From positions 1 to 31,607 of the IMG/VR virus record IMGVR_UViG_3300037011_000258: DNA of 31,607 nucleotides. One strand, given 5' to 3'. This document shows, piece by piece, positions 1-31,607 of this stretch. The DNA is from a virus. The position numbers and the translations under genes are program-made. The notes beneath the pieces were generated by a model. That model made no database searches, was not told the origin of the DNA, and saw nothing but the letters and a program-made list of their open reading frames with translations. Within the stretch, counting starts at the first letter, position 1. The number at the start of each line of letters is the position of its first letter.

Positions 1-161
1 CGGGTGTAGTCGTCGAACGACGTGACCAACGTGGCCGTGTCCTCCGGGCCGCGCTGCGCCATCCCGATGACCCCCATGTTCGAGGTCGAGACGCCCTGGA
101 TGACCTGGGCAGACGAGGGAACCTCCTCGATGAAGATTCCAGGCGACAGAAGCTCGGGCAT
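1..161 (-). CDS. Tail sheath protein, N-terminus (runs off window)
   Basis: This is the first 53 codons of a contractile-tail sheath protein; the rest lies beyond the left window edge. The start MPELLSPGIFIEEVPSSAQV, followed by a GVSTSN segment and GMAQRGPED, matches the well-known N-terminal signature of myovirus sheath proteins (xLSPGVYxEExxxG, then a GV-T segment, then xGxAxxGP). The sheath polymerises around the tail tube and contracts to drive infection. AAGGAG lies 7 bases before the ATG, so the start is secure. It is the last gene of the neck and tail-connector operon seen here, 15 bases after a proline-rich gene. A contractile tail agrees with the T4-like head genes upstream. Confidence 0.85.
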   Translation of the reverse strand, partial: MPELLSPGIFIEEVPSSAQVIQGVSTSNMGVIGMAQRGPEDTATLVTSFDDYT

Positions 162-176
162 CGGCTCGCTCCTTCT

Positions 177-617
177 CTATCCACGCCGGCGACGACGACC
201 CACCCACGCAGGGGCCTCCGGGGGAGGCTCCTCGGGGGGCGGGGTAGCGGCCAGAGCAGTTTCTGCTGTGGTCGGAGTGGGCTCCTCGACGGCAACCGGG
301 GGAGCCACAGGAAGCGGCTCCTCGACCACCGCGACCGGGGGAGGTGGTGGGGGTGCCACGACCGGGGGCGAGATTTCCACCACCGGCGGGGGCACCACCA
401 CAGGCACCGGGGCCGGCGGCGACGCGAAGGTCGGGAGAGCCGTGGGGGCTTCGGTGCTCAGAGGCACCAGCAAGCCCTTCTGCTTCAGGAACTGCACGCC
501 CGCCGTCATCTCGTCCGCTGCCGTGATCTCGACTGTTCCCTTGGGAGCCACCAACGCCGCGCCACTGGGCAACGGCACCGACAGGCCCATCTTCGACTTG
601 TTGAAGAACAGCGTCAT
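177..617 (-). CDS. Hypothetical protein with Pro/Val-rich C-terminal half
   Basis: This 146-residue protein is of unknown function. Residues 1-53 look folded: a short N-terminus, then VPLPSGAALVAPKGTVEITA and a short helix ending in FLKQKGLLVPL. From about residue 60 it becomes low-complexity Pro/Val/Ala/Glu with a PPPPPP run, ending in RRRRRG. Such tails are usually flexible and may be repeated binding sites or linkers in the virion. It sits between a structural-looking gene (3 bases upstream) and the tail sheath gene, so a small tail or neck protein is likely. No catalytic motif or signal peptide is visible. A plus-strand open frame over the same DNA has no supporting signals. Confidence 0.7.
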   Translation of the reverse strand: MTLFFNKSKMGLSVPLPSGAALVAPKGTVEITAADEMTAGVQFLKQKGLLVPLSTEAPTALPTFASPPAPVPVVVPPPVVEISPPVVAPPPPPPVAVVEEPLPVAPPVAVEEPTPTTAETALAATPPPEEPPPEAPAWVGRRRRRG

Positions 618-620
618 CGG

Positions 621-1352
621 CTACCTCATCCGCCAGGAGCGCACCACCGGCGGGCTCGTCACGGCGCGGCGCACCACCGGATCGTGAAGATCGAGTTCGC
701 CTTCGACGCGCAGCGTGACGGTGAAGCCGAGCGTGCGGTCGGCCACGTCCATCACATCGTCCATCGGCGAGATGCCCTCCATGAACGCCTCGTAGGTACG
801 GATCGCCTGCAAGCTATCCTTTAGTACCACACGACAGTAGGGCGGGTAAACCCTCAAGACGTAGTCCAGCAGGCGATTCGTGTGGTTCCGCGAGCGCAGG
901 GCCCCTCGGTAGCGAGCCGAGATTTGGAGGGAGTACATCAGGTCGAACGGGACGGCCTGCTGCAACTCCTCGTAGCGGTCGAAGCCGGTCTGCGTGACGC
1001 CGTGCATGGTGACGCTGGCCGGAAGACCGCTCGTAGAAGGCGCCCGGTACTGGTTCGTGCCGGGGTGCCAGCGTTGCATCGCCGGGGAGATGTCGTCGCG
1101 CCGGACCATCAGCACCGGGAGCTTGTACTTCTCGTACACGTCCTCGGGGAACGAAAAGGTGACGGGCACACCAGGGGCTCCGGGCGGCGGGCAGATGCCG
1201 TCCACCTGGAGCCAGTAGTTGTCGCCGTCGATGAACGCTCCCAAGGTTTCCACCACGCCCTGGTCGAAATCCCGCAGCCCGACCGTCCCCGTGCGCGCGC
1301 GTCCTTCGACGCTCGCTTGGTAGCGGTCGAACTCGGCCGAGGGGATGGTCAC
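621..1352 (-). CDS. Putative virion structural protein (tail/neck connector)
   Basis: This 243-residue protein is of unknown family, starting at GTG 9 bases after the upstream gene. The SD is weak, so the start is less sure than most. The sequence is mixed alpha/beta and soluble, with a Tyr-rich conserved-looking C-terminal half: NRLLDYVLRVYPPY, then a helix with KDSLQAIRTYEAF, then RTLGFTVTLRVEGELDLHDP. Its place immediately before the tail sheath region and after the neck genes suggests a tail-terminator or connector role, the slot held by gp15 in T4. That is inference from gene order; I see no diagnostic motif. Confidence 0.75.
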   Translation of the reverse strand: MTIPSAEFDRYQASVEGRARTGTVGLRDFDQGVVETLGAFIDGDNYWLQVDGICPPPGAPGVPVTFSFPEDVYEKYKLPVLMVRRDDISPAMQRWHPGTNQYRAPSTSGLPASVTMHGVTQTGFDRYEELQQAVPFDLMYSLQISARYRGALRSRNHTNRLLDYVLRVYPPYCRVVLKDSLQAIRTYEAFMEGISPMDDVMDVADRTLGFTVTLRVEGELDLHDPVVRRAVTSPPVVRSWRMR

Positions 1353-1361
1353 CGTCGGACG

Positions 1362-1751
1362 CTAGGCGGACATCTCGATGGCGGCCTCGATGACCCTCGC
1401 CTGGAGGCCCACCGACTTCGCCTTGCCCATCCACGTCGCCAGCATCTGCTCCGTCGCCTCGTCCTCGGGGAACGGCGGCAGGAGGCCCTCCTCGCCCAGC
1501 TCGTCGATCACGTCGAAGACGAGGCCGATGGCGTCGTCCTCCTCGAAGTCGTAGTCGGCTTCGAGCTTGGAGATCATGGCGTTGAGGTACAGGTCGAGAG
1601 CGTCCTCGACATCGGTGACGTTCTCGGCCTCGCCCTCGCCCGCCTCGCCCGAGGCGTGCGCGTCGGAACCGGAGCTTGCCGTCTCCGGGCCGAAAGCGTT
1701 CTCCAGACGGAGCCGGATCTCGTCGAGCACGGCGTTGATCTGCGGCGTCAT
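1362..1751 (-). CDS. Hypothetical acidic protein
   Basis: This 129-residue, strongly acidic protein has no recognised domain. An N-terminal helix (INAVLDEIRLRLENAF) is followed by a Gly/Ala/Glu/Ser-rich linker at about residues 24-44. A helical C-terminal part carries acidic clusters (DYDFEEDDAIGLVFDVIDEL) and ends in an amphipathic helix. A strong SD, GGAGG followed by TAGGAGA directly before the ATG, supports the start. It lies inside the tail-connector operon, 24 bases after the 276-residue gene. It may be a structural partner or assembly chaperone, but nothing in the sequence proves this. Confidence 0.72.
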   Translation of the reverse strand: MTPQINAVLDEIRLRLENAFGPETASSGSDAHASGEAGEGEAENVTDVEDALDLYLNAMISKLEADYDFEEDDAIGLVFDVIDELGEEGLLPPFPEDEATEQMLATWMGKAKSVGLQARVIEAAIEMSA

Positions 1752-1775
1752 TCTCCTACCTCCTGGTACGGCTTC

Positions 1776-2606
1776 TCAGAACCGCACATTGAGCTTCTGC
1801 TGAAACGGCATGAAGGACGTGGCGTCCTGAACTCGAATCCGGTGCGCGGTGCGTGGCGGCCACTTACGCCACCCCATGAACTTGGGCTTGGTCAGTGCAG
1901 CTTGGAGCCCCGGCATCCTCCGCAGCATACCCTGAAACCCGGTCTGAAGGAACTGCCGAAGTGCAGGCCGCCAATGGGGCTTGGGCTGCATCCCCAACCC
2001 GAACTCCAACCGCAGCGCCTCGAAGGCCACGTCGGGCAGCGCCTTGGAGTGGCGGGACAGCTTGGGCTTGGTGCCCTTCTTGGCCGGGAGCACCCCACAG
2101 CGCGACAGCTCCTTGCGCCACTGGGGACGGTCCCGCTTGCGCTGCTCGCCGATCTTGGTGACCTCGCGACCGTTCACGCGGCGCATGATCACCAGCGCCT
2201 CGCGCTTCTTCGGCATGAACGGCAGCGTGTCGAGCGTCCACGGGTTGTACTTCTCCAAGACCTCGATCTGCGGAGGAGTCCTCGCCAACCGGCGACGGGG
2301 GCGAATGTATAGCACTACCTTCTGCGAGTCAACCTGACGAACCCGCCGCGCCCCGGGCTTGGATCGAATCGCGTAGGCGGCCCCCTCCTCCGGGTTCACC
2401 CCGGACACCCGCACCACCTCCAAGCTATTCGCGTAGGTGCTGTAGTCGTCCTTGGTCGGGATGCGCTCGACGACCCGGGCGCACACCTCGGTCGCCGCCT
2501 GGTAGGCCAGCATCCCCAGCAGCTTGTTCACCCTGGGGTTCCACTCCTGGCGTCGCAGGAACTTCTGGGCCTGCTTGAAGCCCTCGTTGGGGGTCACCCG
2601 GATCAT
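1776..2606 (-). CDS. Putative neck/tail-completion protein, basic
   Basis: This 276-residue basic protein starts inside the stop of the upstream gene (ATGA overlap of 4 bases), indicating translational coupling. The N-terminal 100 residues contain a helix, the segment DDYSTYANSLEVVRVSG and then AYAIRSKPGARR. That pattern loosely recalls HK97 gp10-like neck proteins, though the resemblance is too weak for a firm call. The remainder is Arg/Lys/Trp-rich (RRRLARTPPQ, KPKFMGWRKWPPR). Position among head-tail connector genes supports a structural role. No enzymatic motif is visible. Confidence 0.72.
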   Translation of the reverse strand: MIRVTPNEGFKQAQKFLRRQEWNPRVNKLLGMLAYQAATEVCARVVERIPTKDDYSTYANSLEVVRVSGVNPEEGAAYAIRSKPGARRVRQVDSQKVVLYIRPRRRLARTPPQIEVLEKYNPWTLDTLPFMPKKREALVIMRRVNGREVTKIGEQRKRDRPQWRKELSRCGVLPAKKGTKPKLSRHSKALPDVAFEALRLEFGLGMQPKPHWRPALRQFLQTGFQGMLRRMPGLQAALTKPKFMGWRKWPPRTAHRIRVQDATSFMPFQQKLNVRF

Positions 2607-3064
2607 TTACCCGTCTGGTCCTCGGCCGCGAACTCCGCCTCGGTCTCGGCGATGGCGGTGAACAGCGACTTGCGGGGTGGGGGGAGAGGCTGGACCAACG
2701 GCTGGTTGTCGACGGCGGTGGTGAGATCGGTGACGCGCGGGGGCTCCTTGCCGACGGGAGCGAGCCGCTGGAACAACTGGATGTGCTGCTGGCAGACCCC
2801 GATGAGCTTGGGGTTCTGGCCGACGCGGATGGCGCGGGTCGACTTGTCCCCGCACACGAAGCAGAACAGCTTGAAGGCTTCGGGAGTGAGGGGCCCCCGG
2901 TACTCGTGGAAGGTGCCCCCGCCGAGCGGCGAACAGCAGCCGGAGGTCGCCAAGCAGCGCGGTAGCTGCCGCGCCTTGGCGGCCCAGTGGCGTTCGCAGG
3001 TAGCGCAGACGGCGGCCAGCCCGCCCGCTACCTCCAGCGCCACCGCTACGGGATCGAAGGGCAT
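2603..3064 (-). CDS. Cys-rich putative zinc-binding protein in virion operon
   Basis: This 153-residue protein has paired cysteines and histidines typical of a structural zinc site: C20-x2-C23-x2-H26, C37 with C43/C44, C68-x2-C71 (CFVCGDKS) and C91-x2-H94 (CQQH). The spacing suggests one or two zinc-ribbon or treble-clef folds. The C-terminal 50 residues are Pro-rich, then acidic and helical. Its function is unknown; the site may stabilise a small virion or assembly protein. It is translationally coupled to the downstream 276-residue gene by a 4-base ATGA overlap. The SD is weak, 3 bases after the preceding stop, suggesting dependence on upstream translation. Confidence 0.75.
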   Translation of the reverse strand: MPFDPVAVALEVAGGLAAVCATCERHWAAKARQLPRCLATSGCCSPLGGGTFHEYRGPLTPEAFKLFCFVCGDKSTRAIRVGQNPKLIGVCQQHIQLFQRLAPVGKEPPRVTDLTTAVDNQPLVQPLPPPRKSLFTAIAETEAEFAAEDQTGK

Positions 3065-3067
3065 GAA

Positions 3068-3334
3068 CTACTCGCGGGCCGCCTTGGTGCCCGCGCGCGC
3101 GATCTTCGTCGCCTTGCCGGTCTGCGCCATCATCTTCATGCCGCGCTTGAGGATGCCGGGCTTCATCGCCAGCTTCTTCAGCATCGCCGCCAGCTCCGCC
3201 TGGTCGGTGATGCCCAGGGCGTCGGCCCCCAGCGCCACGTGCTGCGCGAGGTCGAGCAGCTTGGGCTCCGCCTCCTCACCCTCCGGCTCGGTGGCCTCGA
3301 TCAACTTCGTCATGCGTGCGCGGATGTCGCTCAT
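3068..3334 (-). CDS. Small helical basic protein, unknown
   Basis: This 88-residue, almost wholly helical protein has an N-terminal ARMTKLIEATEPEGEE segment. A central helix (TDQAELAAMLKKLAMK) is followed by a Lys/Met/Ala-rich basic C-terminus (LKRGMKMMAQTGKATKIARA). AGGAG lies 6 bases before the ATG. No family is recognised. Its place between a neck-like gene and the zinc-binding protein makes a minor structural or assembly role plausible. The basic tail could contact DNA or an acidic partner, which is inference only. Confidence 0.68.
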   Translation of the reverse strand: MSDIRARMTKLIEATEPEGEEAEPKLLDLAQHVALGADALGITDQAELAAMLKKLAMKPGILKRGMKMMAQTGKATKIARAGTKAARE

Positions 3335-3346
3335 GGTCGCTCCTGG

Positions 3347-3931
3347 TTAGGGCGGCGACAGACGCCGCTCCGGGGTGAACTCGGTGCGCCTTCTCACGTT
3401 GATGCTGAAGCCCGTGAAGTAGGCGGTGTCGTTGATGTGCCCCTGGTCGTCCACATCGACGGCGTCGAAGTAGTACCCCGCGCCGGGGATGGGCTCGTTG
3501 TTCGTCGCCGCGTTGGTGTTGAAGTAGGGGTTGTCCCAGATGCGGAACACGTCCCCTTCGTTCGGGTAGGGGGCCCCGATGTCGTCCAGCGCCTTGCGGG
3601 CGATGTAGAAGGTGGCCTCGAAGGTGGACTTGAAGCCCTCCTCCCGCACTTCAGGCGTGCTCGACGGCCAGTCGGCGTACCCCTTGAGCCGGAAGGGCCC
3701 CAAGAAGACCCGCTGTGCGGGCTCGTCGTAGAGAGGGTCGCGGACCCGCGTGGGGTCCAGCGGGTAGAAGTCCATCTCCGTACCCGCGATCTGGTTGATC
3801 TCCTGCGCGACCGTGTCGAACAGGAACGCCTCCTCGGCCCCGAGCGTGAACCCGTCCGGGCCGCACGTCGGCAACTTCGGCGGGCACTTCGCCTGCGGCG
3901 GGCAGGAGGGACGAACGGTCTTGCAGGTCAT
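3347..3931 (-). CDS. Putative neck protein (gp14-like position)
   Basis: This 194-residue protein begins with a Cys/Pro-rich segment: five cysteines in the first 23 residues (C3, C10, C16, C23 and neighbours), possibly metal-binding. The body has VAQEINQIAGTEMDFYPLDP followed by RVRDPLYDEP, then FLGPFRLKGYADWPSS and a beta-rich C-terminus. The pattern of a helix, then FYPLDP, then RDPLYDE resembles phage neck or head-completion proteins of T4-like viruses as I remember them, but the match is not conclusive. It follows a gp13-like gene and a 59-codon gene, the order expected of neck components. The start SD is weak. Confidence 0.7.
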   Translation of the reverse strand: MTCKTVRPSCPPQAKCPPKLPTCGPDGFTLGAEEAFLFDTVAQEINQIAGTEMDFYPLDPTRVRDPLYDEPAQRVFLGPFRLKGYADWPSSTPEVREEGFKSTFEATFYIARKALDDIGAPYPNEGDVFRIWDNPYFNTNAATNNEPIPGAGYYFDAVDVDDQGHINDTAYFTGFSINVRRRTEFTPERRLSPP

Positions 3932-3955
3932 CGACGCACGACCACGTGGTCGCCT

Positions 3956-4135
3956 CTACCGCTTCCTCGACTTCTCGAAGGCCGCCACCATCTCACGGAA
4001 GGCCCGGAGTTTGCTCTCCTCCGAGGGTGGGGGCAGGGAGTCGTCGGGAAAGAGCACCTTCTGCATGAGCGGCAGGGACTCGCCCTGCACCAGCGCGCTC
4101 ACGGAGATCAAGGGGTAGTTCGGCCGTCGTTCCAT
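3956..4135 (-). CDS. Small protein, 59 residues, in neck operon
   Basis: This 59-codon open frame fills what would otherwise be a 218-base gap between two neck genes. It begins MERRPNYPLISVSALVQGES and ends in a charged helix, KLRAFREMVAAFEKSRKR. GAGG lies 5 bases before the ATG, and the ORF starts 14 bases after the upstream stop, matching the tight packing of its neighbours. Its charge pattern and helical C-terminus look like a real protein. Function unknown; a small assembly or neck factor is the natural guess. Confidence 0.65.
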   Translation of the reverse strand: MERRPNYPLISVSALVQGESLPLMQKVLFPDDSLPPPSEESKLRAFREMVAAFEKSRKR

Positions 4136-4149
4136 GCAGTCCTCGGTGT

Positions 4150-4896
4150 CTAGCCCGTCACGAACCCCATCGGGTAGCCGCTCGCGGCCAGCTCCTCATT
4201 GAGCGCCTCGATCTCCGAGTTAGCTTCTTCCAAAAGCCGCTCCCCGTCAAGCGTCACGCTGCCGTGCGCCGAGGGGTACTCGCTGTACTTCGACCGGATG
4301 CGCCCCAAGTCCATCTTCGCCCGCGCCAGCGCGTACCGCTTCACGATTTCGTGGTCGCGCTGATTGAGCTGGTCGAGGTAGACGTAGCAGGGCTTGAAGT
4401 CGATGATGACCGCAGCGTCGACCTTGGGCTTGGGGTACAGGTAGAGCCGCCGGTCCTGCTGCCGCCACTCCGGCTCCGCCCCGAGGATGCGCTTCGCCAC
4501 CTCGACGTACTGGAGCGTCTGGGTGAGGCTGGAGTAGAGCCCCACCGAGGACGGGGCCGCGAACACATCGTAGGGCACCTTCTCGTCGAGCAGGATGTAC
4601 GGCGAGAAGATCATGGAGATGTCGAAGGGGGACACGGGGAACGCCAAGTCCAGCACCGTGTCCACCTCGTCGGGAAGGTCGTACTCCGTCTGCCCCGAGT
4701 TGACCTTGATGAGGGCCTGCTTCACCATGCCCTTCTTGGCGACGAACCACCGCAGCGCCTGCTCCACGTCGTCGTTGAGGTGGTCGTCGCACAGCTCGAT
4801 CTTCAGGAATGGGGCCCCGAGCCGCCGCAGTATCCACTGCTTCAGATCCTCCACGTTCATCAGATGGCAGGGCGACGCGCTCGGCTGACAGGCCAC
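4150..4896 (-). CDS. Head-tail adaptor/neck protein (gp13-like)
   Basis: This 248-residue protein starts at GTG, with GGAG 8 bases upstream. The N-terminal part has NVEDLKQWILRRLGAP, then KIELCDDHLNDDVEQALRWF, then QTEYDLPDEVDTVLDL. This order (a helix, an acidic IxxDDxLxxxVExAL helix, then a xYDLP strand) is the pattern of T4 gp13-type and related head-tail connector proteins. The middle is beta-rich (RRLYLYPKPKVDAAVIIDFK). The C-terminus is helical (ERLLEEANSEIEALNEELAAS). These proteins dock under the portal to close the filled head. It lies second in the operon downstream of the promoter near 5400. An in-frame ATG 12 codons later lacks an SD. Confidence 0.68.
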   Translation of the reverse strand: MACQPSASPCHLMNVEDLKQWILRRLGAPFLKIELCDDHLNDDVEQALRWFVAKKGMVKQALIKVNSGQTEYDLPDEVDTVLDLAFPVSPFDISMIFSPYILLDEKVPYDVFAAPSSVGLYSSLTQTLQYVEVAKRILGAEPEWRQQDRRLYLYPKPKVDAAVIIDFKPCYVYLDQLNQRDHEIVKRYALARAKMDLGRIRSKYSEYPSAHGSVTLDGERLLEEANSEIEALNEELAASGYPMGFVTG

Positions 4897-4899
4897 AGG

Positions 4900-5379
4900 C
4901 TACTCCTCTGGGGGCAGGGGGACGCTGGCCTCGACCATCACCGCCGCCGCCCCGAACGGCTTCGGCTCGGCCACCCACGAAGCCGCCGGGGCCACCGGCC
5001 GGTCTTCCACCGCTGGAGCCCGCACCTCGCTCCTCAGAGCCACGACCGGGGCCGGAGGCGGCGGGGGCGGGGGCGGTTCCTCGGCCTCCATCTCGACCGT
5101 TTCCGGCTCCACATCCAGCTCCTCGGCCAAGCTCAGCAGCGCCTCCTGCACGGCTTGCATCGACTCGGCCGCTTCGGTCAGCATCTGCACGCAGGACCCC
5201 GCCGAGGTCGCCGCGCGCGCCAGCACCTCGTGGACGCGGCCAGCCGGGAGCGCGCGGGGGGACTGCGGGGGCACCACCACCTCCTCTACTACCGGGGGAA
5301 CCGGAAGGGGAACCGGAACCTCGTCACGTAGCAGCCCCAGGGCTGCGAACTCGTCCAGCACCGTACTAGGCATCGTCAT
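4900..5379 (-). CDS. Hypothetical Pro-rich/helical protein, first gene of neck operon
   Basis: This protein is up to 159 residues long: a short N-terminal helix, a Pro/Val-rich linker, a central helix (residues about 48-90, HEVLARAATSAGSCVQMLTE onward), then an acidic stretch and an eight-proline run. It is of unknown function. GGAGG directly abuts the first ATG, leaving no spacing, whereas a second in-frame ATG at 5373 is 6 bases away, so translation more likely begins at 5373. It is the first gene after the promoter at 5400-5428 and is followed 3 bases later by the gp13-like gene. Helix plus flexible flanks suggests an accessory virion or assembly protein. Confidence 0.7.
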   Translation of the reverse strand: MTMPSTVLDEFAALGLLRDEVPVPLPVPPVVEEVVVPPQSPRALPAGRVHEVLARAATSAGSCVQMLTEAAESMQAVQEALLSLAEELDVEPETVEMEAEEPPPPPPPPAPVVALRSEVRAPAVEDRPVAPAASWVAEPKPFGAAAVMVEASVPLPPEE

Positions 5380-5399
5380 CCTCCGTCCGTGCTGCGCCG

Positions 5400-5428
5400 A
5401 TTATACCCCTCCTCGGCCCGTCCCAAAA
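5400..5428 (-). promoter_or_regulatory. Sigma70-type promoter of neck/tail operon
   Basis: The minus strand carries a perfect -10 TATAAT (5405-5400). A -35-like TTTTGG (5428-5423) gives 17-base spacing; an alternative TTGGGA (5426-5421) gives 15. Transcription would start near 5393, leaving a leader of about 14-20 bases containing GGAGG. It lies directly behind the terminator closing the capsid operon, so the neck and tail-connector genes form a separate transcription unit. Confidence 0.65.
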
Positions 5429-5466
5429 GACGAAAGGCCCCCACCTTGGTAGGCGAGAGCCTTTCC
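5424..5466 (-). terminator. Rho-independent terminator after capsid gene
   Basis: Read on the minus strand, an outer stem GGAAAGGC/GCCTTTC encloses an inner stem CCTACC/GGTGGG around an AA loop and is followed by GTCTTTTG. The stem is strong, and the T-tract is short and interrupted. It sits about 50 bases after the major capsid stop and immediately before the next promoter, as expected of an operon boundary. The 5467-5515 stretch between it and the stop holds no other clear signal. Confidence 0.7.
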
Positions 5467-5515
5467 GACCGGAGCTGGTGACCCCGGAATGAGGCGTGCG
5501 CGGTGCGCCGCCGTG

Positions 5516-7030
5516 CTACAGGTTGAGGACGCGAAGCTGGCCGTAATACTCCGGCCGGAGCAGCTTCTTCGCGTAGCGGGTCCTCATGCCCTTGCGGAAC
5601 GAGAAGTCCGAGGGGTCGAGGAACGTCGGGGTCACCTGGAGCGGGATGTACGGCGCCCAGACGTAGCCCGCGTCGAGGAAGCTGGAGCCCTTGAGCCCGA
5701 TCAGCATCTGGTCGCGGCTGAAGAACGGGTCCTCGTAGACGACCCACTTGTTCATCAGCGTGCCGACCTTGTAGATGCCGTACTGGCCGTGCTGGGTCAG
5801 CGGGCGCGGCATGTCGGCGGGCCCGTAGGGGCTGTCGCCGCCGGACACCCAGAGGGGCCGGAAGTCGCCGTGCGTGGTGAGCTGCGCGAGCAGCGCGCTG
5901 ATCTCCGGCGAGGTGACGATGAAGTTCGCCGGGGCGCGCAGCGTGCGCCGGTGGATGAGGTTCGCCACGGTCGCGATCTGCGTGATGATCGCGCGCAGGT
6001 GGTCGACCTCGCTGATGCCAGCCGGCACCGCGCGGTCGAACGTCGCCGTGGTGGTGGTGCTGTTCTGGAAGACCTCCTGGATGATCTCCCGGTCGATCTC
6101 CAGCGCCATCTCCTGGGCCACCGCCGACACCATCTCGGTCTCGGCGTCCAGCCCGTGGAAGGCCCGGAGGTCCTCGGCGGCCTCGCTCGACCAGAGCGCC
6201 TTCAGGCGGCGCGGCACGGCCTCGACGGCGCACTTCTTGACATCGAGGTTCACCTGCGGAACCTTGGTGTTCAGCTCGCCGTCGTAGTAGTAGTACACCT
6301 TGATCGGGTGTCCGACGAGCGGCGTGCCCTGGAACGTGAAGCCGGTGATGGCCCCGTTCGAGTAGTTGATGCTGCCGCCCGTGAAGCCGCCGGCCGGGGT
6401 GAACACGAAGTTCCCCGCGCCGTCGTCGATGGCCGACTGCACCGTCGCGCCCGTCGCCGGGTTGATGTCGCGGACCTCCACCTGGAAGCCCCGCGAGACA
6501 TCCTTCGGGCGAACCGGGTTGAAGCTCAGCGTGACGCCCAGCGCGATGCCCGCGCCGCCGCCGTAGTCGCCACCCGTCGCCGTCGCGGCGGGCTCACCGT
6601 TGACGTACTCCGAGGAGTAGTCGCGGTCGAAGTCGCGCGGGAAGACGTTCCCGGCCGTCGTGGCACCCTTGGTGGTGCCGTAGACGTAGTCCAGGTAGAA
6701 GACCGCGCCCACCGGGGCGGTCATCGGCTGGACGCTGACCAGCTCGTTGGCGATCAGGTTCGGGAACACGCGGCGGAGCACCGGGAAGATGAACTTGGTG
6801 AACGAGCCGACGTTCACCGTCCGGGTCTCCTCGTTGAGGGACTGGAGGTGCTGCGACTCGTTCTCGAACAGGATCGCCGTCACCCCGAGGGTGTAGCGTT
6901 CGTGGTCGGTGCGGTCGGGGATGCCCTCCAGCATCGGGCCCCACTTCTTGATCAGGGCCTGCACGTAGCCGCGATCCGCGATGGACCGGGCCGAGTCCTC
7001 CAGAATCATCTGTCGAGCTTCCACGTTCAT
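5516..7030 (-). CDS. Major capsid protein, T4 gp23-like
   Basis: This 504-residue protein forms the shell lattice of the head. The diagnostic block is RRVFPNLIANELVSVQPMTA followed by PVGAVFYLDYVYG (about residues 85-118), which matches gp23-type capsid proteins (RRxxPNLIAxxxxxVQPMxxPxGxVF). Residues about 150-275 form a Gly/Thr-rich beta insertion with DDGAGNFVF and INYSNGAITGF, a pattern often seen in insertion domains of large-phage capsid proteins. Candidate gp21-type cleavage sites (L-x-E) are LFE at 54-56 and LNE at 65-67, implying a removable N-terminal propeptide. AAGGAGG abuts the first ATG; the GTG at 7024 has ideal 6-base spacing and may be the true start. It follows the protease-scaffold gene by 9 bases. 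Confidence 0.9.
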   Translation of the reverse strand: MNVEARQMILEDSARSIADRGYVQALIKKWGPMLEGIPDRTDHERYTLGVTAILFENESQHLQSLNEETRTVNVGSFTKFIFPVLRRVFPNLIANELVSVQPMTAPVGAVFYLDYVYGTTKGATTAGNVFPRDFDRDYSSEYVNGEPAATATGGDYGGGAGIALGVTLSFNPVRPKDVSRGFQVEVRDINPATGATVQSAIDDGAGNFVFTPAGGFTGGSINYSNGAITGFTFQGTPLVGHPIKVYYYYDGELNTKVPQVNLDVKKCAVEAVPRRLKALWSSEAAEDLRAFHGLDAETEMVSAVAQEMALEIDREIIQEVFQNSTTTTATFDRAVPAGISEVDHLRAIITQIATVANLIHRRTLRAPANFIVTSPEISALLAQLTTHGDFRPLWVSGGDSPYGPADMPRPLTQHGQYGIYKVGTLMNKWVVYEDPFFSRDQMLIGLKGSSFLDAGYVWAPYIPLQVTPTFLDPSDFSFRKGMRTRYAKKLLRPEYYGQLRVLNL

Positions 7031-7039
7031 CCTCCTTGC

Positions 7040-8626
7040 CTACTTGCGGGGCTCGATCCCTGCCAGCTCCTGCATCTTCTGGAGGGACACACCCAGGCCG
7101 TTCCAGTTCTCCGTCCCGACCCTGGACCGGGTGGGCGGGGCTTCCTCGTTGAGCGCCGTCGTCTCGACGCTGCCGCTGCCCACCGTGTGGCGGACGCGCG
7201 CGCGCACCTCGTCGAGCGACTCCTGCGTGCGAACCGGCTCGCGGTACTGCGCGAGCACGCGGTCCACATCCTCCTTGGACTGGGGGTTCACCGACTCCAT
7301 CAGCCCCCGGACCTTGACCGCCTGCGGGTGGTTCGCCAGCAGGCTCTCGGTGTAGACGCGCAGCCCCAGCTCCTTGTTGACGGAGAGGGACTTCTCCAGC
7401 GCCTCGGTCAGCTTGTCGACCTTGCTCTGGAGCTTCTGCTCCTCGGCCTTGACCGCCGCGACCTCGCGGTCGCGCCGCTGCTGCTCGGCGGCCTCGGTCT
7501 CGCGGCGCTTGGTCAGCTCCTCGCGGATCGAGTCCAGCTTCGCGCCGATGGCCTCGGCCTTGGGGTACGCCTTCACGTCCCCCACCATCTTGCGGAGCAG
7601 CGCCGCGTCGGGGTCGCCCGCCAGCTTCTGCTCCAGGTACAGCTTGTAGCCGACCTCGCGCGCCACCGACTCCAGCTCGGTGAGGTCCGCTTCGAGCTGC
7701 TGGACGCGCAGATCCCGCTCCACCACCGTCTGGCGGATCTTGGCAATCTCCGCATCCTTCTGCTTGACGACCGACTCGGCGTCCTCCGGCAGGATGAACG
7801 GCCGGAGCAGCGACTTCACCTGCTCGACCACCTGCCGCGACGCGGCCACCGCCGGGTCCGCGAGGAACTCGCCGCGCACCTGCTCGCGCAGCTCGTTCTT
7901 CAGCTTCCCGACCGCCTCGGTCATGTCGTGGGTGAACGCCTCCTTGAGAGACGCCTGGGACTGCGCCTCGGCCTCGGCCTTGGCCGCCTCCAGCTTCTTC
8001 GCCCACTCGGCCGCGAGTTCCTTCTCGCGCTCCTGCGTGAGCTGCTCGACGAGCGCGGGGTTGGCCGCCCGGAGGGACTCTACCGTCACGTCCTTGAGGT
8101 CCATCTCGGTCTCCTCGTACACGACCTCGGGGTAGGCGGTCGAGTCGGCTGGCTCCGCCACGAAGTCGAACGTCACCAGGCGGTAGTCGTCCTGCACGAC
8201 CTCCTCGCCCTTCTCGTTCGACTTGGTGGAGCCGTACCCACGCGAACTGACCCCGATCTTGGCTCCGCTCTGGAGCAACGCCTTGAGGTTCTTGCCCCGA
8301 TCCGTGTCCAGGGGCTCCGCCTCGCCCACGAGCACATCACCATCGAAGTGCAACCCGGTGATGAGGTGCGAAACCCGAGTGAGTTGCGTGCGCCCGTCAG
8401 CCGGGTGGTCCAGCTCCCCGAGCACCTGCCGCTCCTTCAGGGGCTTGACGAGGCGCTTGAGTTCGCGCTCCATCAGGCCCCTGGTGTAGAGCCGCTTGTT
8501 CTCGGTGGGACGGTCGGTACGGGCAAACTCCCCCCTCACCAGCAACTTGCCGCCCTCGCCCGCTTCAACGAGTTGAAGCTGGATCGGGGTGGTGTCGATG
8601 AGAAGCTGCCGCGCCATCTGGGCCAT
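7040..8626 (-). CDS. Prohead protease fused to coiled-coil scaffold (gp21+gp22-like)
   Basis: This 528-residue protein has two parts. Residues about 10-165 are a gp21-type (S80) prohead protease: a GEFARTDRPTENKRLYT segment, LGELDHP with the likely catalytic His at about 74, AKIGVSSRGYGS with the nucleophile Ser at about 127/128, and TFDFVAEPADSTAYPE. Residues about 180-455 are a long charged helical region rich in Glu/Lys/Ala/Leu, predicted coiled coil, like a scaffolding core protein (gp22 role). The protease normally cleaves scaffold and capsid precursors during head maturation, then itself. Here it is fused to its likely scaffold substrate. An upstream in-frame GTG at 8641 lacks an SD; the ATG at 8626 is preferred. 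Confidence 0.8.
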   Translation of the reverse strand: MAQMARQLLIDTTPIQLQLVEAGEGGKLLVRGEFARTDRPTENKRLYTRGLMERELKRLVKPLKERQVLGELDHPADGRTQLTRVSHLITGLHFDGDVLVGEAEPLDTDRGKNLKALLQSGAKIGVSSRGYGSTKSNEKGEEVVQDDYRLVTFDFVAEPADSTAYPEVVYEETEMDLKDVTVESLRAANPALVEQLTQEREKELAAEWAKKLEAAKAEAEAQSQASLKEAFTHDMTEAVGKLKNELREQVRGEFLADPAVAASRQVVEQVKSLLRPFILPEDAESVVKQKDAEIAKIRQTVVERDLRVQQLEADLTELESVAREVGYKLYLEQKLAGDPDAALLRKMVGDVKAYPKAEAIGAKLDSIREELTKRRETEAAEQQRRDREVAAVKAEEQKLQSKVDKLTEALEKSLSVNKELGLRVYTESLLANHPQAVKVRGLMESVNPQSKEDVDRVLAQYREPVRTQESLDEVRARVRHTVGSGSVETTALNEEAPPTRSRVGTENWNGLGVSLQKMQELAGIEPRK

Positions 8627-8641
8627 TAGTAGTACCGCCAC

Positions 8642-8813
8642 CTGAAGTTGGATCTGAAGCCCGTGTCCTTCAACTGCGATTGCGACCCGGGCCGCTGAGT
8701 CACCGTTCTCGTCTTCCGGGCGAAGGGGCTCTTTTCGGCGCCTATCAGCTCACGACGACCACTCTGGTAGGCTGTCCGCCGGTAGCGCCATGCCTCTTGT
8801 TGTTGCGCTACCG
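8642..8813 (-). other. Non-coding gap of about 170 bases in head operon
   Basis: This is the largest gene-free stretch in a densely packed window. All three minus-strand frames lack a start with an SD that gives more than about 13 codons, and the open frame crossing it has no start codon inside the gap. It contains the inverted repeat at 8781-8812 and short repeated CTTCAG motifs near 8650. No convincing -35/-10 pair is visible. It may hold an RNA structure or processing site that sets the ratio of core protein to protease-scaffold and capsid. Confidence 0.5.
8781..8812 (-). repeat. Perfect 8-bp inverted repeat behind core gene
   Basis: GGTAGCGC and GCGCTACC, separated by 16 bases, lie directly after the TAG of the charged core protein. 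A stable RNA hairpin can form. It is not followed by a T-tract on the minus strand, so it is not a classic intrinsic terminator. An mRNA 3'-end stabiliser, attenuator or protein-binding site is possible. Confidence 0.6.
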
Positions 8814-9743
8814 CTACTGAGGGTCGCCCGCCCCCTCCTTCTTCTCCTTCTTCTCGGCCTTCTCCGCCTTCTCGGCCTTCTCCTTCTTCTCGGCCTCGGA
8901 CTCGGGCTCGGCCTTGTCGTCCTCCTCCTCCAGGTCGGCCAGGATCTCCAGGCCGTCGAGCAGGGTGGACATCATCTTCTTGAAGTCCTCGTCGATGGCG
9001 TCGGCGTCGACTTCCTCGTCGAGGCGGGCGCACTCGTCCAGCTCCTCGGCGCTCTCGCCGGCGTCCTCGGCCAACTGCCCGAGCACCTCGGCGGCCTCGG
9101 ACAGCTCCAGGTCGTTGTCCTCGACGGCCCACTCCGCGAACACGCGGTGCAGGATGTCGGAGATCATGGCGACGTTGGCGAAGCCCTTGACCACGTCGTT
9201 GTCCTCGTCCTGCGCCATCCCGCCGAGGATGCCACCGACCTCCTCGATGAGCTGGGCGACGCGGTCGAGGCCCGCGAAGCCTTCGTGCTTCCCCGCCGGG
9301 CGGGCGGCCTTGCGGAGGCTCAGCCGCTTCCCGCGCAGCGGGCGGCCGTGCAGCCGGGCCTTCGCCACCTTGTACTTGCGGAGGAACCGCTTGCCCTTCG
9401 CCGAACGCCGGAACTTCTTCGACGACTTGGCGAGCTTGGACCGCTTGCGGCGCCGCTTGATGCGCGACTTCCTGCGCGCCATGCGGGCCTTCGCGCTCTT
9501 GTCGATCTTGATGAAGCGCGCCTCGGCCACCGGCTCGCCCTCCGGCGCGGCGTCCTCCTTCTTCTCCGCCTTCTTCTTCTTCTCGGCGGCGAGGGCGGCG
9601 TCGTCCTCCTCGTCCTTCGGCTTGGGGGCCACCGGGGGCTCGTGCTCCTTGCCCGGAGTGGTGGCCTTCGCCTCGGTCTGCGGCTGGAGGCCCAGGGCCT
9701 CCATGTCCTCATCGAGAGTGGTGAGCCGAACGATCTGACCCAT
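8814..9743 (-). CDS. Putative prohead core / internal head protein, polyampholyte
   Basis: This 309-residue protein has extreme charge segregation. Residues 1-75 are acidic/Lys/Pro-rich and likely disordered. Residues about 82-150 are a very basic Arg/Lys block (KSRIKRRRKRSKLAKSSKKF, then RSAKGKRFLRKYKVAKARL). Residues about 155-275 are acidic and helical. The C-terminus is a (K/E/A)-repeat (EKAEKAEKAEKKEKKEG). No enzyme motif is seen. It sits between portal and prohead protease, where T4 encodes small core proteins gp67 and gp68, so an internal scaffold or DNA-contacting head protein is likely by position. The basic block could neutralise packaged DNA or bind the acidic scaffold. The start is supported by GGAGGAG 7 bases before the ATG. 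Confidence 0.72.
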   Translation of the reverse strand: MGQIVRLTTLDEDMEALGLQPQTEAKATTPGKEHEPPVAPKPKDEEDDAALAAEKKKKAEKKEDAAPEGEPVAEARFIKIDKSAKARMARRKSRIKRRRKRSKLAKSSKKFRRSAKGKRFLRKYKVAKARLHGRPLRGKRLSLRKAARPAGKHEGFAGLDRVAQLIEEVGGILGGMAQDEDNDVVKGFANVAMISDILHRVFAEWAVEDNDLELSEAAEVLGQLAEDAGESAEELDECARLDEEVDADAIDEDFKKMMSTLLDGLEILADLEEEDDKAEPESEAEKKEKAEKAEKAEKKEKKEGAGDPQ

Positions 9744-9768
9744 CGGATTTCTCCTCCTACTCCGTCAA

Positions 9769-10713
9769 CTACTGCGAGTCACGGAGCTTCGCGGCCATCC
9801 GCTCCACGAAGCGGCCAGCCACCTCGTAGTCGAACATCTCCGTCACCAGCGCATCGTACAGTTCACCCAAGCACGACACGCAGCCGAGACGCTTCATGCC
9901 CTCGTCGATGATGCTCTGCACGCCCCGCAAGTCGCCCACCAAGTCCTCGGAGAACGACTCGAAGATGCCCAGCACCGAATCCTCACCCAACCCCCGGAAG
10001 TTGCTCTCCAGGGTCAGGGCCTGACGCGCCGACGCCTCGACCAAGTCCGCCAGCAGCACCGCGCGCTCGGCCAGAGCGGTCATCTTCGCCGTGACCAGCT
10101 CGCGGTAGGTTTCCAGCTTCGTTTCGGGGATCGAGCCGTTGTAGAGCTGCTTGAACTGGGGGTGGAGACGGTCGGACTCCAGCTTGGCGAGGTCGCTCCA
10201 CAGGAAGCGCCGGATCTGCGAGCCCTGCTCCTGGTACAGCCGCTTCCACGCGCGCGGCGCGTGCGCGGCCACCACCAGCGACTCGGTGATCTGCTTGGCC
10301 GAAGCCGGGGTCCGCTCGCCCATGAAGGGAGCCAGCCCCCGGAGTTTGGCTTCCGCACGGGCCGTGTCGCCCCGCAGGAAGCTCTCGACTACCTCGCCCA
10401 TCTCCTGCTTCACGAAGGCGTCGAGGTTCTGCTCGGTCACCATCGGCAGCGCCAGCGGCTCGTGGGACACGATCTGCACCCGGCCGCCCTTCTGCTCCTC
10501 GAACCGGATGCGCGCGAAGCGCCCATCCACCGAGGCGACTACCGCGTGACCAGGGAACGTCCCGAGTACCCGCGCCGGCACGTCCTTCGCCCCGAAGATG
10601 CGCTCCCCCTCGGTCTGAAGGGCCTCGTCCAGCCGGGCCACGAGGTGCTCGTAGCTCCCGTGCAGGATCTGCCGAACTGCGTCCGTGGGGACGAACCCAA
10701 AGGGCGTGCTCAC
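9769..10713 (-). CDS. Conserved-position head-module protein of unknown function
   Basis: This 314-residue soluble, mostly helical protein starts at GTG. The N-terminal third is alpha/beta with a small beta-domain-like run (ARVLGTFPGHAVVASVDGRF, then ARIRFEEQKGGRVQIV). The rest is helical bundles (residues about 95-310). Two cysteines lie close together near residue 280 (CVSCLG). I recognise no family. It lies between portal and the core protein, so it probably serves head assembly, as an internal virion protein or portal partner. It has a weak SD; its promoter (10723-10752) ends so close to the GTG that its mRNA from there would be nearly leaderless. Confidence 0.72.
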   Translation of the reverse strand: MSTPFGFVPTDAVRQILHGSYEHLVARLDEALQTEGERIFGAKDVPARVLGTFPGHAVVASVDGRFARIRFEEQKGGRVQIVSHEPLALPMVTEQNLDAFVKQEMGEVVESFLRGDTARAEAKLRGLAPFMGERTPASAKQITESLVVAAHAPRAWKRLYQEQGSQIRRFLWSDLAKLESDRLHPQFKQLYNGSIPETKLETYRELVTAKMTALAERAVLLADLVEASARQALTLESNFRGLGEDSVLGIFESFSEDLVGDLRGVQSIIDEGMKRLGCVSCLGELYDALVTEMFDYEVAGRFVERMAAKLRDSQ

Positions 10714-10722
10714 GATGCCTGC

Positions 10723-10752
10723 ATCCTACGCGACCCCCAAGAAGGCTGTCAA
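10723..10752 (-). promoter_or_regulatory. Promoter with perfect -35, near-leaderless start
   Basis: On the minus strand, TTGACA (10752-10747) is followed after 18 bases by TAGGAT (10728-10723). The GTG of the 314-residue gene begins only 9 bases after the -10 box, so a normal start site near 10716 would leave a leader of about 3 bases. The region after the portal stop is unusually A/T-rich for this genome (10757-10767). This promoter would let core, protease and capsid genes be transcribed independently of terminase and portal. Confidence 0.6.
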
Positions 10753-10767
10753 CCCCTTATTTTTAAG

Positions 10768-13707
10768 CTACCTTCTACCCTGCGAAGTTCCAGCCAAATC
10801 GTGCAGCATCCCGCCGATCTCCTTCAGCCGGGCTTCCAGCCGCCGATCCCCCTGGAGCAGCTTCTCCAACTTCCCCTCGGCCCGCTTCTCCGTCTCGCGG
10901 TGCGACCCCCGGAACAACTCCTGCTCGGTGATCGGCCCCTTCTTCCGCAACCGCCCCCGCTGCCGCGTCTCCGTCACGAAAGCTGCCGCCAGCCGCCGCT
11001 TCGACTCCTCCGGGGCACCCGCCTCGTCTTCGGGAGGGGGCTCACCCTCGGCCCCCGGCGGAGGACCGAACTGGTCGTTGATGTCCGCCTCGGCCTCGGC
11101 TTGGGCCATCGACATCTTCTTCTGCGCGGCCGACTCCGCCTCGCTCTGCGTTTCGGAGTCGCGCATCACGTCGCCCTTGCGCTGCTTGATGATGGTCTCG
11201 ACCTCCGTGTCGTTCAGCCCGAACACGTTCGTCAAGATCCAGTTGAGCGACACGAAGTCCCGCATCCGGTTGGCGAGGTCCGCCCGTGCGTTCCGCACTT
11301 CAAGCTGCGCCAGCTCGAAGATGCTGGAGGGGACCGTCATCACCAAGTCCCACTCGGTCGCCTCGGGGTCGATGTTCAACGCCGACAGGTGGACGCGCCC
11401 GACCTTCGCCATGCCGGTGCGGATGGCCCGCTGGAGGCGCAGCACTGTCCGGGCGAAGCGCACGTCCTCCGAGGACAGCACCGCGCGCGCGACGCCCTCC
11501 TCCTGCCCCATGTACGCCTTCGGCACCTTGATGGCGGCGAACAGCTTGTCGCGGAAATACTCGATGTCGTCCATGTGCTGCCAGGACGGACTCCCGAGCA
11601 CCTCGATGCGGGTGCCGTCAGCCCCGGCCCGGGTGGGCACCCAGAAGTCGTCGTCCTGGGACAGCGGCTCCCACTTGAGGTCGAGCTTCCCGGTGGTGGG
11701 GTTGTAGAACTTGCGCTTCTTGTGCTGCTGCCGGATGCGATTGACCTGGGCCAGCGCCTCGTGGGGCGGGAGGTCACCCACGTCCACGTAGAAGGCGTAC
11801 CGCTCGGGGGCGCGCTGGAGGCGGAAGATGAGGGCGGCGTCTTCAAGGAGCATCAGCCGCTTCCAGATCCAGCGGGCGGGCTCCAGCACCGAGTAGCCGT
11901 AGAGGCTGCGGCGGTGCTTGCCGCGCAGGCGGAAGTGGGTCACCTCCCAGCCTTCCAGCGCCGCGATCTTCTCCAAGCCCCCGAGCCCGGCGCTCTTGCC
12001 GAGGTTCCCTTGGGCCTGCGCCGTCCGCATCGCCAGGATCTGCTGGAACTCCTGCGGGGAGTTGTGAACTACCACTCCGTCCGCCAAGAAGTTGTGGGCC
12101 TCGTCGTCAACCTCCAGATCGTAGACCTCCGCGTCCTCATAGTAGGAGATGCTGAGAACGCTCTCAGCCACGAAGGACTGCTCGAACTTCCGGTCGCTGT
12201 AGGTGACGTTGAAGCAGGGGAGCTGCGACCGGATGGCCTTCCCGTTGACGACCGTGCCCGGCTTGCGCTGCCGCCGCCCGATGTTGCCGCAGTAGTACCC
12301 CAGACCGTCGATCAGGTTCTTCAGGTCACGAGCAAGGTCGTAGTTGGCGATCTCGAAGTGGTGCCTGAGCTGCCGCGACGGCTGATGGTTCACCCAACCG
12401 TCAGCATCCATGAACCCCGTCAAGAAGGCTTCACGGTGCTCCTCGGGGAGCCCGTACACCCACCCCGGCACCCGCTTCTTGTCGCAGCCAGGAATCCATC
12501 CCAGCGCCAGCAAGAGCCGGGACAACTGCACTGAATCCGCACGAGAGGCGTATCCGTCCCGAACCTCAACCACCGTAGGCTCGACCCCCAACGCACGGAA
12601 CAGCCCGTCGTAGTAGTCGTTCAGCTCGGGGTAGACCCCACGCGCAAACGACACCCTGCGAGGCTCCAGCCACCCATCCCCCAGCAGGAACCCGAACAAC
12701 CGGCAGAAGTCCGGCGTGGGGCGCGAGGGCAGGTCGAGCTTGGTCGGGGAACCCCTGTCACCCCACTCCTGCGTGAACGGGTCGTTCTTCCAGATGGCCG
12801 ACCACTCCGGCACCTCGCCCTTGGTCATCCGGGTGCCGATCACCAGCTTCGACGTGCGCGTGTAGTCGATGTTCCGCTTCTCCCCCTGAAAGCGGACGAT
12901 CTTCAGATCCTTGACCTTCACCCACGACCGCGCCCCGTCGGCCTCAACCAACACCGGGTGGTCCTCGGTCAGATGAACCTCGCGGTGCAACGTCCGCACC
13001 TTGAACACACGCTTGGTGCCGTTGGTGTGGCGCTTCTTCACGCGCAGCGGGACCGGGCGGTCGTCCTTGTACCCCAGCACCACCTTCCCGTCCTCGAACT
13101 CCTGAATCTCCCGCAGCCCGTCCACCCCCCACACCCGCGAACCGCGCGCGAGGCAGTAGCCGAACCGCCCCTTGAAGTCCTGCACGAAGCCGAACAGCTC
13201 CCCCTTCGGCCCCTCGATGCGGCGGACGGTCGGCGGCGGCAGGAAGTTCAGGCCGCGCACCCCATCCTGCGTGACCAGGATCTCCTCGAAGTCGTTGCCG
13301 TACTTGACGAGGGTGCGGGCAATCTCCCACACGTCCTCGTCGGCGCGCAGCGTCCGGTGGTACAGGTCGTCGAGCAACTGCTCGATGTTGCGGTCCCGCG
13401 CCTCGACCCACAGCGTGCGCTTGAGCTGCGTGTCGGGAACCGTGGCGTCGTCGGCGTAGATGTCGATGGCGGCCGACAGCTCGGGGTAGTCGTCCATCTC
13501 CTCGTAGTCGACGAAGCGACTGAGGAGGTCGTGCTCCAGCCGCAGGTAGTCGGAGATGACATCGTACCCGTACGCCTGGAGGATGTCGAAACCGCTGACC
13601 GGATAGCTGGAGGCCGAGGCCCCCTTCGCCATCTGGTAGGCGAGGTTCTCCTTGTCGGCCTTGAAGAACTCGCGGATTCGCTTGCCAACGTCCGATACCC
13701 AGCCCAC
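10768..13707 (-). CDS. Portal protein (gp20-like) interrupted by an intein
   Basis: This 979-codon precursor contains a 614-residue portal protein and a 365-residue intein (residues 185-549). The portal forms the dodecameric channel at the head vertex through which DNA is packaged. N-extein features include YGYDVISDYLRLEHDLLSRF, then EMDDYPELSAAIDIYADDAT, typical of gp20-type portals (acidic PELSAAIDIYADE block). The C-extein holds RWIWKRLMLLEDAALIFRLQ, then RAPERYAFYVDVG, then SQDDDFWVPTRAGADGTRIE, also gp20-like. The C-terminus is acidic then basic. The start is GTG with GAGG a few bases upstream, one base after the preceding stop. Splicing would join FGY to SPQEF. It follows TerL and a small gene in the usual packaging order. 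Confidence 0.85.
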   Translation of the reverse strand: MGWVSDVGKRIREFFKADKENLAYQMAKGASASSYPVSGFDILQAYGYDVISDYLRLEHDLLSRFVDYEEMDDYPELSAAIDIYADDATVPDTQLKRTLWVEARDRNIEQLLDDLYHRTLRADEDVWEIARTLVKYGNDFEEILVTQDGVRGLNFLPPPTVRRIEGPKGELFGFVQDFKGRFGYCLARGSRVWGVDGLREIQEFEDGKVVLGYKDDRPVPLRVKKRHTNGTKRVFKVRTLHREVHLTEDHPVLVEADGARSWVKVKDLKIVRFQGEKRNIDYTRTSKLVIGTRMTKGEVPEWSAIWKNDPFTQEWGDRGSPTKLDLPSRPTPDFCRLFGFLLGDGWLEPRRVSFARGVYPELNDYYDGLFRALGVEPTVVEVRDGYASRADSVQLSRLLLALGWIPGCDKKRVPGWVYGLPEEHREAFLTGFMDADGWVNHQPSRQLRHHFEIANYDLARDLKNLIDGLGYYCGNIGRRQRKPGTVVNGKAIRSQLPCFNVTYSDRKFEQSFVAESVLSISYYEDAEVYDLEVDDEAHNFLADGVVVHNSPQEFQQILAMRTAQAQGNLGKSAGLGGLEKIAALEGWEVTHFRLRGKHRRSLYGYSVLEPARWIWKRLMLLEDAALIFRLQRAPERYAFYVDVGDLPPHEALAQVNRIRQQHKKRKFYNPTTGKLDLKWEPLSQDDDFWVPTRAGADGTRIEVLGSPSWQHMDDIEYFRDKLFAAIKVPKAYMGQEEGVARAVLSSEDVRFARTVLRLQRAIRTGMAKVGRVHLSALNIDPEATEWDLVMTVPSSIFELAQLEVRNARADLANRMRDFVSLNWILTNVFGLNDTEVETIIKQRKGDVMRDSETQSEAESAAQKKMSMAQAEAEADINDQFGPPPGAEGEPPPEDEAGAPEESKRRLAAAFVTETRQRGRLRKKGPITEQELFRGSHRETEKRAEGKLEKLLQGDRRLEARLKEIGGMLHDLAGTSQGRR
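12061..13155 (-). mobile_element. Portal intein with in-frame LAGLIDADG endonuclease
   Basis: This self-splicing element covers portal codons 185-549. It begins with Cys1 (CLARGSRVWG). It has the block B motif HLTEDHPVLV around residue 250 and ends with the C-terminal blocks AEVYDLEVDDEAHNFLADGV then VVHN, followed by Ser as the +1 nucleophile. Between the halves are two LAGLIDADG motifs in the same frame: LFGFLLGDGWL (about 337-347) and FLTGFMDADGWV (about 428-439), marking a homing endonuclease. All splicing residues (Cys1, block B His, penultimate His, terminal Asn, +1 Ser) are present, so activity is expected. It is a conventional large intein, unlike the one in TerL. Confidence 0.92.
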
Positions 13708-13708
13708 G

Positions 13709-14068
13709 TCACCCTCGCATCTTCAAGTGCTCGACGAGGGCGAAGACGAAGTCCTCGGGCACTTGAGCTACCGTCTTGGCGATCAGTTCGCACAGCTCGT
13801 GGGGCAGCTCCTCCAGGTCGGCGTAGTCCGCCGGGCGCAAGGCCCGCGCGAGCAGCTCGTCACCGATGACCCGCGCACACACCACCCCAAGGTCGTGCAT
13901 GATGGGCTGAAGGGGGAGGTCTTCCACCACTCGTTGAGCAATCGCCACCGTCGCGGACGAGGGCATGTTGAGCACCCTCGCCGTAGTCGTCACTGCAACT
14001 GCCCCCTCCGTCTGCGGAGGGGACAGAATCTGCTGAAGCTCGCGCAGCGTGTGGATGCGGCCCATCAT
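13709..14068 (-). CDS. Small protein between terminase and portal, unknown
   Basis: This protein of up to 119 residues is mostly helical. It contains RIHTLRELQQILSPPQ, a Thr/Ala-rich strand and a helical C-terminal half (LEELPHELCELIAKTVAQV, then PEDFVFALVEHLKMRG). Its ATG directly follows the TerL stop (TAGATGATG). GAGG is 3 bases from the first ATG and 6 from the second, so the real start may be 14065. No family recognised. Position in the packaging cassette suggests an assembly accessory protein. Confidence 0.7.
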   Translation of the reverse strand: MMGRIHTLRELQQILSPPQTEGAVAVTTTARVLNMPSSATVAIAQRVVEDLPLQPIMHDLGVVCARVIGDELLARALRPADYADLEELPHELCELIAKTVAQVPEDFVFALVEHLKMRG

Positions 14069-17000
14069 CTACCTCGGGGACCAACCGCTGCCCCAGTCGT
14101 CACTGCCCCCGGAGCCTACCAGAAACGGGGGCAGTACGTCACGGTTGTTCATCGCCTCGGGGTTCCCCGCCAGCGCCGCTTGGCGCTGTTCGTCCATCCA
14201 CACCTCGCCCGTCATCCCGCCCGTGCCGCGCAAGATCGGGAGGGGCTGCGACACCTGCTTCTGGGACAGGGTGTAGAGGCAGCCCGCCACCGCATCGGCC
14301 ACGTCCTTGGTGCCGTGCGCCGGGTGGTCGACCTTGTTCTTCTCGCGGATGTGCTCGACCGTGCGTAGCTCGTCGATCAGCGGCGGGTAGTTGTAGTAGA
14401 GGACGCGGTTCTCGTAGAGCGCCGTCTTGAGGTTGTCGTAGGGCTCGATGTGGGTATCGACGCTGAGCCGCGCCGAGGTGTAGCCCTTCTTCGACAGTTG
14501 CTGGATGGCGTCCGCCGACTGGAAGGAGTCGAGCGTGACCGAGGTAATGAGGAAACCGTGGGCCGTCAGGTCGTAGACGAACTGCCGCACGTCCCCCAAC
14601 TCGATCTCGCCCCCGACCGGCGGCACGATGCGAAGGAGGAAGTCCACGATGTAGAGCGGGGCCCGCTCCATGAACTCGCGGCCCCCTTCCACCCGCCGCA
14701 CCACGTCCTTGAAGCCGCCGATGTGCGCCATGCAGAGGCCCGTGGCGTCGCCGGACAGGCTCGGGTCGATGTGGACGTGCCGCGCCGCCGTCGGGTTCAG
14801 GAGAGGGCGCAACCGCTTGAACGACACCCCGCCGGGGTTGCGCGCCGTGCTCTCCTTGACCAAGTGGTCCCACAGCATCTGCCCCGGCTTCGACGGGTCG
14901 TGGACCAGCTTGCTGAAGGGGTGGATGCGGGTGAGGTCGATGGCCTCCTCGATCTTCTCGCGCCGCTGGATGTAGGGCGAGATCGCGACCGTCGCCACCC
15001 CCGCCAGGTCGCGCAGCGACCCCTCCAGGTCCCGCTCGAAGTCGGCCCGGAAGTCCTCGGGCACGTCGATGATCACCGTCTCCTCGGGCAGCTTGGCCCG
15101 GAGCGCCTCCACCTCCTCGTTGGGCACGATCTTGGAGGGAATCGTCTCGTTGCCGCACAGCACCCAGAACTTCTGGGTGGTGTAGTAGGCTTCCGGCTTC
15201 ACCCCCCACAAGGGGTAGTCGCGCACGAACACCGTGGGGTCGTTCCGAGCCTCACGAACGCGCTGCGCCGTGAAGTCGTGGCTGGTGCGCTTCGACGACA
15301 CGATGAACAGGATGCCCGGCAGCCGCCCCTGCCGCTGGAAGCGCGACTTCATGCGCCGCTGGATGGCCGCGTACAGCGTGTCCGCCCGGCTCGTGTGCTC
15401 CCACCGCATCCCGGCCGCCCGCCGCTGCTGCGGCTGGGGCATGAAGTTGGTGTTGTGAACTAGGACGCCATCGGCGATGAAGCACTCGTAGCCGGGGACG
15501 CTGACATCGTAGGTAGGGAGCACACCCAACCTTTTCTTGGACACGACGCGGGCCACAGTGAGCGTTCGTCCCAGACCACATACTCCCAGTCGCGCCTCGC
15601 GCAGTAGCGCCGAACGGCGAGCATCTTGGCCTTCTCCCTCGGATGGTTCATGTACCCCCGAGGCTTGACCTCGATCACCAGCACACTCCCGTTCGCACGA
15701 GCCACCACAAAGTCCGGCAGCGTCCACCGCTTCCGCCCCTCGAAGGTGTAGCGCACCGCCAGCTTCTCGTACTCGAAACTCAACACCCCCGGAGACTGCT
15801 CCATCAACTCCACCGCCCGTAGCTCCCAGTCGCTCCGGTATCCGATCTTCCCTGCCTTCTTCGTCTCGACATATCCACGGTAGCGAAAGTCCCCGCGCTT
15901 GATCTTCCAGACGTTCGCCTCGCTGATACGCCTCCGCGACTCGTCCGTGTGCCGAAAGACCCGCGTGCGATTGCGCTCCGCCAAGACGCGCTTGAACTCC
16001 TCGGTGTGCATCGGTCGGCCCTGTCGAACCTCGGACATCTTGCGCCGCGTCTCTGCCGACGCCTTGCGCCCCCGGTGGGCCTTTCCGATGCGTGCCTTCT
16101 CCGCCGGAGTCCGCTGTATCCCGTGTTGGGGGTTCTCCGGCCCGACCATACGCGGCGGCCCCGGATGCTCCCCCGCCGAAATCAGGTCCGTCATCTTCTG
16201 TGAGGCGGCCTGTCGTCGCTCCTCCGTCCACCCCGAGGACCGTTGGGAGAACCGCCCCTCCTGCCACCGCTGCCGCAGCTTCTCCGCGTGTGCCTTTTTG
16301 CGCTCCTCCGTCCATCGGGGCATAGGCCACCACCTCCTCACCATCCATAATACCAGACATGGTGATAAAGCGGAAGACCCCGTTCCGACGCACAGCCACG
16401 GGGTGCGTCCCCGACGCACGAAGCCTGCTACCGTTATCCAACACCAGCTCGAAGCACTCCTGCTCCGTAGAAGACTTGAAGAACGCCTGCGCGTAGACGG
16501 AGCAGTTGCGGTGGAAGTCGAAGGTCACCACCACGGCTTCTCCGACGCGGCACAACTCGTCCACCCGAGCCTCACGGCCGTCGGCCAGCAAGACCTTCGC
16601 GTCGCCAACCAAGCACTCGTCCATCAGCGCCGAGATGATGTTGAGGCCGAGCGCCGAGGTGTCCGAAGTCGCCCTGGCCGCCACCCAGACGTTGCTCGGG
16701 AAGCGCAGCTCCTTCTTGGTCGCCTCGAAGGGGAAGTGCTCCTTGAAGTAGGGGCTGGCCTTGATCTTGGTCGCGACGTTCTCGAAGACGACCTTCACCG
16801 CCAGCGCCTCGCTGACGGACAGGTTGACGATGGAGATGTTGGTGTCGCGGCCGAGGCCGAAGCTGTCGTGCGGGCTGGTCATGCAGGACAGCTCGTAGAG
16901 GATGCGACAGATGCCGATGGACGCGAAGAAGGTCTTGCCCCAGCCGATGGAGCCCGAGAGGATGCACTCGTGGTAGTCCCCCGACATCAGGTCGGTGAGA

Positions 17001-17287
17001 TCGTCGAGCAGCTTGGGGTAGATGTTGTCGCAGGTGTGGCCGAGGTAGTAGGGGTCGAGGCAGAACGTCCGCATGTCCACGGGCGTCCGCTTGTACTCCG
17101 CGTTGCCCAGGAGCTGAAGGAGCTTCTTCTCAGGAGAGGCCGCCGCCGGCGTCGACAACTCTTGGAGCAGGATCTCCAAGGTTTCGCGCTCCGCCGGGTT
17201 GAGCCCCGCCAAGTCCTTCTTCAGGAGCCCGGCAGCCTCCTCCGGCGTGCGCTGACTCCACGCGCGCCCATCCTTCTGGACGATCAT
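14069..17287 (-). CDS. terL: Terminase large subunit (gp17-like) interrupted by an intein
   Basis: This 1072-codon precursor gives a 684-residue terminase after removal of intein codons 225-612. TerL is the ATP-driven DNA packaging motor and headful nuclease. The ATPase domain has Walker A SGSIGWGKTFF (about 111-121) and Walker B IISALMDE (217-224). The nuclease domain has the metal-binding pattern HVHIDPSLSGDATGL, ITSVTLDSFQSADAI and KDVADAVAGCLY, an RNase H-like Asp triad. The intein sits immediately after the Walker B DE, so unspliced protein should be inactive. The gene overlaps the putative small terminase by 4 bases. The frame is open for all 1072 codons, although roughly 245 codons in the middle of the intein resemble no protein and overlie another gene. 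Confidence 0.92.
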   Translation of the reverse strand: MIVQKDGRAWSQRTPEEAAGLLKKDLAGLNPAERETLEILLQELSTPAAASPEKKLLQLLGNAEYKRTPVDMRTFCLDPYYLGHTCDNIYPKLLDDLTDLMSGDYHECILSGSIGWGKTFFASIGICRILYELSCMTSPHDSFGLGRDTNISIVNLSVSEALAVKVVFENVATKIKASPYFKEHFPFEATKKELRFPSNVWVAARATSDTSALGLNIISALMDECLVGDAKVLLADGREARVDELCRVGEAVVVTFDFHRNCSVYAQAFFKSSTEQECFELVLDNGSRLRASGTHPVAVRRNGVFRFITMSGIMDGEEVVAYAPMDGGAQKGTRGEAAAAVAGGAVLPTVLGVDGGATTGRLTEDDGPDFGGGASGAAAYGRAGEPPTRDTADSGGEGTHRKGPPGAQGVGRDAAQDVRGSTGPTDAHRGVQARLGGAQSHAGLSAHGRVAEAYQRGERLEDQARGLSLPWICRDEEGREDRIPERLGATGGGVDGAVSGGVEFRVREAGGALHLRGAEAVDAAGLCGGSCERECAGDRGQASGVHEPSEGEGQDARRSALLREARLGVCGLGRTLTVARVVSKKRLGVLPTYDVSVPGYECFIADGVLVHNTNFMPQPQQRRAAGMRWEHTSRADTLYAAIQRRMKSRFQRQGRLPGILFIVSSKRTSHDFTAQRVREARNDPTVFVRDYPLWGVKPEAYYTTQKFWVLCGNETIPSKIVPNEEVEALRAKLPEETVIIDVPEDFRADFERDLEGSLRDLAGVATVAISPYIQRREKIEEAIDLTRIHPFSKLVHDPSKPGQMLWDHLVKESTARNPGGVSFKRLRPLLNPTAARHVHIDPSLSGDATGLCMAHIGGFKDVVRRVEGGREFMERAPLYIVDFLLRIVPPVGGEIELGDVRQFVYDLTAHGFLITSVTLDSFQSADAIQQLSKKGYTSARLSVDTHIEPYDNLKTALYENRVLYYNYPPLIDELRTVEHIREKNKVDHPAHGTKDVADAVAGCLYTLSQKQVSQPLPILRGTGGMTGEVWMDEQRQAALAGNPEAMNNRDVLPPFLVGSGGSDDWGSGWSPR
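15460..16323 (-). CDS. Nested homing endonuclease: NUMOD3-like repeats + PD-(D/E)XK nuclease
   Basis: This 287-residue protein lies wholly inside the TerL intein but in the +1 frame. Residues 1-140 hold NUMOD3-like DNA-binding repeats: WTEERKKAHAEKLRQRW, GWTEERRQAASQKM, SAETRRKMSEVRQGRP and TDESRRRISEANV. Residues about 160-250 form a PD-(D/E)XK nuclease: YRSDWE (E167), LPDF (D204) and VIEVKP (E218, K220), like the YRSxWE type of TnsA or Vsr-like nucleases. Its ATG overlaps a Tyr codon of the intein and has AGGAGGT 8 bases upstream. Homology ends near residue 252, where the intein C-half begins; the last 35 residues are a frame shadow ending at TAG 15460. It probably drives homing of the intein. 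Confidence 0.82.
   Translation of the reverse strand: MPRWTEERKKAHAEKLRQRWQEGRFSQRSSGWTEERRQAASQKMTDLISAGEHPGPPRMVGPENPQHGIQRTPAEKARIGKAHRGRKASAETRRKMSEVRQGRPMHTEEFKRVLAERNRTRVFRHTDESRRRISEANVWKIKRGDFRYRGYVETKKAGKIGYRSDWELRAVELMEQSPGVLSFEYEKLAVRYTFEGRKRWTLPDFVVARANGSVLVIEVKPRGYMNHPREKAKMLAVRRYCARRDWEYVVWDERSLWPASCPRKGWVCSLPTMSASPATSASSPMAS
16332..16338 (-). promoter_or_regulatory. Shine-Dalgarno of nested endonuclease gene
   Basis: AGGAGGT lies 8 bases before the ATG at 16323, inside terminase-frame codons for EEVV. It decides the start of the nested gene and suggests translation by internal initiation rather than by frameshifting from TerL. The same bases are also needed to encode the conserved end of the intein N-half, so the match could be partly fortuitous. 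Confidence 0.65.
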
Positions 17288-18021
17288 CCGGCGGCCTCGT
17301 GCGGCCCCTCCGCCTCCAGCGCATCCGGGTCGTCCGATGCGACCACGTGGTCGCCCTCCTCCTCTACCTCACCCTCCTCCACCAGCCCATGCTCGGGGTC
17401 ACCCGCCGTCAGCAGTTGCTGCGCCAGCGCCAGCACCTTCCGCCGCGACTCGGGATCGGACAGTACCTGCCCCACCGCCGGGCTGCCGTAGTGCCCCGCC
17501 ACGTCCGCGATGACCTTGGCGTCGATCTCCACCTGGCCGATGTGCCGCTGCGTCAGGCCGAGGTCCATCTTCAACTCGGCGTAGGTAGCGAGGATGTCCT
17601 TCGCCTGCTTGATCTCCTGCGTCATCGAGGGCATCAGCTTGCCCACGTTCTTCTCGATGTTGAGGTCGATCTGGATGCGGCCCATCTGCACCCGGTAGAG
17701 GTTCTCCAACTCCACCAGCTCATTGAGCCCCTGTCGCACCTCGTCCGCCGCCTTGTTGAACAACTGCGGCAGCCGCTGCGCGATCAGCTCGCCCCGAGGC
17801 ATCGCCTGCCGGTAGTCGTTCACCATCGCGATCAGCGCCCCCCGCGTGAGGTCGCCCCCCTCCTGCTGGTCGTCTTGGATGTACCGGGCCACTTGGGTCG
17901 AGGGCCAGCCCTCCACCACCCGCTTGTGAACCTCGGGAAAGCAGCGCAACGCCTTCAACCGCTTGAAGCGGTCGCTCTCCCGGGTCACTGGACGAACGCG
18001 ACGATTACTTGACATGGGCAC
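17284..18021 (-). CDS. Putative terminase small subunit
   Basis: This 245-residue protein overlaps the TerL start by 4 bases (ATGA), the usual place for TerS, which recognises viral DNA and starts packaging. N-terminal residues 15-70 suggest a helix-turn-helix-like unit: RLKALRCFPEVHKRVVEGWP followed by STQVARYIQDD, the pattern 'P-S-T-xx-VA-xx-I' typical of recognition helices. The middle is long helices (residues about 85-190), suited to the ring oligomerisation of TerS. The C-terminus is acidic and disordered. I do not recognise a specific TerS family, so the call rests on position and architecture. The start could be GTG 18021 or ATG 18015; GGAGG lies 4 and 10 bases before them respectively. 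Confidence 0.62.
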   Translation of the reverse strand: MPMSSNRRVRPVTRESDRFKRLKALRCFPEVHKRVVEGWPSTQVARYIQDDQQEGGDLTRGALIAMVNDYRQAMPRGELIAQRLPQLFNKAADEVRQGLNELVELENLYRVQMGRIQIDLNIEKNVGKLMPSMTQEIKQAKDILATYAELKMDLGLTQRHIGQVEIDAKVIADVAGHYGSPAVGQVLSDPESRRKVLALAQQLLTAGDPEHGLVEEGEVEEEGDHVVASDDPDALEAEGPHEAAG

Positions 18022-18409
18022 CTAGCCTCCGGGCTACCAGCACCAATCGTATCATCTGGTAAGCCTTCGGCCAATCCAGCACTTGCACCCCCGCGAACGG
18101 CACCAAGGGCACCCCGAGCCCGTGGTCGTCGATGTAGAGGTCAGCCCGGAGCTTGCCCTGGTCCCCGTAGTCGATGGCATCATAGGGGATGCCGTGATTG
18201 TCGAGGGCGTCCTTCATCTGCTGGAGCCCCCGCGCCCGGTCAGCAGGCTGGTCAGGGAACTCGTGGCTGGCCCGCGCCGACCAGATGATGATCGTGTGCC
18301 CGTCCGCCTTCAGCCGCTGCACGTGCTCGGCCGCCCCCGGCACCACCGGCCCCACCCCCGGCCACTCGTTCAGGAACAGCGTCTCGTCGAAGTCGATGCA
18401 GAGCCTCAC
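18005..18409 (-). CDS. HAD-superfamily phosphatase-like protein
   Basis: This 134-residue single-domain HAD protein has motif I CIDFDETLF (D6 nucleophile, D8 acid/base), motif II IIIWSAR (S44), and motifs III/IV GKLRADLYIDDHG (K86, D94, D95). All catalytic residues are present. Small HAD proteins of this type are common in phages; substrates may be nucleotides, polynucleotide 3' ends or small metabolites. There is no cap domain, which suggests large or polymer substrates. It is coupled to the Ddl-like gene by a 4-base ATGA overlap and overlaps the putative TerS gene downstream, so it may belong to the KamA/Ddl-like pathway or be a separate nucleic-acid repair function. Confidence 0.82.
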   Translation of the reverse strand: MRLCIDFDETLFLNEWPGVGPVVPGAAEHVQRLKADGHTIIIWSARASHEFPDQPADRARGLQQMKDALDNHGIPYDAIDYGDQGKLRADLYIDDHGLGVPLVPFAGVQVLDWPKAYQMIRLVLVARRLGAHVK

Positions 18410-19437
18410 GCCCGCCTCCGTCGTTCCGCGCGGTAGACCGCTCCGGCCACGATCTTCCCCACGAGGTCCGCGTGCGATAGCCCCAACTGCTGCGCCATGA
18501 TGACGAGGTCGCTGTTGACCGGGTCGAGCCCCGGCAACGGGTTGATGTCGAGCAGGTACGGGCGACCGGCGACGGAGAGGCGGAAGTCGATGCGCGCCAC
18601 GTCCCGACAGCCCAGCGCGTGGAACGCGCGCAGCGCCGCTTGCGTGGTGTCATCCAGCGCGTCCCCGTTGAAGCGCGGCGGCGTGAAGTAGTCCACCACC
18701 CGCAGGTAGTCCCGCTTCACCTCCAGCCCGTACACCTGCCACTGTTCCCCGGACTTGGGCGCGATCTCCATCACCCCCACCACCTCCGGGGGGTCGCCCG
18801 CGATGCCCACCGTCACCTCGGGGCCGTCGATGAACTCCTCCACCAGCGCCGGTTGGTGGTACTCGTCCCGGTTCCGCACCAGCATCTCTTGCAGTCGGTG
18901 GTCGTCCTCCACCACGGACAACCGCCGCACCCCTCGGGAGGAGCCCTCGTGCAGGGGCTTGACGATGAGCGGGAACTCCAGATCGAGGGCGTAGCGCCGC
19001 TGCACCGCCGCCTCGGGGTCACCTTCCACGAAGCCTCGGGGCACCACCACTCCAGCCGCCGCTGCCAGTGTCCTCGTGACCCCCTTGTCCAAGCTGGCGG
19101 AGAGCGCCAACGGATCGGAGCCCACGTAGGGGATGCCGAACATCTCCAGCAGCGCGGGCACCTGCGCCTCGCGCGACCGTCCGCCGAAGCCTTCGGCGAT
19201 GTTGAAGACGAAGTCCACGGGTGCCACCCGGTACTCGTTCAGCACGTAGTCGAGCAGGCCGTAGCCCCACCCCAGGTCCACTACGTCATGCCCCAGGGCG
19301 TGGAGCGAGCCGAAGATCGCGTCCACCGTGGCGGCCCGGTCGTACTCCTCCAAGGCGTCGTCGGTACAGGAGGCTCCCCGGTCGTGCAGGAACTTCGCCA
19401 TCTCCTCCTTCTCGGTGTAGGTCAGCCCGATCTTCAT
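18406..19437 (-). CDS. Ddl-like ATP-grasp ligase (D-Ala-D-Ala ligase fold)
   Basis: This 343-residue enzyme has the order of a D-alanine-D-alanine ligase: LLEMFGIPYVGSDPLALSAS (97-116) with SLDKGVTRTL, the ATP-binding loop FPLIVKPLHEGSSRGV (155-170, K160), VEEFIDGPEVTVGI, VARIDFRL (D284) and metal-binding LLDINPLPGLDP (D297, N299). These enzymes join two amino acids via an acyl phosphate. The N-terminal substrate motif is NIAEGFGGRSREAQVP rather than the HGxxGEDG loop of true Ddl, so the substrate probably differs from D-Ala. GGAGG precedes the ATG by 5-6 bases; an open-frame extension upstream is a shadow of kamA. It is coupled to kamA and to the HAD gene by 4-base overlaps, suggesting ligation of a KamA product. 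Confidence 0.85.
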   Translation of the reverse strand: MKIGLTYTEKEEMAKFLHDRGASCTDDALEEYDRAATVDAIFGSLHALGHDVVDLGWGYGLLDYVLNEYRVAPVDFVFNIAEGFGGRSREAQVPALLEMFGIPYVGSDPLALSASLDKGVTRTLAAAAGVVVPRGFVEGDPEAAVQRRYALDLEFPLIVKPLHEGSSRGVRRLSVVEDDHRLQEMLVRNRDEYHQPALVEEFIDGPEVTVGIAGDPPEVVGVMEIAPKSGEQWQVYGLEVKRDYLRVVDYFTPPRFNGDALDDTTQAALRAFHALGCRDVARIDFRLSVAGRPYLLDINPLPGLDPVNSDLVIMAQQLGLSHADLVGKIVAGAVYRAERRRRA

Positions 19438-20627
19438 GTCCCCCTCCGCCACTGGTCCGTGTAGGAACACCGACAGTCGGTCCCCTCCTCCGGCTGCTCG
19501 TAGGTATATGGGTGCCCCTCGTAGTTGCGAAGCTCGACCAAGCGGCTGCCCACGTTGGTCACGTAGGTCGGAGCCACTGGGATCTTGCCACCACCGCCGG
19601 GGGCGTCGATGACGAAGGTGGGCACCGCGAAGCCGCTGGTGTGGCCGCGTAGCTGCTCCATCACCGCGAGCCCCACGCCGACCGGGGTGCGGAAGTGCTC
19701 GGTGCCAGCGACGAGGTCGCACTGGTAGAGGTAGTACGGGCGCACGCGCGCGCGAACCAACTCATGGACCAGCTCCTTCATCACCACCGGGTCACTGTTG
19801 ACCCCCCGCAGCAGCACGCTCTGGTTCCCGAGGGGGATGCCCGCGCTCACGATCTTCTGGCAGGCGGCCCGCGCCTCGGGGGTCAGTTCCTTGGGGTGGT
19901 TGAAGTGGGTGTTGATCCAGAGCGGGTGGTGCTTAGCGAGCACCTTCACCAGATCGTCGGTGATGCGCTGGGGGAGGAACATCGGCATCCGCGTCCCGAG
20001 GCGAACAATCTCCACCGAGGGGACCGACCGCACCCGCTCCAGCACGTAGTCGAGGTTGGCGTCGCTCATGGTCAGCGGGTCGCCGCCGCTGATGAGCACG
20101 TCGCGGACCTCGGGGTGGGCGCGCAGGTAGGTGAGGGCCTGGTCGAACTCCGCGTGCGGCAGCACCTCGTTGGCTTGGGCGGTGAGGCGCTTCCGGGTGC
20201 AGAAGCGGCAGTAGCTGGCGCACATATTGTTGACCAGCAGCAGCACCCGGTCGGGGTAGCGGTGGATGAGGCCGGGGGCGACCCGATACTGCTCCTCGGC
20301 CAGCGGGTCCTCCTCGCCCGTGGAGCGGGTTTCTTGCTGGGTCGGGACGAACTGCATCCTGATAGGACAGGCTGCGTCGTGCGGGTCCATCAAGGAGGCG
20401 AGGTAGGGCGTGATTGCCATGCGGAAGTGCTCGCGCGCAGCGAGCAGCCCGTCTCGCTCAGCGTTGGTGAGCCGGAGAACTTGGCTCAGCTCAGCCAGCG
20501 TCGTGATGCTGTGCTTGAGCTGCCAAGTCCAACTCGCCCACTCCTCCTCGGTGACATTCTGGTAGAGGGGGATCGTGTTGTAGTGCCGCCCCCGACGGCA
20601 CAAGGAAGGTTCCGCGCCAGGCTCCAT
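19434..20627 (-). CDS. kamA: Lysine 2,3-aminomutase family radical SAM enzyme
   Basis: This 397-residue protein is near full length for KamA enzymes, which convert L-lysine to L-beta-lysine (some relatives use other amino acids) with SAM, a [4Fe-4S] cluster and PLP. The radical SAM motif is CASYCRFC (C136, C140, C143). Further hallmarks are DVLISGGDPLTMSD, GTRMPMFLPQRIT, LGNQSVLLRGVN, YYLYQCDLVAG (D304), LRGHTSGFAVPTF and DAPGGGGKIPV (D341, K348 as PLP lysine). The Asp pair that binds the substrate amine is present. The C-terminus has DCRC (C385, C387), part of the zinc site; the Cys usually in VNDC is absent (VNSDP). It starts at ATG with AGGG upstream and overlaps the Ddl-like gene by 4 bases. 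Confidence 0.93.
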   Translation of the reverse strand: MEPGAEPSLCRRGRHYNTIPLYQNVTEEEWASWTWQLKHSITTLAELSQVLRLTNAERDGLLAAREHFRMAITPYLASLMDPHDAACPIRMQFVPTQQETRSTGEEDPLAEEQYRVAPGLIHRYPDRVLLLVNNMCASYCRFCTRKRLTAQANEVLPHAEFDQALTYLRAHPEVRDVLISGGDPLTMSDANLDYVLERVRSVPSVEIVRLGTRMPMFLPQRITDDLVKVLAKHHPLWINTHFNHPKELTPEARAACQKIVSAGIPLGNQSVLLRGVNSDPVVMKELVHELVRARVRPYYLYQCDLVAGTEHFRTPVGVGLAVMEQLRGHTSGFAVPTFVIDAPGGGGKIPVAPTYVTNVGSRLVELRNYEGHPYTYEQPEEGTDCRCSYTDQWRRGT

Positions 20628-20660
20628 GAGGCCCTGCCCCTTGCGTGTGTGCGACCACGA

Positions 20661-22415
20661 TCAGCCCTTGGCAGCCCACGAGTCGCCCGAGGCTGTTTCA
20701 ACCACGACGGGGACGGCCTTGAAGAAGGGCTGGGCTCCCTCCACCATGCCGTCGTGCAAATCCTTCTCCGTCGCCTTGATCAGCTCGGGGTCGTCGTCCA
20801 CTTCCAGCAGGATCTCGTCGTGGACCATGTGGACCATCTTCGCCCGTCCACCATACTGCTTGAGCTTTTGGTAGACAAGAGGCAAAGCGGCCTTCAGCCC
20901 ATCGGCGTTGGTCGATTGCACCGGGTGGTTGAAGTATTCGTTGTACTCGTCCCCCTCCAAGTAGCGCAAGCGGCCCCCGAGGGACCGCGCGATGTGCCGC
21001 TGCATCTCCACGTGCTTCACGTGGTCGTGCCACGCCTCCACGCCGGGGTACAGCGCGAAGTACGCCTCGCGGAACTTCTCGGCCTGGTTCAGCGTCATGT
21101 GAACGCCGTAGTCCGACTGCGCGTAGACGACCAGCTTCTTCGCCTGCATCCCGAAGCAGAAGCCGAAGTTGACCGGCTTCGCCATCTGCCGGTACTCCTT
21201 CGTCACCTGCTCCGGGGGGCACTTCATCATCGCCGCCGCCGTCTTGCGGTGGACATCGCCGCCGGTCTGGTACGTCTCCAGCAGCACCTTGTCCCGGGAG
21301 ATTTCCGCCACCACCCGCAACTCGATCTGGCTGTAGTCCGCCCCCACGATAAGATGCCCCGGCTCCGCCCGGAAGCACGCCCGGAAGACCTTCTCCCGAG
21401 GGATCGCCTGGAGGTTGGGGTTCGAGGTCGCGTAGCGCCCCGTCAACAGCATCGGGTAGTAGTCCGGGTGAATCCGGTTGGTCCGGGGGTCGATGAAGGA
21501 AAGGTACTCCTCCCCGAAGGCGTCGAGCTTCTTCTGCACCTTGCGGTACTGGAGCAGCCGCTGGATGACCTTGCTCTTGCCCGCGATCATCGCCAGCGTG
21601 CCCTTGTTGGTGTCGGGGATGTCGAAGCCGAGCTTGCGGATCGACTTGAGCATCTGCGGCGGCGAGTCGATGTTGAAGGTCGGGTCGAACCCCGGCAGCA
21701 TCATCTGGTTGGTGGGCGAGGGCAGCTCCCGCAACAAGCGGCGGTGCAGGTCTTCCGCCTCGCCCTGGTTCCGAGCCGTCAACGCCCGCCACATCGCCTT
21801 GTCGAGGTAGAACCCCGCCAGCTCGATGGCGGCTTCGGGAAGGAGCGCCCCGAACTCGATGGCCGCGATGCGGTTCAACCCGGCCGCCGCCAGCTTGGGC
21901 TTCATCACCTGGCGGAGCGCCCCCATGTAGGCCACGTCGCTGACGGCATAGCGAAGCTGCTGGTAGGTCAGCTCCTCGGCCCAGTTGGACCCGCCCAAGT
22001 CCTCCGTCGGGGGTGGCTCGGACAGCTCGCGGCTGTAGATCGAGTAGAGGTCATGGTGGTAACCCTTCCCGTTGTGGATGAGGGCGCTGGCGCGGAAGGT
22101 GTCGAACAGCCGCTTCAACTCGATGCCGTACTTGTGCAGCAGCCACTTCTGCTCGAACTTGAGGTTCTGGCCGACGATTACCCCCGGGTAAGTACGAAGC
22201 ACCGTGTCGATGGGGCCGAGGGTCTTGGTCTTGAATAGGTCGATGACGTAGAGGCGGAAGTCGCAGCAGAACTGCATCAGCCGGATCTCACCGTCCCACG
22301 GGGACTTGGCCGTGGTTTCGATGTCGAGGCCGATCCACTCCTGCGCCTCGATGTCGCGGGCCAAAGCGGCGAGGCCCTCCTCGGTGGTGATGAGGGTGTG
22401 CGAGAGCAGCGCCAT
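20661..22415 (-). CDS. polA: DNA polymerase I-type (family A) with 3'-5' exonuclease
   Basis: This 584-residue replicative-type phage polymerase lacks a 5' nuclease domain. Exonuclease: Exo I IGLDIETT (D31, E33), Exo II GQNLKFE (N84, E88 where Asp is usual), Exo III YAVSD (Y156, D160). Polymerase: TGRYATSNPNLQAIP, motif A VGADYSQIELR (D360), O-helix RQMAKPVNFGFCFG (R409, K413, F417, F421) and motif C MVHDEILLEV (H532, D533, E534). By alignment with E. coli Pol I, F417 equals F762 and F421 replaces Y766. AGGA lies 4 bases before the ATG. The gene is 7 bases after a small unknown gene and is followed by kamA. Family A replication is unlike T4, which uses family B. Confidence 0.95.
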   Translation of the reverse strand: MALLSHTLITTEEGLAALARDIEAQEWIGLDIETTAKSPWDGEIRLMQFCCDFRLYVIDLFKTKTLGPIDTVLRTYPGVIVGQNLKFEQKWLLHKYGIELKRLFDTFRASALIHNGKGYHHDLYSIYSRELSEPPPTEDLGGSNWAEELTYQQLRYAVSDVAYMGALRQVMKPKLAAAGLNRIAAIEFGALLPEAAIELAGFYLDKAMWRALTARNQGEAEDLHRRLLRELPSPTNQMMLPGFDPTFNIDSPPQMLKSIRKLGFDIPDTNKGTLAMIAGKSKVIQRLLQYRKVQKKLDAFGEEYLSFIDPRTNRIHPDYYPMLLTGRYATSNPNLQAIPREKVFRACFRAEPGHLIVGADYSQIELRVVAEISRDKVLLETYQTGGDVHRKTAAAMMKCPPEQVTKEYRQMAKPVNFGFCFGMQAKKLVVYAQSDYGVHMTLNQAEKFREAYFALYPGVEAWHDHVKHVEMQRHIARSLGGRLRYLEGDEYNEYFNHPVQSTNADGLKAALPLVYQKLKQYGGRAKMVHMVHDEILLEVDDDPELIKATEKDLHDGMVEGAQPFFKAVPVVVETASGDSWAAKG

Positions 22416-22421
22416 CGCGTC

Positions 22422-22709
22422 CTACAACAGCCCGGCGTCAGCCAAGCCGTTCAGGTAGTCGGCGGCACGCCGCCACGCCACCTCGGCCTGGCCGACGGCG
22501 GCCACGAAATCCTCCCACGCCCCGCCCGTGGAGAAGAACGCGACCGCCGCGATGCTGGCCGCCGCCTCGGCCTTGATGACGGCGTCCCACAACTTGGGCT
22601 CCTGCTCCGTGAGCCACGCCACCCCGGCGGCCCAGCCCATCTGCGGCAGCTTGTCCACGCGGTCGTGCATCTCGCGGAGAACCGCGAGCACCTCCTCGCG
22701 CACAGTCAC
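22422..22709 (-). CDS. Small helical protein, unknown
   Basis: This protein of about 93-95 residues fills the gap between the S66-like gene and the polymerase. It overlaps the S66 stop by 4 bases (GTGA). The likely start is the GTG at 22703, which has GGAG 8 bases upstream; the GTG at 22709 is an alternative. The sequence is helical: REEVLAVLREMHDRVDKL, GVAWLTEQEPKLWDAVIKAE, an Ala-rich helix, then AWRRAADYLNGLADAGLL. No family or membrane signature is convincing. Function unknown. Confidence 0.68.
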   Translation of the reverse strand: MTVREEVLAVLREMHDRVDKLPQMGWAAGVAWLTEQEPKLWDAVIKAEAAASIAAVAFFSTGGAWEDFVAAVGQAEVAWRRAADYLNGLADAGLL

Positions 22710-23632
22710 CACTCCACCGCGACTTCTCCATCTCCGATGGTGAGCGTGGCCGGAACCCCCAGCGGCACCAACACCCCCAACTTCGAGCGCCCCCACGGCA
22801 CGCCCCCCACCACCGGACACGTGGGCGGGAGCGAGTGCTCCATGATGGTGAAGATGTCGGGGAAGGGCATGGCGGGGCCGTCGATGTCCTCCACCCCCGG
22901 GCCCTCGACCTCGACCTCCCCGAACGCGATGCCCGCCACCGCGTCCAACTCCCGCGCCAGCTCGATGCGCTGCATCAGGAACCAGAACAGGTACTCGTGC
23001 TCCCCCGGCGTGTTCCAGCCGTGCTCCTCCAACAGCAGGATGGCCCCGGCGAGCGGCGGGCAGTAGGGCGTCCCGAGTAGCTGCGACACCACCGCGAAGT
23101 TTCCCGCCAGCAAGGGTCCCTTCACCTCCCCAGGACGAACCACGTCGGCGTACTCGCGGATGCTCGACACGGAGGAGCGGTGCTGGAAGATGCACAGCGC
23201 CTGTTCAAGATCCTTAGCCTCCTCGTCGCTCACGCACGCCACCGTGGGGCCGTAGTAGGCCGGGCGGCCCCACTTGACTGCCTGCCACAGCAGGAAGGTG
23301 CTGTCGGAGAAACCCACCAGCGGGGTGGGCGGCACCTTCTCCTGCATCTGGTCGGCGTAGAACTGCTCCAGCCGAGGGAGCAGCCCGTAGGCCCCCATCC
23401 CTCCGTCGGCGAACCAGATCACGTCCAGCGTGGGGTCGCGCAGCATCGCCACCAGCTCGTCCCCCCGCTCGTTCACGCGCAGGTAGGGCGAGGACCGGGG
23501 CGGCCGGGACTTCAACTCCGGCCCCAGCACCACCTCGCAGTCGAGACTCTCCAGCACCTCGATGCCCCGCGCCACCGACGCCATGTCCGGGCGGTCGCTC
23601 GGACACGGGATGCCCACACGCATCTTCTTCAT
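22706..23632 (-). CDS. S66 peptidase-like protein (LD-carboxypeptidase/MccF type), altered His
   Basis: This 308-residue protein follows the S66 family layout: WFADGGMGAYGLLPRLE (73-89), nucleophile elbow LVGFSDSTFLLWQA with S109, GPLLAGNFAVVSQLLGTPY (172-190), ILLLEEHGW with the catalytic Glu candidate at 202/203, and the C-terminal GGVPWGRSKLGVLVPLG (276-292). S66 enzymes are Ser-Glu-His hydrolases that trim peptidoglycan tetrapeptides or detoxify microcin C-type peptide-nucleotides. In the usual GxPxGH motif the His is Arg here (R282; codon CGC, one change from CAC), so the triad appears incomplete. No signal peptide is visible, so it acts inside the cell. It has its own promoter with a near-leaderless ATG. 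Confidence 0.82.
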   Translation of the reverse strand: MKKMRVGIPCPSDRPDMASVARGIEVLESLDCEVVLGPELKSRPPRSSPYLRVNERGDELVAMLRDPTLDVIWFADGGMGAYGLLPRLEQFYADQMQEKVPPTPLVGFSDSTFLLWQAVKWGRPAYYGPTVACVSDEEAKDLEQALCIFQHRSSVSSIREYADVVRPGEVKGPLLAGNFAVVSQLLGTPYCPPLAGAILLLEEHGWNTPGEHEYLFWFLMQRIELARELDAVAGIAFGEVEVEGPGVEDIDGPAMPFPDIFTIMEHSLPPTCPVVGGVPWGRSKLGVLVPLGVPATLTIGDGEVAVEW

Positions 23633-23638
23633 GGGCTC

Positions 23639-23667
23639 ACCGTATCAGGGACTTAGCAGGTTGTCAA
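23639..23667 (-). promoter_or_regulatory. Promoter with perfect -35, near-leaderless start
   Basis: On the minus strand, TTGACA (23667-23662) is followed after exactly 17 bases by TACGGT (23644-23639), which keeps the TA and final T of the -10 consensus. The ATG of the S66-like gene starts 6 bases after this box, so the transcript would be essentially leaderless, though a GGTGAG SD-like site overlaps the -10. The -35 box contains the TGA stop of the upstream ATP-grasp gene. The layout matches the promoter at 10723-10752. Confidence 0.55.
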
Positions 23668-25019
23668 GGACGAACGGGCGGGCGCAGCGGCGAGGTCCAG
23701 TTGTGCCGGGTGGACCGGGCGAGGTCGCTGATCCAGCCCTCCCCCAGCACGTAGCGGTAGATGGTGTCCACCCGCTTCTGCAACTCCTTCAAGATGCGCG
23801 GGCTGTCCACGATGGCCTGGTTGATGTGCGCCTCGTCCGCCAAGTCCTCCACCAGCTTCACCGCGTCCGGCAGCGTGTCGCCGATGCCCACGTAGCCGCC
23901 CCGACGCGGGGGCTTCGGCTGCACCGCCAGGTTCAGCCAGCGACCCCCCGCCATGCGCGCCGGCCACGTCGGGAAGAAGGACACCAGCTCGTCGATGAGC
24001 GGCAGCTCCCGGCCCGGCGGCAGCGTGATCTCCAGCGGCACCGTCAGATCACCGTCCTCCATCCGCACGTTGACGATGGTGGCGACCTTGCCCATGTACC
24101 GCTCGTGGACCGGGATGCCGCTCTTGCCCGTCGCCACCCCCAGCAGCAGCTTGCCGAGGTCCTCGGTGCAGTGGCAGAAGAACTCGGTCATGCCACAGCC
24201 CCACCGAGGGGTCCACTCCAAGTAGTAGAACTTGTCGCCCACCAGCATCCCGTTGATGTCGAACATCCCCCGGTGCTTGGCCTCCTTCAGCCGGGCCGTG
24301 AGCTTCTTCCGGTCGATGAAGCGGTCGCCGGGGATGCGGAGGTCGTAGACGAACCCCCCGTTGGCGTCGTAGCTGACGTACAGGTCACCCACGATCTCCT
24401 CGCCGTTGAACCAGCCCCCCACCGCCACCTCGGTCCCCTCCAGCACCTCTTGGAGGTAGAACCCCTTGCGCTCGCGCCCGAACGGCACCGTCACCGCCAT
24501 GCGCCGTGCGATGTCCACGATGTCGTTCCCCTGCGGGTCCGTGGACACGATGGTCTCGGAGGCGTCCCGCAGCGTCTGGTCGAGCTTCAGCACGTAGGGC
24601 TGTGGGTGGGCCTCGACGTAGTCGGCCAGGTCGTCGGCGCTGTGGAACTCCTTCTGCCACGGCACCAAGATGCCCGCCTCCTTGGCAACCGTGTTCCCGA
24701 AGCCCCGGTCCAGCTCAAGCTGGGTCGCCCACGGCCCCGGCCCGGCCACCGGCACCCCGTGGTCGCGCAGGAACTTGACGACGTGGCCTCGGTGCTCCGA
24801 GCCGGTGATCGTCGCCACGTCCGCCCAGTCGATCCAGCGCATCCAGCCCTCGGGGGCGAGCGTCACCCCCTTCAGCCCAGCGCCCAGGAAGTCGGCAATC
24901 GGCGAGTCGCTGTCCGGCCCCCACACCGTCGCGTAGACCACCTCGTGGCCGTCACGCACCAGCCGCTGCACAATCGGCAGCCCCAGGAACAGGATGTGAT
25001 CGACTACGAGCACTCGCAC
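23664..25019 (-). CDS. PurD-like ATP-grasp ligase of unknown substrate
   Basis: This 451-residue protein starts at GTG with AAGGAG 7 bases upstream (VRVLVVDHILFLGLP). It has the ATP-grasp order seen in glycinamide ribonucleotide synthetase (PurD) relatives: a Rossmann-like N-terminus, VPVAGPGPWATQLELDRGFG (89-108), YVLKLDQTL (142-150, ATP-binding Lys), EVLEGTEVAVGGWFNG (191-206), RGMFDINGMLVG and YYLEWTPRWGCGMTE (266-280). The usual metal-binding ExN is ExT here (E268, T270). A Cys-rich spot (GCG, CHC) lies at about 274-284. Purine synthesis is unlikely, since no other pur gene is near and the N-domain differs; a carboxylate-amine ligase with another substrate fits better. It overlaps the upstream small gene by 16 bases. 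Confidence 0.75.
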   Translation of the reverse strand: MRVLVVDHILFLGLPIVQRLVRDGHEVVYATVWGPDSDSPIADFLGAGLKGVTLAPEGWMRWIDWADVATITGSEHRGHVVKFLRDHGVPVAGPGPWATQLELDRGFGNTVAKEAGILVPWQKEFHSADDLADYVEAHPQPYVLKLDQTLRDASETIVSTDPQGNDIVDIARRMAVTVPFGRERKGFYLQEVLEGTEVAVGGWFNGEEIVGDLYVSYDANGGFVYDLRIPGDRFIDRKKLTARLKEAKHRGMFDINGMLVGDKFYYLEWTPRWGCGMTEFFCHCTEDLGKLLLGVATGKSGIPVHERYMGKVATIVNVRMEDGDLTVPLEITLPPGRELPLIDELVSFFPTWPARMAGGRWLNLAVQPKPPRRGGYVGIGDTLPDAVKLVEDLADEAHINQAIVDSPRILKELQKRVDTIYRYVLGEGWISDLARSTRHNWTSPLRPPVRP

Positions 25020-25309
25020 GGCCTGACTCCTTCCTGCGTGAGCAGGAGCAGCTCCACGCCACACAGCTTTGCGCGACGCCGCACCCGTGGCAAGTCTTGG
25101 GCCGAGCAGCCCGCCACCAGCATCCGCTTGACCACCCGCACCTTACCCTGAATCGGCACCCGCCCACTGAGGAAGCCGAAGCGCCACAAGTCGATGGGTT
25201 CCTCGGAGAGCAGCTTGGAGAAGCTCCCCACTGTCATCCGCAGGGAGGGCAGCACCAAGAAGCAGACCTCACCGGCCGCCGCGTTGGCGGCAAACTCCTT
25301 CACGTTCAC
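25004..25309 (-). CDS. Hypothetical protein, about 101 residues
   Basis: This short soluble protein begins VNVKEFAANAAAGEVCFLVL, continues MTVGSFSKLLSEEPIDLWRF and a basic stretch RVVKRMLVAGCSAQDLPRVR, and ends GVRPCECS. It is of unknown family. GGAG lies 5 bases before the GTG at 25309, better than an upstream GTG at 25327 that would overlap the previous gene. Its 3' end overlaps the ATP-grasp start by 16 bases, so the two are probably translated together, and it may be a partner of that enzyme. Confidence 0.68.
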   Translation of the reverse strand: MNVKEFAANAAAGEVCFLVLPSLRMTVGSFSKLLSEEPIDLWRFGFLSGRVPIQGKVRVVKRMLVAGCSAQDLPRVRRRAKLCGVELLLLTQEGVRPCECS

Positions 25310-25311
25310 CG

Positions 25312-25722
25312 CTACTCCGTCCACCACTCGGGAAGGAAGTCGTGGCGGTAGTGCGTCCGCAACTCCTCGTCGGAGGTGAAGTGCTGACGGAGATCGTCAT
25401 AGCCGCCGATGCTCATGTACGACCAGTTGTGCAGCGTCAGGGGCTCGAACCGCCACACCACCACCGGGTCATCCGACTCGAACCCCTGGTGCAGCCGATC
25501 TACCACGTCAATGACCCCGCCCTCGTCCTTCACCACGTCACCGAAGATGAAGTGGTTCTTGTTGTCGTACGAGTTGGTCACGAACTCGATGACCGCCTCG
25601 TCCTGGTCGGTGTCGGGGTTCTGCTGCGTCCCCGGCTTCACCCCCAGCGCCACGAAGTCGAGGCCGTAGTAGTTGTCCGACACCACTCGCAGCCGGTACA
25701 CCTGATTGAAGTTGAACGGCAT
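25312..25722 (-). CDS. Hypothetical acidic protein, 136 residues
   Basis: This acidic, Tyr/Trp/His-rich protein contains FNFNQVYRLRVVSDNYYGLD, then EFVTNSYDNKNHFIFGDVV, then DPVVVWRFEPLTLHNWSYMS and an acidic C-terminus ending LPEWWTE. The pattern suggests a compact beta-rich domain. No family recognised. The ATG begins 2 bases before the stop of the giant upstream gene ends, with only a weak SD, so translation likely depends on upstream readthrough of ribosomes. Confidence 0.68.
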   Translation of the reverse strand: MPFNFNQVYRLRVVSDNYYGLDFVALGVKPGTQQNPDTDQDEAVIEFVTNSYDNKNHFIFGDVVKDEGGVIDVVDRLHQGFESDDPVVVWRFEPLTLHNWSYMSIGGYDDLRQHFTSDEELRTHYRHDFLPEWWTE

Positions 25723-25723
25723 G

Positions 25724-28700
25724 TCAGTACCCCAGCGGTTTCACGTACTTTTCGTAGATGTCCTTCATCGAGTCCTCGACCACGATGAAGTCGTCGATGG
25801 GCACCCCATTCACCTCTTGGAGGCCCCGCTTCTTGGCAGCCTTGATCAGCTCCGTGCGCGCGTGGGCCGTCTGGCAGGTGATGCGCGCGATCTTCTCGAC
25901 CTGGACACCGCGCCGGAAGCTCGTCTCCATCCCCGTCTTGTGGCTCCCCGCCAGCCCGTTGTACTGGGTGTCCACCGACGAGCGGTTGTCCCAGCGGTGG
26001 TCCCCCTTCTTGCACGCGCCGAAGTGGTCCGAGGGGTGCGAGTACACGTCCAGCCGGTCCATCACATCCGGCACGAGGATGGCCTGGTACATCTTGTGCC
26101 ACGCCTGCGACGTGATGCCGTAGTTCAACCCGGCCTCCGCCACCGGCTGGGTGAGGATGCCATCGCCCGAGCCCGTGTTGATGTCCTCGTGGTACGACAC
26201 CCCGTTCTTGGGGATGCCGTGGAGGTTGCGCTCGTGGATGCCGAGCAGGCCGGTTTCCAGCACGGACAGCGCCGCCGAGGTGTCGGAGATCCCGTTCTCC
26301 AAGAACTTGAGCTGGCCCTTGGCGACCTTCTTCCAGCGCCCCTTGAGCACCGGCGTCGAGTAGCCGGGCAGCACCTCCTGCTCCTCGATGTTCTCCAGGT
26401 CCTCGTCCTTGATCCCGAGCTTCTTCAGCTTCTCCTTCAGGCCCACGAGGGTTCGGTCGCCTTCGTTCTCGTCGAGAGCATCCGACCCGTGGGGGTCGAG
26501 CGTCCAGTAGAGCCGACTGAGCCGGACGATGTCGCGCTCCTCGGGCGTCGGGTCGCGGAGTACCTCCTTCGACAGCCCCGGCTTCGCCTTGTCCAGCAAC
26601 TCCGCCAGCGCCTGCGCCGGGGTCTGTCCCGCCTTCGGCTTCACCTTGGCGTAGACGCCCCCCATGTAGGAATACTTGTCCGTACCCGCCGCCAGATGCA
26701 GTTCCGAGTCCCCCTCCGACCACATGCGCGTCGACACCGTGTCCATGTTGCTGCCGGACTCGACGATGGCGTCCTGCGAGTCATCGTACTTGCCCAGCGG
26801 GAAGCCGTAGGTGCCGCTGGTGCCCTTCGTCTTCAGCCCCGTCCACGTCGGCTTCCGCAGCTTGAAGTGGAACAGGAAGTAGGGCTTGCCGTCGGACCCG
26901 ATGTATTTCTTCGCCTTGGCGCAGTTGCCCTCGACCATCCCCCCGTCGGAGGAGAACCGCTTGCCGTGCCGCGACAGGTGCAGCTCGTGGAGCTTCTTCA
27001 CCTCGGCCGCGTTCGGGAGGGCCTTCGGCGAGGCCGTCTTGGGGTTGTCGGGGAAGTAGCGCGGCTTGTCCGGCTGGATCGACGCCCCCTTGCTGGGCGA
27101 CTCGACCTCGACCTCCATCTCCACCTCGGCCGCGTCGTAGTCCTTCTTGTGGAACGACATGATGTGGTAGTAGCCGCCGGTGACGAGGGGGCCCACCGGC
27201 TTCAGCCCCATCTTCTTGGCGAACTGCTCCATCTTCTCCGTGGGCTCGGACTTGGGCATCTTCAGCGTGATCTTCGTCGTGTCCTCGCCCGCATCGTTCT
27301 TGAACGGGTACTCCTTCATCCCGTCCTCGGCCGCCTGCTGCTTGGCCGTACGCTTCACCTTCTTCTTCTTCGGCCCCGCGTCGACACCCGTGTCCCAGCC
27401 GCCAGCGAACGAGAACCCTCCGGCCCCACCCGTGGCGAACCGCTTGTGGTACAGCCCCGTCAGGAACTTCTCGAAGTCCTTGCGGACGTGCAGCTTCCGC
27501 TGACGGACCTTGTCGAGCAACTCCTCCTGCGCCTCGGGCTTGCCGGGGAACATCGACTCGGCGTACTTGCGGTAGTTCTCGACGTAGGCTTCGGTGTCGA
27601 TCTTGTCGATCTGGTCCACGTACGGCGCCAGCGCCTCGGGATTGAAGTTGAACTTGTCGTCCGCCCAGTCGTTCCAGAACTGGTTGTAGTAGGGAGGCTT
27701 CTCCCCGTGGTGGTCGCTGTTGGGCTTGTAGTTCGTGCTCAGCTTGTCGTCGCCGAGGAAGCGGAGCCCCTGCTCCTTGTCCACCCCGATGACGTGCCCG
27801 TTCACCCGCAGGAGGTTGGCGTCGAAGCTGTCATGCTGCGACCCGAGCCAATCGAGCAGATGCTCAGAGGCCACGTCCAGCTTCTCCGAGTCGGACAGCG
27901 CGGCCGGGGCCACCCCCACGAGGTTCGTCGCCCCGGACAGCAGCGGCTGGAGCGTCCCGACCGAACCGCCGACCTTGGCGACCCCCACCTCCAAGTGCTC
28001 CGGCTTCACCAGCTTCGCCACCCGCGAGAAGGCGGCCTGCACCTCCGCCGCATAGGGCTTGGCGGCTGACCCCGACCCCTTCAGCGTCGCCTTCTTGAAC
28101 AGGTACTGCTTGCCGTCCGGGCCGTCGTAGATCGTCTTGTCCCCGGCCCCGCCCAGGTACTTGCCGCTCTTGGGGTTGGTGAGCGACCCCATCGCCGGCA
28201 AACTCCCGCCCCCACCGAAGCCGCCGCCCGAGGGGAGGCTCGGGAGGGACGGAGCCGCACCCACCCCACCGAGCCCCGCCACGGCCGCCGCCGACGCGGC
28301 AGCCGCCGCCTTCTTGCCCTTGGCCTTGTGGGTCTTGGGCGGCAGCGGAGGAGCCTCGGGGTCCTTCGGCTTGACCGCGCTGGGCAACTCGGCAGCCGAA
28401 CCACCCAGCGACCCCTCGACGTTCTGGGCGAGGTGCTTCCAATCCGCCCCGTACTCCTCGTCCCACGACTTGGCGAGGTCGTCGTCGTCCTTGGCGGCGT
28501 CGATCATCGCCGAGGCCGACCCGTAGCTCTTGAGCGTCGAACCGAGCTGGACGAGCTTCTTCCAGTCCTTCCCGAACAACTCGGGGATCTTGTCAGGCTC
28601 GGGGACCGCCACCTCGTAGTCCTCGGCCGACCCGTAGTTCGAGACCGCCTTGAGGATGCTGGGCAGGAAGGCGAAGCCGTCCGGCTTCAGGTCCAGCTTC

Positions 28701-29713
28701 GCCTGCCCACCCGGCGCCTGCACTCCAGCCGTCGGTGGCGGGGGCGGCGTGGGCGCGGCCGAGAGGGACGTGGACCCGCTGGCGGGGACGGAGTGCTTGT
28801 GCTTCTTGGGCGGAGGCGGCGGCACGGCGACGGGCGCGAAGATGCCGATACCCCCGGCCAGCCCGAAGGTGGCAGCGAGCGCCTGCACCTTCTCCTTCCA
28901 ATCGTCCCCGTGGAGCGAGGTGAAGACCGACGCCTGCAACATGGAGATGTTGTCCAGCGTCTTCTGGATGGTGTCGATGGTATCGGCCGCGTTGCCTGAG
29001 AGCACGAGATCGTGGGCCAACTGGAAGTCGCCCATCATCTGCGTCATGTCGGACTTGATCCCGAGCTTGCCCGCGTGGGCCATCAGCTTGCTGAGTGACT
29101 GGACGGACAGCGACTCGGCATTGTACTGCTTGAGGAAGTCGAGAAGTTCGGGCGGGGTCATCCCCGTCGTTGCGTACAGCGCCTTCTTGAAGGCGTCAGC
29201 ATAATCCTGCTGGGCCTTCATGGTCGGGGCCGAAGTGGGGGTCGTGGGCGTGAGCAGCGCCCCACCCGACATCGGCGGAGCCGCCGGGGTCGTGGACGGC
29301 TGCGCGGGCTTCAGCACGACCTGTCCGGCCTTCGGCGGCGCACCCTGGTACTCGGGAGCCTGGCCCGCCGGCTCCTCGCCCGGCGGGTAGGTCGGCACGC
29401 CGGGGACCAGCGCCGGGATCTTCTGCCCCTTGAAGGGGTGGTCGATGCCGAACTTCTTCTGGTTCTCCTGCGTCGCCGCGCCGACGGCCTTGGCGTCCTT
29501 GACCAGCACCCCGCCAGCGGCGATGGCACCGTTGGCCTTCTCCGTCCCGAGGGTGGCGTAGTAGACCCACGGCTTCTTGCCGCCGGTCTTCACGTAGAGG
29601 TGGACGGGCCCGTACTGCTTGATGGTGCCGACGGGATACGTCTCCTTCGCCTCGAACAGATCCTCAAGGTGGAGGAGCGTGCGGTCAGTCTGCCAGATGC
29701 GAACGCCGAGCAT
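25724..29713 (-). CDS. Giant multidomain protein with kinase-like domain and repeats
   Basis: 1329 residues; AGGTGA precedes the ATG. Visible parts: N-terminal beta-rich domain (1-100); Pro/Ala linker (105-165); helical region (165-290) and Pro-rich linker; a repeat with GxDWK units at 269-273, 381-385 and 422-426, associated with YGSA/NAAD segments; Ala/Gly/Pro linker (440-515). A kinase-like domain follows (about 515-760), with DGKQYLFKKA (ATP Lys candidates K540/K541), catalytic-loop-like HDSFDANLL (627-635) and metal-loop-like VIGVDKEQGL (641-650), as in HipA or PI-kinase folds. Then basic KKKKVKR (782-788), acidic stretches and a C-terminal domain (about 1130-1310) with FLENGISDTSAALSV and VNGVPIDDFIVV. 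Probably a large virion or injected effector protein; function unproven. Confidence 0.72.
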   Translation of the reverse strand: MLGVRIWQTDRTLLHLEDLFEAKETYPVGTIKQYGPVHLYVKTGGKKPWVYYATLGTEKANGAIAAGGVLVKDAKAVGAATQENQKKFGIDHPFKGQKIPALVPGVPTYPPGEEPAGQAPEYQGAPPKAGQVVLKPAQPSTTPAAPPMSGGALLTPTTPTSAPTMKAQQDYADAFKKALYATTGMTPPELLDFLKQYNAESLSVQSLSKLMAHAGKLGIKSDMTQMMGDFQLAHDLVLSGNAADTIDTIQKTLDNISMLQASVFTSLHGDDWKEKVQALAATFGLAGGIGIFAPVAVPPPPPKKHKHSVPASGSTSLSAAPTPPPPPTAGVQAPGGQAKLDLKPDGFAFLPSILKAVSNYGSAEDYEVAVPEPDKIPELFGKDWKKLVQLGSTLKSYGSASAMIDAAKDDDDLAKSWDEEYGADWKHLAQNVEGSLGGSAAELPSAVKPKDPEAPPLPPKTHKAKGKKAAAAASAAAVAGLGGVGAAPSLPSLPSGGGFGGGGSLPAMGSLTNPKSGKYLGGAGDKTIYDGPDGKQYLFKKATLKGSGSAAKPYAAEVQAAFSRVAKLVKPEHLEVGVAKVGGSVGTLQPLLSGATNLVGVAPAALSDSEKLDVASEHLLDWLGSQHDSFDANLLRVNGHVIGVDKEQGLRFLGDDKLSTNYKPNSDHHGEKPPYYNQFWNDWADDKFNFNPEALAPYVDQIDKIDTEAYVENYRKYAESMFPGKPEAQEELLDKVRQRKLHVRKDFEKFLTGLYHKRFATGGAGGFSFAGGWDTGVDAGPKKKKVKRTAKQQAAEDGMKEYPFKNDAGEDTTKITLKMPKSEPTEKMEQFAKKMGLKPVGPLVTGGYYHIMSFHKKDYDAAEVEMEVEVESPSKGASIQPDKPRYFPDNPKTASPKALPNAAEVKKLHELHLSRHGKRFSSDGGMVEGNCAKAKKYIGSDGKPYFLFHFKLRKPTWTGLKTKGTSGTYGFPLGKYDDSQDAIVESGSNMDTVSTRMWSEGDSELHLAAGTDKYSYMGGVYAKVKPKAGQTPAQALAELLDKAKPGLSKEVLRDPTPEERDIVRLSRLYWTLDPHGSDALDENEGDRTLVGLKEKLKKLGIKDEDLENIEEQEVLPGYSTPVLKGRWKKVAKGQLKFLENGISDTSAALSVLETGLLGIHERNLHGIPKNGVSYHEDINTGSGDGILTQPVAEAGLNYGITSQAWHKMYQAILVPDVMDRLDVYSHPSDHFGACKKGDHRWDNRSSVDTQYNGLAGSHKTGMETSFRRGVQVEKIARITCQTAHARTELIKAAKKRGLQEVNGVPIDDFIVVEDSMKDIYEKYVKPLGY

Positions 29714-29721
29714 CGGTTCAC

Positions 29722-30435
29722 CTATGGTCCGGCCCACGCGCGCGGGCCCACCGGAGGGGCCTTCCGCAGGACGAGGAAGTAGCTGTGGTTCTTGCGCCCG
29801 TGAAGCTGCTTCAGCATCCGGCTGACGCCGGGGCGCCCGGAGCGCACCACCACGAACAGGTCTTCGCAGAGCCAGCCGAAAGAGGTCAGGTGGTTCAGGA
29901 TCTCCACGTGCGTCAGCCGTTGCCGGTTGGCGCACACCTCATCTTGGCACTTGACGATGTAGATCCCGGTGGGCTTCAGCACCCGCCAGGCTTCCTGGGC
30001 CGCCGCGAAGTACAGCCGCAGCACAGCATCGTGCGCCTCGGCCGCTGCCGGGGCCTCCCGTTGGTTGTTGGCGTAGTAGTGCTCGAAGTTCTGGTGGTCC
30101 TCGTGGGCGTTCTGCCCGCCCGCGTGCATGTACGGCGGGTCGAAGACCGCCCCGTCGAGGGCCCCATCACGGAAGGGGAGATCGCGGGCATCGACACCGT
30201 GGGCCAAGTCGGACGCGATGATGCGGTAGACGCCTCGGGGAACCTGGCGCCAGAACACCCCCTTGCCGTAGGTGGTGTCGGCGATGCGGGCTCCGGGCTT
30301 GAAGTAGAGGGTGAGGATCGTGGGGAACAGGTCGGCGTTCGTCCCGACTTGGGCGCTGAGCACGAGGTCGTTGGAGGGCTCCCCGGCGGGGGAGCGGCGA
30401 CGCTGGGGCTCCAGAGTTTGCAAGGCCGCGTCCAC
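29722..30435 (-). CDS. DNA methyltransferase (DPPY type)
   Basis: This 237-residue SAM-dependent methyltransferase has an ADTTYGKGVFW block (52-62, a motif I variant), IIASDLAHGVDARDLPF (72-88, motif II/III with D76) and catalytic AVFDPPYMHAGG (97-108, motif IV DPPY). The C-terminus HGRKNHSYFLVLRK is typical of phage adenine/cytosine-N4 methyltransferases. It would methylate exocyclic amino groups of adenine, or cytosine N4, in phage DNA, for example to evade restriction. There is no partner restriction nuclease or recognisable target domain. It starts at GTG with GAGG 4 bases upstream, shortly after the ParB-like gene. A longer upstream frame is not needed. Confidence 0.85.
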   Translation of the reverse strand: MDAALQTLEPQRRRSPAGEPSNDLVLSAQVGTNADLFPTILTLYFKPGARIADTTYGKGVFWRQVPRGVYRIIASDLAHGVDARDLPFRDGALDGAVFDPPYMHAGGQNAHEDHQNFEHYYANNQREAPAAAEAHDAVLRLYFAAAQEAWRVLKPTGIYIVKCQDEVCANRQRLTHVEILNHLTSFGWLCEDLFVVVRSGRPGVSRMLKQLHGRKNHSYFLVLRKAPPVGPRAWAGP

Positions 30436-30444
30436 GAGTCCTCG

Positions 30445-31221
30445 CTACGACTTGGGCTTGGTCGCCAGCGCCTCGGCGTACTGGAGGGTGACCGGCACCA
30501 TCAGCTCGTTGATATTCTCGCCGCTCTGGACGCAGTAGGCCATCAGCTTGTCGAGGGCGGCCTTCATCTCGGGGGTCATGCGGATGTAGACGCTGTCGGA
30601 CCCCTGATAGGTGAAGGCGATGAAGCCCTGCTGGAGCATCATCCCCTTCTGGTCGTAGACCTTGCTGAGAATCTGACCCAGCTCGTCGAGGTTCTTGGCC
30701 TTCCCGACCTTCTTGCCGATCTCCTCCTGGGCCCCCTTGGAGAGGCCGGACTTCTTCAGCCCTGCCTGCACCCCCTTCAGCACCTTCGCGAAGGCCGCCT
30801 TGTCGGTGAAGGCGAACATCCGCTGGAGCGCCTCGGCCCCGTACTTCGCCACCATCTCCTGGTGGAGCTTCACCATCTTCTCGGGGTTGAGGTGGCCGCG
30901 CAGCATGTTGAGGCGGACGGTGACGAACTTCTGGAGGTCTTCGTCCTGCCACTTGGCGTCGGTGAGCGTGATGCAGGGGATGATGGTGCGCCCCAACTTC
31001 GCCATCACCCGGACGCGGTGCTCGCCGCCGATGACACGGAAGCGCCCGTTGGTGAGGGGGACGACCTGGATCGGATCGATGAAGCCGAGCTGCTGGACGT
31101 TCTCGGTGAGCAGCCCCTCCTCGTCCTCGTCCATCTCGTTCGGGTTCCACGAGGAGAAGTCGAGCTTATCGACGGGAAGCTCTTGGTACTCCCCGTCGAG
31201 CGCAGGGGCGCGATCTGGCAT
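30445..31221 (-). CDS. ParB/Srx-fold domain protein
   Basis: This 258-residue protein starts at ATG with GGAGG 5-6 bases upstream. Residues about 13-110 form a ParB N-terminal domain: ELPVDKLDFSSWNPN, LTENVQQLGFIDPIQVVPL, then the signature RFRVIGGEHRVRVMAKLG (60-77) and VRLNMLRGHLNPEKM. GGEHR is the nucleotide-binding box of ParB. The middle (110-180) is helical; residues about 185-258 are unassigned (GFIAFTYQGSDSVYIRMTPE). No ParA or helix-turn-helix is obvious. It is adjacent to a DPPY methyltransferase, and ParB-domain proteins are often paired with or fused to phage methyltransferases, so a DNA modification or nuclease-like role is more likely than partition. Confidence 0.8.
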   Translation of the reverse strand: MPDRAPALDGEYQELPVDKLDFSSWNPNEMDEDEEGLLTENVQQLGFIDPIQVVPLTNGRFRVIGGEHRVRVMAKLGRTIIPCITLTDAKWQDEDLQKFVTVRLNMLRGHLNPEKMVKLHQEMVAKYGAEALQRMFAFTDKAAFAKVLKGVQAGLKKSGLSKGAQEEIGKKVGKAKNLDELGQILSKVYDQKGMMLQQGFIAFTYQGSDSVYIRMTPEMKAALDKLMAYCVQSGENINELMVPVTLQYAEALATKPKS

Positions 31222-31235
31222 GAGGCCCTCCCGAA

Positions 31236-31607
31236 CTACAGGATCTCGCGCCCGCCCAGCTCCGGGTCGTTGTCCCACGGCGACTTCCAGTCGAGCGCCG
31301 TCTCCTCGTAGCGGGCCTTGGCCCACGCCCGGTTCGCCAGCTCGACCACGCGACGCATCACGCCGTTGGTGCGGGCGAACAGGTTGACGCTCACCGCGTC
31401 GCGGAAGTCGAGCGCCGCCTCGACCAGGGACTTCTGGTCCTCCCCCGCCTCGGGCATGGAGCCCGCCGCCTTGCGGGACTTCTTGAAGATGACGGTGCCG
31501 AGATCGAGCATGGTGTGGACGCCACCCGGCATCGCCTCGGTCGCTCCCTTGAGCTGGGTGATGAGGGCGGAGTCGTTGGCCCCGCTGATGGGCTCGACCG
31601 GCTTGCC
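31236..31607 (-). CDS. Hypothetical protein, 5' end beyond window
   Basis: The frame is open from the window edge to the TAG at 31236, at least 123 residues; an internal ATG at 31532 has no SD, so the gene most likely continues upstream. The readable part is helical: ISGANDSALITQLKGATEAM, then GVHTMLDLGTVIFKKSRKAA, then DFRDAVSVNLFARTNGVMRR and a Trp-containing acidic C-terminus. No family recognised. It precedes the ParB-like gene by 14 bases and probably shares its operon. Confidence 0.65.
   Translation of the reverse strand, partial: GKPVEPISGANDSALITQLKGATEAMPGGVHTMLDLGTVIFKKSRKAAGSMPEAGEDQKSLVEAALDFRDAVSVNLFARTNGVMRRVVELANRAWAKARYEETALDWKSPWDNDPELGGREIL

What the first reader, a model, noticed from the sequence alone, without database searches (positions are those of the whole stretch)
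15452..16615. Homing endonuclease gene nested out of frame inside a terminase intein
The TerL intein keeps all splicing residues (Cys1, block B His, terminal HN, Thr+1), but only in two halves of about 100 and 40 residues in the TerL frame. The slot where an in-frame endonuclease normally sits is filled by a 287-codon gene in the +1 frame, with SD AGGAGGT, ATG 16323 and stop 15460. It encodes NUMOD3-like repeats and a PD-(D/E)XK nuclease (YRSDWE, LPDF, VIEVK). The nuclease homology begins and ends where the splicing halves end and begin. So one DNA stretch must stay open in two frames: one for a roughly 245-residue non-homologous linker that is spliced out, one for an enzyme. This decouples endonuclease translation from intein splicing. 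I know of no standard description of such an arrangement.
Basis: partly seen in the sequence, partly recalled or inferred. Interest (0 to 1): 0.92.

Follow-up and report, generated by a model that had tools for sequence, protein, structure and literature searches.

The report
Nuclease gene hidden inside an intein
In two distantly related phages, the gene for the DNA-packaging motor carries a self-splicing protein insert whose middle is also read, in a second reading frame, as a separate DNA-cutting enzyme, so one piece of DNA is kept usable in two frames at once.

Summary
The TerL gene (17287..14069, -) has a contiguous class-1-type intein (16615..15452) exactly between Walker-B residue E224 and T+1; close relatives have the empty site. 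Its two Hint halves (residues 1-100, 348-388) model with confidence and match intein structures (Z 21.8), while the 247 residues between them model as disorder. That stretch encodes, in the +1 frame, a 287-aa NUMOD3 plus TnsA-like PD-(D/E)XK nuclease with its own Shine-Dalgarno. A second phage group (L071/L072; TerL exteins 42% identical, 54% GC) has the same site, same frame offset, a strong Shine-Dalgarno and the same TAG stop position. There the TerL frame should hold 14.8 stops by synonymous permutation and has none (0 of 20,000 shuffles); the third frame behaves as expected. So TerL translation through the nuclease gene is under selection, while the nuclease frame is conserved as protein. 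Related nucleases lie between halves of split inteins in 'fractured' UvsW genes. Best reading: a cis-splicing intein whose homing endonuclease is an independently initiated overlapping gene. Closest published precedent: the ShiLan out-of-frame HNH insert, without splicing domain. A 2025 preprint on 'non-canonical' phage inteins could not be read and may overlap.

The parts
14069..17287 (-). TerL (large terminase) gene, single continuous ORF of 1072 codons including the intein
   Evidence: exteins align end to end with intein-less TerLs L005 and L012-L023
16616..17287 (-). TerL N-extein, ending at Walker B ...ISALMDE
14069..15451 (-). TerL C-extein, beginning at T+1 (TNFM...)
15452..16615 (-). 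intein, 388 residues, Cys1 to terminal His-Asn
   Evidence: model matches Mtu RecA intein splicing domain, Z 21.8, rmsd 1.6 over 136 residues
16316..16615 (-). N-terminal splicing half (residues 1-100), with Cys1 and block B S-x-x-H
   Evidence: pLDDT about 78-94; 43% identical to L071 over this region
15575..16315 (-). TerL-frame linker (residues 101-347), predicted disordered; only its openness, not its sequence, looks selected
   Evidence: pLDDT about 22-43; identity to L071 0.30 against 0.254 expected from nuclease constraint; no stops
15452..15574 (-). C-terminal splicing half (residues 348-388), ending GVLVHN
   Evidence: TIGR01443 intein_Cterm; pLDDT about 90
15460..16323 (-). nested homing-endonuclease-like gene, 287 codons, +1 frame relative to TerL
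   Evidence: 45% identical to nested ORF of L071
16332..16338 (-). Shine-Dalgarno AGGAGGT, 8 nt before ATG 16323, inside the intein codons for Glu-Glu-Val
   Evidence: sequence; L071 has TAAAGGAGG 6 nt before its ATG
15913..16107 (-). NUMOD3 repeats (nuclease residues about 73-137), probable DNA-binding part
   Evidence: PF07460; 1e-13 in L071
15550..15837 (-). PD-(D/E)XK core (nuclease residues 163-258); E167, D204, E218, K220 invariant in 11 homologues
   Evidence: Foldseek best hit TnsA 1t0f E 9e-6, Z 9.7
15505..15553 (-). doubly constrained block: nuclease PASCPRKGWVCSLP and intein ARVVSKKRLGVLPTY in overlapping frames
   Evidence: each frame is more conserved than the other frame alone predicts

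Best explanation
A mobile, cis-splicing intein sits in the Walker B motif of TerL. Ribosomes that start at TerL read straight through it, giving a precursor whose Hint halves fold together, loop out a long disordered linker, and splice to restore TerL. Other ribosomes start at a separate Shine-Dalgarno and ATG inside the intein and read the linker DNA in the +1 frame. They make a free NUMOD3/PD-(D/E)XK homing endonuclease that would cut intein-less TerL genes and so spread the whole element. Shown by sequence: the insertion, both open frames, conservation of the layout in two divergent phage groups, selection against TerL-frame stops, and protein-level constraint on the nuclease. Inferred: splicing, internal initiation, target cutting and homing.
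For: Empty TerL sites align exactly at E224/T+1. Same site, offset, start and stop anatomy in L071/L072. TerL-frame stops 0 against 14.8 expected (L071) and 6.2 (window), while the third frame has 10 against 10.5 and 6 against 7.1. T-ending codons before AA/AG/GA: 0 of 85 and 0 of 68, against 34 of 163 and 4 of 158 in the exteins of the same genes. Nuclease-frame changes at codon positions 1, 2, 3 are 0.35, 0.36, 0.59 in the core. Structure models of both products. In L071 a TAA 15 nt upstream closes the nuclease frame, so ATG 2194 is the start. Patchy distribution: the window's nearest TerLs lack the intein, and it recurs in a TerL only 42% identical.
Against: No protein-level data. L071 and L072 differ by one base in TerL, so there are only two independent lineages. 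Intein family scores are below Pfam cut-offs in both. Mobility is inferred from distribution; vertical descent with losses is not excluded. Internal initiation within a heavily translated ORF may be weak.
Confidence: 0.87

Rival explanations
1. Assembly or sequencing artefact: two compensating indels have shifted a normal in-frame endonuclease domain out of frame.
For: IMG/VR contigs are unpolished metagenome assemblies; canonical inteins keep the endonuclease in frame (general knowledge; PMC6801210 abstract).
Against: The same layout is found in contigs of two divergent groups from different samples. A shifted artefact would not purge TerL-frame stops in both nor supply a Shine-Dalgarno and ATG at the start of both nuclease ORFs.
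Confidence: 0.02
2. Programmed frameshifting joins IntN, nuclease and IntC into one conventional intein polypeptide, with a shift into and out of the nuclease frame.
For: The nuclease fills the usual endonuclease slot, and the nuclease frame in the window is open upstream of ATG to about 16524.
Against: Two opposite shifts would be needed. In L071 a TAA lies 15 nt before the ATG in the nuclease frame, leaving only 12 nt for a shift, and that stretch is a perfect Shine-Dalgarno. It does not explain why the TerL frame is kept free of stops across the whole nuclease gene.
Confidence: 0.05
3. The intein works as a split intein in trans, as in fractured genes: IntN and IntC are made as separate chains and the nuclease gene simply lies between them.
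For: Related PD-(D/E)XK genes do lie between separate IntN and IntC ORFs in UvsW-like genes (L028, L030, L032, L043, L046, L051, L052) and in LR745208.1.
Against: In both TerL cases there is no stop after IntN, and synonymous sites are specifically free of stops up to IntC, which a split arrangement would not require.
Confidence: 0.04
4. The nuclease is a decaying or untranslated passenger; only the intein matters.
For: No expression data; the N-terminal 72 residues are poorly conserved (20%).
Against: Positions 1 and 2 are conserved over position 3, catalytic E, D, E, K are invariant, and both copies are full-length with ribosome-binding sites at 45% identity.
Confidence: 0.02

Closest known systems
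ShiLan domain and Pacc40 gp60 insert (Arsenault, Gosselin, Gogarten, Genes 2025, PMC11855218)
   Same: Mobile insert in a phage gene that is open in the host frame but encodes a homing endonuclease in another frame, starting and stopping inside the insert.
   Different: HNH nuclease, GTG start with no detectable Shine-Dalgarno, methylase host, and no intein or intron splicing module: its authors predict that the insert stays in the protein. Here the insert has both Hint halves and should splice out, and the nuclease is PD-(D/E)XK with a clear Shine-Dalgarno.
Actinobacteriophage Inteins: ... Non-Canonical Architecture (Gosselin et al., bioRxiv 10.1101/2025.01.02.630785)
   Same: Cited by PMC11855218 for overlapping frames in actinobacteriophages; by title it may describe inteins with out-of-frame endonucleases.
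   Different: Not held, so unread; whether it covers this arrangement is unknown.
Fractured genes: split inteins with a free-standing homing endonuclease gene between the halves (Dassa et al. 2009, known from citations and general knowledge; not held)
   Same: A separately started endonuclease gene between IntN and IntC. In UvsW-like loci found here it is a related PD-(D/E)XK enzyme at a DExx motif, and its 3' end overlaps the IntC ORF in another frame.
   Different: There IntN ends in a stop and splicing must be in trans; here the host frame is continuous and selected to stay so.
Mycobacteriophage TerL1-e intein of Gaia gp2 (Kelley et al. 2016, PMC5050341)
   Same: TerL intein in the Walker B motif; spliced in a reporter assay in that paper.
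   Different: Read here: an ordinary in-frame intein with no codon-phase switch and no long out-of-frame ORF over its middle.

Membership tests
Cis-splicing intein (class 1) | Nucleophile at position 1, block B His, C-terminal His-Asn, Cys/Ser/Thr +1 | tested here: met
   C1, SGTH block B, HN, T+1 in window; C1, SLDH, HN, T+1 in L071
Cis-splicing intein (class 1) | Hint fold from both halves | tested here: met
   AlphaFold2 model, Z 21.8 to Mtu RecA intein splicing domain
Cis-splicing intein (class 1) | Halves in one continuous reading frame with the exteins | tested here: met
   single ORFs; stop avoidance
Cis-splicing intein (class 1) | Precise insertion relative to intein-less homologues | tested here: met
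Cis-splicing intein (class 1) | Protein splicing activity | not testable with these tools
   needs an expression assay
Canonical endonuclease-bearing intein | Endonuclease domain in frame between the splicing halves | tested here: not met
   nuclease lies in the +1 frame in both lineages; the portal intein in the same window has its LAGLIDADG domain in frame
Fractured gene / split intein with free-standing HEG | Host gene broken into two ORFs | tested here: not met
   no break; continuity selected
Fractured gene / split intein with free-standing HEG | Separately started endonuclease gene between IntN and IntC | tested here: met
ShiLan-type out-of-frame HEG insert | Host frame open through an insert coding a HEG in another frame | tested here: met
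ShiLan-type out-of-frame HEG insert | No recognisable splicing module | tested here: not met
   both Hint halves present
NUMOD3 / PD-(D/E)XK homing endonuclease | NUMOD3 motifs plus a PD-(D/E)XK core with E..D..ExK | tested here: met
NUMOD3 / PD-(D/E)XK homing endonuclease | Cuts the intein-less allele | not testable with these tools
   needs a cleavage assay
Self-splicing (group I) intron | Intron RNA structure | tested here: inconclusive
   no Rfam hit in 14069-17400 up to E 1; protein splice residues and an open frame favour an intein

The most novel reading that the evidence does not exclude
A distinct architecture of mobile intein, 'overlapping intein', in which the splicing frame and the endonuclease frame are two selected reading frames of one stretch of DNA, with separate ribosome-binding sites. 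It may be the missing state between contiguous inteins and fractured genes with split inteins, which carry related endonucleases.
Probability: 0.5. Interest if true: 0.82.

Novelty: new variant of a known kind. Interest (0 to 1): 0.76.

Why it matters
Inteins with endonucleases are textbook fusions: one chain carries both activities. Here the two are separate proteins from overlapping frames, so endonuclease level, stability and fate are uncoupled from splicing, and synonymous sites record the cost (no TerL-frame stop in roughly 270-290 codons). It suggests a route to fractured genes: a separately started HEG inside an intein already makes the split possible, and losing the linker frame would force trans-splicing. 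The large overlap is also a clean natural test for detecting dual-frame selection in phages. Gene callers that forbid long same-strand overlaps would miss such nucleases and label the linker as unknown protein.

Tried and rejected
An alignment of five nucleases was too diverse to scan with. 'Relatives' of the window cannot be drawn for a virus record. Gaia TerL1-e was checked as a possible further case and is ordinary. TerL-frame linker sequence as a functional domain: rejected, its identity is near that expected from nuclease constraint (P 0.06) and it models as disorder. General avoidance of T before A or G as the cause of missing stops: rejected, because T before other A/G-starting codons and in exteins is normal. 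Single-case statistics in the window alone are moderate because of GC content. Dassa 2009, Gorbalenya 1998 and the 2025 preprint were not held.

Full report
Observation. TerL is one ORF, 17287..14069 on the minus strand. The intein runs from Cys1 at 16615 to Asn at 15452, with T+1 at 15451. Pfam Intein_splicing covers residues 232-612 (E 4e-7, below its curated cut-off), and NCBIfam finds intein_Cterm (2e-5, above cut-off) and intein_Nterm (4e-4, slightly below). In the +1 frame, ATG 16323 to TAG 15460 codes 287 residues that match TnsA-like N (5.5e-10) and NUMOD3 (4.9e-6). Codon-position GC in the TerL frame changes from about 0.6/0.4/0.9 to about 0.86/0.6/0.43 between 16330 and 15560 and then returns; read in the nuclease frame that is the genome's usual coding signature.

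Empty sites. TerLs at 43-69% identity over the N-extein (L005, L012-L023) run through the site without a gap: window ...SALMDE|CLVGD...VLVHN|TNFM, L005 ...GAIDE|TNFM, L013 ...ALLDE|TNFM. L025, a more distant TerL, has a 151-residue mini-intein at the same bond. A tree of spliced TerLs puts the window with intein-less L005 and L012, and L071 far away (42% extein identity; its branch is long, so its exact place is unsure); the scatter fits mobility but does not prove it.

A second case. Scanning with the window nuclease and a weak free-standing relative (L059) found L071 and L072. Their TerL (980 codons) has an intein at the same bond, GIMDE|CVTGDS...GVVTHN|TNFM, with no stop, and a nested ORF 46% identical to the window nuclease over residues 16-276, in the same relative frame. 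Its ATG 2194 follows TAAAGGAGG by 6 nt. Both nuclease stops are TAG within the codons just before the terminal splicing motif. The two contigs differ by one base in TerL, silent for TerL and His to Pro in the nuclease, so they count as one lineage. This second lineage rules out an assembly accident.

Two frames under selection. Shuffling synonymous codons of each nuclease predicts 6.2 (window) and 14.8 (L071) TerL-frame stops; both have 0 (P about 3e-4, and 0 of 20,000 shuffles). The third frame has 6 and 10 against 7.1 and 10.5 expected. T-ending codons before AA, AG or GA number 0 of 68 and 0 of 85, while before other A/G-starting codons they are 11 of 90 and 19 of 84. In the exteins of the same genes the stop-making context is used normally (4 of 158, 34 of 163). 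Between the two lineages the nuclease core changes mainly at its third positions (0.35, 0.36, 0.59), with 54% amino-acid identity. The linker in the TerL frame is no more alike than nuclease constraint predicts (0.30 against 0.254, P 0.06): it has to be open, not to be anything. At the 3' end, about 15 codons are conserved in both frames beyond what either alone predicts.

Structures. The intein model has confident residues 1-100 and 348-388 with pLDDT near 25 between, and superposes on Mtu RecA and DnaB mini-inteins (Z about 20-22, rmsd 1.6-1.9). The alignment behind it had only four rows. The nuclease model has a confident core (165-258) whose best PDB match is TnsA (Foldseek E 9e-6; Z 9.7, rmsd 3.0 over 114), with the homing endonuclease I-Bth0305I and Vsr lower (Z about 7). 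E167, D204, E218 and K220 are invariant in 11 homologues.

Relation to fractured genes. Loci fetched as intein relatives include UvsW-like helicases broken at the DExx box: an N-fragment ending in IntN, then a nuclease with YRSSWE...VDF...VIEVKP, then IntC plus helicase C-domain starting within the nuclease 3' end in another frame (L028, similarly L030, L032, L043, L046, L051, L052; L040 lacks the nuclease). Similarity of the L028 nuclease to the window's is E 2e-8 in a pairwise test. LR745208.1 shows a similar order around an unnamed gene, with a homologous nuclease (the short N-fragment there is assigned by eye and has no HMM hit). The TerL elements are the unbroken counterpart. The direction of change is not known.

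Mechanism. Inferred: TerL ribosomes make the precursor, which splices in cis; internal initiation makes a free nuclease; cutting of the empty Walker B site and repair copies the intein with its nested gene. Frameshifting, trans-splicing and decay are less likely for the reasons in the rival list. No Rfam family matches the region.

Literature. In the held library (10 searches) the only closely matching paper is PMC11855218, an out-of-frame HNH insert in a methylase without splicing domains and without a detectable ribosome-binding site. It cites a 2025 preprint on non-canonical actinobacteriophage inteins for overlapping frames; that preprint is not held, so priority cannot be settled. Walker B TerL inteins themselves are known (TerL1-e; PMC5050341), and the Gaia example is conventional.

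Verdict.

Noticed in passing
window 12061-13155 (-), in portal gene 10768-13707: The portal gene carries a second, conventional 365-residue intein with an in-frame LAGLIDADG domain and no switch in codon-phase GC; a useful control.
   Followed up: partly
window 18005-20627 (-): Between TerL and a PolA-type polymerase lie a HAD-type phosphatase, a D-Ala-D-Ala-ligase-like ATP-grasp protein and a lysine 2,3-aminomutase-like radical SAM enzyme (TIGR03820, 5e-153), an unusual metabolic set for a phage.
   Followed up: no
L024 17-5311: A TerL with three inteins in one gene at other sites, with in-frame HNH or LAGLIDADG endonucleases.
   Followed up: partly
L028, L030, L032, L043, L046, L051, L052; L040: UvsW-like helicase genes fractured at the DExx box by split inteins, with a TnsA-like/PD-(D/E)XK HEG between the halves overlapping the C-fragment out of frame; L040 has the split without the HEG.
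   Followed up: partly
L056 837-3211 (LR745208.1): Unannotated 485-kb phage record: an apparent split intein with a very short N-fragment, like atypical TerL split inteins, and a homologous nuclease between the parts.
   Followed up: partly
L059 3228-5281: A free-standing relative of the nuclease inserted at the start of a gene; the peptide YFQLTE is repeated at the start of both ORFs.
   Followed up: no

Follow-up and report, generated by a model that had tools for sequence, protein, structure and literature searches.

Why would a phage carry a lysine 2,3-aminomutase-like gene overlapping that of an ATP-grasp ligase, and do the two enzymes serve one pathway? The DNA considered here (the window) is the whole 31,607-nt stretch of IMG/VR virus record IMGVR_UViG_3300037011_000258, at 31.6 kb a fragment. 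One answer, to which we give a probability of about one half, is that the genes encode a beta-lysine amide or peptide pathway, carried as phage cargo in a variable slot between polA and terS.

The polA-terS slot and its enzymes

The features needed for the argument, all on the minus strand, are:

20661-22415, minus: polA, DNA polymerase A with 3'-5' exonuclease (PF00476, 238.8 bits), upstream border of the slot
19434-20627, minus: kamA, KamA-family radical SAM/PLP enzyme of lysine 2,3-aminomutase type (397 aa, ATG start)
18406-19437, minus: Ddl-like ATP-grasp amide ligase of the "lig1" family (343 aa; PF07478, 104 bits)
18005-18409, minus: HAD-type phosphatase-like protein (134 aa, GTG start; phrog_1238, 73 bits)
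17284-18021, minus: terS, putative small terminase, called by position, downstream border of the slot
22706-23632, minus: S66 LD-carboxypeptidase-like protein (308 aa; PF02016/PF17676)
23664-25064, minus: second ATP-grasp protein, PurD-like (466 aa; TIGR00877, 33.5 bits, partial model)

The three ORFs at 18005-20627 are all real, and the 4-base overlaps by which the initial annotation had linked them are confirmed: ATGA where the kamA stop meets the ligase start, and GTGA where the ligase stop meets the HAD start. The coding start of the ligase is the ATG at 19437 (the program's longer ORF extends to 19722 and covers part of kamA in another frame); 33 nt separate the polA stop from the kamA start, and the HAD ORF also overlaps the next gene (17284-18015/18021). 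The setting is that of a phage, with polA upstream and then the putative TerS, TerL, a T4-type portal, an S77 protease and a Gp23 capsid protein. The putative TerS, without a Pfam or NCBIfam match or any family with a function, is conserved beside TerL in related phages (38-48% identity). Overlaps of 4 bases are frequent in phages and alone are no proof of a shared pathway, so the evidence for joining kamA and the ligase in one must come from comparative data.

The best model for the window KamA is lysine 2,3-aminomutase (TIGR03820), at 509.7 bits just under the curated cut-off of 525.4: the match stops at model position 370 of 417, and compared with Clostridium subterminale KamA/AblA (structure 2a5h) the C-terminus is shorter. 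The cut-off of the KamA subfamily model is passed (TIGR00238, 352 bits against 199.2), and KamA, radical SAM and LAM_C families are matched. Because the TIGR03820 cut-off is missed, we assign the protein to the KamA family and call it lysine type on its residues only. These follow 2a5h (456 bits) over most of its length: C136/C140/C143 align with the CxxxCxxC cluster C125/C129/C132, K348 with the PLP-binding K337, and D304 and D341 with D293 and D330, the aspartates that bind the side-chain amine of lysine. Profiles rank lysine above glutamate, arginine and EpmB, in that order. The reading of a lysine-type enzyme, proposed at the outset, is supported by the retention of the checked catalytic residues and both lysine-recognition aspartates; from homology and this intact active site, the window KamA would convert L-lysine to beta-lysine.

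The ligase matches Dala_Dala_lig_C (PF07478) and has the whole Ddl fold: its AlphaFold model (pLDDT 95.7) superimposes on DdlB 8evy over 298 residues (Z 33.4, rmsd 2.3). The ATP/Mg-side residues Arg255, Asp257 and Lys215 of Ddl are kept as R282, D284 and K241. Its scores fall far below all curated Ddl cut-offs (best 148.9 bits against 243), and in contrast to DdlA/DdlB it has, by alignment, Glu82 at the position of DdlB His63 (invariant in 53 relatives) and Asp310 at that of Leu282 (at least 90% conserved among the same 53). The loop that the initial annotation had quoted as non-Ddl, NIAEGFGGRSREAQVP, is present, and its claim finds support at the alignable substrate-site positions, by which the ligase would not be a D-Ala-D-Ala ligase.

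The HAD protein, which had been proposed as a third partner, is of BT0820 type (NF046079, 45.9 bits, below the cut-off of 165). In related phages HAD and ligase each occur without the other: a HAD homologue adjoins terS in L167, which has neither kamA nor ligase there, and another relative has the ligase without HAD. Its membership of the pathway is thus unsupported, and it is probably unrelated cargo. Another ORF of the same record has a DPPY motif like that of methyltransferases.

The kamA-ligase pair in bacteria and in a second phage

Among 80 bacterial loci with a ligase of the same family (ligase 1), kamA lies within the fetched locus in 49, always on the same strand as the ligase (49/49; median gap 166 nt). 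After the pair there is usually another Ddl-like ligase (ligase 2), either in tandem or fused, and GNAT models match in 29 loci, in some as a fusion with ligase 2. This contiguous same-strand operon spans several bacterial phyla, in bacteria of soil and groundwater, and occurs there outside any phage context; in the Margulisbacteria and Omnitrophota operons (L078, L118) an S66-class gene comes after kamA and ligase 1. Ligases 1 and 2 are fused in 20 loci, mostly of Myxococcota and none with an adjoining kamA; a KamA homologue is found elsewhere in all nine genomes with fused ligases that were searched, as a strong match in eight. KamA matches number 1 to 3 per genome, the count from which chance adjacency was judged. 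In the literature on KamA with ATP-grasp enzymes, phages or D-Ala ligases, no description of the operon was found (a 2009 amidoligase survey, outside that scope, may mention it): the kamA-ligase-ligase-GNAT operon is apparently uncharacterized.

The window kamA likewise adjoins a ligase-1 family gene on the same strand, and the window ligase is 37-49% identical to bacterial operon ligases. The phage differs from the operon in that its kamA falls outside the operon lineage. Among the larger proteins of this 31.6 kb fragment, searched with Pfam, neither a counterpart of ligase 2 nor a GNAT is recognized. A second, different phage, L149/L021, has the pair as well (ligase 3181-4200, kamA 4187-5302), with a gene order unlike that of the bacterial operon. 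It is the one case among seven other phage ligase records; finding such ligases took alignments, a single-sequence scan of viral contigs giving no matches. The functional link proposed by the initial annotation, which absence of the pair elsewhere was to refute, is supported by this recurrence, in 49 of the 80 bacterial loci and in L149.

The histories of the two genes differ. In a 150-row tree the window ligase lies on the ligase-1 side, sister to that of phage L146 and near planctomycete ligases (SH-aLRT 95; a placing not starred in a 72-row tree). AU tests reject grouping the window KamA with all operon KamAs (p 4e-5) and with the planctomycete ones (p 0.013). The latter result, for a group chosen after the first tree, speaks against joint transfer of kamA and ligase from a planctomycete operon; a single clade of all viral KamAs is rejected as well. 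Tree and tests together show, on phylogenetic grounds, that kamA and the ligase were recruited separately into the phage.

Chance neighbors or other substrates

Could the two genes simply have met by chance in a hot slot, with KamA acting as the stand-alone KamAs of other phages do? Several observations are consistent with this. The polA-terS order is common to related phages; several of these have an empty slot, and others carry different genes there. With 48 IMG/VR loci, KamA is frequent in phages (at odds with its earlier description as unusual there), usually without a lig1-family ligase; most have none within about 6 kb, and no conserved shared neighbor was found for the stand-alone ones. 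In the related phage L064/L146 the ligase stands by itself between polA and terS. The 35.9 kb record of the closest phage relative has the ligase but lacks kamA, so that there the ligase must use another, or a host, substrate. The different ancestry of kamA and ligase points the same way. Against chance stands the fact that the same two families lie side by side, on one strand, in an operon of bacteria from several phyla and meet again in L149: repeated independent pairing in separate lineages is otherwise hard to explain and argues for shared function. Chance adjacency keeps perhaps half the weight of the pathway reading.

An envelope modification, in which the ligase would add beta-lysine or make a dipeptide for the host and the S66 protein would act on wall peptides, is rather improbable. 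The S66 gene is near the pair in the window and recurs in the related phage L064/L146, where it is conserved with the ligase and with the PurD-like ATP-grasp gene (47% identity in L064); the ligase fold is related to Ddl; and in phage L148 a lig1-family ligase lies beside ORFs that, read by eye, look like glycosyltransferases and methyltransferases. However, the D-Ala-site positions of the ligase are altered, and in an alignment including the L064 and L118 proteins, Ser109 and Glu202 of the window S66 triad align while the catalytic His is replaced by Arg (Val in L064), so that both phage proteins lack it. MurG, moreover, has no match in any of the 11 Dehalococcoidia genomes carrying the operon: in these bacteria a peptidoglycan precursor is an improbable product, which argues against the cell-wall option of the initial annotation.

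Two further options raised there find no support here. KamA-family enzymes provide beta-lysine for EF-P in the established EpmA/EpmB system, but beta-lysylation of EF-P or another protein is hardly credible here, as the window KamA scores 246.9 bits to the EpmB profile (TIGR03821; cut-off 369.3) against 509.7 to lysine 2,3-aminomutase, the ligase is a Ddl-type ATP-grasp enzyme instead of an EpmA-like LysRS paralogue, and EF-P is not recognized among the window proteins scanned. Equally far-fetched is an amino-acid-modified nucleotide for DNA hypermodification: polA, the DPPY-motif ORF and the PurD-like protein would suit it, but none of the window proteins scanned is recognized as a nucleotide hydroxymethylase, kinase or transferase from a known hypermodification pathway, and the operon exists in bacteria without a phage context.

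A putative beta-lysine pathway as phage cargo

In the preferred reading, that of a beta-lysine pathway as cargo, the phage lineage would first have had the ligase directly before terS, and kamA would have joined the same slot later; in the distant phage L181, too, the ligase stands alone before terS. KamA would make beta-lysine from L-lysine; the ligase would use ATP to turn a carboxylate into an acyl phosphate, which it would couple to an amine, beta-lysine being one of its two substrates and a small beta-lysyl peptide or amide the output. The role of beta-lysine is suggested by the bacterial operon, by the Ddl fold with its ATP/Mg-side residues retained, and by a D-Ala site that has changed. 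The genes, their families, the conservation of the operon, the separate ancestries and the variability of the slot are established by the comparisons; substrates, product and use in infection we infer. In bacteria, elongation or capping of the product is probably the task of the second Ddl-like ligase and the GNAT; that the PurD-like protein might replace the second ligase in the window phage is a guess. (A common origin of that protein with the extra ATP-grasp of the Omnitrophota operon, c9, was considered and dropped, BLASTP finding no similarity.)

Two known systems offer partial parallels. In the N-acetyl-beta-lysine pathway (AblA plus the GNAT AblB), KamA likewise supplies the beta-lysine, but capping is by a GNAT alone, whereas the partner in the window is an ATP-grasp ligase. 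N-acetylglutaminylglutamine amide, a known product, is made by an ATP-grasp and GNAT dipeptide system that is not known to include a KamA; its ATP-grasp is fused or linked to the GNAT, like ligase 2 in several bacterial operons. More specifically, the phage may make a beta-lysine-containing peptide or conjugate by the same chemistry as the bacterial operon, which occurs even in Dehalococcoidia without a recognized MurG, a suggestion put forward tentatively and with less confidence than the pathway itself. To our knowledge, no phage-encoded small molecule of this kind has been described before.

The window draws attention to an operon of kamA, two ligases and a GNAT that many uncultured bacteria share, and the operon predicts a beta-lysine peptide that would be open to direct search. 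For phages, in which KamA is common yet usually unexplained, its role becomes testable here, where it is encoded with an overlapping partner enzyme.

Genes in the window and their predicted activities

As the initial annotation described, kamA, the ligase and the HAD gene all lie on the minus strand and overlap:

19434-20627, minus strand, kamA
18406-19437, minus strand, Ddl-like ATP-grasp ligase; ATG start at 19437, ATGA overlap with kamA
18005-18409, minus strand, HAD gene; GTG start at 18409, GTGA overlap with the ligase

The record, a linear virus fragment of 31.6 kb, also encodes PolA, a putative TerS, TerL, a T4-type portal, an S77 protease and a Gp23 capsid protein. Inteins are present in both TerL (approximately 15449-16615) and the portal (approximately 12058-13155); TerL of the related phage L064 is intein-free, and the portal ORF of the distant relative L181 appears to contain an intein. 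At 29722-31326, an ORF next to a ParB_N-domain protein resembles a DNA methyltransferase; its DPPY motif was identified by eye.

The top model for the window KamA is lysine 2,3-aminomutase (509.7 bits, under the cut-off of 525.4), against 456.4 for glutamate, 402 for arginine and 246.9 bits for EpmB. At E ≤ 0.001 its sole sequence relative in the PDB is 2a5h, a solved lysine enzyme. The two align at the cluster cysteines, at the PLP lysine and at both of the side-chain aspartates, and we infer that the window KamA acts on lysine. Sequence and a predicted model (pLDDT 95.7; Z 33.4 to DdlB) give the ligase a Ddl fold. In the alignment, DdlB Arg255, Asp257 and Lys215 correspond to R282, D284 and K241, while His63 is replaced by Glu82 and Leu282 by Asp310; Glu82, R282 and D284 do not vary among 53 relatives, and conservation is at least 90% at Asp310 and K241. 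This alignment gives the ligase two additional acidic positions, which would fit a substrate carrying a further amine, for example beta-lysine.

The pair in bacterial operons

Co-occurrence of kamA and the ligase was borne out in a second phage (L149/L021, below) and in bacteria. When the ligase alignment was scanned against 84,980 species genomes and the best 80 loci taken, a sample biased toward the closest relatives, 49 had a KamA homologue within the fetched flanks, on the same strand in every case (49/49) and less than 700 nt away in 46 (median gap 166 nt). Phyla represented include Chloroflexota, Planctomycetota, Omnitrophota, Margulisiibacteriota, Myxococcota, Acidobacteriota and Bacillota. 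In most, a second Ddl-like ligase (ligase 2) comes next; in 20 loci, mostly of Myxococcota (including L113, L119, L124, L127, L128, L132 and L134), it is fused to the window-type ligase (ligase 1). A GNAT model matches in 29 loci, some of these GNATs being fused to ligase 2, and an S58/DmpA-type peptidase is nearby in 10.

KamA was sought in 12 genomes. In L069 and L107 kamA adjoins the ligase, and L106 has its ligases in tandem but unfused; the other nine (L113, L119, L124, L127, L132, L128, L109, L131, L137) carry the fusion and have no adjacent kamA. All nine encode a KamA homologue elsewhere, eight matching at E ~1e-121 or better (that of L109 with an in-frame stop) and L137 only more weakly (2e-61, 39% identity). 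Six genomes of the fusion group have two tandem KamA paralogues elsewhere.

In the Margulisbacteria and Omnitrophota loci L078 and L118, kamA is followed by ligase 1, then by an ATP-grasp-looking protein (so called because one member, that of L104, matches Pfam weakly) and S66. The window phage and L064 likewise have an S66-like gene and a PurD-like ATP-grasp gene near the ligase. The window S66 LD-carboxypeptidase-like protein (22706-23632) keeps the Ser and Glu, with Arg at the catalytic His position (Val in L064), and BLASTP found no relationship between the phage PurD-like protein and the extra bacterial one; the arrangements are therefore parallel, with homology of the systems not demonstrated.

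KamA and the ligase in phages: probable separate recruitment

Rarity of KamA in phages is not borne out: 48 IMG/VR loci and 21 phage-collection records carry it. Isolates of Pseudomonas putida and Vibrio phages are among the 21, some of which resemble bacterial contigs or prophages. Jumbo phages and others commonly carry KamA (L003-L006, L016-L063), most copies falling in one tree clade, with no conserved neighbour found; in P. putida phages it is labelled "hypothetical protein". In Vibrio phage GR7B (L006) a GNAT gene lies beside kamA, with queC-type genes near, an arrangement that would suit N-acetyl-beta-lysine. On a Thioflavicoccus mobilis plasmid (L008), kamA is convergent with a Ddl-like ATP-grasp gene, and it is this ATP-grasp gene that an ornithine cyclodeaminase gene and an SbnA-type diaminopropionate gene follow. 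Apart from the window, L149/L021 is the only one of the phage loci covered that has this ligase family beside kamA; L146/L064, L147, L148, L150, L181 and L182, several of them fragments, have the ligase without kamA.

Most likely the ligase was resident first and kamA arrived separately. In sixteen TerL relatives, where covered, the polA-terS junction is a variable slot: empty in, for example, L154, L159 and L161, occupied by another gene in L156 and L158, by the ligase alone in L153, by PurD-like and HAD genes in L167, and by kamA-ligase-HAD in the window. In L181 the ligase sits immediately before TerS, and a tree grouping the window, L146 and L181 ligases was not rejected (p 0.68); grouping the window KamA with operon KamAs (p 4e-5) or planctomycete operon KamAs (p 0.013) was. 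The slot genes of L156 (5537-6085) and L158 (7675-8196) are small and related, with a zinc-finger-like Cys pattern.

Possible shared function

Several proposals of the initial annotation found no support: DNA hypermodification, EF-P as acceptor, and HAD as a pathway member, HAD accompanying a PurD-like gene rather than kamA-ligase in the L167 slot. A wall precursor is unlikely to be the product in all operon carriers: MurG had no match in 11/11 operon-bearing Dehalococcoidia genomes (completeness unreported), while Myxococcus and two Omnitrophota had matches and all 14 control genomes were positive. Nor was there a match at E ≤ 0.001 in two Gemmataceae (G017 and G018, the genomes of L076 and L101), where divergence, incompleteness or true absence may be responsible.

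What most favours a shared function is that the pairing was reached by separate routes in bacteria, the window phage and L149. That the ligase would use the KamA product, the core of the original proposal, is the best explanation, and we give it about an even chance (0.5).
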